Shown here piece by piece: positions 1-64,000 of a DNA stretch of 64,000 nucleotides. The position numbers were made by a program, and so were the translations under genes. Numbering within the stretch: position 1 is the stretch's first letter; each line of letters opens with the position of its first letter. A model generated the notes under the pieces. That model did not search any database. It worked only from the letters and a program-made list of their open reading frames with translations, and was not told the origin of the DNA. The stretch comes from Microbacterium wangchenii (GTDB taxonomy: Bacteria > Actinomycetota > Actinomycetes > Actinomycetales > Microbacteriaceae): the NCBI RefSeq assembly GCF_004564355.1, contig NZ_CP038266.1:3658001-3722000 (forward strand), written 5' to 3'.

Positions 1-1214
1 AGTGCGGCGATGTAGGCGGGTTTTCCGACGACGACGGTGCGCCCGGCGATCCGTGCCGTCACGCCGTTGGTGGCGACCTCGCTCGCCTCCTCGGCGGGGA
101 GCATCTCCAGCCCCCGGGCGCGGGCGGCGCGGCGGATCCCGTCGGCGAGCACGTGCGCCGAATACTGCTCGGCGGATGCGGCCAGCCGCAGCAGCTCGTC
201 GGCGTCGAACCCCGCCGCCGGGCGCACCTCCACCAGATCGGGGCGCCCCTGCGTGAGCGTCCCGGTCTTGTCGAAGCACGCCGACCGCACGCGCGCGAGC
301 GACTCCAGCACGACGCCGCCCTTCATGATGACGCCGGCCTTCGCCGCCCGCGACAGCCCGCCCAGGAACGCGACGGGCGCGGCGATCAGCAGCGGGCACG
401 GAGTGGCCAGCACGAGCACCTCCGCGAATCGCGTCGGATCCCCCGACAGCGCCCACGCCGTGCCGGCGAGGACGAGGGAGACGGCGGTGAAGGGCACCGC
501 GAACCGATCCGCCAGTCGCACGACGGGAGCGCGGGAGCCCTGCGCCTCCCGCACGAGCGCCACGATCTGCTGGTACTGGCTGTCGGCGCTGCGCCGGATC
601 GCCCGCATCCGCACGGCGCGCGTGCCGTTGACAGCACCAGAGAGCACCTCGCCGCCCGCCGTTCGCGTCACGGGCATGCTCTCCCCCGTGAGCGAGGACT
701 CGTCGAAGGAGGCGACGTCGCTGAGGAGCACGCCGTCCACCGGCACGACCTCGGCGGGGCGCACGAGCAGCACGTCGCCGGGAACGACGTCGTCCACTGC
801 GACGTCCTGCAGTTCGTCGACATCGGGCGCGTGCGGGTGCGCCACGACGTGCGCGACGCGCGGCGAACGGTCCAGCAGCGCGGTGAGGTCGCGCTGCGCC
901 CGCCGCCCGGCGAAGTCCTCGAGGGCCTCGCCGCCGGAGAGCATGAGCACGATGATGAGCGAGGCGATGTACTCCCCCACCGCGAGCGTGGCGACCATCG
1001 CGACCACTGCGAGCACGTCCAAGCCGACGTGGCCGCGGAGCACATCGCGCACCATCCCGACCAGCGTCCACACGACGAACACCGCGACGTACGCCGTGGC
1101 GACCCACCGCCCCACGCCCGCCGCATCCACCGCGTGCAGCACGAGCACGGCGACCAGGACGAGCACCGTGAGCGCGATCGCCGGATACCGCCACCCCACC
1201 CCGCGCACCGTCAT
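1..1214 (-). CDS. Heavy-metal translocating P1B-type ATPase (partial, C-terminus outside window)
   Basis: This gene reads leftward from ATG at 1214 and runs off the left edge, leaving about 404 residues. The actuator-domain TGES is at residues 176-179, the metal-site TPCPL at 271-275 in a membrane helix, and the phosphorylation motif DKTGTLT at 315-321. These mark a CPx metal-exporting ATPase of the inner membrane, which moves Cd, Zn or a similar soft metal by ATP hydrolysis. There is no N-terminal HMA metal-binding domain: the protein starts almost directly with hydrophobic helices. Where the family usually has a His-Pro pair in the nucleotide domain, this protein reads SAHVLADGI (residues 352-360), so His is followed by Val. 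Metal specificity cannot be decided. The opposite-strand open frames here are GC-driven shadows. Confidence 0.9.
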   Translation of the reverse strand, partial: MTVRGVGWRYPAIALTVLVLVAVLVLHAVDAAGVGRWVATAYVAVFVVWTLVGMVRDVLRGHVGLDVLAVVAMVATLAVGEYIASLIIVLMLSGGEALEDFAGRRAQRDLTALLDRSPRVAHVVAHPHAPDVDELQDVAVDDVVPGDVLLVRPAEVVPVDGVLLSDVASFDESSLTGESMPVTRTAGGEVLSGAVNGTRAVRMRAIRRSADSQYQQIVALVREAQGSRAPVVRLADRFAVPFTAVSLVLAGTAWALSGDPTRFAEVLVLATPCPLLIAAPVAFLGGLSRAAKAGVIMKGGVVLESLARVRSACFDKTGTLTQGRPDLVEVRPAAGFDADELLRLAASAEQYSAHVLADGIRRAARARGLEMLPAEEASEVATNGVTARIAGRTVVVGKPAYIAA

Positions 1215-1316
1215 GCCCCTACCTTGCCCCTCGGACGCGCACCTCACCAGGGTTCCCGGCCCGGGTTCACCGCGCGGGCTCACGGCGCTCCCAGGCGCGG
1301 CGCCTACCGTCGGAGC

Positions 1317-1823
1317 ATGACGAGGCGCTCCCGGGCGATCTGGGCCCTTCTCCCCGCGGCGGCGGTGCTGACGGCGTGCGCCGGGCCGCCGGTCGCACCG
1401 GATGCCGGCTCACCCACGCCCTCGCTCACGGTGTCGGCCCCGGCATCCCCCACCGGCCTGCCCGCCGACGCGAAGGAGATCGCCGCGTGGGCGGCGATCG
1501 CCCTCCCGGAAGACCGCCCCGGCGGCGCCGGGTGGAGCGCTCAGGGCTCGGGGCGGATCGGCCCCGACGGAGCCGGCATCGACCTGGGCGATGTCACCGG
1601 CCGGACCGAGGCCGTGATCGCGTGCCAGAGCGCCGACGGGTCACCCGTGAGCGTGCAGGCCGGCGGCGAGGCCGTGGAGGTGCCGTGCACGCCGGCGGGA
1701 GGCGCGCCGGTGGCCGCGACGGCGGTGGTCGTCGACGCGCCCGCGACGGAGTGGGAGGTGTCTGCGACGGCGGATGCGGTCTTCGCCTACGCGATCCGCC
1801 CGTTCACCGAGCCCGGCAGCTGA
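1317..1823 (+). CDS. Putative lipoprotein of unknown function
   Basis: The product is 168 aa. A short basic N-terminus and hydrophobic stretch lead to a lipobox LTAC near residue 20 (LLPAAAVLTAC), so it should be lipidated at that Cys and anchored on the outer face of the membrane. A Pro/Ser/Thr-rich linker follows, then a compact domain with two further Cys. The ATG at 1317 was chosen over longer upstream frames because the lipoprotein signal starts there and a TACCGT hexamer lies 6 nt before it, which fits a leaderless transcript. Its 3' end overlaps the 3' end of the convergent methyltransferase gene by 37 bp. I do not recognise the family. Confidence 0.75.
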   Translation: MTRRSRAIWALLPAAAVLTACAGPPVAPDAGSPTPSLTVSAPASPTGLPADAKEIAAWAAIALPEDRPGGAGWSAQGSGRIGPDGAGIDLGDVTGRTEAVIACQSADGSPVSVQAGGEAVEVPCTPAGGAPVAATAVVVDAPATEWEVSATADAVFAYAIRPFTEPGS

Positions 1824-2464
1824 GCCCACCGCCGGCACCACTCGTACATCACCACGGCCGCGGCGGCCGAGGCGTTGAGCGACCGGGTCGACCCGTACTG
1901 GGTGATCTCGACCACGCCGGATGCGGCGGCCACCGCCTCCGGCGACAGACCAGGACCCTCCTGGCCGAACAGCAGCACGCACGCGCGCGGGAGGTCGGCG
2001 CGGTCCACGGGCACCGCCCCCTCGACGTTGTCGACCGCGACGATCGGCAGCCCCGCGGCATCCGCCCATGCCCGGAACGCCGCGACGTCCTCGTGATGGC
2101 GCACGTGCTGGTAGCGGTCGGTGACCATCGCGCCGCGGCGGTTCCACCGGCGCCGGCCGATGATGTGCACCTCGGCGGCGAGGAAGGCGTTGGCGCTGCG
2201 CACGATCGAGCCGATGTTCAGGTCGTGCTGCCAGTTCTCGATCGCGACGTGGAACGGATGCCGCCGCGCATCCAGGTCGGCCACGATGGCGTCCATCCGC
2301 CAGTAGCGGTACTCGTCCACGACATTGCGCCGGTCACCGTGCGCGAGGAGCTCGGGGTCGTAGCGCTCGTCCTCCGGCCACGCGCCGGGTCCGCCCGGCC
2401 ACGGGCCCACTCCGTACGGCAGGGCATCCTCGGCAGCGCCACCGGCGTCGGAGTCCTCGGTCAC
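1787..2464 (-). CDS. TrmH/SpoU-family RNA 2'-O-methyltransferase
   Basis: The product is 225 aa. The three SPOUT-class motifs are visible: NIGSIVR (residues 83-89), GQEGPGLS (167-174) and SLNAS (195-199). These make the knotted SAM-binding site that methylates a ribose 2'-OH in tRNA or rRNA, and the exact RNA position cannot be told from sequence. The N-terminal 70 residues are an actinobacterial-type extension. The GTG at 2464 is preceded by TAGCGT and exactly 6 nt, so translation is probably leaderless; the GGAGGT directly abutting the start is too close to be a normal ribosome site. The gene converges on the lipoprotein gene with a 37-bp overlap. Confidence 0.87.
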   Translation of the reverse strand: MTEDSDAGGAAEDALPYGVGPWPGGPGAWPEDERYDPELLAHGDRRNVVDEYRYWRMDAIVADLDARRHPFHVAIENWQHDLNIGSIVRSANAFLAAEVHIIGRRRWNRRGAMVTDRYQHVRHHEDVAAFRAWADAAGLPIVAVDNVEGAVPVDRADLPRACVLLFGQEGPGLSPEAVAAASGVVEITQYGSTRSLNASAAAAVVMYEWCRRWAQLPGSVNGRIA

Positions 2465-2530
2465 ACCTCCACGCTATCCCGCCGGACGGGGCGGATACCG
2501 GCGGACGGGCGGTGCCGGTTAGCCTGGATC

Positions 2531-3166
2531 GTGGCCTCTCCCGCCGTCGACGACTATCTCAAGACGATCTACCACCACACCGAGTGGCAGGATCAGCGGA
2601 TCACGCCGTCGCAACTGGCGAGCGTCCTGGGGCTGGCGCCGTCGAGCGTCACCGAGATGGTCCAGAAGCTCGCCGCGCAGGGGCTGGTGACCCACCGGCC
2701 GTACGGCCCGGTGTCGCTCACGCCCGCGGGCGAGCGCCGAGCCGCGGCCGTCATCCGGCGTCATCGCCTCATCGAGACATGGCTCGTGCACGAGTTCGGC
2801 TACGGCTGGGACGAGGTGCACGACGAGGCGGAGGTGCTCGAGCACGCGCTCAGCGACCGGCTCCTGGCCGGCATCGACGCACGGCTGGGGCACCCGCGGT
2901 TCGATCCGCACGGCGACGCGATCCCGGATGCGACGGGCACGGTGCACCGCGAGCCGTTCGTCCTGCTGGCCCACGCGGCCCCAGGGCACACCGGGCGCGT
3001 GCTGCGGGTGAACGACCGCGATCCGCAGCTGCTGCGCGCGCTCCTGGACGCCGGAGTCGACGTCGGTCACACGCTCGAAGTGGGCCCGCCGGGCACCGCA
3101 CGCGTGGACGGGACCCCCGTCACGCTCCCGGCCGGCGCGGCATCCGCCGTCTGGCTGACGGCGTAG
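2531..3166 (+). CDS. DtxR/MntR-family metal-dependent transcriptional regulator
   Basis: The product is 211 aa. A winged helix-turn-helix occupies about residues 8-65, with a recognition helix around SSVTEMVQKL. The metal-binding and dimerisation segment follows (RRHRLIE at 76-82, EVHDEAEVLEH at 95-105), and an SH3-like FeoA-type domain closes the protein (about 135-211). Proteins of this family sense Mn or Fe and repress metal uptake. The GTG start has TAGCCT 5 nt upstream, suggesting a leaderless mRNA. The gene stands alone, and its last 47 bp overlap the 3' end of the convergent SDR gene. Whether it is Fe-type (DtxR) or Mn-type (MntR) is not settled. Confidence 0.88.
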   Translation: MASPAVDDYLKTIYHHTEWQDQRITPSQLASVLGLAPSSVTEMVQKLAAQGLVTHRPYGPVSLTPAGERRAAAVIRRHRLIETWLVHEFGYGWDEVHDEAEVLEHALSDRLLAGIDARLGHPRFDPHGDAIPDATGTVHREPFVLLAHAAPGHTGRVLRVNDRDPQLLRALLDAGVDVGHTLEVGPPGTARVDGTPVTLPAGAASAVWLTA

Positions 3167-4106
3167 CCGCACGCGCGGCCTTCTCGAACGGCCACCGCAC
3201 CCCCATCGCGTCCTCGCACGTGCGCCACAGGCGTGCGACGACCTCCGGATCGCGCGTGAGTGCCGCGGCGACGGCCTTGCGCGGCTCCCCTCGCACGATG
3301 AAGCGCGGCCCCCACAGCTCTCCGCCCTCGACCTGCGGGTCCACGAGCGCGCGGACGAGCGACGCCGCCCCGTCGTCCTTGGACTGACTGATCGGCGCCT
3401 GCAGGTTGTCGACGAACCGGGTGCTGCGCGAAGGCTCGTTGATGCCGCGGATGCCGGGGGTGCGGCCGCTCGTGGAGTAGCCGGGGTGCGCCACGACGCT
3501 CGTGACGGGCACGCCGGCCTCGCGCAGGCGGCGGTCGGCCTCGAGCCCCAGCGCCGTGGTGGCGACCTTGGACTGCACGTACGCGCGCCAGGGCGTGTAG
3601 CCGGACACCAGCTGCGGATCGAGGGGGTCGTACCGCCACAGCGAGGTGGCGACGCTCCCCACCCACACCATGCGTCCCTGCGCGCTCGCCAGCGGCTGCA
3701 GCAGCTCACCGGCGAGGGCGAAGTGGCCGAGGACGTTGGTGGCGAAGACGAGCTCGTTGCCGTCCACCGTCTCGCGCGTGCGCGGCGGATGCACGACCCC
3801 GGCGTTCAGGAGGAGGCCGTCCAGGCGTCCGCGGGCCCGCACGGTGGCCGCTGCGGCCCGCACCGAGCCGAGCTTGCTGGTGTCCATCAGCAGCGTCTCC
3901 ATCGAAGCGTGCGGAACCCGCCCGAGGAGCGTCGCCCTGGCGAGGGCGAGCTTGTTCGGGTTGCGGCCGGTGGCGATGACGTGGGCTCCCGCGCGCAGAA
4001 GGTGCTCCGCGGAGAAGAAGCCGAGCCCGGCCGTCGTGCCGGTGACGAGGTAGGTGCGGCCGGAGAGGTCGGGAAGGTTCCGCAGGTCCCACACCGCGCG
4101 CGTCAT
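3120..4106 (-). CDS. SDR-family NAD(P)-dependent oxidoreductase
   Basis: The product is 328 aa, a classical short-chain dehydrogenase with an extended C-terminus. The nucleotide-binding motif TGTTAGLG is at residues 22-29, NAG at 101-103, and the catalytic YxxxK at Tyr176-Lys180 (YVQSK). It is probably cytosolic. The substrate is unknown; the overall form resembles the retinol-dehydrogenase/WWOX-like group of SDRs. TAGCGT stands 6 nt before the ATG, suggesting a leaderless transcript. A long perfect palindrome at 4144-4169 lies between this gene and the divergent small membrane-protein gene and could control either. The 3' end overlaps the dtxR-like gene by 47 bp. Confidence 0.88.
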   Translation of the reverse strand: MTRAVWDLRNLPDLSGRTYLVTGTTAGLGFFSAEHLLRAGAHVIATGRNPNKLALARATLLGRVPHASMETLLMDTSKLGSVRAAAATVRARGRLDGLLLNAGVVHPPRTRETVDGNELVFATNVLGHFALAGELLQPLASAQGRMVWVGSVATSLWRYDPLDPQLVSGYTPWRAYVQSKVATTALGLEADRRLREAGVPVTSVVAHPGYSTSGRTPGIRGINEPSRSTRFVDNLQAPISQSKDDGAASLVRALVDPQVEGGELWGPRFIVRGEPRKAVAAALTRDPEVVARLWRTCEDAMGVRWPFEKAARAATPSARRRMPRRPGA

Positions 4107-4143
4107 CCCCCTACGCTACCCCCGGCAGGCGTGCCTCCGACAT

Positions 4144-4169
4144 GTCTTATGCCGATTCCGGCATAAGAC
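4144..4169. promoter_or_regulatory. Perfect 11-bp inverted repeat in divergent promoter region
   Basis: GTCTTATGCCG is followed by the 4-nt spacer ATTC and its exact reverse complement. It sits in the 78-bp gap between two divergent genes, about 38 bp from the SDR start and 16 bp from the next gene's start. It has no T-run, so an operator for a dimeric regulator (TetR- or IclR-like) is more likely than a terminator. The regulator is not identified. Confidence 0.6.
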
Positions 4170-4184
4170 TGGTAGGAAGGACCG

Positions 4185-4502
4185 GTGAGCACACCTCCCC
4201 CCGATCCGCGGCCTTCGCGCAGAGGCCGGATCATCACGTCGGTGCTGTCCGCGGTGGTCCTCGTCGGGTTCGCCGTCTTCCTCGGCCAGGCGTATGTTCC
4301 GCTGCCCGGCGTCTCGGATTGCACGGTCACCGACATCATCGAGGAGGACGGGCGTCGCGGGAACCAGATCACGCTGTACGTGACGTCCTGCGGCGACTAC
4401 TACTCCGATGAGGGCGACGGGATCGAGGTGGGCGAGACCTACGATTTCGCCCTCCGCGGCCTGCTCAAGCCGAACATCGCCGAGTGGACGCCCGCGTCCT
4501 GA
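4185..4502 (+). CDS. Small membrane-anchored protein, function unknown
   Basis: The product is 105 aa. A short basic cytosolic N-terminus (about 15 residues) is followed by one transmembrane helix (about 16-38) and an acidic extracytoplasmic domain with two Cys (VSDCTV and TSCGDYY) that could form a disulfide. The GTG start is preceded by GGAAGG at a normal distance. It is divergent from the SDR gene, with the palindrome 4144-4169 between them. I do not recognise the family. Confidence 0.65.
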   Translation: MSTPPPDPRPSRRGRIITSVLSAVVLVGFAVFLGQAYVPLPGVSDCTVTDIIEEDGRRGNQITLYVTSCGDYYSDEGDGIEVGETYDFALRGLLKPNIAEWTPAS

Positions 4503-4542
4503 GACAGCATCCCGCCGCCGATGCCGGGCATAGGGTGGGGCC

Positions 4543-5367
4543 ATGCGCACGCGTGCGGACATCGAGTGCTGGCTGACCGACATGGACGGCGTCCTGGTCC
4601 ACGAGAGCACGCCCATCCCCGGTGCCGCCGAGCTGCTGGAGCAGTGGCGCGATGACGGCACCCCGTTCCTGGTGCTCACGAACAATTCGATCTTCACCCC
4701 GCGCGACCTCAGCGCGCGCCTGCGCGCATCCGGTCTCATGGTGCCCGAGGAGGCCATCTGGACCTCGGCGCTCGCGACCGCGGACTTCCTCGCATCCCAG
4801 ATGCCCGGCGGCACCGCCTTCGTGGTCGGCGAGGCGGGCCTGACCACCGCGCTGCACGAAGCCGGCTTCATCATGACCGAGAGCTCACCCGACTACGTCG
4901 TGGTCGGGGAGACCCGCAACTACTCGTTCGAGGCGATCACGAAGGCGATCCGCTTCATCCGCACCGGCTCCCGCTTCATCGCGACCAACCCCGATGCCAC
5001 CGGGCCGTCGGTGGAGGGCGTGCTGCCGGCCACCGGCGCCATCTCGGCGCTCATCACCAAGGCCACCGGCATGGAGCCGTACGTGGTGGGCAAGCCGAAC
5101 CCGATGATGTTCCGCTCGGCGCTCAACCGCATCGGCGCGCACTCGGAGAACACGGGCATGATCGGCGACCGGATGGACACCGACGTCGTCGCGGGGATCG
5201 AGGCGGGCCTGCACACCGTGCTCGTGCTCACCGGCATCAGCGACCAGGCCGTGATCGAGCGCTACCCGTTCCGCCCCGACGAGGTGCTCGACTCCGTCGC
5301 CGACCTCGTGCGGTCGGAGCCGGTCGAGTCGGAGCTGCCGGATTCGGATCCCTCGCGGGGGCTCTGA
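4543..5367 (+). CDS. HAD-IIA family hydrolase (NagD-like phosphatase)
   Basis: The product is 274 aa. The HAD nucleophile motif DMDGVL (residues 13-18) is followed by the class-IIA layout: a large cap, a conserved GKPNP segment supplying the catalytic Lys, and GDRMDTD as the final metal-binding motif. Members dephosphorylate small phosphorylated metabolites such as nucleotides, glycerol phosphate or p-nitrophenyl phosphate; the natural substrate is not deducible. TAGGGT lies 6 nt before ATG 4543, consistent with leaderless translation. Its stop codon overlaps the start of the next gene by 1 nt, so the two are co-transcribed. Confidence 0.9.
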   Translation: MRTRADIECWLTDMDGVLVHESTPIPGAAELLEQWRDDGTPFLVLTNNSIFTPRDLSARLRASGLMVPEEAIWTSALATADFLASQMPGGTAFVVGEAGLTTALHEAGFIMTESSPDYVVVGETRNYSFEAITKAIRFIRTGSRFIATNPDATGPSVEGVLPATGAISALITKATGMEPYVVGKPNPMMFRSALNRIGAHSENTGMIGDRMDTDVVAGIEAGLHTVLVLTGISDQAVIERYPFRPDEVLDSVADLVRSEPVESELPDSDPSRGL

Positions 5368-5939
5368 TGGGCGCGCTGGAGGAGGGCGAGCGGGTCGAGG
5401 CGCGCGATGCCGACGCGTGGCGCGCGTGGCTGGCGGAGAACCACGCGACCTCCAAGGGTGCCTGGCTGATCCGCCCCCGACCCGGGTCGGGTCTGGAGCT
5501 CGTCGCCTATGAGGACGCGATCCTGCACGCGCTGTGCTTCGGGTGGATCGACGGCCCGGTGCGCACGTTCGACGAGATGCGCGGGGGGCTGTGGTTCGCG
5601 CCACGGCGGCCCTCGAGCGGATGGGCGGCGACCAACAAGGCGCGGGTCGCCCGGCTGGAGGAGGCCGGACTGCTCGCCGAGGCCGGTATCCGTGCGATCG
5701 CGGTCGCTCAGGCGAACGGCTCGTGGAGCGTCCTGGACAACGCCGAGGCCCTGCGCGAGCCCGACGACCTTGCGGCGGCACTGGATGCGGCACCCGACGC
5801 GCGCGCGGCGTGGGACGCGTTCCCGCCCTCGACCCGGAAGCTCGGCATCACGAACGTCGACACGGCGCGCCGACCGGAGACGCGCGCCGCACGCATCGCG
5901 AAACTGGTGGCGGACGCCGCAGAAGGACGAAGGCCCTGA
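5367..5939 (+). CDS. YdeI/OmpD-associated family protein
   Basis: The product is 190 aa. The conserved features of the YdeI/OmpD-associated (bacteriocin-resistance-like) family are present: a central YEDAILHALCFGWIDG region and the RRPSSGWAATNKARV segment, with a helical C-terminus. The biochemical role of this family is poorly known. It is translationally coupled to the HAD phosphatase (1-nt overlap) and its own stop overlaps the start of the following 35-aa protein. No signal peptide is seen, so it is expected in the cytosol. Confidence 0.8.
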   Translation: MGALEEGERVEARDADAWRAWLAENHATSKGAWLIRPRPGSGLELVAYEDAILHALCFGWIDGPVRTFDEMRGGLWFAPRRPSSGWAATNKARVARLEEAGLLAEAGIRAIAVAQANGSWSVLDNAEALREPDDLAAALDAAPDARAAWDAFPPSTRKLGITNVDTARRPETRAARIAKLVADAAEGRRP

Positions 5940-6046
5940 TGGATGACCGCACGCTCCTCCTGCTCGTGGCGCTGGTGACGGTGTCGGGATCCCTCGTGGT
6001 CGTGATCCTGCAGTTCGTCCGCTTCCGCCGCCGCGACCGCGACTGA
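5939..6046 (+). CDS. Single-pass membrane microprotein (35 aa)
   Basis: This short frame starts with an ATG that overlaps the TGA of the YdeI-like gene by 1 nt, and encodes one hydrophobic helix (about residues 5-25) followed by a strongly basic tail (FRRRDRD). The positive-inside rule puts the tail in the cytosol. The coupling to the upstream gene and clean membrane topology suggest a real small protein, but there is no family assignment. The confidence is moderate because short high-GC frames can arise by chance. Confidence 0.5.
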   Translation: MDDRTLLLLVALVTVSGSLVVVILQFVRFRRRDRD

Positions 6047-6082
6047 CCCGCCGCGCCGCGCGTTCGCCGAAAGTGCACCGAC

Positions 6083-6139
6083 CCGGCGAGAGTGCACCGG
6101 ATCCGGTACGGATTCGCCGAGGTGATGCACTCTCGGCGG
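6083..6139. repeat. Intergenic palindrome, GAGAGTGCA type
   Basis: Arms CCGGCGAGAGTGCA (6083-6096) and TGCACTCTCGGCGG (6126-6139) pair at 12 of 14 positions around a 29-nt centre. An extra half copy (AAGTGCACCG) precedes it at 6070. The same core recurs at 55593-55660, and a diverged version lies at 59032-59090. It sits between convergent genes and might serve as a bidirectional terminator, though no T-run is present. Confidence 0.7.
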
Positions 6140-6159
6140 ACCGGGGCGAGGGCGGGCGG

Positions 6160-6738
6160 CTACTGGGGCTGGAGGCCGAGGTCGTCGAGGTCTATCGCGG
6201 CGAGCCACTGCAGGCCCTCCGCCTCGACGGCGGCCTGGGCGCCGGTCTTCCGGTCGACGATCACGGCCACCGCGACCACGTCGGCGCCTTCGCGCCGCAG
6301 CGCTTCGACGGCCTTGAGCGCCGACTGGCCCGTCGTTGAAGTGTCTTCGACGACGACGACCCGCTTGCCCGCGACATCCGCGCCCTCGATCTGGCGCCCA
6401 CGGCCGTGGTCCTTGGGCTCCTTGCGCACGACGAACGCGTCCAGGGGCCGCCCGGCGCGCACCGACTCGTGCAGGACGGCGTTGGCGATGGGGTCGGCAC
6501 CGAGCGTCAGCCCGCCCACCGCGGCGACGCCGTCGAGGTCGCGGATGAGGTCGAGCATGATGCGTCCGATCGCGGGCGCGGCGCGGTGGTCGAGCGTGAG
6601 CTTGCGCATGTCGACGTAGTACGTCGCCTTCTTGCCGCTGGAGAGCGTGAAATCGCCGTGGAAGACCGCCTCGTCCGAGATGAGCCGGATCAGGTCCTGG
6701 CGGTCGGCTTCGAGCTCGGGCGTGGAGGCGGCGGTCAT
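6160..6738 (-). CDS. pyrE: Orotate phosphoribosyltransferase
   Basis: The product is 192 aa. It converts orotate and PRPP to orotidine 5'-phosphate in de novo pyrimidine synthesis. The PRPP-binding motif VVVVEDTSTTGQS is at residues 127-139, and the Lys-rich flexible loop (RKEPKDHGRGRQIEG) at about 105-119 is typical of PyrE. The length matches the short bacterial form. TAGACT lies 7 nt upstream of the ATG, so the mRNA is probably leaderless. The gene is not in a pyr operon here; it is divergent from xth, with about 70 bp between their starts. Confidence 0.95.
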   Translation of the reverse strand: MTAASTPELEADRQDLIRLISDEAVFHGDFTLSSGKKATYYVDMRKLTLDHRAAPAIGRIMLDLIRDLDGVAAVGGLTLGADPIANAVLHESVRAGRPLDAFVVRKEPKDHGRGRQIEGADVAGKRVVVVEDTSTTGQSALKAVEALRREGADVVAVAVIVDRKTGAQAAVEAEGLQWLAAIDLDDLGLQPQ

Positions 6739-6808
6739 GCCCCCGAGTCTATTCAGCCCCCACCCGCGCCCGCGCTCGCGCGTCGGCGGCCGACCCTAGG
6801 CTGGAGGC

Positions 6809-7654
6809 ATGCGCCTGGCCACCTGGAACGTCAACTCGATCCGCGCCCGCCTGCCCCGCATCGTCGACTTCGCCGTGCGCGAGCACATCGACGTGCTGGC
6901 GATGCAGGAGATCAAGTGCAAGACCGACCAGTTCCCGTACGAGGCGTTCGAGGAGGCCGGCTACCACGTCGCCGCGCACGGGCTGAACCAGTGGAACGGC
7001 GTCGCGATCGCCAGCCGCGAACCCCTGGAGGACGTCGAGATCGGATTCCCCGGCATGCCCGGGTTCGCCAAGGGGCACGACGGTCCGGATGCCCCGCAGG
7101 AGGCACGCGCGATCGGGGCGACCGTCGGCGGGGTCAAGGTGTGGAGCCTGTACGTGCCGAACGGCCGCGCGCTGGGCGATCCGCACTACTACTACAAGCT
7201 GGAGTGGCTGAGCGCGCTGCAGGAGTACACCTCGGAGACGCTCTCGCGCACTCCCGACCTCGCCTTCGCGCTGACGGGCGACTTCAACATCGCCCCCACC
7301 GACGCCGACAACGGCGTGCCCCAGATGGTGCAGGGCTTCTCGACCCACATCTCACCCCCGGAGCGGGAGGCTTTCGCCGCGCTCGAGGCCGCCGGCGTCG
7401 CCGACGTCGTCCGGCCGCTCATCCCGACCGGCTACACGTACTGGGACTACAAGCAGCTGCGCTTCCCCCGCAACGAAGGCCTCCGCATCGACTTCATCCT
7501 CGGATCGCACGCGTTCGCACAGGCCGTCACCGGCGCCCAGATCCACCGCAACGAGCGCAAGGGCGAAGTGCCCAGCGACCACGTGCCCGTCGTCGTGGAC
7601 CTCGACCTCACGGGCCCGGAGGCGGACGAAGACCGCCCAATGATCTTCGGCTGA
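6809..7654 (+). CDS. xth: Exodeoxyribonuclease III (AP endonuclease)
   Basis: The product is 281 aa, an exonuclease-endonuclease-phosphatase fold enzyme that cleaves DNA 5' to abasic sites and degrades 3' ends during base-excision repair. Visible motifs include WNVNSIRAR near the N-terminus, MQEIKC with the metal-binding Glu, GDFNIAP with the catalytic Asp and Asn, and SDHVPV with the final Asp-His pair. The ATG has TAGGCT exactly 6 nt upstream, suggesting leaderless translation. It is divergent from pyrE and ends 4 bp from the convergent RibD-like gene. Confidence 0.94.
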   Translation: MRLATWNVNSIRARLPRIVDFAVREHIDVLAMQEIKCKTDQFPYEAFEEAGYHVAAHGLNQWNGVAIASREPLEDVEIGFPGMPGFAKGHDGPDAPQEARAIGATVGGVKVWSLYVPNGRALGDPHYYYKLEWLSALQEYTSETLSRTPDLAFALTGDFNIAPTDADNGVPQMVQGFSTHISPPEREAFAALEAAGVADVVRPLIPTGYTYWDYKQLRFPRNEGLRIDFILGSHAFAQAVTGAQIHRNERKGEVPSDHVPVVVDLDLTGPEADEDRPMIFG

Positions 7655-7658
7655 CCCG

Positions 7659-8276
7659 TCAGTCGAACTGCCCGGTGGCCACCTCGGCCGACCCGGGCCC
7701 GTAGCGGAGCAGAAGCGCGCCCTGCGGTCCCGCCGCAGGCGGCTCGAGCAGGCGCAGGCCCCGCGCCGGCCCGTTCTCGGGGAACAGACGCTTGCCCGGC
7801 CCCAGGACGACCGGGTACACCCACAGGTTGAGCACGTCGAAAAGTCCCTCGGCCACGAGCGTGCGGGCGAAGTCGACGCTGCCGACCACGTGCACCTCGT
7901 CGTGGCGCTCCCGCAGCTCCGCCACCGCCGCCGGGATGTCGCGGCCGAGCAGCTGCGATCCCTGCCACGACAGATCGGGCGTGCCACGGGATGCGACGTA
8001 CTTGGGGATCGCGTTGAACTTGCGGGCGATCTGCGACCCCGGCCCCTCGTACATCGGCCAGTACGCCGCGAAGATGTCGTACGTGCGGCGCCCGAGGAGC
8101 AGCGCGTCCATGCGGCCGATGCCCGCCATCACGTCCTCGCCGACGGCGTCGTCGTCGATGGGCGCCTGCCAGCCGCCGTAGGCGAATCCGCCCTCCGGAT
8201 CCTCGTCGCGCGCGCCGGGCGCCTGCATGACCCCGTCGAGGGTGCTGAACAGATCGATGTGGATGGTCCCGGCCAT
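7659..8276 (-). CDS. Dihydrofolate reductase-fold protein (RibD C-terminal family)
   Basis: The product is 205 aa. It has the RibD_C/DHFR-like fold common in stand-alone actinobacterial reductases: an N-terminal strand IHIDLFSTLDGVMQAPG, the LLLGRRTYDIFAAYWP motif that binds NADPH, and a late VSVGSxxFARTL-like segment (VVGSVDFARTL). The ATG at 8276 is preferred over the longer frame because the family begins there and GGAGCGAG lies upstream. The substrate is unknown. The 15-bp hairpin at 8379-8414 separates it from the upstream FMN reductase gene, so it is probably transcribed on its own. Confidence 0.85.
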   Translation of the reverse strand: MAGTIHIDLFSTLDGVMQAPGARDEDPEGGFAYGGWQAPIDDDAVGEDVMAGIGRMDALLLGRRTYDIFAAYWPMYEGPGSQIARKFNAIPKYVASRGTPDLSWQGSQLLGRDIPAAVAELRERHDEVHVVGSVDFARTLVAEGLFDVLNLWVYPVVLGPGKRLFPENGPARGLRLLEPPAAGPQGALLLRYGPGSAEVATGQFD

Positions 8277-8378
8277 GCTGTGCTCGCTCCTGTGCGATCG
8301 CGCCGCCGGCGCATCCGACGGTCCGCTCCGATCGTCTTCGGGCCGCCGCCCTCCTGTCAACCGCACCTGTGGCAGCAC

Positions 8379-8414
8379 GAAGCCCGGAGGACCGACACGG
8401 GTCCTCCGGGCTTC
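8379..8414 (-). terminator. Strong hairpin, likely terminator of the FMN reductase gene
   Basis: Arms 8379-8393 (GAAGCCCGGAGGACC) and 8400-8414 pair perfectly over 15 bp with a 6-nt loop. It begins 13 bp downstream of the stop codon of the leftward FMN reductase gene. There is no long T-tract, as is usual in high-GC actinobacteria. Confidence 0.75.
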
Positions 8415-8427
8415 GCGGCTCGGGGGC

Positions 8428-9012
8428 TCAGGCCGCGCGGGCCTCGCTGCGCTCCGCGCCCGCGGAGTAACGGGACACCAGCGCGGTGAAGGCTTCGAGG
8501 TAGCCGCGCAGGAAGCCGGCGGTGGTGTCGTCGGCGATCTCGCCACCGTCGGTCAGCAGACCCGGGTGCGACTGGATGAAGCCCTCCGGCTGGCCCAGGG
8601 TGGGCGCGTTGAGGTGGAGGAGGATCGCCTTGAGGTGCTGCTGGGCAGCGGCGGTGCCGATCGGGCTGCCCGACGTGCCGATGACGGCGACGGGCTTGTG
8701 GTCGAAGGCGCCGTCTCCGTAGGGACGGGCGGCCCAGTCCAGCGCGTTCTTGAGTACGCCGGGGATCGAGCGGCTGTACTCGGGCGTGACGATGAGCACG
8801 CCGTCCACGTCCTTAATGGCCTGCTTGAAGTCGGTGGCCACCTGCGGGAAGTCCGCGTCGAAGTCGGTGGAATAGAAGGGGAGGTCCTTGATCGGGATCT
8901 CCACGAGGGTCACGTTGTCGGGGGCGAGGGACTCCAGTGCCTGCGCCAGGCGGCGATTGATGGACGTGCTGGAGATGCTGCCGACGATGTAGCCGATCGT
9001 GTACGAGGTCAC
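8428..9012 (-). CDS. NADPH-dependent FMN reductase / NAD(P)H oxidoreductase
   Basis: The product is 194 aa from GTG 9012, which is preceded by GGAAGG at the right distance; an in-frame start at 9066 adds 18 residues that look non-native. The flavodoxin-like fold shows VGSISSTSINRRLA as the phosphate-binding loop and the family motif TPEYSRSIPGVLKNALDW. Such enzymes (YieF/ChrR/SsuE group) reduce FMN, quinones or chromate. A well-formed hairpin follows the gene. No partner gene is adjacent, so the physiological acceptor is not clear. Confidence 0.87.
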   Translation of the reverse strand: MTSYTIGYIVGSISSTSINRRLAQALESLAPDNVTLVEIPIKDLPFYSTDFDADFPQVATDFKQAIKDVDGVLIVTPEYSRSIPGVLKNALDWAARPYGDGAFDHKPVAVIGTSGSPIGTAAAQQHLKAILLHLNAPTLGQPEGFIQSHPGLLTDGGEIADDTTAGFLRGYLEAFTALVSRYSAGAERSEARAA

Positions 9013-9152
9013 GACGATCCTTCCGTTGAGGTCTTGCGGGATTCCCCGCGTTCTATGCATGTGCAAGTAATTCTCCCGCGAGTCTATTCCCGCGCATCCG
9101 TCTCCCCCCTCAGACGGATGTCGCGCCCCGACGTCACCCCTACGGTGGAGGG

Positions 9153-10400
9153 GTGGCCCCGATGACCCCCGCGCAGCAGCGCACCGACGTGATCCTCGCC
9201 GTCGTCGTGTTCCTCGGCGCCCTCCTCAGCGCCGTGCTGTCGTCGATCTCCGGCCTGTACGGCGACGAGCAAGGGGAGATGGCCCTCGCCGTCGCCTACG
9301 CCTTCGCACTGGCCGTGCCCCTCGCCGTCCGGCGGCGCTGGCCGGCCACCGTCGCTGTGATCGTCTCGGTCGCCTACTTCGCCGCCGTGACCCTGCGCAT
9401 CCCCGAGCTGTACGCCGGGAACATCGCGGTGTTCCTCGCCCTGTTCACTGTGGGCGCCTGGTCGGTCGACCGCCGGCGAGCGACGATCGTGCGCATCGCG
9501 ATCATCGCCGGCATGTTCGTGTGGCTCGCCGTCGTCACCTTCCAGGACGTCACCTCACCGGCGACCGAGGAGGCACTCGCGGAGGCGGGGAGCCTGTCGC
9601 CGTTCGTCGCGTTCACACTGCTGACGGTGCTGATCAACGTCCTCTTCTTCGGCGGCGCGTACTACTTCGGCGATCGCGCGTACGCCCAGATGCGCGAACG
9701 CCGCGAACTCGAGGAGCGCACGCGCGAACTCGAGCGGGAACGCGAGGTCACCGCCGCGCAGGCGGTCGCCCTCGATCGTGTGCGGATCGCGCGCGAGCTG
9801 CACGATGTCGTGGCCCACCACGTCTCGCTCATGGGGGTGCAGGCCGGCGCCGCGCGCGCCGTGATGGCCCGCGACCCCGAGGAGGCGCGCCGCATCCTCG
9901 AGGCCGTCGAGGCGTCGGCTCGCGAGTCGCTCGGAGAGCTGCGTCAGCTGCTGGCCACCCTCCGCACGCCTGGGGCCGATCCCGAGCCCGAGACCGGGCC
10001 CACGACCCGCGGGCTCACGGGGCTGGCGGCGCTCGTGGAGGAGTCCACCGCGGCGGGGCTGCCCGCCACGCTCACGGTGGTCGGCCAGCCGGCGGAGGTG
10101 CCCGATCTCGTGCAGCTGAATCTGTACCGCATCGCACAGGAGGCCCTCACGAACGCGCGGCGTCATGCCGGCCCGGATGCCACGGCCGACGTGCGCCTGC
10201 GCTACGGCGCCGGGTCGGTCGAACTGGAGATCGTCAACACCGGTCGCGCCCGCCCTGCGCAAACGGGTCTCGGACAGGTCGGTATGCGCGAGCGCGCGGC
10301 CGCATCGGGGGGCACGATCGAGATGGGTCCGCGCGCGCGTGGCGGGTATCTGGTGCGTGTGAACGTGCCGCTGACCGGACGGGTGGCGGCGGATGTCTGA
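9153..10400 (+). CDS. Sensor histidine kinase (DesK/NarL type)
   Basis: The product is 415 aa. Four to five membrane helices lie in residues 12-175 without a large extracytoplasmic loop, followed by a coiled-coil linker, the HisKA_3 box RIARELHD with phospho-acceptor His217, and an HATPase_c domain (LYRIAQEALTNARRHAG and GLGQVGMRERA). It would autophosphorylate and pass the phosphate to the next gene's product. The GTG at 9153 has TACGGT 6 nt upstream, the leaderless pattern seen often here; ATG 9162, with GGAGGGG in front, is the alternative. The gene overlaps the response regulator by 8 nt. The signal is unknown. Confidence 0.93.
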   Translation: MAPMTPAQQRTDVILAVVVFLGALLSAVLSSISGLYGDEQGEMALAVAYAFALAVPLAVRRRWPATVAVIVSVAYFAAVTLRIPELYAGNIAVFLALFTVGAWSVDRRRATIVRIAIIAGMFVWLAVVTFQDVTSPATEEALAEAGSLSPFVAFTLLTVLINVLFFGGAYYFGDRAYAQMRERRELEERTRELEREREVTAAQAVALDRVRIARELHDVVAHHVSLMGVQAGAARAVMARDPEEARRILEAVEASARESLGELRQLLATLRTPGADPEPETGPTTRGLTGLAALVEESTAAGLPATLTVVGQPAEVPDLVQLNLYRIAQEALTNARRHAGPDATADVRLRYGAGSVELEIVNTGRARPAQTGLGQVGMRERAAASGGTIEMGPRARGGYLVRVNVPLTGRVAADV

Positions 10401-11070
10401 GATCCGGGTACTGCTGGTCGATGACCACGCCATGATGCGGGCGGGCTTCCGCACGATCCTCTCGCTCGAGGACGACATCGTCGTGGTCGGCGAGGCCGCC
10501 ACCGGCGCCGAAGCGGTGGCCGCCGCATCCGCGCTCTCCCCCGACGTGATCTGCATGGACGTGCAGATGCCGGACATGGACGGCCTCGAGGCCACGCGCG
10601 CGATCGTGGCCGACCCGGCGGTGGCGGCGGCGGTGCTCATCGTCACGACCTTCGACCGCGACGAGTACCTGTTCGCCGCGCTGGATGCGGGAGCCAGCGG
10701 CTTCCTGCTCAAGAACGCCGGCCCCGAGCAGCTGGTCTCCGCCGTGCGCGTGGTGGCCGGCGGCGACGCGCTGCTCGCGCCGGAGGTGACCCGGCGCGTG
10801 ATCGCGCGGTTCTCCCAGCCCGCCGAGGCCGCTGCTGAGGCCGCCCCGGAAGCCGCGCGACCGCCGGTGGCCCTGGCCGAACCCCTCACCGAACGCGAAG
10901 CGGAAGTGCTCCGCCTCATGGCCGACGCACTGAGCAACGCCGAGATCGCCGAGCGTCTGTTCATCGGGGAGGCGACGGTCAAGACGCACGTGTCCAACGT
11001 GCTGCAGAAGCTCGGCGCACGCGACCGCGTGCAGGCCGTGGTCATCGCGCACCGGTCGCGCCTGGTGTGA
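10393..11070 (+). CDS. LuxR/NarL-family response regulator
   Basis: The product is 225 aa. An N-terminal receiver domain contains the acidic pair Asp10-Asp11 and the phospho-acceptor Asp56 (CMDVQMP), with the conserved Thr/Lys switch residues further on. An Ala-rich linker and a C-terminal LuxR-type helix-turn-helix (about 155-220, LTEREAEVLRLMADALSNAE) follow. It overlaps the kinase gene by 8 nt, so the pair is one transcription unit. The ABC exporter encoded 470 bp downstream is a natural candidate target, as is common for this family, but no operator is identified. Confidence 0.95.
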   Translation: MSEIRVLLVDDHAMMRAGFRTILSLEDDIVVVGEAATGAEAVAAASALSPDVICMDVQMPDMDGLEATRAIVADPAVAAAVLIVTTFDRDEYLFAALDAGASGFLLKNAGPEQLVSAVRVVAGGDALLAPEVTRRVIARFSQPAEAAAEAAPEAARPPVALAEPLTEREAEVLRLMADALSNAEIAERLFIGEATVKTHVSNVLQKLGARDRVQAVVIAHRSRLV

Positions 11071-11136
11071 GCGTCGGCGCCGCACCCCGTTGTCAAGGCC
11101 CGCGACGCGACGCGGCGCGCGCCTAGCCTCGATCGC

Positions 11137-11415
11137 ATGAACACCCATGACGAGAGCACCAAGCCGGATGCGACCGACGCGCGAGCGGTGACCGGGGAGG
11201 CCCTCCCCGAGAGCGACGCCGTCCGCAAGGACATGTCCTACAGTCCGGCCAGCGATACCGACACGCAGCGCAAGCAGGACGATCCCCTCCCCGACACCAT
11301 CGACGACGACATCGATCCCGACGATGTCCGGGCGGTCCCCGGGACCGGCGGGCCGGACGACGTCGGCGACGTGGACGTGGACCCGGAGGATCTGAACATG
11401 CCCGGACGCTCCTGA
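11137..11415 (+). CDS. Small acidic, probably disordered protein
   Basis: The product is 92 aa, very rich in Asp, Pro, Gly and Thr, with almost no hydrophobic residues and no Cys or Trp. The acidic C-terminal half (DDDIDPDDVRAVPG and similar) suggests an intrinsically disordered protein or a metal or cation binder. TAGCCT lies 7 nt before the ATG, so translation is probably leaderless. It lies between the two-component genes and the ABC exporter. No function can be given. Confidence 0.6.
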   Translation: MNTHDESTKPDATDARAVTGEALPESDAVRKDMSYSPASDTDTQRKQDDPLPDTIDDDIDPDDVRAVPGTGGPDDVGDVDVDPEDLNMPGRS

Positions 11416-11539
11416 TCCCGTGCCCGCTCTCCCCCTCACGGGGGAGGACGAGAACCCGCCCGGCGGCGGATGCGGCCGGGCGGGGCCCTCCGTACCGTGA
11501 ATGGTGAGGTGCCCGACGGGTGCCGGAGGAGGAGGACAC

Positions 11540-12424
11540 GTGCTCCAGTTGGAGAGCATCACCAAGAGCTACGGCGGGCGCCGCGTGCTCGATGACGTGA
11601 GCTTCGAGATCGTCCCAGGGCGCCTGACCGGCTTCGTCGGCGGCAACGGCGCCGGCAAGACCACCACGATGCGGATCGCCCTCGGGGTGCTCGCGAAAGA
11701 CGCCGGCACGGTCCTGCTGGAGGGGCGTGAGGTCACAACGGCCGACCGCCGCCGCTTCGGGTACATGCCCGAGGAGCGGGGCCTGTACCCGAAGATGAAA
11801 GTCGGCGAGCACATCGCCTACCTCGCGCGTCTGCACGGCTTCAGCAAGTCCGACGCGACGGCAAAGGCCGAGGCACTGCTGCACCGGCTCGGGCTCTCCG
11901 AGCGGCTGAACGACCTCGTCGAGACGCTGTCGCTGGGAAACCAGCAGCGCGCCCAGATCGCCGCGGCGCTCGTGCACGACCCGGAGGTGCTCATCCTGGA
12001 CGAGCCGTTCTCGGGCCTGGATCCACTGGCCGTCGACGTCGTCGCCGCCGTCCTGCAGGAGCGCGCCGCCGCCGGTGCGGCCGTGCTGTTCTCTTCGCAC
12101 CAGCTCGACGTCGTCGAGCGGCTGTGCGACGACCTCGTGATCATCGCCGGTGGCCGCATCCGTGCCGCCGGCTCCCGCGACACGCTGCGTGCCGAGCACT
12201 CGGGGCACCGCTTCGAACTGGTGTCGGCGGGAGACGCGGGCTGGGTGCGCGAGCAGCCCGGCATCACGGTGCTCGACTTCGCCGGCGGCTACGCCCTGTT
12301 CGAAGCCGACGACGACGGGGCCGCACAGCGCGTGCTCCGCCACGCCGTCGAGCGCGGCGACGTCGCCAGCTTCGCCCCGCAGCGCCCCACCCTCGCCGAG
12401 ATCTTCAAGGAGGTCATCCGATGA
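11540..12424 (+). CDS. ABC transporter ATP-binding protein (NatA-like)
   Basis: The product is 294 aa. Walker A GGNGAGKT is at residues 34-41, the signature LSLGNQQ at 130-136, Walker B LILDEP at 151-156, and the switch His in FSSHQ shortly after. A C-terminal DUF4162-like tail of about 75 residues is typical of NatA-type exporters. GTG 11540 is used because GGAGGAGGA stands just upstream; an earlier in-frame start lacks support. The stop overlaps the permease start by 4 nt (ATGA), so it forms a two-gene exporter with the next product. Confidence 0.93.
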   Translation: MLQLESITKSYGGRRVLDDVSFEIVPGRLTGFVGGNGAGKTTTMRIALGVLAKDAGTVLLEGREVTTADRRRFGYMPEERGLYPKMKVGEHIAYLARLHGFSKSDATAKAEALLHRLGLSERLNDLVETLSLGNQQRAQIAAALVHDPEVLILDEPFSGLDPLAVDVVAAVLQERAAAGAAVLFSSHQLDVVERLCDDLVIIAGGRIRAAGSRDTLRAEHSGHRFELVSAGDAGWVREQPGITVLDFAGGYALFEADDDGAAQRVLRHAVERGDVASFAPQRPTLAEIFKEVIR

Positions 12425-13527
12425 GCACCACACCCTCATCCCCCAGCGAATGGCAGAGCGCGTGGCTCGTGGCCGAGCGTGAGATCGGCTCGAAGCTGCG
12501 CAGCAAGGCCTTCGTCATCTCTTCCGCGATCCTGCTGATCGCCGCTCTCGCCTCCGTGCTGTGGGGCGGTTTCGCCGCCGCCAACAGCGCCGACGAGGGC
12601 ATCCCTGTGGCCGTCACGAGCCAGACGGAGCGCGATGTCGAGGGTCTGGAAGGGCTCGACGTCACCGTCGCGGACGACGCGGATGCCGCGACCGAACTCG
12701 TCGCGGACGGCACCGTCGACGCGGCCCTCCTACCCGACGACTCCGGCACCGGGTTCGACTTCAAGATCGTCGCCGACGACGGCGTGCCCAGTGGGCTCAT
12801 GGCGATGCTCAGCCAATCACCGACGGTCGAGCTGCTCGACCCGAGCGGCGGCATGGACGGCATCCTGCGCTACTTCGTCGCGCTCGGCTTCGGCATCGTC
12901 TTCCTCATGGCGGCGTCCATCTTCGGTTCCACGATCGCGACGAGCGTCGTGGAGGAGAAGCAGACGCGGGTCGTGGAGATCCTCATCTCCGCCATCCCCG
13001 TGCGCTCGCTCCTGGCCGGCAAGGTCATCGGCAACACGATCCTGGCGATGGCCCAGATCATCGCGCTCGCAGCGATCGCCGTGGTCGGCTTGTCGATCAC
13101 GGGGCAGACCGAGGTGCTCGCCGGCCTGGGCGCGCCGCTGCTGTGGTTCGCGGTGTTCTTCTTCTTCGGATTCGTCCTGCTGGCGGCACTGTTCGCCGCG
13201 GCCGGCGCGATGGTGTCGCGCCAGGAGGACATCGGCGCCACCACGACGCCGCTGACGATGCTGATCATGGCGCCGTACTTCCTGGTGATCTTCTTCAACG
13301 ACAACCCGCTGGTGCTGGGCATCATGTCGTACGTGCCGTTCTCGGCGCCGGTCGGGATGCCGCTGCGGCAGTACCTCGGAACCGCCGAGTGGTGGGAGCC
13401 GATCGTGTCTCTGGTAATCCTCGCGGCCACGTGCGTGGCGGCCATCTGGGTCGGGGCCCGGATCTACCAGAACTCGCTGCTGCGGATGGGTGCGCGCGTG
13501 AAGCTCGCCGAGGCGCTGCGCGGCTGA
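12421..13527 (+). CDS. ABC transporter permease (NatB/ABC-2 type)
   Basis: The product is 368 aa. One N-terminal helix (AFVISSAILLIAALASVLW) is followed by an extracytoplasmic domain of about 120 residues and then five C-terminal helices. This is the ABC-2 / YhaP-NatB layout of exporters for Na+, drugs or peptides. The conserved cytosolic EEKQTRVVEILISA segment lies before the second helix and probably contacts the ATPase. Translational coupling to the ATPase gene supports a heteromeric exporter. A 14-bp stem hairpin follows the gene. The substrate is unknown. Confidence 0.92.
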   Translation: MSTTPSSPSEWQSAWLVAEREIGSKLRSKAFVISSAILLIAALASVLWGGFAAANSADEGIPVAVTSQTERDVEGLEGLDVTVADDADAATELVADGTVDAALLPDDSGTGFDFKIVADDGVPSGLMAMLSQSPTVELLDPSGGMDGILRYFVALGFGIVFLMAASIFGSTIATSVVEEKQTRVVEILISAIPVRSLLAGKVIGNTILAMAQIIALAAIAVVGLSITGQTEVLAGLGAPLLWFAVFFFFGFVLLAALFAAAGAMVSRQEDIGATTTPLTMLIMAPYFLVIFFNDNPLVLGIMSYVPFSAPVGMPLRQYLGTAEWWEPIVSLVILAATCVAAIWVGARIYQNSLLRMGARVKLAEALRG

Positions 13528-13540
13528 CGCGAACGCATCG

Positions 13541-13577
13541 GGAGGGGAGGCGCAAGGGGTCGGTGCGCCTCCCCTCC
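13541..13577 (+). terminator. Hairpin terminator after the ABC exporter operon
   Basis: GGAGGGGAGGCGCA (13541-13554) pairs perfectly with 13564-13577 around a 9-nt loop, 14 bp downstream of the permease stop and upstream of zwf. There is no T-run, but the stem is very stable. Confidence 0.7.
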
Positions 13578-13596
13578 GCCTCGCTATGGTGTGCCC

Positions 13597-14988
13597 ATGG
13601 CGGCGGAGACCACGACCCTTCTCATCCTCGGAGCATCCGGCGATCTCACCTCCCGCCTGCTGCTCCCGGCCCTCGGGCAGCTCCTCGCGCGCGAACCGGG
13701 CCGCCGCATCCACCTGCGCGGTGCCGGCATCGACGAGCTGGACGACGAGGCGTGGCGCGAGATCGTCCGCGCCTCCTTCGCCACCACCGACTCCGCCGGC
13801 GCTTTCGACGCCGTTGCCGACACCACCTACACCCGCGCCGACATCACCTCCCCCGACGACCTGACCGCTCTGCTGGCCGGTAACGAGGGCCGCGTGGCCC
13901 TGTACTTCGCCGTCCCGCCGGCCGTCGCCGAACGCGCATGCGAGGCCCTCACGGGCGTGGACGTGCCGGAGGGGCTCATCCTGGCGCTGGAGAAGCCGTT
14001 CGGCAGCGACGAAGCGAGCGCGCGGCGGCTGAACGAGACGCTGCGGCGGATCGTCCCTGAGTCGCAGGTGTTCCGCATCGACCACTTCCTGGGGCGGTCC
14101 ACGACGCTCAACCTCGTCGGGATCCGACTGGCCAACCGCCTCATCGAGCCGGTGTGGTCGGCCGAGCACATCGAGTCCGTCCTCATCCGCTACGACGAGA
14201 CGCTCGGACTCGAAGGCCGGGCAGGCTACTACGACCGGGCCGGCGCTCTCGTGGACATGATCCAGAGTCACCTGCTGCAGGTGCTCGCGATCCTCGCGAT
14301 GGAACCGCCCGCGACCTTGGATGAGAGGGACTTCCGGGATGCCACGGCGGCGGTGCTGCGCGCCACGCACGTGTGGAACGACGATCCGACGGCCTCCTCA
14401 CGCCGCGCCCGCTATACGGCGGGGTCGATCGGCGACCGCGAGCTCCCTGCATACGTGGACGAGCCCGGGGTGGATGCGGCCAACCAGACCGAGACGCTCG
14501 CCGAGATGGTCTGCGAGGTGCGGACGGAGCGCTGGCGCGGCGTGCCCATCACGCTGCGCTCAGGGAAGGCCCTGGACGACGCCGATCGCGAGGTCATCGT
14601 CCGCTTCCGCCCGGTGCGGCATCTGCCGGACGGTCTGACCGGCAGCACCGAGCCGTCGGTGCTGCGCTTCTCGCTCGGGCCCGACCGCGTGGCGCTGGAG
14701 CTGAACCTCAACGGCGGCGACGATCCCTTCGAGCTGGAGCGCGCGTCGCTGCGCGCGGAGCTCGGCGCGGGAGCGCTGAAGGCCTACGCCGAGGTGCTGT
14801 CGGGGATCCTCGACGGTGACGCCACGCTGGCTGTCCGCGGGGATGTCGCCGAGGAGTGCTGGCGGATCGTGCAGCCGGTGCGGGACGCGTGGCGCGCGGA
14901 CGAGGTGCCGCTGGACGAGTACCGGGCCGGCAGCGAGCGCCCCGACTCGTGGCCGCGGCATCCGGACGGCGCGCTCGGCCGCTCGTAG
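13597..14988 (+). CDS. zwf: Glucose-6-phosphate 1-dehydrogenase
   Basis: The product is 463 aa. It oxidises glucose 6-phosphate to 6-phosphogluconolactone, making NADPH in the oxidative pentose phosphate pathway. The nucleotide-binding GASGDLT lies near the N-terminus, EKPFGSD marks the coenzyme domain, and RIDHFLG contains the catalytic His-containing active-site signature. It is somewhat shorter than the usual 490-510 aa and is not next to tal, opcA or pgl, so it may be a second, stand-alone isoform; this is inference. ATG 13597 is chosen because TATGGT lies 6 nt upstream; GTG 13591 abuts that hexamer. Confidence 0.92.
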   Translation: MAAETTTLLILGASGDLTSRLLLPALGQLLAREPGRRIHLRGAGIDELDDEAWREIVRASFATTDSAGAFDAVADTTYTRADITSPDDLTALLAGNEGRVALYFAVPPAVAERACEALTGVDVPEGLILALEKPFGSDEASARRLNETLRRIVPESQVFRIDHFLGRSTTLNLVGIRLANRLIEPVWSAEHIESVLIRYDETLGLEGRAGYYDRAGALVDMIQSHLLQVLAILAMEPPATLDERDFRDATAAVLRATHVWNDDPTASSRRARYTAGSIGDRELPAYVDEPGVDAANQTETLAEMVCEVRTERWRGVPITLRSGKALDDADREVIVRFRPVRHLPDGLTGSTEPSVLRFSLGPDRVALELNLNGGDDPFELERASLRAELGAGALKAYAEVLSGILDGDATLAVRGDVAEECWRIVQPVRDAWRADEVPLDEYRAGSERPDSWPRHPDGALGRS

Positions 14989-14997
14989 CCGAGGGCC

Positions 14998-15384
14998 CTA
15001 CTGCTCCTCGGCCTGCAGCACCGACAGGACGTTGCCCGCCGGGTCGCGGAACCACGCGATCAGCGGCCCGCCCTCGCGCATGATGCCGCGGGAGTCGGTG
15101 GGGAACTCGGCGTCGTCGTAGATCTTCGTGACGACGCCCCGCGAGTTGAGATCGTCGACGGCCGACTCGATGTCTGCGACCGGGAAGTTCAGGATCGTGA
15201 AGGTCGCCGGCTGGTGGTTCGGCTTGGCGTACACCAGCACGTGGCCGCCGGATTCGAGGAGGAGCTCGAGGAATCCCATCTCGTCCTCGACGACCTCGAG
15301 CCCGAGCGTGTCGCGGTAGAACGCGCGCGCCGCGTCGATGTCATCCACCGAGAAGCCGCTGTATGCGGACGTGGCATCGAACAT
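14998..15384 (-). CDS. VOC-family (glyoxalase-like) protein
   Basis: The product is 128 aa, one vicinal-oxygen-chelate fold made of two beta-alpha-beta3 modules. The N-terminal [20 protein letters not shown] and the C-terminal [14 protein letters not shown] are typical of the glyoxalase/bleomycin-resistance superfamily. Several members act as metal-dependent lyases, dioxygenases or antibiotic-binding proteins; the role here is not known. ATG 15384 follows GAAGGAGG at a good distance, so the longer in-frame extension is rejected. It is convergent with zwf. Confidence 0.87.
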
Positions 15385-15542
15385 GCTGCCTCCTTCGCGG
15401 CGCGGACGGCCGCCCGCTCCGATCGTCCGCCTCCGCGGACCCGCTGTCCAGAGGTCGCCGGCCGCGCACCCGCTGGTTAGCACGGCATACTCCGCCTCAC
15501 CAGCCCCGGCCCCCTCACGGCTGGAGGTGCCTAGAGTGAACC

Positions 15543-16685
15543 ATGACCGCCAGCATCCTCGGCTTCGGAACCGCTCTGCCTCCGACGCGTCTCGCTCAGG
15601 ACGAGGTGCGCGAGATCATGGCCGCACAGCCCGACATCGACCGGCGTGCCCGGCGGATCATCACCGCCGCGTTCGCCGCATCCGCCATCGAGACGCGCCA
15701 CACGGTACTGGCCGAGCTCGGCGGCGAGGCGTCCGGGCTGCACGTGCAGTCAGAGGGCCGCCTGCTCTCCCCCACCACGCGCGCCCGCAACGACGAATTC
15801 CGCCGCGCCGCGCCGCCGCTGCTGGCCGCCGCCGGGCTCGCGGCGCTCGCCTCCGCCGACGTCGACCCGGCCGAGGTGACGCACGTCATCACCGTGTCGT
15901 GCACCGGACTGTTCGCCCCCGGTCCCGACGCGCTGCTCGTCCGCGACCTCGGCCTGAACCCGTCCGTCGAACGCGACCACCTCGGCTTCATCGGGTGCGC
16001 GGCCGCCATGCCGGCACTGCGGATGGCCGCGCGCATCGTCGCCGCCACTCCGGATGCGGTCGTCCTCATCGCCGCCGTCGAACTGTGCTCGCTGCACATC
16101 CGCAGCTCCGACGACCCCGAGCAGATCGTGGCCGCCTCCGTCTTCGCCGACGGCGCCGCAGCCGCCGTCGTCTCCGGCGACCCGGCGCGCGGCCGAAGCC
16201 GGCGCCTCGAGCTGGGCGCATTCGCGACGCGCCTGAGCGATGAGGGCGAGCGGGACATGATGTGGATCGTCGGCGACGCCGGATTCGAGATGACCCTCAC
16301 CGCGGAGGTCCCCCGCATCATCGGACGCCAGGTCCGCGGCATCGTCGACGACGTCTTCGGGGGGCCGGATGCGGTGGACGCATGGGCCGTGCACCCCGGC
16401 GGCCGCAGCATCCTCGACCGCGTCGAGAGCGGCCTCGGCCTCGCCCCCGACGCTCTGGCGGCTTCGCGTCAGGTGCTGCGCGACTACGGCAACATGTCCA
16501 GCGCGACGCTGCTGTTCATCCTGCGGGCGATCCTCGAGGACGACACCCGGCCCGACGGCCAGCGCATCGGGGCGATGGCGTTCGGCCCCGGCCTCACGGT
16601 GGAATCGGCCCGCATGACGGTGCGGGATGCGGCGGCCCCGCAGCACCCCGCGGAAGCTCGGCAGCCCGCCTTCGCGGCGCGATGA
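15543..16685 (+). CDS. Type III polyketide synthase (chalcone synthase-like)
   Basis: The product is 380 aa. The thiolase-fold catalytic triad is intact: Cys120 (TVSCTG), His284 (WAVHPGG) and Asn317 (YGNMSS). Such homodimeric enzymes extend an acyl-CoA starter with malonyl-CoA and cyclise it to a resorcinol, pyrone or phloroglucinol; the starter cannot be read from sequence. It heads a tightly overlapping operon with a methyltransferase (4-nt overlap) and an FAD hydroxylase, the same order as srsA-srsB-srsC of Streptomyces griseus, which make methylated phenolic lipids. TAGAGT lies 5 nt upstream of the ATG. Confidence 0.93.
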
Positions 16686-17374
16686 ACCTGCGTGAACGCG
16701 ACGCCGCGCTGACGGAGCTGATGGACGATCCGGCGTGCGACCCGGAGCTGCTGGCGGCGACCTACCGGCGGTTCGGCGTGGTGAACCGCCTCGTCTCCGG
16801 ATGGGGGACGGTGTGGCGGAGCACCCTGCGGCCGTATCTCAGCGGGCTGGGCCGGCCCGCGCGCGTCCTGGATCTCGGATCGGGCGGCGGCGACCTCGCC
16901 GAGCGGCTGGTCGCCCTCGCGCGGCGCGACGCACTGGCGGTCTCCGTCACCGGCGCCGACCCCGATCCGCGCGCCCACGCCGCGGCGATCACACGTGAGG
17001 GGTCGGGCGTGCAGTTCGTGTGCACCGACTCGCGCGCGCTCGTGGAGGCCGGCGAGCGGTACGACGTCGTGGTGTCCAATCATGTGCTGCATCACCTCGA
17101 CTCGGAGTCGTTCGCGACCTTCACGGACGATTCGCGCGCGCTGTCGCGCGGCGTCGTGCTGCACAGCGACATCGCCCGCAGCCCCGTGGCCTACGGCCTG
17201 TACGCCGTCGGGATCACGCCGCTCGCGCCCGGCACGCTGCTGCGCACCGACGGGCTGCGCTCTATCCGCCGCAGCTACCGCCCGGAAGAACTGGAGCGAG
17301 AACTCGGAGACGGATGGCGCGTCTCGCCGGCGGCTCCCTTCCGCGTGCTCGCGGAGGCGCGCGGCCATGCCTGA
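16682..17374 (+). CDS. Class I SAM-dependent methyltransferase (SrsB-like)
   Basis: The product is 230 aa. The SAM-binding motif I VLDLGSGGGD is at residues 62-71 and a post-motif acidic TGADPDPRA segment follows; NHVLHHL lies where motif III is expected. It overlaps the polyketide synthase stop by 4 nt and the next start by 8 nt, so it is translated with both. By analogy with SrsB it would methylate the resorcinol ring or a hydroxyl of the polyketide product. The position methylated is inference. Confidence 0.85.
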   Translation: MNLRERDAALTELMDDPACDPELLAATYRRFGVVNRLVSGWGTVWRSTLRPYLSGLGRPARVLDLGSGGGDLAERLVALARRDALAVSVTGADPDPRAHAAAITREGSGVQFVCTDSRALVEAGERYDVVVSNHVLHHLDSESFATFTDDSRALSRGVVLHSDIARSPVAYGLYAVGITPLAPGTLLRTDGLRSIRRSYRPEELERELGDGWRVSPAAPFRVLAEARGHA

Positions 17375-18491
17375 CGTCATCGTGGTCGGCGCCGGCCCTG
17401 TGGGCACGCTGCTCTCGGCCGAACTCGCCCGGCGCGGCGTCGACGTCGCCGTCGTGGAGCGACGGACGGACCCCTCCGAAGGGTCGCGCGCGATCGGCGT
17501 GCACGCGCCGGTGCTCGCCGCACTGGAGGAATCCGGCGCCACCGAACGCCTGCTCGCTCAGGCGCAGCGGGTCACGAGCGGTCAGGCCCGCTCGGGCGGC
17601 CGCGTGCTGGGCGTCGTGCGTTTCGACCGGCTCTCGCGGCGCTTCCCGTTCGTCGCGACCCTGCCGCAGCCCGCGACGCACCGGGCACTGGCAGCGGATG
17701 CTCCGGCCCCGATCGTCGGCGAGGTCACGGCGTTGCGGGGCGGGACGCATCCGGCCGTGGTGTTCCGCGCCGACGGCGTCGAGCGAGAGCTCTCCGCACG
17801 GGTGGTCGTGCTGGCCGCCGGGCCGCGCTCCCGTTCGCTGCTGTACCGGCCCGAGGCGGTGCGCGTCCAGCCCTACCCCGACCGGTACGTCATGGCCGAT
17901 GTCGGCACGGGCGGGCCGGAGTACGCCGTCGTGCACCTGGACCGCGAGGGTGTGCTGGAGTCGTTCCCGCTGCCGGGCGGGCAGCGCCGGTACGTCGCCC
18001 CCGCGCCATCCGGTCTGGACGATCCCACGGCACGCGCGGCCGTCCTGCGGGCGGCGCTGCACGCGCGGGGCGAGCACGCGGCGGCGGAGGAGATCGCCGC
18101 CGCCGACGGTTTCGCCATCCGCCGCACCGTCGCCCCGCGCATGCGCCGCGGCGCGCTCCTGGCCATCGGCGACGCCGCGCACGAGGTGAGCCCCATGGGC
18201 GGACAGGGCATGAACCTGGGACTGCTGGATGCGGTGACCCTGGCTCCGCTCGTCGCGCGCTGGGTGCGCTCGGGCGAGGCGCCCGATGCCGACCTGGCGC
18301 GGTGGGAGCGGCGGCGGCGGGCGTCCGCGCGCGTGTCGGGGGTCATCGCCACCATGAACACGTTCCTCGGCCGCCCGGCGTCCGCGCGCATGGACGCCGG
18401 GCGACGCACAGCGATGCGCGCGGCGCTGGCGACGCCGGCGGGGACGCTGCTCGCCCACGCCTATGCGATGGGCTTCGACCGCGACGCGTAG
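17367..18491 (+). CDS. FAD-dependent monooxygenase (SrsC-like hydroxylase)
   Basis: The product is 374 aa of the aromatic hydroxylase (PHBH) fold. The FAD-binding GAGPVG is at residues 8-13 and ends in an acidic-basic ERR; the second FAD motif GDAAHEVSPMGGQGMNLG is in the C-terminal half. Flavin hydroxylases of this type insert one oxygen into a phenolic ring using NAD(P)H. Placed after the type III synthase and methyltransferase with an 8-nt overlap, it probably oxidises the resorcinol to a hydroquinone or quinone. The substrate is inferred from context only. Confidence 0.87.
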   Translation: MPDVIVVGAGPVGTLLSAELARRGVDVAVVERRTDPSEGSRAIGVHAPVLAALEESGATERLLAQAQRVTSGQARSGGRVLGVVRFDRLSRRFPFVATLPQPATHRALAADAPAPIVGEVTALRGGTHPAVVFRADGVERELSARVVVLAAGPRSRSLLYRPEAVRVQPYPDRYVMADVGTGGPEYAVVHLDREGVLESFPLPGGQRRYVAPAPSGLDDPTARAAVLRAALHARGEHAAAEEIAAADGFAIRRTVAPRMRRGALLAIGDAAHEVSPMGGQGMNLGLLDAVTLAPLVARWVRSGEAPDADLARWERRRRASARVSGVIATMNTFLGRPASARMDAGRRTAMRAALATPAGTLLAHAYAMGFDRDA

Positions 18492-18526
18492 CTCCGTCGA
18501 GGCCCCCTGCGTGGGCGGAACGGAGG

Positions 18527-19378
18527 CTATGCCGTGAGCGCGCCGCCGGTGGCGACGAGCTGAGCGGCCAGCAGGAGGGCGGCGAGCATCACGAGACGGA
18601 ACACCGTGCGGTCGGGCGGACGCACGAGCACCCGGACGCCGGTCGCGGCGGCCGTCGCGGCGGCCGCGGCGAAGAAGATCCAGCCGACGACGGGCACGTC
18701 CCCCAGCTCCCCGGCGGAGGAGCCCACGAGAACGGAAAGCGCCCCGACGACGACGCCCGCCGCCGCGACGACGGCGCTGACGCGCGCACCCAGGCGGTGC
18801 GGCAGGCCGCGGATGCCGGTGGCCCGGTCATCGTCCAGGTCGGGGAGCACGTTGGTCAGGTGCACGGCGGCGCCCAGTGCCGCCCCCGCGATGCCCGCCC
18901 ACGCCGGCGCGGGAGCGCCGCCGGGCAGCGACAGCGTCGCGAAGGACGGGAAGAGCCCGAAGCTCAGCACGAACGGGACGATCGAGAACGGCGTGGCCTT
19001 GAGTCCGGCGTTGTACGCCCACGCCGCGGCCAGCGCGACCGCGTGGGCGGCCAGCATCCCCGCCCCCAGCGGTGCGGACAGGACGAGGGCGACGACGACC
19101 GCGCCCACCGCGACCCCGAGCGCGCCGCCGGCGGAGACGACGCCGGCGGCGATGGGCTTGTCGCGACGCCCGACCGCCTCATCGCGTGCGGCATCGATCG
19201 CGTCGTTGGACAGACCGACCGAGACCTGCCCGCTGAAGACGGCGACCACCAGCAGCACGAGACGCCACGGCTCCAGCCCGGCAGCCAGGCCGAGCGCGAG
19301 CGACAGTGCCGTGACGACGAGGGTCGGACCGGGATGCGTGGAACCCCACAGGGCCCGAATCACCCGCATCCGCCGCAT
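18527..19378 (-). CDS. UbiA-family prenyltransferase
   Basis: The product is 283 aa with eight or nine predicted membrane helices. The first Asp-rich motif NDAIDAARDEAVGRRDKP (from residue 58) and a second DLDDDR motif bind the prenyl diphosphate through Mg2+. Such enzymes attach an isoprenoid to an aromatic acceptor, as in menaquinone or ubiquinone synthesis, or act in secondary metabolism. It is convergent with the polyketide operon, ending 35 bp from the hydroxylase gene, so it may prenylate that product; it could instead belong to a separate pathway. TAGCGT lies 6 nt before ATG 19378. Confidence 0.88.
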   Translation of the reverse strand: MRRMRVIRALWGSTHPGPTLVVTALSLALGLAAGLEPWRLVLLVVAVFSGQVSVGLSNDAIDAARDEAVGRRDKPIAAGVVSAGGALGVAVGAVVVALVLSAPLGAGMLAAHAVALAAAWAYNAGLKATPFSIVPFVLSFGLFPSFATLSLPGGAPAPAWAGIAGAALGAAVHLTNVLPDLDDDRATGIRGLPHRLGARVSAVVAAAGVVVGALSVLVGSSAGELGDVPVVGWIFFAAAAATAAATGVRVLVRPPDRTVFRLVMLAALLLAAQLVATGGALTA

Positions 19379-19399
19379 CCCCCGACGCTACCGTGCGGA

Positions 19400-19466
19400 C
19401 GAGACACCACATCCCGTCCGAAACATCACGCGATGCGCGGTGCCTCAGCCGGAATGTGGTGTCTCG
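19400..19466. repeat. Intergenic palindrome, GAGACACCACAT type
   Basis: CGAGACACCACAT (19400-19412) and its exact reverse complement (19454-19466) enclose 41 nt. It lies between the clpB stop and the ubiA-like gene's start, so it could be the clpB transcript end. No second copy is in the window. Confidence 0.65.
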
Positions 19467-19474
19467 CGAGTGGG

Positions 19475-21679
<2,205 letters not shown>

Positions 21680-21707
21680 GTGTTCTCCTGAAAACTCGGT
21701 GCGCAAA

Positions 21708-21728
21708 GTTGAGTCGCGCTGGCTCAAG
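21708..21728 (-). promoter_or_regulatory. HAIR operator (HspR-binding site) upstream of clpB
   Basis: Read on the minus strand this is CTTGAGC-N7-ACTCAAC, close to the HAIR consensus CTTGAGT-N7-ACTCAAG. It lies about 29 bp upstream of the clpB start. The hspR gene itself is at 49890-50348, and two similar boxes precede dnaK. Confidence 0.85.
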
Positions 21729-21856
21729 TTTATCGGACATCGGGCGATGCGGCAATGCACCCCCGGGCACAAAGGCCCCTACCGGCGCGCGGCGCGCGGG
21801 GTTAGCGTTCTGCGCGTCGGCGCCAACGGGGGTGCCGAGCCACGGAAGGAACATGC

Positions 21857-23449
21857 ATGTCGTTCACGAAGCGCAGACTGGCCGCCGTGATCGCGGCGGC
21901 GGCGATGGTGGGTGGGGGCGGGATCGCCACTCCGGCGTTCGCGGCCCGCGACGCCGACACCGTCGAAACCCTGACCAAAGCCGTCAAGGTCAACAACGTC
22001 CTCAGGCACCTGAAGCATTTCCAGCGGATCGCCGACTCCTACGGCGACCGCGCCGCCGGCCGCCCCGGCTACGAGGCATCCGTCGACTATGTCGTGAAGC
22101 AGCTCGAGCGGGCAGGCTACGCCCCCGAGGTGCAGGAGTTCCCCTTCACCTATACGGAGGAGAACAGCGCCCTCAGCCGCCAGGATCCGGCGACGACGTG
22201 GGCGGAGGGCACCGACTTCCTGCGCAACACGTTCGACAGCGGCAGCCCGGAGGGGTCGGCCACCGGCGCCCTCGTCCCCGTCGACCTCGTGACCCCCTTC
22301 CCGGCCGACGGCTCGAGCACGAGCGGTTGCGAACCGGAGGACTTCACCGGCTTCCCCGCCGGGGGCATCGCCCTCGTGCAACGCGGAACGTGTGACTTCT
22401 CGCTCAAGGCGCTCAACGCCGAGAACGCCGGAGCGGCGGGCGTCATCGTCGCCAACGACGGCCGTCCGGGCTTGGTCGGCATGATCGGCGACGCGACCGG
22501 CCTCACCATCCCCGCGGTGTTCGCGTCCTCCCCCGTGGGCGAGGATCTGGCGTCCACGCCCGGCGCGATCGTGACCGTCACGGTGGACTACTTCGCCGAG
22601 GAGCGCACGACGTACAACGTGCTCGCCGAGACGGGCACGGGCGATGACTCGAACGTCGTGATGGCCGGCGCGCATTTGGACAGCGTGCAGGATGGCGCGG
22701 GCATCAACGACAACGGCACCGGCAGCGCGGGCCTGCTGGAGACGGCGATCCAGATGAAGCGGGTCAAGCCCACCAACACCGTGCGGTTCGCGTGGTGGGG
22801 CGCCGAGGAGGAGGGCCTGCTCGGTTCGGAGTACTACGTCGCGAATCTCGCCGAGGAGCAGCTCGGTCAGATCGCGCTGTACCTGAACTTCGACATGATC
22901 GGCTCGCCGAACTACTTCACCGGCGTGTACGACGGTGACAACTCCGGCGGCACCGCCGAACCGGGCTTCATCCCGCCCGGCTCCGCCGAGATCGAGGACG
23001 TCTTCGAGCAGTTCTACACCTCGAAGGACCTCCCCTATCAGGACACCGATTTCTCCGGCCGCTCCGACTACGGCCCGTTCATCGCGGTCGGCATCCCCGC
23101 GGGCGGGCTGTTCACCGGCGCCGAGGAGATCAAGACCGAGGAGGAGGCGGCGCGGTACGGCGGCCTCGCCGGCGTCGCGTACGACCCGTGCTACCACCAG
23201 CCGTGCGACAACCTCACCGGTGAGGGCGCTGACCGCGCGCTCTACAAGCAGCTCGAGAGGGCCTACCGGCATCAGTTGAAGGGCAACGTCAACCGCATCG
23301 CGCTGGACGTCAACTCCGACGCCCTGGCCGCCGCCGTCATCACGTTCGCGTTCGACACGTCGATGGTGGAGGGCGCCGACGCGCTGCGCGAGAAGGCGGC
23401 CGGCGCGCCCGTCGACCTCGACGCGCTGCGCGACCGCGCGGCGCAGTAG
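21857..23449 (+). CDS. Secreted M28-family aminopeptidase with PA domain
   Basis: The product is 530 aa. A Sec signal peptide ends at TPAFAA (residue 30), so the enzyme is exported. A protease-associated (PA) domain is inserted at about residues 130-235, and the M28 zinc domain follows: His273-x-Asp275 in AGAHLDS, the bridging Asp285 in NDNGTG, the catalytic Glu pair in [11 protein letters not shown], and a late CYHQPCDN segment holding the final His. It resembles Streptomyces-type leucine or broad aminopeptidases. A good ribosome site, GGAAGGAA, lies ahead of the ATG. A strong terminator follows. Confidence 0.93.
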
Positions 23450-23455
23450 TCGCCC

Positions 23456-23487
23456 GGGCCCCGGCACCCCACGCGGTGCCGGGGCCC
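23456..23487 (+). terminator. GC-rich hairpin terminator of the M28 peptidase gene
   Basis: GGGCCCCGGCACC (23456-23468) pairs perfectly over 13 bp with 23475-23487, with a 6-nt loop. It starts 7 bp after the stop codon. The right arm is repeated once more directly downstream. Confidence 0.78.
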
Positions 23488-23513
23488 GCACGCGGTGCCG
23501 GGGCCCCACACCT

Positions 23514-23602
23514 GCCGCCTGACCGAACTCCTCAAATCCGCGCCCGGACGCGGCGAGAACCACCCAGCACGCCGCCGGGGGCGCCGGTCTTGAGGAGTTC
23601 GG
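23514..23602. repeat. Palindromic element, CGAACTCCTCAA type, copy 1
   Basis: CGAACTCCTCAA (23524-23535) and its exact reverse complement (23590-23601) bracket 54 nt. The first 30 nt of the element (23514-23543) recur identically at 23665-23694, and the inner GCGGCGAGAACC is shared as well, so the two copies are homologous. Confidence 0.8.
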
Positions 23603-23664
23603 GCTTGAGCCGGGCTGGCACGAGGAAGTGCGGGGAGCGGACCCCGACCCTCCGCTCGCGCGTC

Positions 23665-23752
23665 GCCGCCTGACCGAACTCCTCAAATCCGCGCGTGGAT
23701 GCGGCGAGAACCGCCCCCACGAGACCGTGGGCACCGGTCTTGAGGAGTTCGG
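23665..23752. repeat. Palindromic element, CGAACTCCTCAA type, copy 2
   Basis: Arms 23675-23686 and 23740-23751 are identical to those of copy 1, which lies 151 bp upstream. The 5' 30 nt and the inner GCGGCGAGAACC are conserved while the loop sequence differs, indicating selection on or transfer of the arms. Confidence 0.8.
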
Positions 23753-23780
23753 GCGCGGCGGTGCGGAGGGCGCGGCCCGC

Positions 23781-24749
23781 TCAGGCGGCCTGGTCCTCGG
23801 TCACGTGGCGGAAGCGCGACCGGTAGGCGGTCGGCGTGAGGCCGAGGGTGCGCGCGAAGTTCTGCCGCAGGACCGCCGCGGAGCCGAAGCCGCTCTCGTA
23901 TGCGATCCGGTCGAGGCCCAGGTCGGTCTTCTCCAGCAGCCGCTGCGCGTGCAGGATGCGCTGCCGAGAGAGCCATGCGGCGGGCGTGGCACCGAAGTCG
24001 GCCTTGAACCGGCGCGCGAAGGTCCGCGGAGACATGTGCGCGCGGGCGGCGAGCTGGTCGACCGAGAGATCGGCCCGAAGGTTCTGCAGCATCCAGTCGC
24101 TGACCGGCGCGAGCGACATGGATGCCGCCACCGGAAGAGGCTTGTCGATGAACTGCGCCTGGCCGCCGTCGCGCTGCGGCGGGACCACCATGCGCCGCGC
24201 GATCGTGTTGGTCATCTCCGCACCCAGCTCCTGTCGCAGCAGGTGCAGGCACGCATCCAAGCCCGCCGCCGTGCCGGCGCTCGTGATGATGCGCCCGTCT
24301 TGGACGTACAGCACGTCGGGGTCGACGTCCGCGCTCGGGTACATCTCGGCCATCCGCTGCGCGTACATCCAGTGGGTGGTGGCGCGGCGGCCGTCGAGCA
24401 CACCCGCGGCGGCCAGGAGAAACGACCCGCTGCACAGACTGAGGACCCATGCTTCGCGCGCGACCGCGTGCCGTATGACCTCGAGCACGCGTTCGTCCAC
24501 GTGTGCCCAGTACTCCGGCGTCGTCGGCGACACCACGACCAGGTCGGCTTCATAGGCGAAGGACAGGTCGTTCTCGATATTGATCGAGAACGGCATCTTG
24601 GATGCCACGGCGCCGGGATCGGGCGTGACGATGCGGAAGTCGAAGTTGGGAATCCCGTCGGCCGTCCGGTCCAGTCCGAACGCCTCGCATGCGACGCCGA
24701 ATTCGAACGGGGCGAATCCGTCCTGCACGATCACTGCGACGGTCTTCAT
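23781..24749 (-). CDS. GlxA-family transcriptional regulator (DJ-1/PfpI domain plus AraC HTH)
   Basis: The product is 322 aa. Residues about 1-170 form a DJ-1/PfpI class-I glutamine-amidotransferase-like sensor, with Cys in the nucleophile-elbow region LSLCSGSFLL. Residues about 215-315 form two AraC-type helix-turn-helices (LAARAHMSPRTFARRFKADF and LDRIAYESGFGSAAVLRQNF). Such proteins are usually activators of amide, arginine or similar catabolic genes, but no target operon is adjacent. GGAG precedes the ATG. A TGGCAG inverted repeat lies in the gap to the divergent small gene. Confidence 0.9.
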   Translation of the reverse strand: MKTVAVIVQDGFAPFEFGVACEAFGLDRTADGIPNFDFRIVTPDPGAVASKMPFSINIENDLSFAYEADLVVVSPTTPEYWAHVDERVLEVIRHAVAREAWVLSLCSGSFLLAAAGVLDGRRATTHWMYAQRMAEMYPSADVDPDVLYVQDGRIITSAGTAAGLDACLHLLRQELGAEMTNTIARRMVVPPQRDGGQAQFIDKPLPVAASMSLAPVSDWMLQNLRADLSVDQLAARAHMSPRTFARRFKADFGATPAAWLSRQRILHAQRLLEKTDLGLDRIAYESGFGSAAVLRQNFARTLGLTPTAYRSRFRHVTEDQAA

Positions 24750-24793
24750 GGAGGCTCCTCGGGCTGGCAGTAATCGTTCGGGTCGTGGCTACT

Positions 24794-24809
24794 CTGCCAC
24801 TGTTGGCAG
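24794..24809. promoter_or_regulatory. CTGCCA-N4-TGGCAG inverted repeat between divergent genes
   Basis: Six-bp perfect arms with a 4-nt spacer sit 45 bp from the GlxA-type gene's start and 28 bp from the start of the small membrane-protein gene. A further TGGCAG occurs at 24764-24769. It could be the autoregulatory site of the GlxA-type protein. This is inferred from position only. Confidence 0.4.
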
Positions 24810-24836
24810 GTTGAGCGCAAGCGTAGGTTTCCTGCC

Positions 24837-25136
24837 ATGATCCTTCTTCTGCTTGCCACCGCCGCCCTCGCCACGGCCGCGATCGTCGCCACCGTCGGCG
24901 GCCTGGCCCGCGACGGATACCGGGCCGTTCCCTCCATCCCCTGCCGCGTGCCGGAGCGCTCGGCGTCCCTGCCGGATCGAGTGGCCCCCCTGCCGGAGCG
25001 ATCGGCGCTCGTGCGCGAGCATTCGGCGCCCCTGCACGAGCGGCCGATGCCCCTGTCGGCGGCCGCCCACTCGGCAATCCGGCCTCCGCACGTCTTCGCG
25101 GCAGCCCGCCGGGTGCGCGTCTCTGCGCAGATGTGA
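24837..25136 (+). CDS. Small membrane-anchored protein with Pro/Arg/Glu repeats
   Basis: The product is 99 aa. One N-terminal helix (residues 1-23) is followed by DGYRAVP and about four imperfect repeats of eight residues around the pattern (L/V)PERSA, then a basic tail. TAGGTT lies 7 nt upstream of the ATG, the leaderless pattern common in this window. The gene is divergent from the GlxA-type regulator. No known domain is recognised. The repeat segment could also reflect DNA-level duplication. Confidence 0.55.
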   Translation: MILLLLATAALATAAIVATVGGLARDGYRAVPSIPCRVPERSASLPDRVAPLPERSALVREHSAPLHERPMPLSAAAHSAIRPPHVFAAARRVRVSAQM

Positions 25137-25189
25137 GCGGATCGCGGGAACGTCCTCCGTAGACTCGGGATCCCCAGAGACGAGGAACC

Positions 25190-25606
25190 GTGACCACTCC
25201 ACCGCAGTCGCCCGCCCCTTCTGCCCCCCAGGCCTACGGCACCCCCGCCGGATATCCGTCCCCCGCGGCCTACGCCCCGGCCGCCTCCGCCGTACGCGGG
25301 AATCCCTTCGGGCTGGCGTCGGCCGTGGTGGGCGCGGTGCTCCTGCTCTCCCTGTTCCTGCAGATGATCGTGCAGGTGGGCGCGATCGGCCGCGGCGATG
25401 TCAGCATGCTCGGCATCATCGGTGTGGCGTCCAACCTCATCGAGGGGCTCCTGGCCGTCACCGCGATCGTCCTCGGCATCATCGGACTCACCCGGCGCGG
25501 GCGCCCTCAGGCCCTCGCGGGCATCGGGACAGGGATCGGCGTCGCGATGCTGATCTCCACGATCGTGTGGGGGCTGCTGTACCCCGCAGTGCTCAGCCTG
25601 AGCTGA
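25190..25606 (+). CDS. DUF4190-like small membrane protein
   Basis: The product is 138 aa. A Pro/Ala/Tyr-rich cytosolic N-terminus (residues 1-35) is followed by three hydrophobic helices (about 40-62, 72-98 and 106-135). Pro-rich tails with a small helix bundle are common in actinobacterial DUF4190-type proteins, whose function is unknown. GAGGAA precedes the GTG start; TAGACT 28 nt upstream fits an ordinary -10 box. Its end overlaps the convergent glycosyltransferase gene by 14 bp. Confidence 0.65.
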   Translation: MTTPPQSPAPSAPQAYGTPAGYPSPAAYAPAASAVRGNPFGLASAVVGAVLLLSLFLQMIVQVGAIGRGDVSMLGIIGVASNLIEGLLAVTAIVLGIIGLTRRGRPQALAGIGTGIGVAMLISTIVWGLLYPAVLSLS

Positions 25607-26801
25607 CGCTGCGCCCCGCGATCGCCCGCTGATACACGTCCACCATCGCCGCCGTGCGGGAGGACTGGCGGAACAGCTCCCGTATGCGCGACTCGGGGAC
25701 GGGCGCCGTGCCGGCTGTAATGTCGTCGGCAGCCTGCCGGAGCGTCGCGGCCAGGGCCGTCGTCGAGGCATCCGCCACCGTCCAGGCGCCCGAGCCGAGC
25801 TCAGCGGCGATGTCGGGGTCGCTGACCACAGCAGGGGTCCCCAACGCAGCGGCCTCGAACACCGTCATGCCCTGCGTCTCGAAGCCGATCGAGGTCTGCA
25901 CGACCGCGTCGGCCGCGGCGATGCGGCGCAGGGTCTCGGGGTAGGGCAGGCGGCCGGTGAAGACGACGGATGCCGCGGGTCGGCGCCGACGCACGAGCCG
26001 GCGGGCGGCACGTGCCTGGCCGCCTCCCCCGATGACCTCCACGTCGGCGGCGACGCCGGATTCGGCGAGGCCCTCGAGGAAGGGCAGGAGACGCTTCTCC
26101 GCGCTCATCCGGCCCACCCACACCAGCCGCGGAGGGCCGGGAGCGCGCCCGTCCGCCGGCGCTGCAGAGGCGGAGTCCAGGACGTCGTCGTCGATCCCGT
26201 TCCAGACGACGTCGACGGCGGGGTGGACCCCGTGCGCCTCGAGGCGGCGCGCGAAGTGGCCCGAGGGCGCCGTCACCGCGTCGACCCCGCCGGCCAGCAG
26301 ACGCAGATACGACCACCCGTCGGATCCGGACCCCGCCGCGCGGGAGCTCACGCCGAGGACGCGTCGCGCCCCCGCGTTGAGCACGCGCAGAACCAGGCCG
26401 GGGAAGGGGGCGACCGCGGCGATTCCCACGTCGACCCGGTTGTGCATCGTGTGCACGACGGGCAGGCCGTGACGCCGGGCGAAGCGGTGCCCGATGAGCG
26501 CGCCCCAGAAGTCCGCCTGCACGTGGACGACGTCCACCGGCGGGCGGCGGGACATCGCCGCATCCACGAACCGGTCGGTGCGGGCGCCGGGAAGGCTCAT
26601 CGAGTACTCCCGGTCGAGCGTGACGGGGATCGAGGGGAGGTCGACGTACGCCGCGTCGGGCGTGGCGCGGGCGTGCATGCGCGGGGCGACGATCGTGACG
26701 GTTTGGCCGGCGCGTTCGAGGAAGCGCCGCTGCAGGCGCATCGACACCTGCGCGCCGCCGGATGACTCGACGTGCTGGTCGCCGAACATCACGACGTGCA
26801 C
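25593..26801 (-). CDS. GT4-family glycosyltransferase
   Basis: The product is 402 aa with the GT-B fold. The N-terminal domain begins MFGDQHVESSGGAQVSM, the usual acceptor-side glycine-rich loop. The C-terminal donor domain shows LVWVGRMSAEKRLLPFLEGL and the retaining E-x7-E pattern in ETQGMTVFEAAALGTPAV. It starts 3 nt after the stop of the second GT4 gene, so the two form an operon and probably act in one glycolipid or cell-envelope glycan pathway. Donor and acceptor are unknown. Confidence 0.9.
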   Translation of the reverse strand: MHVVMFGDQHVESSGGAQVSMRLQRRFLERAGQTVTIVAPRMHARATPDAAYVDLPSIPVTLDREYSMSLPGARTDRFVDAAMSRRPPVDVVHVQADFWGALIGHRFARRHGLPVVHTMHNRVDVGIAAVAPFPGLVLRVLNAGARRVLGVSSRAAGSGSDGWSYLRLLAGGVDAVTAPSGHFARRLEAHGVHPAVDVVWNGIDDDVLDSASAAPADGRAPGPPRLVWVGRMSAEKRLLPFLEGLAESGVAADVEVIGGGGQARAARRLVRRRRPAASVVFTGRLPYPETLRRIAAADAVVQTSIGFETQGMTVFEAAALGTPAVVSDPDIAAELGSGAWTVADASTTALAATLRQAADDITAGTAPVPESRIRELFRQSSRTAAMVDVYQRAIAGRSVSSG

Positions 26802-26804
26802 GGG

Positions 26805-28010
26805 CTACTCCGGCAGGGGCGTGCCGCGGTACAGGGCCTCGAACGTGTCGAGCGTGCGCTCGATGTCGTGCACCACCACGCCGTCCAGCGACGCCTGCTG
26901 CATGCGCAGGAACTCCTCCGGATCGGCCGTGAGCACGTCGGTGAGGCGCGCGGACATCTCTGCCGCGTTGCCCGGCTCGAACAGGTACCCGTTCTCGCCG
27001 TCGTGCACGAGGTGCGGCAGCGCGACGGCGTCGGCGGCGACCACGGGCAGGCCCGAGGCCATCGCCTCCATCGTCGCGATGGACTGCAGCTCGGCGATCG
27101 AGGCGATCGCGAAGACGCTCGCACGCGAGTACAGCGAGCGCAGGTCCTCTTCGCTGGCGTGCCCGTGGAAGGTCACGCGGCCGGAGATCCCCAGCTGCTC
27201 GGCGAGGGTCTCCAGGTTCTTGCGCTGGTCTCCGCCGCCGACGATGTCGAGGGTGACATCCAGCGCAGGGTCGAGCTGCTCCACGGCCCGCAGCAGCACG
27301 TCGATGCCCTTCTCCGAGGTCAGTCGTCCGACGAAGAGGATGCGGTTGGACTCGCGCGGTGCGAGGTGCGGGGAGTAGTTGCGCCGGTCGATGCCGCAGC
27401 TGACGGGAATCACGCCGTGGATGTCGATGGTCGACTCGAGGAAGTCCGCGGCCTTGCGCGTGGGGGTCGTCACCGCCCGGGTGAGGTTGAAGGTGCGCTT
27501 GGCGTCGGCCCACGCGAGCTTGACGACGACCTGGTTGAGTGCGTCGGGCAGCGTGGTGAAGTCGAGGATGTTCTCGGCCATAACGTGGTTGGTGGCGACG
27601 ATGGGGATGCCGCGCTTGCGCGCCTCCCGAGCCAGTCCCCGGCCGATCACGATGTGCGACTGGATGTGCACGACGTCGGGCTTGACCGCATCCAGCACCT
27701 TGCGCGCATAGTGCTTGGAGCGCCACGGCCAGACGAACCGCAGCCAGTCATGCGGGGGCCAGCGGACGGAGGGCAGGCGATGCAGCATCATCGGCTGCCC
27801 CTCGATGACCTCCGTGCGCGGATGCGAGCGGCGATACGCGGTGTTGGGCGCCATGACGTGCACGTCATGGCCGCGCTCGACGAGTCCGGCCGAGAGGCGC
27901 TCGGCGAAACGGGCGGCGCCGTTGATGTCGGGAGCGAAGGTGTCGCAGCCCACCAGGACGGTGAGGCGAGGGGCGGCGTCGGGACTGTCAGGCGTCGCAG
28001 GGGTGGTCAC
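26805..28010 (-). CDS. GT4-family glycosyltransferase (PimB/MgtA-like)
   Basis: The product is 401 aa with a GT-B fold. The N-terminal half contains CDTFAPDINGAARFAERLS and the central VHIQSHIVIGRGLAREA segment; the donor domain has RILFVGRLTSEKGIDVLL and the E-x7-E motif in AELQSIATMEAMASGLPVV. The overall pattern resembles actinobacterial mannosyl- or glucosyl-transferases that act on diacylglycerol or phosphatidylinositol. It is the first gene of a two-gene operon with the downstream GT4. GTG 28010 is the start; the ribosome site is weak. Confidence 0.9.
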   Translation of the reverse strand: MTTPATPDSPDAAPRLTVLVGCDTFAPDINGAARFAERLSAGLVERGHDVHVMAPNTAYRRSHPRTEVIEGQPMMLHRLPSVRWPPHDWLRFVWPWRSKHYARKVLDAVKPDVVHIQSHIVIGRGLAREARKRGIPIVATNHVMAENILDFTTLPDALNQVVVKLAWADAKRTFNLTRAVTTPTRKAADFLESTIDIHGVIPVSCGIDRRNYSPHLAPRESNRILFVGRLTSEKGIDVLLRAVEQLDPALDVTLDIVGGGDQRKNLETLAEQLGISGRVTFHGHASEEDLRSLYSRASVFAIASIAELQSIATMEAMASGLPVVAADAVALPHLVHDGENGYLFEPGNAAEMSARLTDVLTADPEEFLRMQQASLDGVVVHDIERTLDTFEALYRGTPLPE

Positions 28011-28152
28011 GGCGGGTGGCTGCCTATCTGTGCGGCGGTAGGGGTCGCACGGTGCGGTGCATGCGCCCTGTCATCGTACCGGAGGCACCTCGCCGCGCCT
28101 GGGAAGCGCCACGGCGAGCGCGTGGCGGCGGAATCGACATAGCCTGGGAGGC

Positions 28153-28746
28153 ATGCCGCGACTGCAGGCCGACGCCGATCCCGCCGTGTGGGTGCCCGTG
28201 ACCGGATCCTTGGGGTTCCGGGGCCGGCGGCACCGGAAGGCGGCCATCCGGATGCTGCTGAGCCAGGCCAATCGCGCGGTGGGCGCGGTCGAGCGGCCGG
28301 GGAGCGGGTTCCTCGCGTGGGCGATGAGCCAGGCCGCTCCGCTCCTGCTCCGCCGCGCGGACGGCCGCGTGCTGGTGTGGGTGTGGAAGGACGACCCGGA
28401 ACTGCTCGTCGCCATGGCGCAGCTGCAGGAGGCGACCCCGCAGCTGCGCACGGCCCGCGCGATGATGCCGATGGAGTACGACGACACCGAGGACTTCCCC
28501 AACCCGCACTTGGGCGTCGGGGAGAAGCTCGTGATGGACCTGCCCGCCGACCCACGCACACCGCCCTTCGCCAGCTACACGTGGGACACCGGATCGGCCT
28601 TCGTGACCCTGACGGCGGTGTGCTCGGACCGCGAGCGGGTGGGCACCGTGCTCGGCGCCGTCGACGCGATCGCCCGCACGCTCCGCGTCGTGGACGATCT
28701 CGCCGTCGACGAGTCCGGCACCATCCTGCGCCTTCCCCCCGCCTGA
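28153..28746 (+). CDS. Conserved hypothetical protein, about 197 aa
   Basis: This soluble protein has no signal peptide. It is rich in beta-type segments, with landmarks FRGRRHRKAAIRMLL near the N-terminus and MEYDDTEDFPNPHLGVGEKL in the middle. I do not recognise the family. ATG 28153 is chosen because TAGCCT lies 7 nt upstream, the leaderless pattern seen here, and because translation upstream of it lacks any initiation signal. It stands alone between the glycosyltransferase operon and the K+ channel gene. Confidence 0.7.
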   Translation: MPRLQADADPAVWVPVTGSLGFRGRRHRKAAIRMLLSQANRAVGAVERPGSGFLAWAMSQAAPLLLRRADGRVLVWVWKDDPELLVAMAQLQEATPQLRTARAMMPMEYDDTEDFPNPHLGVGEKLVMDLPADPRTPPFASYTWDTGSAFVTLTAVCSDRERVGTVLGAVDAIARTLRVVDDLAVDESGTILRLPPA

Positions 28747-28800
28747 GCGCCGCTCGGCGGTCCCCGGCGGCGGCCGCCCGGCGGGCTCCCCACCGACGGC

Positions 28801-29574
28801 TCAGCGCGGATGCGGCGGAGTGTCGCCCGGTCGCGCGTTCAGGGCCGCGATGATCCGGTCGACGTCGGCGCGCGTGGCCGGCTGCTGCTCCGCGTGACCC
28901 CGTGTCGCCCGCTCGACGACCCACGAGGAGAAGCTCGCGACGATGAGCCCGACCAGCACCACCCCGCCCACCATGAGCAGCACGGCGAACGTCCGGCCCG
29001 CCGCCGTCACGGGGACGTAGTCGCCGTATCCGACCGTCGTGACCGTGCAGAACGCCCACCACAGGGCGTCCCCGAACGAGCGGATGCTGGCGCCCGGGGC
29101 CCTGCGCTCGGCCTCGAGCACGACGAGCGCGGTCTGCCAGATCAGCAGCAGCGCCGCCCCCGTGCCGTAGATCAGCAGCTTCGCCCGCAGGGAACTCCCC
29201 GCCGTCCGTGTGAACGACGTGATGCGCGTCAGGGCACCCAGCAGCCGCACGGGGCGGAGGGCGGGGATGAGGACGACGGCGAGATCGAACAGGTGGGTGC
29301 GGAACCATCGCGGCCGCGGGGAGGACAGGATGAGCCGTACGAGATAGTCGACGGCGAAGACCACCCACGCGAGCCGGATGACCGTCAGCGTCGCCACGCG
29401 CCATGCGCCCTGCAGATCCCCGATCACCTGGAAGGTGTAGGCCACCAGGAACAGGAACGCGATGACCGTGAGCGGCCAGTACGTGGCCGCTTCCCAGCGT
29501 CGCGTACGGGCCGTCTCGCCGCGGCCGTGTCTGTGCCTGCGGTGTGCGGTCGCGCGCTTGTCACCCTCGGCCAT
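28801..29574 (-). CDS. Voltage-gated-type potassium channel
   Basis: The product is 257 aa. A basic His/Arg-rich N-terminus is followed by a six-helix (S1-S6) arrangement. The S4-like segment at about 106-123 carries regularly spaced Arg (LRPVRLLGALTRITS), and the selectivity filter TVGYGD is at residues 180-185 between the last two helices. A short cytosolic C-tail ends the protein, with no RCK or cyclic-nucleotide domain. It should form a tetrameric K+ channel in the membrane. TAGAGT lies 6 nt before the ATG. Confidence 0.9.
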   Translation of the reverse strand: MAEGDKRATAHRRHRHGRGETARTRRWEAATYWPLTVIAFLFLVAYTFQVIGDLQGAWRVATLTVIRLAWVVFAVDYLVRLILSSPRPRWFRTHLFDLAVVLIPALRPVRLLGALTRITSFTRTAGSSLRAKLLIYGTGAALLLIWQTALVVLEAERRAPGASIRSFGDALWWAFCTVTTVGYGDYVPVTAAGRTFAVLLMVGGVVLVGLIVASFSSWVVERATRGHAEQQPATRADVDRIIAALNARPGDTPPHPR

Positions 29575-29619
29575 GCCCGCACTCTAGGACCGGCCGCACG
29601 GGGCGCGGCGCCGACCCGC

Positions 29620-31257
29620 TCAGATCCCGGCGACGCGGCCCACCAGATTGACCTTCACGCCGATCCGGTGGAACATCGCCGCCTTGGCGATGAGCGCCTT
29701 GTCGGCCGTCTCGGCGTCGGGGGCGTAGACGACCTGCGCGTGGTTGGCCTTGTGCCGCGCCATGAACTGATCGCGCGAGACGTCGTGCAGCACGACGTGC
29801 GCGATCGGCCACTCCGGGTTCGTCGCGGCCTTTCGCCGCTCGGTCTCCTCGGCGGGCAGTTCGACCGCCGTCCCACGGAAGATGTCGACCTGGAGGATGC
29901 CGTCGGCGATGAACACACGAGAGACGACCAGTTCGCCCGGGCGGGACACGCCGTTGACGGTGGAGCCGCCGGCGGGGAAGAACACCGGGTCCTGACGCCA
30001 GCCCTCCGCGTGGTCCCATCCGCCCAGGTGGGAGGCCGGGACCGACCCCGAGATCTCGTACACCCAGACGAACCGGCCGTCGTAGTCCTCGCCCCATCGC
30101 ACGTCGTGCAGGGTGTTGTCGGACACGAGGCCCATGGCGCTCCACACGCGGTCGGTGACCAGCGCGTCCACGGCGACGCCTTCGTCGGCCTCGTTGAAGT
30201 GCGGCAGCGGACGGCCGGCGAACAGCTCACGCTCACCGTCGCGGGAGCGCACGGGCGGGCGCTCGGTGGAGTTCAGCATCCCTTCGGCGAGGTCGGAGGC
30301 CGGCACGAGATCCTTCAGGCCCTGCTGATACTGGATGCCGATGGCGTCCACGCCGAAGTCGTCGGCCATACGCAGGGCGGCGATGTACATCTTCATCTGC
30401 CACTGCACCTGGCCGCGCGTGAGCTCGGTGGCCTCATCCTCGCCGAGGCGGAAGGTCATGCCGTGGGAGACGAGCCACTCGTACGCGGCGTCGGCCTCCT
30501 CGTCGGGCACGCGCAGCATCTCGGCGTACAGCGCCGACTGCGAGAGCCGCTCCTTGTAGATCCCGATCGGGTTGAGCAGCTCGTCGTCGAAGATCGCGTT
30601 GTACATGCCCATGCAGCCCTCGTCGAAGACGCCGATGAGCGCCTTCTCGGCCAGCAGCCGGTCGCCCAGGGCACGTCCGAGCTGCACCTCGGCGGTGTCG
30701 GGGAGGGTGGGGAGCGCACGCACGTGGGAGGCGTCGTGGATGATGCGGCCGGTCTCGCACCACTGGCGGATGCCCTCCGCGAACCACTCGTCGGAGAAGT
30801 CGACCGACCAGATGCTGGAGTACTCCTTGCCCATCTTCGTCAGGCCCGCGTTCAGTCCGAGCAGGCCGACGAGGCCCGGCCAGTCCCCCGCGAAGTTCGC
30901 GACGGTGAGGATGGGCCCCTCGTGGGTGCGGAGCCCGGGCAGGACGTGGTGGGAGTACTGCCACACCGCTTCGGCGACGATCAGCGGGGCGTCCACGGGA
31001 ATGCGCGTGAAGACCTCGAGACCCATTCGCTGGCTGGAGATGAAGCCGTGCCCAGTGGCGGGGTCGACGTCGTTGGCGCGGATGACGCTCCAGCCGAGCG
31101 ACTCGAACGCGCGCGTCACCGCCGCCTCCATGGCGGCCTGCGTGGCCCAGCCGGCGACGTTGGCCGACTCGCGGAGGTCTCCGCTCGCGATGAGGTAGGC
31201 GGTCTTCGGCTCGCTCTGGGGGCGGGTCACGGGGGCGGGCAGGGTGTAAGTGCTCAT
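29620..31257 (-). CDS. L-fucose/D-arabinose isomerase-family protein
   Basis: The product is 545 aa of the FucI/AraA fold. The segment from residue about 215 (FDEGCMGMYNAIFDDELLNP, then GIYKERLSQSALYAEM) matches the L-fucose isomerase family, and the C-terminal RHKANHAQVVY carries the His that helps hold the metal. L-fucose isomerases also convert D-arabinose to D-ribulose, because the two sugars share stereochemistry at C2-C4. Its ATG overlaps the GH116 stop by 4 nt, so it is co-translated with a candidate D-arabinofuranosidase. That makes D-arabinose the likely substrate by inference. No ribulokinase is adjacent. Confidence 0.78.
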   Translation of the reverse strand: MSTYTLPAPVTRPQSEPKTAYLIASGDLRESANVAGWATQAAMEAAVTRAFESLGWSVIRANDVDPATGHGFISSQRMGLEVFTRIPVDAPLIVAEAVWQYSHHVLPGLRTHEGPILTVANFAGDWPGLVGLLGLNAGLTKMGKEYSSIWSVDFSDEWFAEGIRQWCETGRIIHDASHVRALPTLPDTAEVQLGRALGDRLLAEKALIGVFDEGCMGMYNAIFDDELLNPIGIYKERLSQSALYAEMLRVPDEEADAAYEWLVSHGMTFRLGEDEATELTRGQVQWQMKMYIAALRMADDFGVDAIGIQYQQGLKDLVPASDLAEGMLNSTERPPVRSRDGERELFAGRPLPHFNEADEGVAVDALVTDRVWSAMGLVSDNTLHDVRWGEDYDGRFVWVYEISGSVPASHLGGWDHAEGWRQDPVFFPAGGSTVNGVSRPGELVVSRVFIADGILQVDIFRGTAVELPAEETERRKAATNPEWPIAHVVLHDVSRDQFMARHKANHAQVVYAPDAETADKALIAKAAMFHRIGVKVNLVGRVAGI

Positions 31258-33836
31258 GCGTTGTCCTCGACTAGCTGACGGGCGTGGGATGCGGTGGCGG
31301 TGTGGCTCGCTCCGACTCCGAGACGGAGGCGAGCGGGGGTCTCGGAGGGGGTGGCGGAGATCGGCAGCTCGCGCCCGGCCAGCAGAAGGCGATCGAGCTC
31401 GAGCGTCCCGCCGTGCACGTGCAGCGCGACCGTCTCACCGTCGATCTCGACGCGCCCCCACCCCGTGCCCGTGGTGAACAACGAGCGGAAGGGCCGGTCG
31501 CCGACGGGGTCGAAGGCGAGCGTGCGGGTGGGCGCGTCCCACTGGACGCCGCTGAAGGCCAGCAGCAGTCCCCATGACGCGAGCGAGCGCGCATAGTGGT
31601 TGCCGCACTCGATCTCGTTCCACGGATTGCGCGCGTCGCCGGCGTACCGGGCGCGCACGGCGCGCTCGATCCGCAGCGCCTGATCCGGAAGGCCGGCGTA
31701 GACGAGGGATGCGGCCACCTGGTGCTCGACGCCGGTCCACACCTCGTCGGAGTACACGAAGGGGATGGCGGGCCGCCCGCCGCGCGGCCACGAGGCCAGC
31801 AGGAGTCCGCCTTCGTCGTTGAGGGCGTAGACGCGCTGCGTGCTCTCGTGCGTGCTGAGGTCGTCGCGGAAGTTGTGCGTGACGACGGCGCCCAGCGCGC
31901 TGCGCAGCCGGTGGCGCGGGAGGAGGTCGCCGAGCCCGTTGATCCACGCATGGAACTGGCCCAGCAGCTGGTCGGAGAGCACCCCGTCGCCGTACTGGTA
32001 CCGGTGCGCGTCGACGTCGTCGATCACCTGCCGGTAGTACTCCCCGTTCCACAGCACGTCATCCATGCCGCCGGAGGCGCGCTCGGCCCGGTCACGCCAT
32101 CCCGCCGCGCGCGCGGAGTCGCCGAGGTGGTCGGCCATGCGGGCTCCCGCTCTCAGCGCTGCGGCGAAGAAGCCGTTCGCGAGCGGATCGACGCCGTGGA
32201 ATTCGATGTCGTAGGTGTTGTGCAGCTCACCGTCGAGCAGTCCGTCCCCATCCCGATCCCAGGCATCGACTGCGTGCTCGAGGGAGCGGACGGCGGCCGG
32301 CCACAGTTCGCGGAGGAAGTCGTCATCGCCGCAGAACCGCCACTCCCGGTACAGGCGCAGGAACGTCCCGAGCTGGCCGTCGACGGCGGGCCCCATGAAC
32401 CAGGACGGACTGCCGAACACGCGATTGGACCGGAACTTCTGCGCCCCCGCGGCATCCGTCTCCAGCAGGTACTCCACGCGTCGCGCGCTGCGCTCCAGTG
32501 ACGGGAACAGCCACGCCATGGTCTGGGCGTACGACCACACGTGGGTGCACGTCCCCTCGCAGGATCCGGAGTGGTCGAAGGATCCCTCCCACGCCGCGAA
32601 GACCGGCCCCTCCCCCAGCTCCGGATTCGGCGTCTCGACGACGAAAGCGGTGGTGGATCGGGCTGCGGCGAGGTTCGCCCCGACCGCATCCGCCACGACC
32701 GGATCCAGTGTGCCGCCGTAGAGCGCGTCGACGAAGGCGAGTGTGGCGGCCTCCAGCTCGGGCAGCGCGCCGTGCAGGTGGCTCGCCGCCGCCCACGCAT
32801 CCGGCCACAGCATCGCGTAGTGGTTGCGCACGATCTCGTCGGCATGCGGATCGTCGAACACGATGTGGCCCCGCCAGGCACGTCGCCGGTTCGGGAAGCT
32901 CCATGCCAGCACGAACTCGAATGCGCGGCTCTCGCCGGGGGCGATGTCGTGGACGATGCCGAGCGATCCCGTGCGCAGGCGGGGGAGCCGCTCGAACAGC
33001 TCCTCCTCCGTCATGGGCGCGGATGCGTCGGCCGGTACCGAGTCCGCGAACAGACCGCGCGGACGGTCCTCGAGGGTGAGCTTCGGTTCCGGGTCGAGGC
33101 GGCCGTCGTCGGAGAGGTCGTTCCAGAACAGGCGGGGTCCGTCGGGCCAGAACCCGGTCACCCACTGGGGCTTCACGGTGGTCGCCGCATCCGTCGTGGT
33201 GAGACTGAGGGTGCCGTAGCCGGGGTCGTCCTCGGGGAGGCGGATGCCGAAGTCCAGGCCCCGCACGGCGCCTTCGTCGCGCCACCGTACCGTCTGCGCG
33301 GCGCGCATGCCGAAGGGGCCCTCGCCGCGCCCGGCGGTATGGCTCACACTGCCGACGATCGTCACGGCGACGGAGCGGTCGCCGGGATTGGTGACGGTGT
33401 AGCGCAGCACCGCACCGGGGATGCCGGAGGCGTCGGCGTCGAGGGGGACGAGGGGCGTGAAGGCGCGAAGCGACACCTGGACGGGGAGGACGTCGTCGGC
33501 GAAGTCGATGTCGACGACCGGATACTCCCCGTGCATCGTCGCCGACTGCAGACGCGGCAGGCCGGCGAGCCGGTCGAAGGGGTAGCCCGCGTCGCCGTCG
33601 TGGCGGCCCGTCAGGCGCGCTTCCAGGACGCGGGTCACCGCGGGCCCGCTCAGCGGCGCGGCGTGGATCGCGAAGAAGGAGTACGGGTTGAACCGCCCTT
33701 TGTCGGGGAGGTTCTCCAGTTCCCAGTCACGGAGTTCTCCGCGGGCGCCGAGCGACACGTTCCCCGTGCCCAGTCCCCCCAGCGGGAACGCCGCCCGCTC
33801 CGCCGTGTGCGGGATGGCACGGGCCCGCCGCGTCAC
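31254..33836 (-). CDS. GH116-family glycoside hydrolase, candidate exo-beta-D-arabinofuranosidase
   Basis: The product is 860 aa. A beta-sandwich N-terminal domain (about 1-330) precedes an (alpha/alpha)6 catalytic domain, the GBA2-like layout. Candidate catalytic acids are Glu427 in SCEGTCTHVW and Asp543 in HNTYD, which would align with the nucleophile and acid/base of archaeal GH116. The family includes glucosylceramidases, beta-glucosidases, beta-xylosidases and the Microbacterium exo-beta-D-arabinofuranosidase. There is no signal peptide, so it works in the cytosol. The leftward promoter at 33995-34023 carries the LacI-type operator in its spacer. Neighbours GH172 and GH183 favour arabinan as substrate; GTG 33836 has only a weak ribosome site. 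Confidence 0.88.
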   Translation of the reverse strand: MTRRARAIPHTAERAAFPLGGLGTGNVSLGARGELRDWELENLPDKGRFNPYSFFAIHAAPLSGPAVTRVLEARLTGRHDGDAGYPFDRLAGLPRLQSATMHGEYPVVDIDFADDVLPVQVSLRAFTPLVPLDADASGIPGAVLRYTVTNPGDRSVAVTIVGSVSHTAGRGEGPFGMRAAQTVRWRDEGAVRGLDFGIRLPEDDPGYGTLSLTTTDAATTVKPQWVTGFWPDGPRLFWNDLSDDGRLDPEPKLTLEDRPRGLFADSVPADASAPMTEEELFERLPRLRTGSLGIVHDIAPGESRAFEFVLAWSFPNRRRAWRGHIVFDDPHADEIVRNHYAMLWPDAWAAASHLHGALPELEAATLAFVDALYGGTLDPVVADAVGANLAAARSTTAFVVETPNPELGEGPVFAAWEGSFDHSGSCEGTCTHVWSYAQTMAWLFPSLERSARRVEYLLETDAAGAQKFRSNRVFGSPSWFMGPAVDGQLGTFLRLYREWRFCGDDDFLRELWPAAVRSLEHAVDAWDRDGDGLLDGELHNTYDIEFHGVDPLANGFFAAALRAGARMADHLGDSARAAGWRDRAERASGGMDDVLWNGEYYRQVIDDVDAHRYQYGDGVLSDQLLGQFHAWINGLGDLLPRHRLRSALGAVVTHNFRDDLSTHESTQRVYALNDEGGLLLASWPRGGRPAIPFVYSDEVWTGVEHQVAASLVYAGLPDQALRIERAVRARYAGDARNPWNEIECGNHYARSLASWGLLLAFSGVQWDAPTRTLAFDPVGDRPFRSLFTTGTGWGRVEIDGETVALHVHGGTLELDRLLLAGRELPISATPSETPARLRLGVGASHTATASHARQLVEDNA

Positions 33837-33994
33837 GCGGCCACCGCCGCGGGATCCGCAGGCGTGCGCGCCACGCCCGGACGGCTCGACGGCCGGCGCA
33901 CGGGGGGTGCGTCATCGGCGCCGAGCGGGCAGCGGACGGACATCGGATCCTCCTGGATCGACGGCGGACGAGCCGCGTCCGCCGTACCGCGTTC

Positions 33995-34023
33995 ACTTTA
34001 GACGAAATCGATTTCACGATCAA
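33995..34023 (-). promoter_or_regulatory. Promoter of the GH116-isomerase operon with embedded LacI operator
   Basis: On the minus strand the -35 TTGATC and -10 TAAAGT are separated by exactly 17 bp. The spacer contains the perfect palindrome GAAATCGATTTC (34004-34015). A repressor bound there would block RNA polymerase. The 18-nt block TAGACGAAATCGATTTCA is identical at the ABC-importer promoter (43208-43236). Confidence 0.75.
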
Positions 34024-34087
34024 CCGAGGGCACACGCCGGGAGTTTCGACGCGGCTACGGCCCTGAGCGCGGCGGAGTGACCGCGCG

Positions 34088-35077
34088 TCAGGCGGTGTTC
34101 GCGCCGCGTGCCGGGCGCACCTCGTTGCGCAGCACCACCGTGCGCGCGGGCTGATCATCGCCGTTGATGCGCTCGAGCAGCATCTTGGCCGCCGTGACGC
34201 CCATGTGGCGCGCGGGGAGCCGCACCACGGTGACGGCGTTGGGCGTCAGCGTCGTGAACGGGAGCGAGCCCACGACGGCCACGCCGATCTCGGGTGGGGT
34301 GAGCGCGTGCTCGGTGAGGACCTGGATCGCGCCGACGCCGAGGAGGTTGTTCGCCGCGACGACGGCGTCGGGCGGCTCGGGGAGAGCGAGGAGCTCCTCC
34401 ATCGCCTCACGGCCGCCGTCGACGCGGAACGTGGAGTACCGCAGCAGTTCCTCGGAAGAGGCCTCCGGGAAGTGCCGCGCGACGACGCCACGCCACCCCT
34501 CCGCGCGCTCGTACGCCGTCTCGATGTGCTGCGGACCGGTGATGCAGGCGATCCGGCGGTACCCGGCCTGAACGAGGTTCTCGGTCGCCGCCTGGCCGGC
34601 GGTGCGATTGGCCATGACGACACCGTCGATGTCGTAGCCGGTGCCGCGGTCGACCGCGACGACCGGCCGCCCGGTGGCCAGGAGGTCGTCAAGGTTGGAG
34701 TGATCGGATGCCGCGGCCAGGATCACGCCCGCCATGTGCTCGGCGATCGCGATCTGGAGGTAGGTCGCTTCCTTCTCGATCTCGGAGTCGGTGTTGCACA
34801 GGACGACGGAGTACCCCGCCTGCGAGGCGACGTCCTCCACTCCACGCGCCATCTCGGTGAAGTAGGGGTTCTCGATATCGGGGATGACGAGCGCGATCAC
34901 TTCCGAGGCCTGGCGGCGGAGGGTCCGCGCGGTGCGGTTGGGCGTGAAGTTCAGCTGGCGCGCGGCCTCGCGCACGGCGAGGGTCTTGGAGTCCGACACC
35001 CCGATGCCGTTGAACACGCGCGACACCGTGGCCGGTGAGACGCCGGCGAGCTTCGCGACCTCGTAGATCGTGGCCAT
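34088..35077 (-). CDS. LacI-family regulator of the D-arabinan locus
   Basis: The product is 329 aa. The N-terminal HTH reads TIYEVAKLAGVSPATVSRVF, with a hinge helix near residues 48-58 (TARTLRRQASEV) and a periplasmic-binding-protein-like sugar-sensing domain. ATG 35077 follows GGGGTGAG. It is divergent from the GH172 gene, and the near-palindrome TTGAAATCGATTCCAA lies between them. The same operator precedes GH116 and the ABC importer, so this protein is the best candidate to control all of them. The inducer may be D-arabinose or a D-arabinan oligosaccharide (inference). Confidence 0.92.
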   Translation of the reverse strand: MATIYEVAKLAGVSPATVSRVFNGIGVSDSKTLAVREAARQLNFTPNRTARTLRRQASEVIALVIPDIENPYFTEMARGVEDVASQAGYSVVLCNTDSEIEKEATYLQIAIAEHMAGVILAAASDHSNLDDLLATGRPVVAVDRGTGYDIDGVVMANRTAGQAATENLVQAGYRRIACITGPQHIETAYERAEGWRGVVARHFPEASSEELLRYSTFRVDGGREAMEELLALPEPPDAVVAANNLLGVGAIQVLTEHALTPPEIGVAVVGSLPFTTLTPNAVTVVRLPARHMGVTAAKMLLERINGDDQPARTVVLRNEVRPARGANTA

Positions 35078-35105
35078 CTCACCCCATCCCGCGCCGCGGC
35101 CCGCG

Positions 35106-35152
35106 TTGACTTTCCCCGCGAGCCAACAGTACCGTGTTGAAATCGATTCCAA
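35106..35152 (+). promoter_or_regulatory. GH172 operon promoter and LacI operator
   Basis: TTGACT (35106-35111) and TACCGT (35130-35135) are spaced 18 bp apart and would start transcription near 35142. The operator TTGAAATCGATTCCAA (35137-35152) then covers the start point. Its core differs from GAAATCGATTTC by one base. The site may also control the divergent lacI gene. Confidence 0.65.
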
Positions 35153-35206
35153 GCGCTCGCCGCTTCTTCGACGCCCCCGCGTACCGAGACGAGGATGTCC
35201 TGCCCG

Positions 35207-36349
35207 ATGAATGCACCGCGCGTACCCGCCCCTGATCTTTCGTCCATCTCCGGTCTGTGGCCGCTGCAGACCCGGTCCATCTCCCCGGAGAACTTCGACG
35301 GCGCGGTGGGTGGAGGCGGCCGGGCCACGGAAGGCACGGGGGCCGCCAGTGCGCGCGATCTCGGGCCCGGGTGGAAGATCTCCCCGAGCGTCGACATCAA
35401 AGCCGGTGAGACGTTCGATCTGGCCGCGATCGAGGGCGCCGGGAAGATCACGCACATCTGGATCACCACGCACACCGACAACTGGCGCACCCTCGTCCTG
35501 CGGGCGTACTGGGACGGCGCCGACGAGCCCGCCGTCGAAGTGCCGTACGGCGACTTCTTCTGCAACGGGTGGGGCGTGTTCGCCCAGGTGAACTCGCAGC
35601 CGATCGCGGCGAATCCGCACGGCGGGTTCAACTCGTACTGGCCCATGCCGTTCCGAGACGGGGCGCGCCTGACGCTGGAGAACACCTCCGTCGTCGATGT
35701 GCGCGTCTACTTCCAGATCACCTACGAAATCGGCGGGGACTACACCGGAGACGGCTACTTCCACGCGCAGTGGCGGCGCTCCAACCCGCTCGGCGAGCTC
35801 GTCCCGCACACGATCCTGGAGGGCATCGAGGGGCAGGGGCAGTACGTCGGCACGTATATCGCGTGGGGTGTGAACTCCAACGGCTGGTGGGGCGAAGGCG
35901 AGATCAAGTTCTATCTCGACGACGACACCGACTATCCGACGATCTGCGGCACCGGCACCGAGGACTACTTCGGCGGTGCGTGGAACTTCGACATCCCCGG
36001 TCAGGGATACACCGAGTTCTCCACCCCGTACCTGGGGATGCCGCAGGTCATCCGCCCCGACGGGCTCTACGTCAGCCAGCAGCGCTTCGGCATGTACCGC
36101 TGGCACCTGCTGGACCCGATCTTCTTCTCCTCCGGAGTGCCGAAGGTCGACATCCAGGCGCTCGGGTGGCGCAGCGGATGGCGCTACCTGCCGCTGCGCG
36201 ACGACATCGCATCGACGGCGATGTTCTACCTCGACCGGCCCACCGCGCGCCGGCCGAAGTCACCGACCGCCGACGACATGGAGGTCCACCTAGGGACCGC
36301 CCCCGTGCCCGACATCGGCGCCACCCCTCCCCGCGCGCCGCAGGACTGA
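35207..36349 (+). CDS. GH172-family (DUF2961) glycoside hydrolase, candidate exo-alpha-D-arabinofuranosidase
   Basis: The product is 380 aa. The DUF2961 double jelly-roll core is clear, with ITHIWITTHTDNWR, the acidic GEGEIKFYLDDD (Glu230, Glu232) and ICGTGTEDYFGGAWN (Glu252), the likely catalytic acids. Known members are Bifidobacterium difructose-dianhydride/alpha-fructofuranosidase enzymes and exo-D-arabinofuranosidases that act on mycobacterial arabinan. There is no signal peptide, so it is cytosolic. ATG 35207 is preferred over 35195 because GAGGA lies 11 nt before it. It leads a rightward operon with two DUF4185-type genes, the next starting 5 nt after its stop. Confidence 0.88.
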   Translation: MNAPRVPAPDLSSISGLWPLQTRSISPENFDGAVGGGGRATEGTGAASARDLGPGWKISPSVDIKAGETFDLAAIEGAGKITHIWITTHTDNWRTLVLRAYWDGADEPAVEVPYGDFFCNGWGVFAQVNSQPIAANPHGGFNSYWPMPFRDGARLTLENTSVVDVRVYFQITYEIGGDYTGDGYFHAQWRRSNPLGELVPHTILEGIEGQGQYVGTYIAWGVNSNGWWGEGEIKFYLDDDTDYPTICGTGTEDYFGGAWNFDIPGQGYTEFSTPYLGMPQVIRPDGLYVSQQRFGMYRWHLLDPIFFSSGVPKVDIQALGWRSGWRYLPLRDDIASTAMFYLDRPTARRPKSPTADDMEVHLGTAPVPDIGATPPRAPQD

Positions 36350-36354
36350 GGACC

Positions 36355-37518
36355 GTGAAGGCGCCGCGGGCCGCCGGGACGGGAGTCCTCGTCGTGGCCC
36401 TGGCACTGTCGGCCTGCTCGGCGACGCCTGAGCGGCCCTCGCCCGACGCCCCCCTGCGCGGCGAGGTCGCGGACGGCGTGACGGTGGTGGGCGTCTCCGA
36501 CGGAGACCTGTGGCCCAGCTGCTGGGCGGAGGACGACGCGCTGTACGCCGCGAACGGCGATGGCGGCGGGTTCGGCTTCGAGTTCTTCGACATCGCGGTC
36601 AATCGCCTCACCGGTTCACCCGAGGACGAGGCGGGAGTGGAGGGCGAGTTCCTCGCCGGCGGAGACGCGCTCGGCCAGGTGTGGTCGGGCGCGCAGTTCA
36701 CCCGCAAGCCCACCGGGATGCTGTGCACCGACGAGGCGATCTACCTCGCCGTGCAGGATCTGCGGCTCGACTTCAACGAGGCCCCGGCAGCGACGATCGC
36801 CCGCAGTGACGACCACGGCGAGACCTGGACGTGGGATACGGCCACCCCGATGTTCGGTGACGGCGTCTTCACGACGATCTGGTTCGCCGACTACGGGAAG
36901 GCGGGCCGGCACGCACCTGACCCGGAGTATGCGTACGCGTACGGCCTCGACGGCAATTGGCGCGACTCCTTCGACGACTCGGCGCCCGATCCCACCGAGC
37001 TCTTCCTGGCGCGGGTTCCGCTGGCGTCGGTGCAGGACGCGGCCACGTGGGAGTTCTACGCCGGCGAGCCCGGCGCCTCCGAGCCGACGTGGAGCCCGGA
37101 CATCGCGCGCAAGCGGCCGGTGCTGATCGACGAGCGGCGGAGATACCCGACGGACGCGGCGGTGCAGCCGGGACAGACCGTCGGGGCTCGGAACCTCAGC
37201 GTCCTCTCGCAGGGCGGGGTGACGTTCCTGCCGGCGCTCGAGCGATACGTCTACACCTCGTGGACCGAGCTCACCTTCGAGTTCTACGAAGCTCCCGCAC
37301 CGTGGGGGCCGTGGAAGCTGTTCCTCTCCGAGGACTTCGGGCCGTACCCGTGGACTCAGGACCGCTTCGGCGGCTACGGCACATCGATCCCCTCGAAGTT
37401 CCTGTCCGAGGACAACCGCCGCGTGTGGGTGCAGTCCAACGTGTGCCCCTGCGCCCCGGCGGGCATGTCGTCGTATTGGTTCGGCCTGCGACCCCTCGAC
37501 CTGGATCTGGACGGGTGA
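36355..37518 (+). CDS. Lipoprotein with DUF4185-like beta-propeller domain
   Basis: The product is 387 aa. The N-terminal signal ends in a lipobox ALSAC (Cys21), so it should be tethered on the outer face of the membrane. The body shows propeller-like repeats, including a sialidase-type SDDHGETWTW. Near the N-terminus GDLW (Asp51) and NGDG (Asp69) are 18 residues apart, the same spacing as the acid pair of the neighbouring secreted DUF4185 enzyme (Asp64, Asp82). It may be a surface arabinan-cleaving or arabinan-binding partner. GTG 36355 lies 5 nt after the GH172 stop, preceded by TGAGGA. Catalytic activity is not certain. Confidence 0.72.
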   Translation: MKAPRAAGTGVLVVALALSACSATPERPSPDAPLRGEVADGVTVVGVSDGDLWPSCWAEDDALYAANGDGGGFGFEFFDIAVNRLTGSPEDEAGVEGEFLAGGDALGQVWSGAQFTRKPTGMLCTDEAIYLAVQDLRLDFNEAPAATIARSDDHGETWTWDTATPMFGDGVFTTIWFADYGKAGRHAPDPEYAYAYGLDGNWRDSFDDSAPDPTELFLARVPLASVQDAATWEFYAGEPGASEPTWSPDIARKRPVLIDERRRYPTDAAVQPGQTVGARNLSVLSQGGVTFLPALERYVYTSWTELTFEFYEAPAPWGPWKLFLSEDFGPYPWTQDRFGGYGTSIPSKFLSEDNRRVWVQSNVCPCAPAGMSSYWFGLRPLDLDLDG

Positions 37519-37597
37519 AGGCGGCAGCATCCGGGCATCGACGACGCAGACGCGTCCGCTGACGGAGCGGACCAGGCGAGGAGAGAAGGAGAGTGCG

Positions 37598-39133
37598 ATG
37601 AGGCCTCGAAGAACAGCGGTGGCAGGAACGGCCATCGCGGGCCTGGCCATGGCGGGGGTGCTCGCCGTCGGCGGCATCAGTCCGGCGCTGGCCACGGATG
37701 CGAAGACCCCGGTGACGGTGGTGGAGAAGCTGACCGGCCCCGACGCCCCGAACAACACGTGGGGGCGGTGGGACATCAAGGCGACCGACCTGGGCGTGAT
37801 GTGGGACGACGGTGACGGACGCATCCTCACGGCGTTCGGCGACACCTTCGGCAACGGCTGGGTGGGGCCGGGCGGAGGGTCGGGACCCAACGGCAACTGG
37901 CGCAGCAACGTGCTGGTGCGCTCCAGTGACCGCGACCTCTCCGACGGCATGCTCTTCGAGAGCGCCCCGCAGTCGCCCCAGGGCATCGCCAAGGAGCTGA
38001 TCCCGTCCAAGAAGGTCAGCGGCGACGAGATGACCACGATTCCCACGGCGGGGATCTCGGTGGGCGATCGTCAGTACATGGGGTTCATGTCGGTGCGCCA
38101 GTGGGGCGAGCCGGGCTACTGGGACACCAACTACGCCGGGATCGCCTATTCCGACGACGACGGGGAGAACTGGACGGTCTCATCCACGAAGTGGGAGAAC
38201 GACGCCGACGGGACGAATCCGTTCCAGATGCAGGCTTACGTCAAGAAGGGCGGCGACGTCTACGTCTTCGGCACCCCCAACGGACGCCAGGGCGCCGTGC
38301 ACGTGGCCAAGGTCTCGCCCCGGAAGATGCTCGACAAGGGCTCCTACCGCTACTGGGACGGCCGGCGCTGGTCGAAGTCGGAGGCGGATGCGGCGCCCGT
38401 GGTCCCCGCACCGGCCAGCGAGCTCTCCGTGCACTACGACAGCTTCAGCAAGCGGTTCCTGCTGATGACCCTGTCGGGCGAGGACATCGTCCTGCGCACG
38501 GCGAAGAACCCGGAGGGCCCGTGGACCGACCCGCAGGTCGTCGCCAGTTCGTCGGACTACCCGGGCCTGTACGGCGGGTACTTCCATCCGTGGAGCGCCG
38601 ACGGCGTCATGTATTTCGCGATGTCGCAGTGGAGTCCGTACAACACCTACCTCATGCGCATGCAGATCGACCGCGACGGCGTCATCGTCAATCCCAACCT
38701 CGTGGCCGACCCGAGCTTCGAGCGCGGCACGACGATGGGCGACGGCACGAACGGCACGTGGGGGTGCACCCCGAACTGCGGGATCGACACGGCTCCTCCG
38801 GAGTCGTTCTCCGGTGATCGCAACGCGTTCGTGCGCTTCGACTCCGGTTGGCGGAACATCTGGCAGAACGTCGACGTGCAACCGGGAACCGACTACCGGC
38901 TCAGTGGGTTCGTGCGCACCTCGATCAACAGCGATGCCGGGTTTTTCGGCGCACGCTCGCTGGACGGCCAGGTGATCGGCGAGGCCCACTTCATTTCGGT
39001 CGGTCCCTGGACGAAGTTCACCGTGGACTTCAACAGCGGCGCCCATGAGGACGTGCAGGTCTTCGCCGGGGTCTGGACGAACAGCGGGGACATCTGGCTG
39101 CAGGCCGACGACATCGCCCTGATCCGGCGGTGA
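37598..39133 (+). CDS. Secreted DUF4185 (GH183-type) enzyme, candidate endo-D-arabinanase
   Basis: The product is 511 aa. A Sec signal peptide ends at SPALA (about residue 32). The DUF4185 propeller follows with TDLGVMWDDGDGRILTAFGDT, in which Asp64 and Asp82 are the expected catalytic acids. A second domain from about residue 365 (NLVADPSFERG onward) looks like a carbohydrate-binding module of the CBM4/9 type. GH183 enzymes cut internal alpha-1,5 D-arabinofuranosyl links of mycobacterial arabinogalactan and lipoarabinomannan. GAAGGAGAG precedes the ATG. It is the only plainly secreted enzyme in the locus, so it would start the degradation. Confidence 0.87.
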   Translation: MRPRRTAVAGTAIAGLAMAGVLAVGGISPALATDAKTPVTVVEKLTGPDAPNNTWGRWDIKATDLGVMWDDGDGRILTAFGDTFGNGWVGPGGGSGPNGNWRSNVLVRSSDRDLSDGMLFESAPQSPQGIAKELIPSKKVSGDEMTTIPTAGISVGDRQYMGFMSVRQWGEPGYWDTNYAGIAYSDDDGENWTVSSTKWENDADGTNPFQMQAYVKKGGDVYVFGTPNGRQGAVHVAKVSPRKMLDKGSYRYWDGRRWSKSEADAAPVVPAPASELSVHYDSFSKRFLLMTLSGEDIVLRTAKNPEGPWTDPQVVASSSDYPGLYGGYFHPWSADGVMYFAMSQWSPYNTYLMRMQIDRDGVIVNPNLVADPSFERGTTMGDGTNGTWGCTPNCGIDTAPPESFSGDRNAFVRFDSGWRNIWQNVDVQPGTDYRLSGFVRTSINSDAGFFGARSLDGQVIGEAHFISVGPWTKFTVDFNSGAHEDVQVFAGVWTNSGDIWLQADDIALIRR

Positions 39134-39136
39134 TGC

Positions 39137-39178
39137 GGGCGGCCGGTCCGCGGGCGCGCTGCCCCGGGCCGGCCGCCC
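39137..39178. terminator. Possible bidirectional terminator between convergent genes
   Basis: GGGCGGCCGG (39137-39146) pairs with 39169-39178 around a 22-nt GC-rich loop that can fold further. It begins 3 nt after the stop of the DUF4185 gene and lies 17 bp from the stop of the convergent kinase-like gene. Confidence 0.5.
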
Positions 39179-39194
39179 CGGCCTCATCACGAAC

Positions 39195-39800
39195 TCATCG
39201 AAGCGGCGACGGGCGCGCACGGGTGACCGCCTCGCGCACCCAGGCCTCCACCCGGGTGGCGACCTCCCGCGGCTGCAGGGCATCGGTGCCGATGACCTCG
39301 GCCGCCCAGCGAGGATCGCCCTTCGACCAGTCCGCCCACCGGCCCCACCGCATCCCGGTGGCGTTGTCGAGGCGGATCACCTCGGCGCCGTCAGCGGGAT
39401 CGAGGGTGTGCCGCAGGAACCACTCGCCGAACCGGATGTGGTGCACGATGTCCGCTTCCGCATATCCGCGCCGTCGAAGGCGCTCGGCGCGAACGGCCGC
39501 CGAGCAGTGCAGCAGACACACCTCGATCGCGTCGAGACGATCCGCCGAGGGTGCGGCCAAGAGCTCTCCCATCGGCACCTGACCGAACAGCACGAGGTGC
39601 ACGCCGCTCGTCTGAAGCGATACCGCCCTCTGCACCCACTGCTCGACTGCGGCGTGCCGCCACGCGGTGTCGGCGTCGGGCGGCACCCCCACGCTGTCGA
39701 ACTCCGCGCACTCCAGCGGCAGGCCCCGGGCCGCATCGGCCAGTGCAGCAAGCGTGGTGGACTTCCCGGCCGCGCTGGCGCCGGTGACGAGGAGCAGCAC
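39195..39800 (-). CDS. P-loop nucleotide kinase-like protein (AAA_33 type)
   Basis: The product is 201 aa. The Walker A loop GASAAGKST is at residues 7-15, and a lid-like region with LHCSAAVRAERLRRRG lies in the middle. The fold suggests a small-molecule or nucleoside kinase; it is not a FGGY or PfkB sugar kinase, so it is not an obvious ribulokinase. It begins 45 nt after the ABC permease stop on the same strand, with GAGGAGG before GTG 39800, so it may be read through from the importer operon. Its role in the locus is unknown. Confidence 0.7.
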   Translation of the reverse strand: MLLLVTGASAAGKSTTLAALADAARGLPLECAEFDSVGVPPDADTAWRHAAVEQWVQRAVSLQTSGVHLVLFGQVPMGELLAAPSADRLDAIEVCLLHCSAAVRAERLRRRGYAEADIVHHIRFGEWFLRHTLDPADGAEVIRLDNATGMRWGRWADWSKGDPRWAAEVIGTDALQPREVATRVEAWVREAVTRARPSPLR

Positions 39801-39845
39801 GGTCCTCCTCGGGTCGTCTCGCCTGCGTCGCTTTCGGCGTCGCGG

Positions 39846-40715
39846 CTATTTGAGGCCGGCCATCTTGATGTTGCCGATGATCTGGCGCTGGAAGATCAGG
39901 AAGATGATGATGACCGGTGCCGCCGCGAGGGTGGACCCGGCCATGAGCAGCCCCAGCTCGGTCGCCCGCTCCGAGCGGAACGTGGCGAGGTACTGCTGCA
40001 CGACGAACTGGTCGGGCGAGGTGATCGTGAGGATCGGCCACACGTAGGAGTTCCAGTAGGCGAGGAACGCCGTGATCCCCATCACCACGAACGGCGGCTT
40101 CGACAGGGGCAGGAAGACGTTGACGAAGATGCGGAAGCGTCCGCAGCCATCGAGCATCGCCGCCTCCTCGAGGCTCGAGGGGATGCTGAGGTAGAACTGC
40201 CGGATGAAGAAGATGGTCCCCGCGCTGGCCGCGCCCGGGATGACCAGGACGGCGAGCGTGTCGAGCATCTGCAGGTTCGTCACGACGATGAAGCTCGTCA
40301 GCAGGATGGTCATGCCGGGGATGAACATCGTCGTGATGACGATGACCCACAGCGTGCGCTTGAAACGGAAATCCAGGCGCGCGAAGGCGTACGCCGCGAG
40401 CGAATTGACCGACAGGGCGAGCACGGTGAACAGCACCGCTCCCAGGAAGGTCCACAGCATCGTCCGGGTGAAGGTCGGATCGGCCAGGATCTGCGCGTAG
40501 TTCTCCCACAGCCACACCTCGGGGAAGAACTGGAACGGCGTCTGCACGACCTCGGTGCGCGACTTGAAGCCGGCGATCACCATCCACGCGAGCGGGAACA
40601 GCGCGGCCAGGACGAAGACCACTCCGATGATCGCCTTGCCGACCGCGAACAGCCACCACCGCGCGTCGCGCGTGACGCGACGCGTCGGGAGGACGGCGGG
40701 GGATGCGACGGCCAT
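39846..40715 (-). CDS. Carbohydrate ABC importer permease (MalG-like)
   Basis: The product is 289 aa with six membrane helices. The EAA loop that docks on the ATPase is SLEEAAMLDGCGRFRIFVNV. It is the second permease of a CUT1-family sugar importer. ATG 40715 overlaps the stop of the first permease by 1 nt. As usual for CUT1 systems no ATPase gene is present, so a shared MsiK-type ATPase elsewhere must power it. The leftward operon is driven from the operator-bearing promoter at 43208-43236. Confidence 0.92.
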   Translation of the reverse strand: MAVASPAVLPTRRVTRDARWWLFAVGKAIIGVVFVLAALFPLAWMVIAGFKSRTEVVQTPFQFFPEVWLWENYAQILADPTFTRTMLWTFLGAVLFTVLALSVNSLAAYAFARLDFRFKRTLWVIVITTMFIPGMTILLTSFIVVTNLQMLDTLAVLVIPGAASAGTIFFIRQFYLSIPSSLEEAAMLDGCGRFRIFVNVFLPLSKPPFVVMGITAFLAYWNSYVWPILTITSPDQFVVQQYLATFRSERATELGLLMAGSTLAAAPVIIIFLIFQRQIIGNIKMAGLK

Positions 40716-41668
40716 CAGTCGACCAGCCTCTCGGAGTTGACGAATCGGAAGACCAGCGCCGAGACCGACCCCAGCACCACGAACAGCAGTAGCGCCGCCG
40801 CGATGGAGTAGCCGACGTTGATGTCGTTGCGGAAGTGGTTGAAGATGAACAGGTTCGGCAGCGTGGTGGAGTCCAACGGCCCGCCGCCGGTCATCACGAG
40901 GGGCAGTTCGAACTGCTGGATGGCCGCGACGAATCCGGTGATGAGGAGATACAGCAGCACGTTCTTCATCTGGGGGATCGTGATGTACCGCGTCTTCTGC
41001 CACCAGTCGGCGCCCTCCATCGCCGCCGCCTCGTAGTACTCCGTCGGCACGTCCACCATCGCCGCGACCATGATGAGCGAGGTCAGGCCCATCCCCAGCC
41101 AGATCGCCGGGATCGCGATGGCCAGCAGCGCCCACGCCGGGTCGCCGATCCACGCGATCGGGTCGATGCCGAACAGCGACAGCGTGGCGTTGAGCAAGCC
41201 CCCGGAGTAGTTGTAGATCAGCGCGAAGATGATCGAGGTGATGACGGCCGAGATGATCGTCGGGATGTAGATGCTCACCTTGAGCAGTCCGGCGAAGCGG
41301 CGCGAGACGCTCACGACGAGGCTGGCGAAGAAGAATGCCAGGATGAGCATCGGCGGCACGGTCATGGCCACGAACGCGAACCCGCGGCCGATCGCGGCCC
41401 AGAACAGCGGGTCGCTCAGCACGTTGGTGAAGTTCCGCCAGCCGACGAACTCCGGGTCTTTGTAGAAGCTCCAGTCCTGGAACGACAGGAAGGTCGCATA
41501 GACCGCCGGCCACGCGACGAAGATGCCCAGCAGCACCACCGCCGGCAGGATGAACAGGTAGGCGCTCCGGCCGTCGCGGAACCTCGTGCGGCTGACGCCG
41601 CCGCGGGGTCGGCGACCGGGCAGGATCATCGGCTCGGTCTCGGTCATCATCGTCTGCGTCGCGGTCAC
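40715..41668 (-). CDS. Carbohydrate ABC importer permease (MalF-like)
   Basis: The product is 317 aa with six predicted membrane helices. The EAA motif is EYYEAAAMEGADWWQKTRYI. GTG 41668 is chosen because GAGGAGG lies 6 nt upstream; the longer in-frame start at 41689 falls ahead of that ribosome site. It partners the following permease in a CUT1 importer. A strong hairpin separates it from the binding-protein gene, as often seen where the binding protein is made in excess. Substrate is probably a D-arabinan oligosaccharide, by context. Confidence 0.92.
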   Translation of the reverse strand: MTATQTMMTETEPMILPGRRPRGGVSRTRFRDGRSAYLFILPAVVLLGIFVAWPAVYATFLSFQDWSFYKDPEFVGWRNFTNVLSDPLFWAAIGRGFAFVAMTVPPMLILAFFFASLVVSVSRRFAGLLKVSIYIPTIISAVITSIIFALIYNYSGGLLNATLSLFGIDPIAWIGDPAWALLAIAIPAIWLGMGLTSLIMVAAMVDVPTEYYEAAAMEGADWWQKTRYITIPQMKNVLLYLLITGFVAAIQQFELPLVMTGGGPLDSTTLPNLFIFNHFRNDINVGYSIAAALLLFVVLGSVSALVFRFVNSERLVD

Positions 41669-41694
41669 GTCGCACCTCCTCGTGCTCACACCGG

Positions 41695-41729
41695 CGACCC
41701 GGGGGCCGAAGCGATCGGCCCCCGGGTCG
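41695..41729 (-). terminator. Intercistronic hairpin between binding protein and permease genes
   Basis: CGACCCGGGGGCCGA (41695-41709) pairs perfectly over 15 bp with 41715-41729, with a 5-nt loop. It sits 8 bp after the binding-protein stop. It may partly terminate transcription or protect the upstream mRNA, giving more binding protein than permease. Confidence 0.7.
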
Positions 41730-41736
41730 GGTGAGG

Positions 41737-43089
41737 TCAGTCCTTCGGCGCCTTGCTGGGCAGGTCGTCGCGCTGGATCACCGTAGTGATCGCGTCGCTC
41801 GCGGTCTTGATCGCGTCATCCACCGAGGCAGCGCCCTTCATGGCCGACTCCATCGCGGTGCCGACGGCCAGCGAGACATCCCACGGGTAGGTGGGCTCGG
41901 GGATGGCCGTGGGTGCGATGTCGTTCACGATGATGCCCGACCAGGGTGCATCCGCCGCCGCCGGGTCGGCGGCCACAGCCTCCTGCACGGCGTCGCGCAC
42001 GGGCACCTTCGTGAACTGCGTGTTGACGAAGAACGGGACGAGGTTCTCGGCGTCGCCACCGATGGCCCACTCGAGGAAGGCGCCGGCGGCTTCGGCGTTC
42101 TTCGTCTTGGCGTCGACCACCCACTTGAAGTTGCCGAGCGTCGTGGCGGTGTCGCCGGCTGCGGAGTCGGCGTTCGGGAACGCGCCGATGCCGGTCGCAC
42201 CGAGCAGGTCGGGGAAGTCCGAGCCGATCTCCGACATCATCCACGAGCCGGAGACCTTGAAGGCCACCTTCTCCTCGCCGAAGTCCTGGCCTTCGACGTA
42301 GGCGGCCAGCGCCTGCTTGGGCATGTAGCCCTCGTCCCACAACGACTTGTAGCTGTTCATCAGCTCGCGGTATCCGTCATCGTCGATGTCAGGCTCGCTC
42401 CAGTCCGATGACAGCGCGGTGTGACCGGCGAAGTTGTACTGCTGGCCGACGGTCGACCACGCGAAGGTCGGCGCATCGCTGGCCGGGGAGATGCAGTACT
42501 GACCCTCGCCCAGAGTGGGCTGGATGGCCGCGCACATGTCGAGCAGCTCGCTCCAGGTGGCCGGTCCCGTCTCGGGGTCGAGGCCCGCGGCGGAGAGCAT
42601 GTCCTTGTTCCAGAAGAGCACGGTCTGCGGCTCGAGCAGGAGCGGGTAGGCGTAGAAGGTGTCTCCGACGGCGGACACCGGCTTCGCGGCGTCGATGATC
42701 TCCCCGAGCGCCTCGTCGGAGACGATCCCGTTGAGCTCGTGGAGCTGCCCGGCGTTGACGGCGTCCTGGATCGCACCCGGGTGGGTGTAGACGTCGGGCG
42801 CCTTGCCTGCGGCCTGAGCCGACTTCATCTTCTGGTCCCACGCGTCGGCCGGCACCTCCGTGGCGACGACCTTGACCTCGTCCTGGGACTCGTTGAACTG
42901 CTTGACGATGTCGGCGTACCACTCGTTCTCGGCAGGCGTGAACGTGCGGTGCCAGAACTGAACCGTAGCGACACCGTCCTCGCCGCTCCCGCCGCCGCTG
43001 GCTCCGCACCCCGCCAGCAGTGCGCCGATGCCGAGAGCACTGATCGCAATGACCGCGCCACGACGGCTGCGCGATGTCGTCCGCTTCAT
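41737..43089 (-). CDS. Sugar ABC importer solute-binding lipoprotein
   Basis: The product is 450 aa. The signal peptide ends in the lipobox GALLAGC, so the protein is anchored outside the cell by Cys. The mature part is a cluster-B (MalE-type) binding protein: VQFWHRTFTPAENEWYADIV near the start and many aromatic residues able to stack on sugar rings. Its promoter (43208-43236) contains the same operator as GH116. It is expected to capture arabinan oligosaccharides released by the secreted DUF4185 enzyme. The ligand is inferred. Confidence 0.92.
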   Translation of the reverse strand: MKRTTSRSRRGAVIAISALGIGALLAGCGASGGGSGEDGVATVQFWHRTFTPAENEWYADIVKQFNESQDEVKVVATEVPADAWDQKMKSAQAAGKAPDVYTHPGAIQDAVNAGQLHELNGIVSDEALGEIIDAAKPVSAVGDTFYAYPLLLEPQTVLFWNKDMLSAAGLDPETGPATWSELLDMCAAIQPTLGEGQYCISPASDAPTFAWSTVGQQYNFAGHTALSSDWSEPDIDDDGYRELMNSYKSLWDEGYMPKQALAAYVEGQDFGEEKVAFKVSGSWMMSEIGSDFPDLLGATGIGAFPNADSAAGDTATTLGNFKWVVDAKTKNAEAAGAFLEWAIGGDAENLVPFFVNTQFTKVPVRDAVQEAVAADPAAADAPWSGIIVNDIAPTAIPEPTYPWDVSLAVGTAMESAMKGAASVDDAIKTASDAITTVIQRDDLPSKAPKD

Positions 43090-43207
43090 GACTTCCTCCT
43101 CAGGAGCCGACTCGTCGATGAGTCCTTCGCTGTATCCGACCTCCGTGGTCGGTCTTGGTGCCGAGCGGGCGGCGGCCCGGAGCCGACGTCATGAGCTCGT
43201 CGGGGCC

Positions 43208-43236
43208 ACACTAGACGAAATCGATTTCATCTGCAA
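43208..43236 (-). promoter_or_regulatory. Importer promoter with embedded LacI operator
   Basis: On the minus strand TTGCAG (-35) and TAGTGT (-10) are 17 bp apart, and the spacer carries GAAATCGATTTC (43217-43228). The block TAGACGAAATCGATTTCA is identical to the one at 34000-34017, tying the importer to the GH116 operon. Confidence 0.75.
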
Positions 43237-43355
43237 CGGCGACGATCATCGTCACTTCTCGGGCCGCGTGGGTGTGCTTCCGGGAGCGGGGCGACCGCTG
43301 TCCTCGCGGCCCTCAGGCGAGATGTGCAAGCCCGCGCTAATCTCCAGACCTGAGT

Positions 43356-43367
43356 GCAATCGATTTC
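43356..43367. promoter_or_regulatory. Weaker second LacI-type site
   Basis: GCAATCGATTTC differs from the operator core by one base and lies about 140 bp upstream of the importer promoter. It might be an auxiliary operator used in looping. It could also be chance. Confidence 0.35.
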
Positions 43368-43532
43368 AGCACCGCGTCCGCCATCGAGTCGACGCCGCCG
43401 TACGCACCAGCCCGGGGCGGCGTCAAGCTCCCCGCGCGATGACGTGGCCGCGACGGCGTCCCGCGTGACGGCGCGCGCGGCGATCACCGGCAGTCCACCT
43501 CGCCCCCGCCCGCCGCCGGGCTGGGGTGGCGG

Positions 43533-44555
43533 TCACACGCCGCGCTCTGCGAGTGCAGAGAGGTCCGCGACTAGTTCCGACAAAGACCACCCGGCGGTCA
43601 CCGGGTTCAACACCCCGGTCAGACGACTTAGGCCATGATCGGCGATCGGACTGCCGGCTGCGCCGCACAACGCACCGACGAGGGCAGGAAGGCTGTCCTG
43701 GTGACGCGTGATCGATAGCGCGAGGGGGAGCGCCCGCTCGTGATCACCGTCGGTGCCGCGCAGGATGGCCAGCGCCAGCGGCAGCGTCTCGGTGACAGTG
43801 CCGCCGTGGCTGTAGGTGCGCGGGGCGAACCGGGCCACGAGCGCCGGCACTGCAGCGAACGGCGAGGGCGCCGCATCCACAAGGGCGAACGCTTCGCGGA
43901 TGCCGTCGACGAGCCAGTCGTCAGCGGCGGCGAGGTCGGTGGCGTCTTCGAGCGCCGTGGCGAGCGCCGTTTCCCCGAGGAGCGAGGAGACCAGCCGGGC
44001 GACGACGGCTGCCGCGTGCACGCCGACGTCGTCATGCGTCAGCGTGGCGAGATCGCGCGCGACCTCTGCCGCCACCCGAGGCTCAGCCACGGCGATACCG
44101 ACCGCCAGGGATCCGGGCAGGGCGGTGTCGTCGTAGAACGCCGGGTTGTCCGCACCGGTCTGCGGCGGCCGGAGGCCAGCTGCCGCGTTCAGCAGCGCGG
44201 AGCGCTGCGCCGGTCCAGCCCAGGCGTCCTCCCCCGAGACGAGCCCGATCCAGGTCTCGAAGAGCGAATCGGCCGTCCACTCGTGCGTGTCCAGGAGCGT
44301 GCGCGCGGCGATGGCGAAGCCTTCGGCGTCGTCGGTGGCGACCAGCGGCGCTGCGCCGACCGCGGAGAGGACGAACGGAAGGACCGGACGGATGACGCGG
44401 CTGCTGTCCAATTGGGCCGCCCCCTCGCGGAGCATCCCCCGCACCCACGGGTCTCGTACCGTCCGGTGCTCGCTGGCCGGCGCCCCCAGCGCGTCACCCA
44501 GTGCGAGCCCGCGCACGAGAGCGGTCGCGCGGTGGCGGCGGTTCGAAGTCGTCAT
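43533..44555 (-). CDS. ADP-ribosylglycohydrolase-family protein, divergent copy
   Basis: The product is 340 aa. The N-terminal GLALGDALGAPASE and a TDDAE (residues 74-78) match the DraG/ARH family. The late metal motif that reads GRDSDT in its neighbour is here RHQDS, so one of the two Mg-binding Asp is His. It may have altered chemistry or be inactive. Its ATG overlaps the upstream paralogue's stop by 4 nt, so the two are co-translated. The family removes ADP-ribose from proteins or small molecules, or cleaves related N-glycosides. The link to the adjacent ABC importer suggests a catabolic, not signalling, role. Confidence 0.85.
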   Translation of the reverse strand: MTTSNRRHRATALVRGLALGDALGAPASEHRTVRDPWVRGMLREGAAQLDSSRVIRPVLPFVLSAVGAAPLVATDDAEGFAIAARTLLDTHEWTADSLFETWIGLVSGEDAWAGPAQRSALLNAAAGLRPPQTGADNPAFYDDTALPGSLAVGIAVAEPRVAAEVARDLATLTHDDVGVHAAAVVARLVSSLLGETALATALEDATDLAAADDWLVDGIREAFALVDAAPSPFAAVPALVARFAPRTYSHGGTVTETLPLALAILRGTDGDHERALPLALSITRHQDSLPALVGALCGAAGSPIADHGLSRLTGVLNPVTAGWSLSELVADLSALAERGV

Positions 44556-45547
44556 GCGCGTCGCTCCCGGTCGGCTTCGGCCCGGGCGACGAGTGCATCG
44601 GCGAGATCGATGAGATCGGTGCCGGCAGTCGCCTCGATGCAGCGGCCGGTGACCGCACGTACCCGTGCCACCCGATCCGGCGGAAGTGCCGCGGCACCGT
44701 GCAAGGCGCCTGCGACGGCTCCGCCCATGGCGGCGATCGTGTCGGAGTCGCGGCCGATGTTCACGCCCGACTCGATGACGTCCAGGCGGCCATCGACGGC
44801 GCGGAGCAGCCCCACGCACAGCGCGAGGGCCTCGGGAGCGACATCGGCCCACATGTAGTGGCGCAGCGGGATGGCCTCGAACAGCGTCTCCTCCGCTTCT
44901 GCCGGCGACGCGCAGCCCTCGACCAGGTCCAGCGCGCGGCGGACCAGACGCAGCGACCACGAGTCGGCAGGCAGGGCGGAGAGCATCGCATCCAGGACCG
45001 GCTCGAACGTCTCCGACACCATCGCGACGGCGACGCCGGCCGCCACAGCCTCGGCGCAGAAGACGCCGTCGCGCGAATGGCTCACCCGGGCATCGGCCAC
45101 CGCCATACGACGGGCGAGGTTCACATCCCCGGCGGCGTAGACGCCGATCGGGGCGACGCGCATCGCGGCGCCGTCGCTCCACATCTCGGCGTTGCGACGA
45201 CCGCTGGCCGGTGGCCGAAGGCCGGCCTGCAGATTCGCGATCGCGATCATCTCGCTGAACCCCGCTCCGTGGAACCCACCGCGCTGGCGCCGCAGCGCCT
45301 CCTGCCATGTCCGGGCGACGACGTCCGAGGTGAGGGCGTCGCCGGCAGCGAGCACCCCGCGAGCGCACAGCACCGCGTACTCGGTGTCGTCGGTGCCCGC
45401 GGCATCCTCCTCGACGAAGTCGGTCACCCGACCCCACCGCTCCCGGATCGCCGGCAGGGTCATCCCCTCGGTCGGGGCGCCCATGGCATCCCCGATGGCC
45501 AACCCCAGGAGGGCGCCCCGGGCGCGGTCCGTGTCCATGTGACTCAC
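44552..45547 (-). CDS. ADP-ribosylglycohydrolase-family protein
   Basis: The product is 331 aa, an all-helical DraG/ARH-fold enzyme with a two-metal site. Conserved motifs are GLAIGDAMG (15-23), TDDTE (52-56) and NIGRDSDTIAAMGGAVAGAL (from 263). All acidic ligands expected for the binuclear Mg site are present, so it should be active. It heads a two-gene unit with a divergent paralogue. It starts 131 bp from the oppositely oriented lacI gene that leads an ABC importer operon. GTG 45547 or ATG 45538 could be the start. Confidence 0.9.
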   Translation of the reverse strand: MSHMDTDRARGALLGLAIGDAMGAPTEGMTLPAIRERWGRVTDFVEEDAAGTDDTEYAVLCARGVLAAGDALTSDVVARTWQEALRRQRGGFHGAGFSEMIAIANLQAGLRPPASGRRNAEMWSDGAAMRVAPIGVYAAGDVNLARRMAVADARVSHSRDGVFCAEAVAAGVAVAMVSETFEPVLDAMLSALPADSWSLRLVRRALDLVEGCASPAEAEETLFEAIPLRHYMWADVAPEALALCVGLLRAVDGRLDVIESGVNIGRDSDTIAAMGGAVAGALHGAAALPPDRVARVRAVTGRCIEATAGTDLIDLADALVARAEADRERRA

Positions 45548-45552
45548 ATTCT

Positions 45553-45566
45553 CAGAACGTTTTGCG
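45553..45566. promoter_or_regulatory. Candidate LacI-type operator near the ARH gene start
   Basis: CAGAACGTTTTGCG resembles half of the perfect-armed site at 45650-45663, sharing TTTTGCG. It lies 5 bp upstream of the ARH start. A third related string, ACGTTTGCGTC, is at 45614-45624. Confidence 0.45.
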
Positions 45567-45649
45567 TCTTATGTCGTCTTCTGCCTGCGACGTAACCAGG
45601 AATTTACACGGTCACGTTTGCGTCTGCGGTCCGATTCTCGCATGCTGGT

Positions 45650-45663
45650 GCAAAACCTTTTGC
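45650..45663. promoter_or_regulatory. Candidate LacI operator upstream of lacI-ABC operon
   Basis: GCAAAA and TTTTGC form 6-bp perfect arms around a CC centre, 15 bp upstream of the lacI start. LacI-family sites often have this length and symmetry. It could control both the rightward importer operon and the leftward ARH pair. Confidence 0.6.
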
Positions 45664-45678
45664 GATGTGAGGAGCACG

Positions 45679-46665
45679 ATGGTCGGCATTCGCGACGTCG
45701 CCGAGGCCGCCGGGGTGAGCGCATCCACAGTGTCCCAGGTCGTCACAGGGAAGCGCCCCGTCGCCGCGACCACGCGCGCTCGCGTGGAGGATGCGATCGC
45801 CCGTCTCGACTACCGCCCGCACCCCGGCGCCGCGCAATTGCGCGGCGGACGCAGCGGCACCATCGCCCTGGTCGTCCCGACGCTGGAGAACCCGTTCTAT
45901 CCCCTCGTCGCTGCCGGGATGCAGGACATCCTCGTGCCCCGCGACCTGCTTCTGACCATCACCGACTCCTCCGGACCCCGTCGTTCGGACAGCGCCATCC
46001 GCCGACTGGTCTCCAGGCGCGTGGACGGCATCGTGGCGGCACCCTTCGGTTTCTCCACCGAGACGCTGGCGGAGTTGCGCGACGCGGGAGTGCCGTTCGT
46101 CACGCTGGGCGCAGCGCCGGTTCCCGGGGGCGACCTCGTCCACACCGATGACGTCGAAGGCGCACGGGAGGTGACCGCCCATCTCCTGTCGCGCGGCTAC
46201 CGCCGCATCGCGTTCCTCGGCGGCGACGAGAGCGCCACGCCCACCCGGCAGCGACTGGAGGGCGTGCGCAGCGCACTGGCGGCTGCGGGCGGCGATCCGG
46301 CTGCGGCCGCCGTCGCCTTCACCGACTTCACCCGCGAGGGCGGACGGCAGGGCACTCGCGAGCTGCTGGCCCGCGACCCCGCACCGGATGCGATCGTCGC
46401 GGCCAACGACCTGATGGCCATCGGCGCCATCGACGTGGCCCGGGAGCAGGGGTTGCGCGTGCCCGACGATCTGGCCGTCACGGGATACGACGACATCGAA
46501 GCCGCGTCGCTCATCACTCCGTCGCTGACGACCGTGGAGAACCCCGCGCGTGAAATCGGTCGCGCGTGCGCGCGCCTGCTGCTGGAGCGCCTGGACGGGG
46601 CAGTGGAGAACGTGACGCGAACCGTGGCCCTGTCACACCGGCTGATCATCCGCGAATCCAGCTGA
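45679..46665 (+). CDS. LacI-family transcriptional regulator of the ARH/ABC unit
   Basis: The product is 328 aa. The HTH is GIRDVAEAAGVSASTVSQVV, with a hinge RPHPGAAQLRGG and a sugar-sensor domain containing AIVAANDLMAIGAIDVA and VPDDLAVTGYDDIE. ATG 45679 follows TGAGGAGC; longer in-frame starts cross the operator region and are rejected. It is followed after 41 bp by a binding-protein gene and is divergent from the ARH pair, the usual position of a local regulator. The inducer is unknown. Confidence 0.92.
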   Translation: MVGIRDVAEAAGVSASTVSQVVTGKRPVAATTRARVEDAIARLDYRPHPGAAQLRGGRSGTIALVVPTLENPFYPLVAAGMQDILVPRDLLLTITDSSGPRRSDSAIRRLVSRRVDGIVAAPFGFSTETLAELRDAGVPFVTLGAAPVPGGDLVHTDDVEGAREVTAHLLSRGYRRIAFLGGDESATPTRQRLEGVRSALAAAGGDPAAAAVAFTDFTREGGRQGTRELLARDPAPDAIVAANDLMAIGAIDVAREQGLRVPDDLAVTGYDDIEAASLITPSLTTVENPAREIGRACARLLLERLDGAVENVTRTVALSHRLIIRESS

Positions 46666-46706
46666 GTTCCCCAGCATCCCCTTCAACCACCATCAGAAAG
46701 AGCAAC

Positions 46707-48044
46707 ATGAGCACAATCAAGCGCGGGCTCGCGGCGACCGGTCTCATCGCCGCCGCCGCGGTAGCCCTGGCCGGCTGCACCGGCAGCAGCACGTCCGAGG
46801 GCGTCAGCTATTGGGGTGCGTTCTACGCGCCCACCACCGAAGAGGCCTTCCAGGAGATCTTCGTGGACGGCTTCAACGAGGACAGCGATGTCGCCGTCTC
46901 GATGGAGGTCAAGGAGCTGACCACGATCGGTCAGCTCACCGATACCGCCGTCTCCGCCGGCCAGGCCCCTGACGTGATCTACACCGACGGCCCGTCGTCA
47001 GCATCCGACTTCGCCCGCGCCGACCGCACCCTGCCGTTGGACGAGTACGCGGCCGAGTTCGGCTGGGAGGACAAGCTCCTGCCGTGGGCGTACGAACTGA
47101 GCAAGGTCGACGGGAAGATCTCCTCCGTGCCCACCGGCTACGGCTCGATGGTCCTCTACTACAACGCCGAGGTCTTCGCCGAGAACGGGTGGACAGCGCC
47201 CACGACGCTCGCCGAGTTCGAGACGGTCGCTCAGGAGGCCGCGGACGCCGGACTCCTGCCACTGGGCGGCGGCAACGCGGGATACCAGGGCATGAGCGAG
47301 TGGCTCCTCACGGCCGTGCTCAACGCCGCGGTGGGTCCGGACAAGCTCTACGACGTGCTCACCGGCGAAGCATCCTTCACCGACGCCGAGTTCGTGGCCG
47401 CGATCGACCTCATCCAGTCGTGGCTGGACGCCGGTTGGCTCGCCGGCGGACGGGAGTCCTACTTCACCACCGATGACACGGCCAACGTCACCGGGCTCGC
47501 CAACGGCACGACCGCGATGTACCTCAGCGGCACGTGGTCGTTCAACTCCATGTCGCAGGTGTTCGAGGATCCGGACGCGTGGGAGTGGGCCCCGCTTCCC
47601 TCGCTCAGCGACGCCGTCGAGCCCGGCGTCTTCCCGCTGGCCATCGGCACCGCGCTTTCGGTCAACGCCGACGCGGAAGACCCGGACGCGGCGGCCGCCT
47701 TCATCGACTACCTCATCGGCGACGTCGACCGGACCCTGTCGTACACCGCCCGGACGGGGGAGAACCCGCCGCCCCTGGCCATCGGGGCGGACCAGTTCCC
47801 GAGCGACGTGGACGAGCGCACCGTTCGCCTGTACAGCGCCATTCCGGAGACCCCGAACGTGGGATACGCCTCGTGGACCTTCTTCCCGCCGCAGACGAAC
47901 ACGTACCTCATCACCGAGTTCGACAAGGTCGTGACCGGCGACATGACCTCCGCCGAATACCTGGCGGGCCTGCAGGCACTGTTCGACGAGGAGTTCGCCG
48001 CCGGCGAGACGCTCGCACCGTTCACCCCCGCCAGCCGGGGCTGA
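46707..48044 (+). CDS. ABC importer solute-binding lipoprotein
   Basis: The product is 445 aa. The signal peptide ends in the lipobox VALAGC (Cys at about 24). The mature protein is of the CUT1 sugar-binding type (VSYWGAFYAPTTEEAFQEIF and many Trp/Tyr). It precedes two permease genes and follows lacI in one operon. The ligand is unknown; the divergent ARH genes suggest a ribosylated or otherwise glycosylated compound. GAAAGAGC lies before the ATG. Confidence 0.92.
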   Translation: MSTIKRGLAATGLIAAAAVALAGCTGSSTSEGVSYWGAFYAPTTEEAFQEIFVDGFNEDSDVAVSMEVKELTTIGQLTDTAVSAGQAPDVIYTDGPSSASDFARADRTLPLDEYAAEFGWEDKLLPWAYELSKVDGKISSVPTGYGSMVLYYNAEVFAENGWTAPTTLAEFETVAQEAADAGLLPLGGGNAGYQGMSEWLLTAVLNAAVGPDKLYDVLTGEASFTDAEFVAAIDLIQSWLDAGWLAGGRESYFTTDDTANVTGLANGTTAMYLSGTWSFNSMSQVFEDPDAWEWAPLPSLSDAVEPGVFPLAIGTALSVNADAEDPDAAAAFIDYLIGDVDRTLSYTARTGENPPPLAIGADQFPSDVDERTVRLYSAIPETPNVGYASWTFFPPQTNTYLITEFDKVVTGDMTSAEYLAGLQALFDEEFAAGETLAPFTPASRG

Positions 48045-48047
48045 TCC

Positions 48048-48992
48048 TTGGCCTCTGTCACGAGCTCACCGCAGACGCGGCGGGGTGCGCGCGCACCCCG
48101 TCCGCGTCGGCGGCGACCGCTCTCGAGCACGCGCACCGTCGCCTGGGTGTTCGTCGCGCCGCTGCTGATCGTGAATCTCCTGGTCATCACCGGGCCAGGG
48201 GCCGCATCGATCGTCTTCTCCTTCACGGACTGGGACGGCCTGAGCACTCCGGCGTTCGTCGGCCTGGCCAATTACGCCGAGATGCTCTCGTCAGGAGCCG
48301 TCCTCAACGCGTTCGTCCACAACATCCTCTGGACGATCTTCTTCCTGATCGTGCCGATGGCGATGGGCCTGGTCGGGGCGTTCCTTCTGTCCCGCATCCG
48401 CCGCGGCCAGATCCTCTTCCGCGTCCTGTTCTTCATCCCCTACGTCCTGGCGACGGTCCTTTCCGCCGCGATCTGGCGCCAGATCCTCGACCCTGAGGCC
48501 GGCATCGGCGCCGCCTTGGCCGGCCTGGGCATCCCGTTCCTCGCCGATGTCAACTTCCTCGGCAACCCCTCCCTCGCGCTGGGCTCGGTTGCCTTCATCA
48601 ACACGTGGCAGTGGTGGGGCTTCCTGCTTGTGATCTTCCTCGCCTCCATGCAGGCCGTGGACCCCGCGCTGTATGAGGCCGCTCGCCTGGACGGAGCCGG
48701 TCCGGCGCGGGAGTTCTGGAACATCACCCTCCCCTCCATCCGGCCGACGTTCGTCTTCCTCGGTCTCATGACGGTCGTGTGGTCGTTCCTTGTCTTCGAC
48801 TACATCTACGTGCTCACCCAGGGCGGCCCCGCCGGCTCCACAGACGTCCTCAGCACCGTGATGTACCGGGAGGCGTTCCAGAACCAACGTCACGGTTACG
48901 CGTCTTCGATCGCGATGCTGCTCACCGCCATCAGCGCGGCCACGGTCCTCGGATACCTCCTGCTGCGCCGCAAACTGAAATGGGACGTGTGA
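48048..48992 (+). CDS. ABC importer permease (MalF/UgpA-like)
   Basis: The product is 314 aa. A basic Arg-rich N-terminus precedes six membrane helices, and the EAA loop ALYEAARLDGAGPAREFWNI is present. It starts 3 nt after the binding-protein stop with TTG 48048, which is an unusual start codon without a clear Shine-Dalgarno; initiation may depend on coupling, or the start may be slightly downstream. It partners the next permease. Confidence 0.9.
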   Translation: MASVTSSPQTRRGARAPRPRRRRPLSSTRTVAWVFVAPLLIVNLLVITGPGAASIVFSFTDWDGLSTPAFVGLANYAEMLSSGAVLNAFVHNILWTIFFLIVPMAMGLVGAFLLSRIRRGQILFRVLFFIPYVLATVLSAAIWRQILDPEAGIGAALAGLGIPFLADVNFLGNPSLALGSVAFINTWQWWGFLLVIFLASMQAVDPALYEAARLDGAGPAREFWNITLPSIRPTFVFLGLMTVVWSFLVFDYIYVLTQGGPAGSTDVLSTVMYREAFQNQRHGYASSIAMLLTAISAATVLGYLLLRRKLKWDV

Positions 48993-49846
48993 TGAGCACA
49001 GCCACTCCGCCCGTCGCCCGCCGTTCCCGGCGCCGCCCGCAGGTCATCACCTGGATCATCCTCGCGATCCTGACCGTGTATGCGCTCGCACCCCTGCTCG
49101 TCTTCGCGTTCAATTCGCTGAAGTCCGCGCGGGAGATCGGATCGAACCCGCTCGGGCTTCCGCAGGCCTGGAACTGGGACAACTTCGCGACCGCCTGGGA
49201 GCAGGCCCGGATGGGCGGAGCACTGCTCAACAGCGGCATGATCGCCATCGCGACCGGTGTCGGCGTGGCCATCATCGCGTCGATGGCGGCGTACGCGATG
49301 ACGCGTCTGGACCTTCCCGGCAAGGGCGGCTGGATCGTCTGGCTCCTGGTGTCGTCATCGCTGCCGATCCAGCTGTTCCTCGTCCCCCTGGTCTCATGGT
49401 GGTCCCAGCTCCAGCTCTACAACGAGCGCATCGGTCTGGTCATCATCTACTGGGCGGTCTACAGCCCCTTCGCCACTCTCCTGATCAGATCGTTCCTGGT
49501 CGGCGTGCCCCGGGAGTTCGAGGAGGCCGCACGCTTGGACGGTGCCGGCGAGTTCCGCCTGTTCTTCCGGGTGGTGCTGCCGATGGTGTGGCCCGGCGTG
49601 CTCACCGCGGGTCTGGTCGCTGCCCTACAGGCGTACAACGAGTTCATGCTCGCGGTGACCTTCATCCAGGACCGCGCCTATCAGCCGGTTGCCCTCTCGC
49701 TGTATTCCTTCCAGCAGGGCTTCACGACCGACTGGTCACTGGTGAGTGCGGCCGGCATCATCATGGCGCTGCCGGTGGTCATCCTCTTCCTGCTCATGCA
49801 GCGGAAATTCATCGAGGGTTACGCGGCCGGCGGGCTGGCCAACTGA
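48992..49846 (+). CDS. ABC importer permease (MalG/UgpE-like)
   Basis: The product is 284 aa with six membrane helices and the EAA motif EFEEAARLDGAGEFRLFFRV. ATG 48992 overlaps the preceding permease stop by 1 nt. The importer lacks its own ATPase, as in other actinobacterial CUT1 systems using a shared ATPase. It is the last gene of the lacI-importer operon; the convergent hspR gene begins its 3' end 43 bp downstream. Confidence 0.92.
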   Translation: MSTATPPVARRSRRRPQVITWIILAILTVYALAPLLVFAFNSLKSAREIGSNPLGLPQAWNWDNFATAWEQARMGGALLNSGMIAIATGVGVAIIASMAAYAMTRLDLPGKGGWIVWLLVSSSLPIQLFLVPLVSWWSQLQLYNERIGLVIIYWAVYSPFATLLIRSFLVGVPREFEEAARLDGAGEFRLFFRVVLPMVWPGVLTAGLVAALQAYNEFMLAVTFIQDRAYQPVALSLYSFQQGFTTDWSLVSAAGIIMALPVVILFLLMQRKFIEGYAAGGLAN

Positions 49847-49889
49847 CCGCCCGCCACATTGCTTCGCTTCCGCGCCGGGACGGGCCCGG

Positions 49890-50348
49890 TCAGTCCTCGT
49901 CGTCCTGCGGGGGTTGCGGGAGATGGTGCCGCGGGCGCCACAGCACGACATCGGTCGCGCGCCGCAGGCGTACGCCGTGACGCAGCGGCACGACGCTGCC
50001 CGTCGCACCGGCGGCGAACACGCGCGCGCCGGGGCGCGACTCGCGTTCGTTCATGAGCTGTCGTTCGAGCTCCGACACGCGCCGGGACAGGGAGTGCACC
50101 TGCCCCTCGAGCGCGAGGAGCCGCGCGATGGCCGGCAGGCTCATGCCCTCGCCGGACAGGCGCGCGACCTCGCGCAGCTGCTCGACGTGCCGGACGGAGT
50201 AGCGGCGCGAGCCGCCCTGCGTGCGGGCAGGGACGACCAGGCCGATGCGGTCGTACTGCCGGAGCGTCTGCGGGTGCATGTTGGACAGCTCGGCGGCCAC
50301 GGCGATCGCGAAGATCGGCGCATCCTCGTCGATCTCGTGCTCAGCCAT
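49890..50348 (-). CDS. hspR: Heat-shock repressor HspR (MerR family)
   Basis: The product is 152 aa. The MerR-type HTH (FAIAVAAELSNMHPQTLRQY, then YDRIGLVVPARTQGGSRRYS) and a dimerisation coiled coil (about 75-105) match actinobacterial HspR. HspR binds HAIR boxes and represses dnaK and clpB, with DnaK as co-repressor. ATG 50348 is preferred over GTG 50357 because GGGGGTGAG stands ahead of it. It is the last gene of the dnaK operon, separated from dnaJ by a 98-bp gap that holds a very long hairpin. Confidence 0.95.
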   Translation of the reverse strand: MAEHEIDEDAPIFAIAVAAELSNMHPQTLRQYDRIGLVVPARTQGGSRRYSVRHVEQLREVARLSGEGMSLPAIARLLALEGQVHSLSRRVSELERQLMNERESRPGARVFAAGATGSVVPLRHGVRLRRATDVVLWRPRHHLPQPPQDDED

Positions 50349-50368
50349 TGTGCTCACCCCCGTACGAA

Positions 50369-50436
50369 ATCAGGAGAATCGCCGAATTCAGGACGCGCCA
50401 TGCGGGATGCGTCCTGAATTCGGCGGATCTCCTGAT
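50369..50436. repeat. Long hairpin between dnaJ and hspR
   Basis: Arms 50369-50396 and 50409-50436 are 28 nt each and pair at 26 positions around a 12-nt loop; only two adjacent positions (50378-50379) mismatch. The core is GCCGAATTCAGGACGC. It lies inside the operon, upstream of hspR. Confidence 0.85.
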
Positions 50437-50446
50437 CTCGGTCATG

Positions 50447-51439
50447 TCAGCTGCGCGCCTTCGACATGAGGTCGGCGCGCGGATTCTCTTTCGGTTCGAG
50501 CTCCGAGAACTTCTCCAGCGCCTCGCGGGCCGCGCCGTCCAGGTGCGAGGGCACGACGACCTGCACCTCGGCGAGGAGATCCCCCGTGCCCTTGGCCGTC
50601 TGCACCCCGCGGCCCTTCACGCGCAACACGCGTCCCGACGGCGTCCCGGGTGCCACTCGGAGCTTCACCGGGTCGCCACCCAGGGTGGGCACCTCGATGG
50701 TCGCCCCGAGGGCCGCCTCCGTGAAGGTCACCGGTACGGTCACCCGCAGGTTCAGGCCCTCTCTCGTGAAGACCGGATGCGGCCGCACCGACACCTGCAC
50801 GACGATGTCGCCCGGCTCGCCGCCATCCGGAGACGGCCGGCCACGTCCGCGCAGGCGGATCTTCTGGCCGTCGGAGACCCCCGCGGGGATCTTCACCTTG
50901 AACGGCTTGCCGTCCTCGCCCTGGAGCGAGATCGTCTCGCCCTTGGTCGCGGTGACGAAGTCGATCGTCGTGCGGGCTGTGACGTCCGTGCCCCGCTGCG
51001 GACCTCCGAAGCCCCGGAAGCCCCCGCTCGGCTGGCCGAAGCGGCCGGAGCCGAAGCTCGCGCCGCCCTGATCGAACATCGTGAAGAAGTCGTCGAAGCC
51101 GGCGTCGGTGCCGCGGGAACGTCCCCCGCGGCCCTGTCCGAACATGCTGAAGACGTCTTCGAAGCCGCCGGCGTCCGAGCCGCCCGCCGTGAAGCGGGCG
51201 CCGGAGCCCATGGCGCGGATCTGGTCGTACTCCGCGCGCTGCTCGGGATCGCTCAGCACGGCGTACGCCTCGCTGACCTCCTTGAACATCGCCTCGGCCT
51301 TGGCGTCGCCGGGGTTGGAGTCGGGGTGGTACTTGCGGGCGAGCTTGCGGTAGGTCTTCTTGAGGTCGGCTTCGCTGACGTCCTTATCGACGCCGAGCAC
51401 CTTGTAGAAGTCCTTGTCGAACCAGTCCTGACTGGCCAT
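50447..51439 (-). CDS. dnaJ: DnaJ co-chaperone without zinc finger (CbpA-like)
   Basis: The product is 330 aa. The J domain (about 9-75) has the HPD motif (ARKYHPDSNP) that stimulates DnaK ATPase. A Gly/Phe-rich linker (about 80-145) follows and then the two substrate-binding beta domains. The CxxCxGxG zinc repeats of classical DnaJ are absent, so this is a type II J-protein, as is usual for the dnaK-linked copy in several actinobacteria. It starts 5 nt after grpE. Confidence 0.94.
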   Translation of the reverse strand: MASQDWFDKDFYKVLGVDKDVSEADLKKTYRKLARKYHPDSNPGDAKAEAMFKEVSEAYAVLSDPEQRAEYDQIRAMGSGARFTAGGSDAGGFEDVFSMFGQGRGGRSRGTDAGFDDFFTMFDQGGASFGSGRFGQPSGGFRGFGGPQRGTDVTARTTIDFVTATKGETISLQGEDGKPFKVKIPAGVSDGQKIRLRGRGRPSPDGGEPGDIVVQVSVRPHPVFTREGLNLRVTVPVTFTEAALGATIEVPTLGGDPVKLRVAPGTPSGRVLRVKGRGVQTAKGTGDLLAEVQVVVPSHLDGAAREALEKFSELEPKENPRADLMSKARS

Positions 51440-51444
51440 GCGGA

Positions 51445-52107
51445 TTAGTCCCCTGAGCTGGTCGAAGGATCAGCCGCCACGGCGACGACGACCTTGGCCG
51501 GTCGAAGCTCCACCGAGCCCAGGCGATACCCGACCTCCACGACCTCGAGGATCGTGGGCTCGGTCGCGCCCGGAGTCGGCGCCTGGAAGATGGCCTCGTG
51601 CTGCTGCGGGTCGAACAGCTCGCCGGCCTTCCCATACGCCACCACGCCCAGGCGCTCCGCCACGGCGCGCACCTTGTCGCCGATCGCGGCGAACGGCGTC
51701 CCCGGCTGCAGGTCGCCGTGCTGTGCGGCACGGTCGAGGTCGTCCAGCACCGGCAGGAGGCCCTTGGCAGCCTCGCCCTGCGCGCGCTCGATCTCGCGTT
51801 CGCGCTGCTCCTCGGTGCGCCGCCGGTAGTTGGCGTACTCCGCCTGCAGGCGCTTGAGGTCGATCACGAGCGCCGACTCGTGCTCGTCGGCACGCTCCGA
51901 GGGGGAGCCCAGGTCTTCCGCAGCGGCATCGGCGGTCTGCTCGGTCCCCAGGATGTCGTCGATCGTGAGGTCGTCCTGCGCGCCCGCCTCGCCCGACGGC
52001 GCGGGGCCGGATGCATCGGCATCCGACCCCGTCGTCTCGTCAGGAGCGGCGCCCTGGCCCCGTGCGTCGTCCGGCTCGGGGAACGTTGCGTCGTCCTTGT
52101 TCGTCAT
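51445..52107 (-). CDS. grpE: Nucleotide exchange factor GrpE
   Basis: The product is 220 aa. A long acidic, disordered N-terminus (about 1-75) precedes the paired coiled coil (ALVIDLKRLQAEYANYRRRT) and the beta wing that pries open DnaK to release ADP. The C-terminal ILEVVEVGYRLGSVELRPAKV is the family signature. It lies 9 nt after dnaK and 5 nt before dnaJ in one operon under HspR control. Confidence 0.95.
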   Translation of the reverse strand: MTNKDDATFPEPDDARGQGAAPDETTGSDADASGPAPSGEAGAQDDLTIDDILGTEQTADAAAEDLGSPSERADEHESALVIDLKRLQAEYANYRRRTEEQREREIERAQGEAAKGLLPVLDDLDRAAQHGDLQPGTPFAAIGDKVRAVAERLGVVAYGKAGELFDPQQHEAIFQAPTPGATEPTILEVVEVGYRLGSVELRPAKVVVAVAADPSTSSGD

Positions 52108-52116
52108 GATCCCTGC

Positions 52117-53982
<1,866 letters not shown>

Positions 53983-54057
53983 ATTGGTCTCTCTCCTTCG
54001 TATGAGCCGCGTGGATGCGGCGGCTCGTGGTTGTCAGAAATCTGCGTGCGGCTGCAC

Positions 54058-54078
54058 ATTGAGCCGCGATGACTCAAC
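54058..54078 (-). promoter_or_regulatory. HAIR operator 1 upstream of dnaK
   Basis: ATTGAGC-N7-ACTCAAC on the plus strand fits the HAIR consensus CTTGAGT-N7-ACTCAAG with three changes. It lies about 75 bp from the dnaK start. Confidence 0.8.
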
Positions 54079-54110
54079 GCTAACCCGGGGCGCCGCGACT
54101 GTCAAGTGAA

Positions 54111-54131
54111 CTTGATATGTCCCGGCTCAAG
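54111..54131 (-). promoter_or_regulatory. HAIR operator 2 upstream of dnaK
   Basis: CTTGATA-N7-GCTCAAG matches the HAIR arms at most positions and is centred 53 bp from the first box. Paired HAIR sites are typical of dnaK promoters in actinobacteria. Confidence 0.75.
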
Positions 54132-54249
54132 TTTTCGTCGGCAGTGCGTCCTCCCGCCGACCCGTCGGACTACTAGCCTGGGGGTGCGGCACGGGAGCCG
54201 CGCGCCGCCCCCCGAGTCGGCAGCCGGATGTTCACCGAAGGGCACCACC

Positions 54250-55566
54250 GTGGCAGACACGTCCTCCTCTCCGGTCGCCGAATCAGCCGGGGCGGGCCCG
54301 CGCAGCACGCGCCGCGCCGTCGTGGCGTGGGGCCTGTGGGACTGGGGCTCGGCGGCGTTCAACGCCGTGGTGACGACCTTCGTGTTCACGGTGTACCTCA
54401 CCGGGGAGAGCTTCGGCCCGTCGGGCCAGGTGGAGGCGCAGCTCGGGTGGGCGCTCGCGGCCGCGGGAGGCCTCGTGGCGGTCCTGGCTCCCGTCATGGG
54501 TCAGCGCTCGGACACCTCCGGGCGGCGCAAGCTGTGGCTGGCGGTGAACACGTATGCCGTCGTCGCGCTGACCGCCGCCATGGTCTTCGTCGCACCGGAT
54601 CCGTCGTTCCTGTGGCTCGGGCTGCTGCTCGTCGCCGCCGGCAACGTCCTCTTCGAGTTCGCCGGCGTCAACTACAACGCGATGCTCTCCCAGGTGTCCA
54701 CGCCCCGATCGATCGGCCGCGTCAGCGGCTTCGGATGGGGCATGGGCTACCTCGGCGGCATCGTGCTGCTGCTGATCGTGTACTTCGGCTTCATCCAGGG
54801 TCTGTTCGGCATCCCGGACGAGGACGGCTGGCCGGTGCGGCTGGCGATGCTCGTCTCGGCGGCATGGTTCGGGATCTTCGCGCTGCCGGTGCTGTTCGCC
54901 GTTCCGGAGTACCGCGGCCCGGGGGTCCGGCGCGAGAGGGTCGGATTCTTCGCGTCGTACGCGCGGCTCGGCCGCGACCTCGCGCGACTGTGGCGCGAGT
55001 CGCGCCACACGGTGTGGTTCCTCCTCGCGAGCGCCGTCTTCCGGGACGGGCTGGCCGGGGTGTTCACGTTCGGCGGCGTGCTCGCCGCATCCGTCTTCGG
55101 ATTCTCCGCGGGCGAGGTGATCCTCTTCGCCATCGCCGCGAACGTCGTGGCCGGCATCTCCACGATCGCCGTGGGGGCGCTGGATGACCGCCTCGGCCCG
55201 AAGCCCGTCATCGTGACGGCCCTCATCGGTCTGCTCGTGTCGGGGATGCTGGTGTTCCTGCTGCACGACGGCGGGCAGATCGTGTTCTGGACGGCGGGCC
55301 TGGCCCTGTGCCTGTTCGTCGGACCGGCGCAGTCGGCCTCGCGCACGTTCCTCGCCCGCATCATCCCGCCCGGCCGGGAGGGGGAGGTCTTCGGGCTGTA
55401 CGCGACGACCGGGCGGGCGGTGTCCTTCCTCGCGCCGACCCTGTTCGCGGTGTTCATCTCGATCTTCGGCGAGCCCTACTTCGGGATCCTCGGCATCATG
55501 GTCGTCCTGGCCGCGGGCCTCCTGCTCCTCCTGCCCGTGCGCGCCCGGCAGAACGTCCTGACCTGA
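54250..55566 (+). CDS. MFS transporter, UMF1/Atg22-like family
   Basis: The product is 438 aa with 11-12 membrane helices. The first helix region AWGLWDWGSAAFNAVVTTFV and the ASRTFLARIIPPGREGEVFG loop are typical of UMF1-type (Vacuole effluxer Atg22-like) major-facilitator proteins. The substrate in bacteria is unknown; amino-acid efflux has been shown for the yeast relatives. GTG 54250 begins just before the cytosolic tail; upstream in-frame sequence overlaps the HAIR region and is not coding. It is divergent from dnaK. Confidence 0.87.
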   Translation: MADTSSSPVAESAGAGPRSTRRAVVAWGLWDWGSAAFNAVVTTFVFTVYLTGESFGPSGQVEAQLGWALAAAGGLVAVLAPVMGQRSDTSGRRKLWLAVNTYAVVALTAAMVFVAPDPSFLWLGLLLVAAGNVLFEFAGVNYNAMLSQVSTPRSIGRVSGFGWGMGYLGGIVLLLIVYFGFIQGLFGIPDEDGWPVRLAMLVSAAWFGIFALPVLFAVPEYRGPGVRRERVGFFASYARLGRDLARLWRESRHTVWFLLASAVFRDGLAGVFTFGGVLAASVFGFSAGEVILFAIAANVVAGISTIAVGALDDRLGPKPVIVTALIGLLVSGMLVFLLHDGGQIVFWTAGLALCLFVGPAQSASRTFLARIIPPGREGEVFGLYATTGRAVSFLAPTLFAVFISIFGEPYFGILGIMVVLAAGLLLLLPVRARQNVLT

Positions 55567-55592
55567 CCGCTGTCGGCGGGGCGGCCGCGACG

Positions 55593-55660
55593 CGAGAGTG
55601 CATCAGGTCGGCCAGAGTGCACCGCATTCCGTGCACTCTCGCCGGGGTGATGCACTCTCG
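55593..55660. repeat. Intergenic nested palindrome, GAGAGTGCA type
   Basis: Outer arms CGAGAGTGCATCA (55593-55605) and 55648-55660 are perfectly complementary over 13 bp. Inner arms AGAGTGCAC (55614-55622) and 55631-55639 are also perfect. The same core occurs at 6083-6139. It lies between convergent genes. Confidence 0.8.
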
Positions 55661-55670
55661 GCGAGGGGGC

Positions 55671-56210
55671 TCAGCGGGCGGGCCAGGCGTCGGCGAGCTT
55701 GGCGAGCAGCCGCGCGAGCTCTGACCGCTCCTGCGGAGTGAACCCTTCCAGGGCGGCTCGGACGGCGTCGCGCTGCGATCCGCGCACGCTGCGGACGAGC
55801 GCCTCGCCCGCGTCCGTCAGCGCTACGCGTGCCCGGCGGGCGTCGGCGGGATCCGGCTCGCGGCGCGCGAGTCCGAGCTCGACGGCCTGCTGGATGAGCC
55901 GTGAGGCCCTGGGCTGATCGACGCCGATCGCCTCGGCCGCCTCACTGACGCTGAGGGGATGTGATGCGGCGGCCACGGCATCGAGCAGCCGCATGCGCGC
56001 CGGCGCGCCCATCCGCCCGTGGCCCCCGGCCCAGGGCGGGCCACCGGCCCACGGCGGACCGCCGCGTCCGCCCGCATGCTTCCCGCCCCGCGGGTCATGA
56101 CGGGGATGCGGGCCAGGACGGCTCGGGTCGCCCGGAGTCCACGGCCCGCGTTCTGCCCGCAGACGCGCGAGGGCGGCGGCGATGTCGTGGGCGGGATCGG
56201 AGGTGGTCAT
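55671..56210 (-). CDS. MarR-family regulator with Gly-rich extension
   Basis: The product is 179 aa. The winged HTH lies at about 75-150 (LSVSEAAEAIGVDQPRASRL) and is preceded by a Gly/Pro/Arg/His-rich tail with repeated GGPPWAG. MarR dimers usually repress divergent transport or stress genes and respond to small phenolic ligands. TAAATT lies 6 nt before the ATG, again a leaderless pattern. The gap to the next divergent gene carries ATGTCA/TGACAT repeats, likely operators shared by both regulators. Confidence 0.85.
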   Translation of the reverse strand: MTTSDPAHDIAAALARLRAERGPWTPGDPSRPGPHPRHDPRGGKHAGGRGGPPWAGGPPWAGGHGRMGAPARMRLLDAVAAASHPLSVSEAAEAIGVDQPRASRLIQQAVELGLARREPDPADARRARVALTDAGEALVRSVRGSQRDAVRAALEGFTPQERSELARLLAKLADAWPAR

Positions 56211-56221
56211 CCTGCCAATTT

Positions 56222-56287
56222 ACATGCCACTTGACATGGATTGGAATCGCATGTCAGAGTACATGCACTTGCTTGTCATATGACATG
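56222..56287. promoter_or_regulatory. MarR-type operator cluster
   Basis: Four to five ACATG/TGACAT half-sites lie in 66 bp between the two divergent MarR-like genes. The most symmetric is the perfect 12-bp palindrome TGTCATATGACA at 56274-56285. The promoter of the leftward gene overlaps the first half-site. Confidence 0.6.
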
Positions 56288-56325
56288 CGTTATGCGGCCG
56301 CACGGTCGCCATCGAAGGACACCCC

Positions 56326-57078
56326 ATGGACACCCCTGACACCTCCCCCGACTCTCCCCCGGACCGCCCCCTCGGATTCTGGCTTCGCACGGTCGATTCC
56401 CTGCTCGACGACGCGTTCGCCGAGGTCCTGGCCGGCGACGACCTCTCCCGACGGGACTGGATGCTGCTGAACGCCGTGGACGGTCACCGCACCGCGCCGT
56501 GGCTCGCGCAGCGACTCGCGCGCCGCGGCGGGCGAGTGCGCCGGCTCGCCGAGCGCGGCTGGATCGAGGAGACCGCCGACGGCTGGGCGCTCACCGACGC
56601 AGGCCGGGATGCGCGCGAGCGGCTCGCCACCGCGGTCGGCGGCATCCGCGATCGCGTCGCCGGCGCCGTCGATCCCGAGGACTTCGCCTCGATGCTGACC
56701 TCGCTCGAGGCGATCGCCCGAGAGCTGGGATGGGACGAGACCCGGCCCGTCCCGGCCGCGAATCCGCGCCGATTCGGGCGTCGCGGCGGAGTCCGGCCCG
56801 ACTTCGGCCCTGGCGAGCGGTCCGGTCGCGGCTTCGGCCCCGGCGAGCGGTTCGAGCGTGGCTTCGGCCCCGGCGAGCGGTTCGAGCGCGGCTTCGGCCC
56901 CGGCGCCCGGTCGGGCCGCGGGCACGGGTTCGAGCCTCATCGCCACGCCGGTCGGATGGAGCACCCCTGCGTCGACCACCGCTTCTGGACCGACCACGAC
57001 GCCGACACCGCTTTCGAGCGGGGCTTCACGGCCGGTTTCACGCAGGGCCGCGCCGCAGCATCCCGCCCGGTCGCATGA
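56326..57078 (+). CDS. MarR-like protein with GFGPGERFER repeats and His-rich tail
   Basis: The product is 250 aa. An HTH-like domain at about 15-110 (LSRRDWMLLNAVDGHRTAPW) is followed by four tandem 10-residue repeats around GFGPGERFER (encoded at 56800-56919) and a His/Asp-rich tail (FEPHRHAGRMEHPCVDHRFW). The His/Cys/Asp tail could bind metal. It is divergent from a second MarR gene, with shared candidate operators. The Gly-rich repeats are probably disordered. The function is unknown beyond likely regulation. Confidence 0.75.
   Translation: MDTPDTSPDSPPDRPLGFWLRTVDSLLDDAFAEVLAGDDLSRRDWMLLNAVDGHRTAPWLAQRLARRGGRVRRLAERGWIEETADGWALTDAGRDARERLATAVGGIRDRVAGAVDPEDFASMLTSLEAIARELGWDETRPVPAANPRRFGRRGGVRPDFGPGERSGRGFGPGERFERGFGPGERFERGFGPGARSGRGHGFEPHRHAGRMEHPCVDHRFWTDHDADTAFERGFTAGFTQGRAAASRPVA
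56800..56919 (+). repeat. Four in-frame 30-bp tandem repeats
   Basis: Units of 30 nt encode DFGPGERSGR, GFGPGERFER twice, and GFGPGARSGR. The middle two units are almost identical in DNA, so they are a recent duplication that may vary between strains. Confidence 0.85.
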
Positions 57079-57146
57079 GCGGCACCGCTGCCGCGCGCCC
57101 TCTTCGCAGTGCACGCGGCAGCGGGATCACCCGGGTGCGCCGACCG

Positions 57147-58169
57147 CTACGCGGAGTCGGTCAGATCGAACACGAGCCGCGCGGGAACCGAACCGCGCAG
57201 CACCTCCTCGATCGACTCCGCCGCATCCGCGAGGCGCCGCGTCTCGGCGATCACGCGCGTACGCCCCAGCGCGTGCAGTCGGAACACCTCGTTCAGGTCC
57301 TGCCGTGTTCCGACGATGGATCCGATGATCTGGATGCCCTTGAGCACCGTGTCGAAGACCGGCACCGTGAGCGTCGTGCCCTCGGGCAGCGACACGAGCA
57401 CCATCCGGCCGCCGCGGTTGAGGCTGCGGAAGGACTGGTCGAACACCGACTGCGCGACGGCGAGGACGATCACGACGTCCGCTCCGCCGAGGGCCTGGAT
57501 CGCCTCGGCCTGATCCTGCGTCGCGGCGTTGACCACGTGGTCGGCGCCGAGCTCCTTCGCCAGCTGCAGCTTCTCGTCGGACACGTCGACGGCGATGACC
57601 TCCGCCCCGACCAGCCGTGCGTACTGCACCGCGAGGTGCCCCAGTCCGCCGATGCCGACGATCGCGACGCGCTCGGAGGGGACGACGTGCGCATTCTTGA
57701 TGGCCGCATACGTCGTCACTCCCGCACATGCCAGCGGCGCCGCATCCAGCGACGACACCTCGTCGGGAACCGGAACCGCGAAGCGGGCATCCGCCACCGC
57801 GTACTCGGCCCACCCGCCGTCGATGGAGTAGCCGGTGTTCTGCTGCGACTCGCACAGATTCTCCCGTCCGGTCTCGCAGTACCGGCATGACCCGCACGCA
57901 CTGCCGAGCCACGCGAGAGCGACGCGCTGCCCGATCGGCGGCGAATCCACGCCGGGGCCGTGCTTCTCGACGCGACCGATCCCCTCGTGGCCGGGGGTGA
58001 AGGGCAGGCCGGGCTTGACCGGCCAGTCGCCGTGCGCCGCGTGGATGTCGGTGTGGCACAGCCCGCACGTCTCGATGTGGACGAGCACCTGCCCGGGGCC
58101 GGGTTCGGGGATGGGGATGTCCTCGACCGTGATGGGTGAAGTGAAGGATGAGACGACGGCGGCCTGCAT
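57147..58169 (-). CDS. Zinc-dependent alcohol dehydrogenase (AdhP-like)
   Basis: The product is 340 aa of the medium-chain dehydrogenase family. Catalytic zinc ligands are in CGLCHTD and GHEGIG, the structural zinc site is CGSCRYCETGRENLC, and the NAD-binding loop is GIGGLG. The family interconverts primary alcohols and aldehydes with NAD+. The length (340) matches the tetrameric bacterial AdhP group. It stands alone; the upstream dcd gene is on the same strand but 107 bp away. Regulation is not evident. Confidence 0.93.
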   Translation of the reverse strand: MQAAVVSSFTSPITVEDIPIPEPGPGQVLVHIETCGLCHTDIHAAHGDWPVKPGLPFTPGHEGIGRVEKHGPGVDSPPIGQRVALAWLGSACGSCRYCETGRENLCESQQNTGYSIDGGWAEYAVADARFAVPVPDEVSSLDAAPLACAGVTTYAAIKNAHVVPSERVAIVGIGGLGHLAVQYARLVGAEVIAVDVSDEKLQLAKELGADHVVNAATQDQAEAIQALGGADVVIVLAVAQSVFDQSFRSLNRGGRMVLVSLPEGTTLTVPVFDTVLKGIQIIGSIVGTRQDLNEVFRLHALGRTRVIAETRRLADAAESIEEVLRGSVPARLVFDLTDSA

Positions 58170-58275
58170 GGCGGTTCTCCTGACATCATCGGCTGCGACC
58201 CGTTCGACAGCAGTGTCAGTGTGCGCCGCATCCCGTCAGCGGGCAGGAGTCTTTAGTCCCCTGCCCCCGCCGCGA

Positions 58276-58881
58276 TCAGCGCCCGGGCGATCCGGCGTCG
58301 CTGACGCCGACGTCCGTGCGATGGAAGTTGAGGAACGACCGGGATGCCGTGGGCCCGCGCTGGCCCTGGTACCGGTTGCCGTACGTCCCCGAGCCGTAGG
58401 GGTTCTCGGCGGGAGAGGACAGCCGGAAGAAGCACAGCTGACCGATCTTCATGCCCGGCCACAGCTTGATCGGCAGCGTCGCGACGTTGGACAGCTCGAG
58501 CGTGACGTGGCCGGAGAACCCGGGATCGATGAACCCCGCGGTGGAGTGGGTGAGCAAGCCCAGGCGGCCGAGGGACGACTTCCCCTCCAGGCGCGCGGCG
58601 ATGTCGTCCGGAAGCGTGATCTGCTCGTACGTCGATCCGAGTGCGAACTCCCCCGGGTGCAGGATGAACGGCTCGTCGGGGGCCACCTCGATGAGCCGCG
58701 TGAGCTCGGGCTGGTCTTCGGCCGGGTCGATGAAGGGGTACTTGTGGTTGTCGAAGAGGCGGAAGTAGCGGTCCAACCGCACGTCGACGCTCGACGGCTG
58801 CACCATGGTGCCGTCGGATGGGGCGAGTCCGATCCGTCCGGAGTCGAGTTCGCGGATGATGTCACGGTCGGAGAGCAGCAC
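58276..58881 (-). CDS. dcd: dCTP deaminase
   Basis: The product is 201 aa, a trimeric dUTPase-fold enzyme that converts dCTP to dUTP (or on to dUMP in the bifunctional form). Visible signatures are [15 protein letters not shown] near residue 30, the [11 protein letters not shown] region, and [13 protein letters not shown] with the catalytic Glu/Ser environment. GTG 58881 has TAGGCT exactly 6 nt upstream, so it is probably leaderless. Directly upstream lies a 19-bp tandem repeat array and then a long perfect hairpin. Confidence 0.95.
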
Positions 58882-58940
58882 GCGCCCAGCCTAGAGCCGC
58901 CCGCCCTCCGGCGCGCGCCCGCGTCGCGCCGCTGCGGCCC

Positions 58941-59030
58941 GCGTCGCCCCGCGCCGTCCGCGTCGCCCCGCGCCGTCCGCGTCGCCCCGCGCCGTCCGCG
59001 TCGCCCCGCGCCGTCCGCGTCGCCCCGCGA
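58941..59030. repeat. 19-bp tandem repeat array upstream of dcd
   Basis: Four full copies of GCGTCGCCCCGCGCCGTCC start at 58941, 58960, 58979 and 58998, and a partial copy at 59017. An earlier degenerate copy lies at 58921. The unit is not a multiple of three and is non-coding. It may vary in number between strains. Confidence 0.9.
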
Positions 59031-59031
59031 G

Positions 59032-59090
59032 ACTGCACGCCCCCGGCGAGAGCGCGACATTATGTCGCGCTCTCGCCGGTGGGGTGCAGT
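59032..59090. repeat. Long perfect hairpin with 1-nt loop
   Basis: Arms 59043-59060 and 59062-59079 are perfectly complementary over 18 bp around a single T; a loop of three or more nt would form in RNA. Outer ACTGCAC/GTGCAGT arms (59032-59038, 59084-59090) extend the symmetry. It resembles the GAGAGTGCA palindromes, with GAGAGCGCGACAT in the arm. Confidence 0.85.
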
Positions 59091-59117
59091 GTGGCGGTGG
59101 CAGGCATGACGGCGTGG

Positions 59118-59561
59118 TTACCCCGGCAGCGGATGATCGACGAGGATCGACTCGAGGATGCTGCTGACCGTTCGTCGACTCAGTTCTCGCTCGACCGCCT
59201 CTTCGACCTCCTCGTACACGGACCCGAGCACCGGGCGAATGCCGTAGCCCACTGGACAGGTCTGCTTCGGTTCGTGCGGATGCATGGCGAACAGCCGCTC
59301 AGACCCCAACGCTCGTCGGACGTCGGAGAGTCTTATCTGGTCGGTCGGTCTCGCGAGCGTCCATCCCGAGCCGGGGCCGCGGCCGCTCTCCACTATGCCG
59401 GCGTCCCTCAGCGGTGCAAGCAGCCGCCGCACCAGCACCGGGTTGCTCGCCAAGCTGTCGGCGATCCGCTCCGACGTCAGAGGGCGCTCGCCTCGCCGGG
59501 CAGCGAGCTCGATCCAGCACAGCGCGTGGACGGCGATCGTGAAATGACTGTTCGCTGCCAT
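59118..59561 (-). CDS. Rrf2-family transcriptional regulator
   Basis: The product is 147 aa. The winged HTH at residues about 1-75 (LTSERIADSLASNPVLVRRL) and the dimerisation helix mark the Rrf2 family, some of which bind Fe-S clusters. Only one Cys lies in the usual sensor region (KQTCPVGYG), so a classical three-Cys Fe-S site is not present. It is the third gene of a leftward operon with a NIPSNAP protein and a DUF1579-like protein, and may repress that operon. Confidence 0.88.
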   Translation of the reverse strand: MAANSHFTIAVHALCWIELAARRGERPLTSERIADSLASNPVLVRRLLAPLRDAGIVESGRGPGSGWTLARPTDQIRLSDVRRALGSERLFAMHPHEPKQTCPVGYGIRPVLGSVYEEVEEAVERELSRRTVSSILESILVDHPLPG

Positions 59562-59577
59562 CAGCAGGTGCCGGTCC

Positions 59578-60072
59578 TCAACTGGTCCGCGTCCACGTCA
59601 TCACCCAGTTCGTCTCCCACGTCAGCCCATCGTCGACGGAGAACGCCTGCTCCCAGGTCGCCGCCTGAGAAGAGATCGAGTGCCACGTGTATCTTGCGAG
59701 GATCCTCTTGTCTTCGAAGGTGTCCGGTCCGACGGCGGTGAACATGCCGTCCGAATCCCAGCCGCCTCGCACGGGAGCCTGAAGATGGCCGGTCTGACTG
59801 TTCACCCAGTAGATCGTCCAGTCGTCGGCGACGCGGTCATGTACGCGGATCGATGTACCGGCGAAACCGAGTTCCGGGTACCACATCTCGTCGATACTGA
59901 TCGCACCATTGTGAAGCGTCGTGGAGCGGGCCGTGGCGGGGGTCTCGTACCAATCGCCGCCACCCGAGAGTGGCCGTCTGAGCCGCCGGTTGGCGACCGA
60001 CCATTCCCCGATGAGGAAGTCGAACCCGGACGTGCGCTTCTCGAGCGCTTCGATATGTTGCGGGGAGAACAT
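59578..60072 (-). CDS. DUF1579-like protein
   Basis: The product is 164 aa, with the beta-barrel-like sequence pattern of DUF1579-type proteins: FDFLIGEWSVANRRLRRPL near the start, MWYPELGFAGTSIRVHD in the middle and a C-terminal WETNWVMTWTR. Related proteins are lipocalin-like binders of small molecules, with no proven enzyme role. It lies 9 nt after a NIPSNAP gene, with GGAG before the ATG, and just before the Rrf2 regulator. Confidence 0.7.
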   Translation of the reverse strand: MFSPQHIEALEKRTSGFDFLIGEWSVANRRLRRPLSGGGDWYETPATARSTTLHNGAISIDEMWYPELGFAGTSIRVHDRVADDWTIYWVNSQTGHLQAPVRGGWDSDGMFTAVGPDTFEDKRILARYTWHSISSQAATWEQAFSVDDGLTWETNWVMTWTRTS

Positions 60073-60081
60073 CTTGCTCCA

Positions 60082-60789
60082 TTACTGATCGATAGATCGT
60101 TGTGTGGCAATGGGGTCGAGCCGGAGAAGTTCGATGTCGATCTCCGGGTCGCTGCAGACGCCGGAGATCAGATCGACCCATTCGAGGTCGTCTGACAGCC
60201 GCACTACCGCGTCGTCACGCTCGCGCGCGGTGGCAAAAGAGGCCTGCCAGACCAAGGTCGGCTCGGGTCGGACAGGAAGCCGCGCGAAATCGTTGACGGC
60301 GGTCTCACTGACGAGGACGGATGCCCCAGCGTCCAGACGGGCCATCAGCGAAGCGTGAACTCGGGATGCGACCTCATCGGCGTCGCGGTGGTGGAGGTTC
60401 CGGATGACCATCGCGGCCGCCACGGCACACGCCTGACCGCGTCCGCCGATTTCGGCGCTCGCGGCGTGGGCGGCCCACCGGAGCAGCAGCACATCATCGC
60501 TCTCCAACATCGTTGCGTTGGCCGCGTCGCGATGCGCCGCCCACACCGGCCCCTCGTAGAAAGCCTCGAGTGCGGTGCGGCGAGACCGCATATCCGCAAA
60601 ACCGCGCCACCACACGAACTCCGCCGGGGCGTCAGCATCGCGGTACAGCCGACCGATTCGCATCCCCGCAGCCGACTGGCCCGCGATCAAGTACCTCTGA
60701 AAGAGGTCATGCAACACATTCACATGCGCCGCAGATCGGAGCCGGTAGCGACGGAACTCCACCACCCCGGCGTTCGCCAACGTCGTCAT
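60082..60789 (-). CDS. NIPSNAP-family protein
   Basis: The product is 235 aa. The ferredoxin-like NIPSNAP fold is indicated by VVEFRRYRLRSAAHVNVLHD, the FVWWRGFADMRSR strand-helix and the repeat of a similar module in the second half. These proteins are dimeric alpha+beta barrels; some relatives are heme- or aromatic-compound-binding monooxygenase-like proteins. It heads a leftward operon with a DUF1579-like gene and an Rrf2 regulator. ATG 60789 is preferred to GTG 60792. A small palindrome (AACCA-N3-TGGTT, 60815-60827) lies in its promoter region. Confidence 0.78.
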   Translation of the reverse strand: MTTLANAGVVEFRRYRLRSAAHVNVLHDLFQRYLIAGQSAAGMRIGRLYRDADAPAEFVWWRGFADMRSRRTALEAFYEGPVWAAHRDAANATMLESDDVLLLRWAAHAASAEIGGRGQACAVAAAMVIRNLHHRDADEVASRVHASLMARLDAGASVLVSETAVNDFARLPVRPEPTLVWQASFATARERDDAVVRLSDDLEWVDLISGVCSDPEIDIELLRLDPIATQRSIDQ

Positions 60790-60814
60790 CACGCCCCGCC
60801 CTCGAGTAATAGAG

Positions 60815-60827
60815 AACCACTATGGTT
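60815..60827 (-). promoter_or_regulatory. Possible Rrf2 operator AACCACTATGGTT
   Basis: AACCA and TGGTT form 5-bp arms with a 3-nt spacer, 26 bp upstream of the NIPSNAP start. It could be the site for the operon's own Rrf2 regulator. This is positional inference. Confidence 0.35.
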
Positions 60828-61032
60828 GCGTATCGTAGGCGTCGGGGCCCGGCCACGCTAGAGCGGGTCCCCCGAGAGCCGAACCCACGGGGCTCACCAT
60901 CCGAGCTCCCGACGCCGGATATCTTCGGCACTGCGCGGTCAGCGAACGGCAACCCCCGGTCCGACAGGTAAGCTGATGGGGTGGCGCCGAACTCGGGCAC
61001 CACGCTCACGCGTATGCAAACCTGTACACGTC

Positions 61033-61070
61033 GCCTTGACTGGGATCCTCGATCCCAGTAATTTCAAGGC
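61033..61070. repeat. Hairpin directly upstream of tRNA-Gly
   Basis: CTGGGATC-CTC-GATCCCAG (61040-61058) is a perfect 8-bp stem, and outer arms GCCTTGA/TCAAGGC (61033-61039, 61064-61070) add 7 bp with a TAATT bulge. It ends 4 bp before the tRNA. It may be an upstream terminator or part of the tRNA precursor. Confidence 0.65.
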
Positions 61071-61074
61071 TTCC

Positions 61075-61148
61075 GGGGCTGTAGTTCAATGGCAGAACTT
61101 CTGCTTCCCAAGCAGACAGCGCGGGTTCGATTCCCGTCAGCCCCTCCA
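61075..61148 (+). tRNA. tRNA-Gly (anticodon CCC)
   Basis: The 74-nt sequence folds as a cloverleaf: acceptor GGGGCTG/CAGCCCC, D-stem GTTC/GAAC, anticodon stem TCTGC/GCAGA with loop TTCCCAA (anticodon CCC, Gly), and T-arm with GTTCGATTC. The 3' CCA is encoded (61146-61148). A TAAGCT -10-like hexamer at 60970-60975 could be its promoter. Confidence 0.95.
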
Positions 61149-61495
61149 CTTGTCAGTTCTCGACGCCAGTTGAGACGTTCTCGCGAGACCTGACACAACG
61201 AAGGTCGCAACTCGCGCTTCGCGAGAGCTAGCTCCGACCGTCCGCGGCACACCCTCCCTTGTTCACTCGTTCCATGCCCGAGTGCTCACGCAGACGCGCT
61301 TGAGCGTGTCGGTAGTCGCTGGAGGACCGACTTCGGTCATGCTGTCGTCATCGAGAACACGGCCCACAGCATCACTGGCCTCGGCTCGACCGCGCCAATT
61401 TCGGTGAAGGAGTTGCGAGCTGAACTCGATCCCGAGCAAGACGGGCCGTCTTTTGCAGCGAGTCGCCCTTTCTTGCAGGCGGAGACGAATTCGCG
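61149..61495. other. 347-bp gene-free stretch after tRNA-Gly
   Basis: No frame here has a start signal or recognisable domain; an open frame on the minus strand (61263-61583) overlaps the lipoprotein gene and looks non-coding. The base composition is more AT-rich than most of the window. No copy of the tRNA 3' end that would mark an integration site was seen. Confidence 0.55.
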
Positions 61496-62011
61496 GTGAA
61501 TCGCTCGATGCTGATGGCAGCGGCTGCGCTCCTATGCGCTGCGATATTGACGGGTTGTAGCACCAGCACCGGGCAGTACGCATATGGTTCCCAGGAATCG
61601 GACGTCGTCGGAGCCTGGACGACGCTCAACGGCCCGGAAATCGAGCTCGTACTCAACCCCGATGGAACTCTCGAAGCGCAGCAGTGGCCTGCACCACTGA
61701 CCTGCCGCAATGTGGACGTCCCCGAAGTCGACGACTTCGCCGCGGAACCCACGGCAACGGTCACCGGCGAGTGGTCCGTCCTCGCAGGAGAACAGCCGGG
61801 AGGTTTGCCGACTGTGTCGCTGAGCATCACGGACACTTCATGCCCGGATTCTCACGTCGTCGCATATCTGTGGCGAGACGAGGAAGGCCACCTCAGCGCT
61901 TGCCTTCCACTCGAGTCGGTACTCGACCCCGATAACTTCTCGCCGAACAGGCTCTGGATGTTCACCCCTCGCAATGAGGATGCGGCTTCGGAAGCACCGT
62001 GCTTCGGTTGA
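61496..62011 (+). CDS. Putative lipoprotein near tRNA-Gly
   Basis: The product is 171 aa. The signal ends in the lipobox ILTGC (Cys21), so it is lipid-anchored outside the cell. The mature part has VVGAWTT near the start, which resembles a small lipocalin-like binding domain, and three more Cys that could form disulfides. GTG 61496 follows GGAGACGAA. GC content is lower than for neighbours. I do not recognise the family, and it may be part of an acquired segment beside the tRNA. Confidence 0.7.
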   Translation: MNRSMLMAAAALLCAAILTGCSTSTGQYAYGSQESDVVGAWTTLNGPEIELVLNPDGTLEAQQWPAPLTCRNVDVPEVDDFAAEPTATVTGEWSVLAGEQPGGLPTVSLSITDTSCPDSHVVAYLWRDEEGHLSACLPLESVLDPDNFSPNRLWMFTPRNEDAASEAPCFG

Positions 62012-62158
62012 TGCCCTCGCCAGCGCTCGGCTGCTGAGGTGACACTGAGGCGACGGTTGTGTCGCGGACGGGCTTCGCTCACACGCGAAACCTTCCGCCT
62101 CGGAATCGGTTGCCGGAGTAGCGTCGAACGCGCTGCTTGATCTACGGGAGGCGTCGTC

Positions 62159-62473
62159 ATGCCGAGTTGGATTCTTGGAACCGCAGCATCCGCGTGGGGG
62201 ATCGTGATGGCGATCGCGCCGGTGCTGCAGATCATCCGGATGCTGCGGCGCCGGTCGGCGGAGGACATCTCGCTCGGGTACTTCGCGCTGCTGGTGCCCG
62301 GGTTCATCCTGTGGGTGGCATACGGGATCGCGACCGCGGACATCTTCCTGACCGCGCCGAACGCGCTCGCCACGCTCACCGCGCTCACCGTCATCGGCCT
62401 CACCTTGTGGATGCGCCGTGCCGCGGGAAACCGGCCCGAGAACGCTCCCCCGTCCGAACGCACCGCGGCGTAA
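62159..62473 (+). CDS. SemiSWEET/PQ-loop membrane transporter
   Basis: The product is 104 aa with three helices, the half-size MtN3/SWEET unit that dimerises to move sugars. The PQ-like loop near the first helix reads IAPVLQIIRMLRRRSAEDIS, with the typical acid-Ile-Ser continuation. The central FILWVAYGI helix supports the family. GGGAGGCG precedes the ATG at 62159. The gene is followed 9 nt later by a GNAT gene on the same strand. The sugar, if any, is unknown. Confidence 0.82.
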   Translation: MPSWILGTAASAWGIVMAIAPVLQIIRMLRRRSAEDISLGYFALLVPGFILWVAYGIATADIFLTAPNALATLTALTVIGLTLWMRRAAGNRPENAPPSERTAA

Positions 62474-62482
62474 GAGCCGGGC

Positions 62483-62950
62483 ATGGCCGAGTTGAAGCTG
62501 GCGGAGAGCGATGTCCCCGCGTTCGTCGACCGCCTGCTCCCGCTGCAGCGACAGGCGTATGCCGTCGAAGCCGCCCTGATCGGCGACGACCGCATTCCGC
62601 CCCTCCACGAGAACGAGGCCGATCTGCGCGCGGCCGGCCTCTGCTGGCTGCTCGAAGTCGACGGCGACCGGGTCGTCGGCGCGCTCGGCTACCGCACGGA
62701 GGAGGGCGTAGTGGACCTCGATCGACTGATCGTGGATCCGTCGTTCCACCGGCGAGGGATCGCCTCGCGACTCGTGAAACGCGTGCTGGCCGAAGGATCG
62801 CGCGTCACGGTCTCCACCGGCCGCGAGAACGCGCCGGCGCGCCGGTTGTACGAGTCATTCGGTTTCGCCCACTGGGGGGACAGCGAAGTGCTCCCGGGCC
62901 TGTGGATCAGCGTCTACCTGCGCGTCTCGGAGGAACTCACGACGCACTGA
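62483..62950 (+). CDS. GNAT-family N-acetyltransferase
   Basis: The product is 155 aa. The acetyl-CoA-binding motif A is VDPSFHRRGIASRLVKRVLA (R/Q-x-x-G-x-A), followed by motif B with ARRLYESFGFAH. GNAT enzymes acetylate amines on small molecules, peptides or proteins. It lies close behind the SemiSWEET gene on the same strand, possibly co-transcribed. There is only a weak ribosome site, so coupling is likely. The substrate is unknown. Confidence 0.9.
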   Translation: MAELKLAESDVPAFVDRLLPLQRQAYAVEAALIGDDRIPPLHENEADLRAAGLCWLLEVDGDRVVGALGYRTEEGVVDLDRLIVDPSFHRRGIASRLVKRVLAEGSRVTVSTGRENAPARRLYESFGFAHWGDSEVLPGLWISVYLRVSEELTTH

Positions 62951-63026
62951 CGATCCGGCAGCCGTCGGGCTCACCGAATGCGGTGACACCGCCGCCAGCC
63001 TCTCCGGAGCGCGATCGGCTCGGTCG

Positions 63027-64000
63027 TCACCGTCCCACCGGCGCGGTCCAGGGCAGGTCCCTCATCGAGGCGAGCGACTCGATCGACGAGGTCGCCAGCA
63101 GCAGCTGTCGCGCCTGTTCGACTCCGAGCACCGGCACCGTCAGATCCTCGAACTTCCGCTGCAGCGCCGCGTCGTCGATGGGGTTCTGGGGGCTGCCGAG
63201 CCGGTCGCGCACCTCGGCCGTGAGGACGTCACCGGTGGTGAGGGTCACGGAGACGCGAGCGCCACGGCGGTGGGGAAAGTCCCGATCGAAATCAGCCGCG
63301 GCCTGAACGGTGGACTGCAGCACGAGATCCCGCACGCGAGGGTCGGTGATCCGCTCCTCATCGAAGGACGAGCGCGTCACCTCGCCCTCGACCAGCGCCA
63401 CGGACACCGCATGTGGAAGACTGAACCGCGCTTCGGACGACTTCCGCGGTTGAAGGATGCCGGCTGTTTCCACCGCCGCCGAGTACGTCTCGATGCGTAC
63501 GGACGAGATGTCCTCCGCTCGCACCCCCCGCTGCCGCAGGAGCAGCCCGGCGTCGATCGCGGCGAAGGTGTGTCCGCAGCACGGGTAGGGCTTGACTGTG
63601 AGCTCCTGCACGAGGAGGGCATCTCCCAGCGGCGCCCGGCACGCCGCCCACTGCGTGTCCGCCCCGGTGGCGACGCCCAGCCCGGACTCCCCCTCCAGCA
63701 CATCGGGAGCGCCCGTCAGACCCGCGATCGCCGTGACCGCGGCGACGACGCCGGACTGCGCGGCGTGCCCGGCGTGCAGCGGCTTGGCACCGCCGTCCTG
63801 TCGGAAGGTCTGCTGCACTCCCCCCGCCATCGTGCCGGCGACGGCGATCGCTTGCGCGACCTGTTCGCGGGTCGCGCCCCGCGTCACGGCCGCGGCGACG
63901 GCTGCTCCGACAGCTCCTGCCGTCCCGGTGGTGTGCCAGTGGCGATAATGCGCCGGGCCGAGGTCGGCGGCCACTCGGCACCCTACTTCGATGCCGGCCA
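63027..64000 (-). CDS. MmgE/PrpD-family protein (partial, N-terminus outside window)
   Basis: The leftward frame stays open through the right edge, with AGIEVGCRVAADLGPAHYRH preceding the conserved WHTTGT. About 324 residues are visible. The family includes 2-methylcitrate dehydratase (PrpD) and cis-aconitate decarboxylase; the conserved PYPCCGHTFAAIDA segment and the C-terminal LGSPQNPIDD are present. Which substrate it uses cannot be said, because neighbouring prp genes are outside the window or absent. The N-terminal part lies beyond 64000. Confidence 0.88.
   Translation of the reverse strand, partial: AGIEVGCRVAADLGPAHYRHWHTTGTAGAVGAAVAAAVTRGATREQVAQAIAVAGTMAGGVQQTFRQDGGAKPLHAGHAAQSGVVAAVTAIAGLTGAPDVLEGESGLGVATGADTQWAACRAPLGDALLVQELTVKPYPCCGHTFAAIDAGLLLRQRGVRAEDISSVRIETYSAAVETAGILQPRKSSEARFSLPHAVSVALVEGEVTRSSFDEERITDPRVRDLVLQSTVQAAADFDRDFPHRRGARVSVTLTTGDVLTAEVRDRLGSPQNPIDDAALQRKFEDLTVPVLGVEQARQLLLATSSIESLASMRDLPWTAPVGR

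What the first reader, a model, noticed from the sequence alone, without database searches (positions are those of the whole stretch)
29620..43236. Complete candidate D-arabinan (mycobacterial cell-wall) utilisation locus
Seen: GH116, a FucI-type isomerase, LacI, GH172, a DUF4185-like lipoprotein, a secreted DUF4185 enzyme and a CUT1 importer lie together. Known: GH183 (DUF4185), GH172 and GH116 from Microbacterium and others are the endo-, exo-alpha- and exo-beta-D-arabinofuranosidases of mycobacterial arabinogalactan and lipoarabinomannan. Inferred: outside endo-cleavage, import, cytosolic exo-trimming to D-arabinose, then isomerisation. The integration of importer, isomerase, surface lipoprotein and shared regulator into one system appears little described.
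Basis: partly seen in the sequence, partly recalled or inferred. Interest (0 to 1): 0.9.

Follow-up and report, generated by a model that had tools for sequence, protein, structure and literature searches.

The report
Arabinan-eating gene cluster missing its kinase
This bacterium carries a gene cluster for eating the arabinose polymer of mycobacterial cell walls; the cluster is already known from a relative, but here its sugar kinase gene has decayed to a short leftover, so the last step is probably borrowed from elsewhere in the genome.

Summary
The genes are real and at the stated place. The three glycosidases are orthologues of characterised Microbacterium arabinogalactanolyticum enzymes (GH172 90%, GH116 74%, GH183 68% identical), with every tested catalytic residue kept. 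The system, with importer, isomerase, kinase and induction by D-arabinose, was published in 2023 (PMC10509167), so 'little described' is wrong. 'Complete' is wrong too: in relatives an FGGY kinase gene sits between GH116 and LacI; 29 of 35 sampled genus genomes with this GH172 have it, the window's genome and five others do not. In the window it survives as a 36-codon mini-ORF with the kinase's start and ribosome-binding site, its stop still overlapping the GH116 start. Loss needs at least four changes on a quick tree. AraB or XylB probably replaces it (inferred). Also new: a palindrome, GAAATCGATTTC, whose exact copies lie only at or near this locus or the isomerase in 14 genomes, and a GH183-fold lipoprotein whose third essential carboxylate is Gln. 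The host also carries arabinogalactan-type biosynthesis genes. Verdict: new variant of a known kind.

The parts
29620..31257 (-). FucI-type isomerase, predicted D-arabinose to D-ribulose
   Evidence: PF02952 over cut-off; AlphaFold model pLDDT 88.9, best Foldseek match D-arabinose isomerase 3A9R, E 1.7e-19; in all 35 sampled genus genomes that have this GH172, in pieces in two
31254..33836 (-). GH116 exo-beta-D-arabinofuranosidase, no signal peptide seen by eye
   Evidence: 73.9% identical to ExoMA2, 1397 bits to 8IC6; E431, D557, R483, H446 all kept
33833..33943 (-). 36-codon remnant of the FGGY kinase gene: its ribosome-binding site and first codons; stop overlaps the GH116 GTG start by 4 bases
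34004..34015 (.). operator-like site GAAATCGATTTC in front of kinase remnant, GH116 and isomerase
34088..35077 (-). LacI-family repressor
   Evidence: PF00356 and PF00532; relative in 39 of 40 locus stretches
35139..35150 (.). operator-like site, 1 mismatch, between LacI and GH172
35195..36349 (+). GH172 exo-alpha-D-arabinofuranosidase, no signal peptide seen by eye (start may be 35207)
   Evidence: 90.0% identical to ExoMA1, 809 bits to 8IC8; N253, which excludes fructose, kept
36355..37518 (+). surface lipoprotein with GH183 fold (LipD); 64% identical to, and in the same place as, the gene I take as MIAR_33220
37598..39133 (+). secreted GH183 endo-D-arabinanase with C-terminal putative carbohydrate-binding domain
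   Evidence: 68.4% identical to EndoMA1, 799 bits to 8HHV; D33, D51, E243, R198, Y293 kept
39195..39800 (-). P-loop NTPase of unknown role, recurrent in these loci
   Evidence: AAA_18 24.9 bits, below cut-off; relative in 12 of 40 locus stretches
39846..40715 (-). CUT1 permease (MalG type)
   Evidence: PF00528, gene call
40715..41668 (-). CUT1 permease (MalF type; alternative start 41689)
   Evidence: PF00528, gene call
41737..43089 (-). CUT1 solute-binding lipoprotein
   Evidence: PF01547/PF13416; best PDB match 7BVT, one of the two named for MIAR_33310 in the paper
43217..43228 (.). operator-like site GAAATCGATTTC in front of the importer genes
43356..43367 (.). second operator-like site before the importer genes, 1 mismatch

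Best explanation
A LacI-controlled locus for eating external D-arabinan (arabinogalactan, lipoarabinomannan), a reduced member of the published Microbacterium arabinogalactanolyticum PUL. A secreted GH183 enzyme cuts the polymer; a GH183-fold lipoprotein holds or also cuts it at the cell surface; the CUT1 importer, whose ATPase was not seen in the block, takes in the oligosaccharides; cytosolic GH172 and GH116 trim alpha and beta ends to D-arabinose; the FucI-type isomerase makes D-ribulose. The locus's own FGGY kinase gene has been lost, leaving a mini-ORF that keeps the kinase's ribosome-binding site and the stop/start overlap with GH116, so GH116 can still be translated from that signal. 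D-ribulose is then phosphorylated by a general kinase, most likely AraB or XylB. Shown by sequence here: orthology, residues, operator-like sites, kinase loss and remnant. Inferred: substrate, transport, isomerase product, that LacI binds the sites, its effector, coupling, kinase replacement.
For: Enzymes align over nearly full length to 8HHV, 8IC8 and 8IC6 and keep all tested catalytic and specificity residues. The published PUL was recognised as L112/L113 because its GH172 is 100% identical to the ExoMA1 crystal sequence; gene order agrees with the MIAR numbers in the paper. Induction by D-arabinose and wall extract is published for that PUL. Operator-like site: in the own genome 4 of 5 matches with up to 1 mismatch lie in this locus, the fifth inside a coding frame, reversed-pattern control 0; in 13 further genomes the exact matches lie in the locus or within about 18 kb of its GH172 or of the isomerase, control 0. 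Kinase: between GH116 and LacI in relatives; 29 of 35 GH172 genomes keep it; own genome has no hit at E<=1e-60 (10 of 14 first-look candidates scored) and the best of its ten FGGY kinases is 34% identical. Remnant: peptide MSVRCPLGAD against MTVRCTLGVD, DNA 29 of 40 and 14 of 18 bases against L012; 4-base overlap with GH116 as in 24 of 27 intact loci, one genome counted twice. Two kinase-less genomes with the locus (G102, G367) have only four FGGY kinases each, best matched by the own GlpK-, XylB-, RhaB- and AraB-type genes at 68-74%. AraB phosphorylates D-ribulose in E. coli (PMC12307932 abstract and passages; PMC6452873 passages).
Against: No growth, expression or enzyme data exist for this strain in anything I saw. 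The isomerase is not specific to arabinan loci: 33 of 68 sampled genus genomes with it lack this GH172, and no PDB sequence matches it at E<=1e-3. The AraB label of the own kinase rests on its neighbour gene; NCBIfam gave it only XylB at 104 bits against a cut-off of 380. The host carries arabinogalactan-type biosynthesis genes, so a self-directed role is not excluded. That the mini-ORF is translated is untested.
Confidence: 0.86

Rival explanations
1. Self-recycling: the locus trims or salvages an arabinofuranose- or ribofuranose-bearing polymer made by the host itself, not foreign mycobacterial walls.
For: Own genome has an Emb-type arabinosyltransferase with all three Pfam domains, a decaprenyl-phosphate phosphoribosyltransferase over its NCBIfam cut-off, Glf over its cut-off and a GlfT2-type enzyme, within about 23 kb.
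Against: The locus's GH172 is in 71 of 366 genus genomes, while close Emb relatives look rare: in the protein search (7991 candidates scored, 120 of 230 hits listed) one at 96% and one at 56%, then 41% or less over nearly full length, two partial ones at 46-48%. Of the two ALO-domain proteins found neither is DprE1 by cut-off: best 89 of 500 bits. Importer plus isomerase speak for catabolism. Emb was not counted across the genus.
Confidence: 0.08
2. The pathway is broken: with the kinase gone, D-ribulose piles up and the locus is decaying.
For: Kinase orthologue absent in locus and genome.
Against: The three glycosidases keep their catalytic residues; the same loss recurs in separate lineages with isomerase, GH116, LacI and GH172 still there; the genome has kinases of types known to act on D-ribulose.
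Confidence: 0.05
3. The locus P-loop NTPase (39195-39800) is the replacement sugar kinase.
For: P-loop protein inside the locus, recurrent in such loci.
Against: Found also in loci that keep the FGGY kinase (L012, L014, L112, L121, L125) and not found in the fetched stretches of kinase-less L017, L104, L105.
Confidence: 0.06

Closest known systems
D-arabinan degradation PUL of Microbacterium arabinogalactanolyticum (MIAR_33170-33320, PMC10509167)
   Same: Isomerase, GH116, LacI, GH172, DUF4185 lipoprotein, EndoMA1-type GH183, NTPase, permeases and binding protein in the same order
   Different: Window lacks the FGGY kinase (remnant left), an SDR-like gene (by eye) after GH172, the EndoMA2-type GH183 and the further GH183 gene behind the binding protein
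Dysgonomonas gadei PUL42 (PMC10115798)
   Same: GH172 and GH183 with a predicted fucose isomerase (passages)
   Different: Bacteroidota PUL; not compared by sequence here; known from abstract, passages and sections 15, 17, 19 only
EHEC Aau D-ribulose uptake locus (PMC12307932)
   Same: A pentose locus without its own kinase that relies on AraB for D-ribulose
   Different: Imports the monosaccharide D-ribulose, no polymer enzymes; parallel in logic only; abstract and passages seen

Membership tests
GH183 endo-D-arabinanase (37598-39133) | DUF4185 domain and Asp33, Asp51, Glu243 | tested here: met
   381 bits; all three kept
GH172 exo-alpha-D-arabinofuranosidase | DUF2961 and Asn253 that excludes fructose | tested here: met
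   N264 in the window protein
GH116 exo-beta-D-arabinofuranosidase (ExoMA2 type) | Glu431, Asp557, Arg483, His446 | tested here: met
   1397 bits to ExoMA2 against 89 to the next PDB sequence. No subfamily tree was built
L-fucose / D-arabinose isomerase | FucI fold | tested here: met
   PF02952 over cut-off, PF07881 below cut-off; Foldseek rows 1-8 are FucI or D-arabinose isomerase, later ones L-arabinose isomerase, TM about 0.5
L-fucose / D-arabinose isomerase | activity on D-arabinose | not testable with these tools
   inferred from context only
GH183 enzyme (lipoprotein 36355-37518) | GH183 five-bladed fold | tested here: met
GH183 enzyme (lipoprotein 36355-37518) | the three essential carboxylates | tested here: not met
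   Asp33 and Asp51 positions kept; Glu243 position is Gln in 140 of 142 relatives (one Leu, one Arg) and in 22 of 22 locus rows (21 distinct), Glu in 62 of 63 GH183 rows with one gap; E243Q nearly abolishes EndoMA1. Profile alignment paired it with Asn instead. Hence not filed as an active endo-D-arabinanase
Microbacterium D-arabinan PUL | GH183, GH172, GH116, importer and isomerase together | tested here: met
Microbacterium D-arabinan PUL | kinase for the isomerised pentose | tested here: not met
   the published PUL has one, the window's has only a remnant
CUT1 importer | binding protein and two permeases | tested here: met
CUT1 importer | cognate ATPase | not tested
   none among the genes scanned in the block; a shared ATPase elsewhere was not sought

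The most novel reading that the evidence does not exclude
The host both builds an arabinogalactan-like wall polymer of its own (Emb, UbiA-type phosphoribosyltransferase, Glf, GlfT2 and an exporter in one cluster; perhaps with ribofuranose, since no DprE1 was recognised) and carries this locus to edit or recycle it, with the silenced GH183 lipoprotein as its surface receptor.
Probability: 0.08. Interest if true: 0.75.

Novelty: new variant of a known kind. Interest (0 to 1): 0.42.

Why it matters
The enzymes cut the polymer that shields mycobacteria, so orthologue sets with known residues are useful tools. The kinase loss shows how a specialised sugar pathway can hand its last step to general metabolism while an upstream translation signal is kept as a mini-ORF, apparently more than once. 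The palindrome gives a ready regulon test, and the conserved Glu-to-Gln lipoprotein clade gives a defined question about a protein (the MIAR_33220 type) whose function the authors call elusive.

Tried and rejected
Looked for the missing kinase: ten FGGY kinases in the own genome, none an orthologue; no orthologue of the PfkB-like kinase that stands beside the isomerase in other genomes, best hit in the eight kinase-less genomes 50%; no operator-like site marks another gene. The fifth own-genome match lies inside a coding frame and was set aside.

Profile comparison of the lipoprotein with GH183 put a gap at the Glu243 region and would pair Glu with Asn; MAFFT and the strand positions of the model fit an ungapped pairing with Gln. 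In neither case is the residue Glu. The lipoprotein may still be an enzyme: Glu305 is kept in 142 of 142.

The isomerase profile gave only a weak PDB sequence hit, 3A9R E 0.038. Foldseek TM-scores for it are about 0.5 with rmsd above 20, so fold membership rests on rank, E-value and probability. The lipoprotein profile gave only sialidase-type repeat matches in PDB.

Kinase remnants in L103/L104 are weak in the coding part (9-13 of 18 bases), though the 40 bases upstream fit L020, L115, L125 and L128 at 29-32; L016, L017 and L105 show no remnant by eye. The tree was the quick method with 7 open forks; four changes is a minimum on that tree. Emb could not be counted across the genus, searches being spent.

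Searches for print on Emb or arabinogalactan in Microbacterium: 79 papers, 20 listed; 0 papers each in the held library. For other arabinan-PUL papers: 20 of 21 listed; 17; 20 of 31 listed; 5 of 6 listed; in the listings only the two 2023 papers deal with such loci. Supplements were not open to me.

Full report
What is there. The block 29620-43236 holds, from left to right, isomerase(-), GH116(-), LacI(-), GH172(+), a DUF4185-like lipoprotein(+), a secreted DUF4185/GH183 protein(+), a small P-loop NTPase(-), two CUT1 permeases(-) and a CUT1 binding protein(-). The genome is a single 3.83 Mb contig. It belongs to Microbacterium by inference: its genus group holds G107, whose GH172 is 100% identical to ExoMA1 of Mi. 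arabinogalactanolyticum, and its near relative G085 (GH172 98%) has the contig length given for Mi. lushaniae.

Enzymes. GH172 is 90.0%, GH116 73.9% and GH183 68.4% identical to ExoMA1, ExoMA2 and EndoMA1 read from G107; against the crystal sequences they score 809, 1397 and 799 bits. The residues that the authors name for catalysis and for telling arabinose from fructose or glucose (PMC10509167 sections 8 and 9), as far as tested, are all kept. Of nine residues named in the putative carbohydrate-binding domain seven are identical.

What is already known. PMC10509167 (abstract, passages, section 6 part 1 of 2, sections 8, 9, 10 read) reports the same PUL with importer, isomerase and kinase, induction by D-arabinose and mycobacterial wall extract, and the same pathway scheme. 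I read that PUL from L112/L113; its gene order fits the MIAR numbers (which number is which gene is my assignment). The window locus is a reduced form: no kinase, no SDR-like gene, no EndoMA2-type and no further GH183 gene; the own genome has only two DUF4185 matches.

Kinase loss. In relatives an FGGY kinase gene lies between GH116 and LacI. Of 149 sampled genus genomes, 35 have this GH172 (82% identity or more; one in two pieces, two with a stop noted in the match), 49 have the kinase (69% or more), 68 the isomerase, two of them in pieces (sets recounted). All 35 and all 49 lie within the 68. Kinase is missing in 6 of the 35: the own genome, G074 (only a 45% relative), G085, G102, G126, G135; loci L016 and L017 lack it in place too. 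On a quick tree of 33 loci from four proteins (LacI lacking in one) the presence of the kinase needs at least 4 changes. In the window a 36-codon mini-ORF (33833-33943) starts MSVRCPLGAD where intact kinases of close relatives start MTVRCTLGVD, has the same AGGAGG signal, and ends in a GTGA overlap with GH116; 24 of 27 intact loci show the same 4-base overlap between kinase and GH116, one genome (L021, L122) counted twice. L102 has a 33-codon and L103/L104 16-codon versions with ATGA overlaps; in L101 the remnant is fused in frame to GH116. That the mini-ORF serves translational coupling is inference.

What replaces it. Two kinase-less genomes with the locus, G102 and G367, have four FGGY kinases each, best matched at 68-74% by the own GlpK-type, XylB-type, RhaB-type and AraB-type genes; the other kinase-less genomes (G085 9, G126 5, G135 5, G074 7, G366 5) were counted, not read. 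Own names: GlpK and XylB pass NCBIfam cut-offs, RhaB is below its cut-off, AraB rests on an AraA-like neighbour recognised by eye. E. coli AraB acts on D-ribulose (PMC12307932 abstract and passages; PMC6452873 passages citing Lee 2001). I put AraB or XylB at about 0.8.

Regulation. GAAATCGATTTC occurs with up to one mismatch five times in the own genome, four in this locus: before the kinase remnant, between LacI and GH172, and twice before the binding protein; the fifth is inside a coding frame; the reversed control gives 0. In 13 other genomes exact matches number 1 to 4 each and cluster at the locus; G004 has two about 17-18 kb from its GH172, one of them just before a GH183-type gene, and G086 and G128, which lack this GH172, have theirs next to or up to about 11 kb from the isomerase or kinase. 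In 35 locus stretches scanned (L021 and L122 one genome; L112 and L113 overlap), 128 of 130 matches with up to one mismatch are intergenic by my gene calls. LacI as binder of the site is inferred from linkage.

Isomerase. A FucI-fold protein found with or without arabinan genes: 20 sampled genomes have it with the kinase but without this GH172, 13 with neither. Of five fetched loci of the last kind, four (L106, L107, L108, L111) show it near a PfkB-like kinase and a DapA-like gene, L109 does not (names of these neighbours by eye). So it looks like a general D-arabinose module joined to the arabinan enzymes.

Host polymer. The own genome also has Emb, UbiA-type, Glf, GlfT2-type and exporter genes. 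This does not change the reading of the locus but keeps a self-directed role open.

Verdict. Real, mostly known; the new parts are the kinase loss with its remnant, the palindrome regulon and the altered lipoprotein clade.

Noticed in passing
own genome G000:C1 about 1056650-1079040 (L141, L146): Arabinogalactan-type biosynthesis genes in a host inferred to be Microbacterium: three-domain Emb arabinosyltransferase, decaprenyl-phosphate phosphoribosyltransferase over cut-off, Glf over cut-off, GlfT2-type, weak GlfT1 match and an ABC exporter; the two ALO-domain proteins scanned are not DprE1 by cut-off
   Followed up: partly
window 39195-39800(-) and L012, L014, L016, L101-L103, L112, L114, L121, L125, L129: A P-loop NTPase, relatives 51-93% identical (two only in part), stands at varying places within these loci (12 of 40 stretches) and has no named role
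   Followed up: partly
window 43533-49846: Next to the locus: two tandem ADP-ribosylglycohydrolase-type genes, a second LacI and a second CUT1 importer, a separate system of unknown substrate
   Followed up: no
L106, L107, L108, L111: The same isomerase near a PfkB-like kinase and a DapA-like gene, in the first three with tricarboxylate-type transporter genes, in genomes without this GH172 (neighbour names by eye)
   Followed up: partly
L113, L115, L125: A DapA-like gene with transporter genes lies beside the arabinan locus in three Microbacterium loci (names by eye)
   Followed up: no
L039, L041, L043, L049, L061, L072: Streptomyces loci with GH172, this isomerase, a kinase 61-62% identical to the Microbacterium one, an importer and LacI, five of the six with a lipoprotein relative
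   Followed up: no
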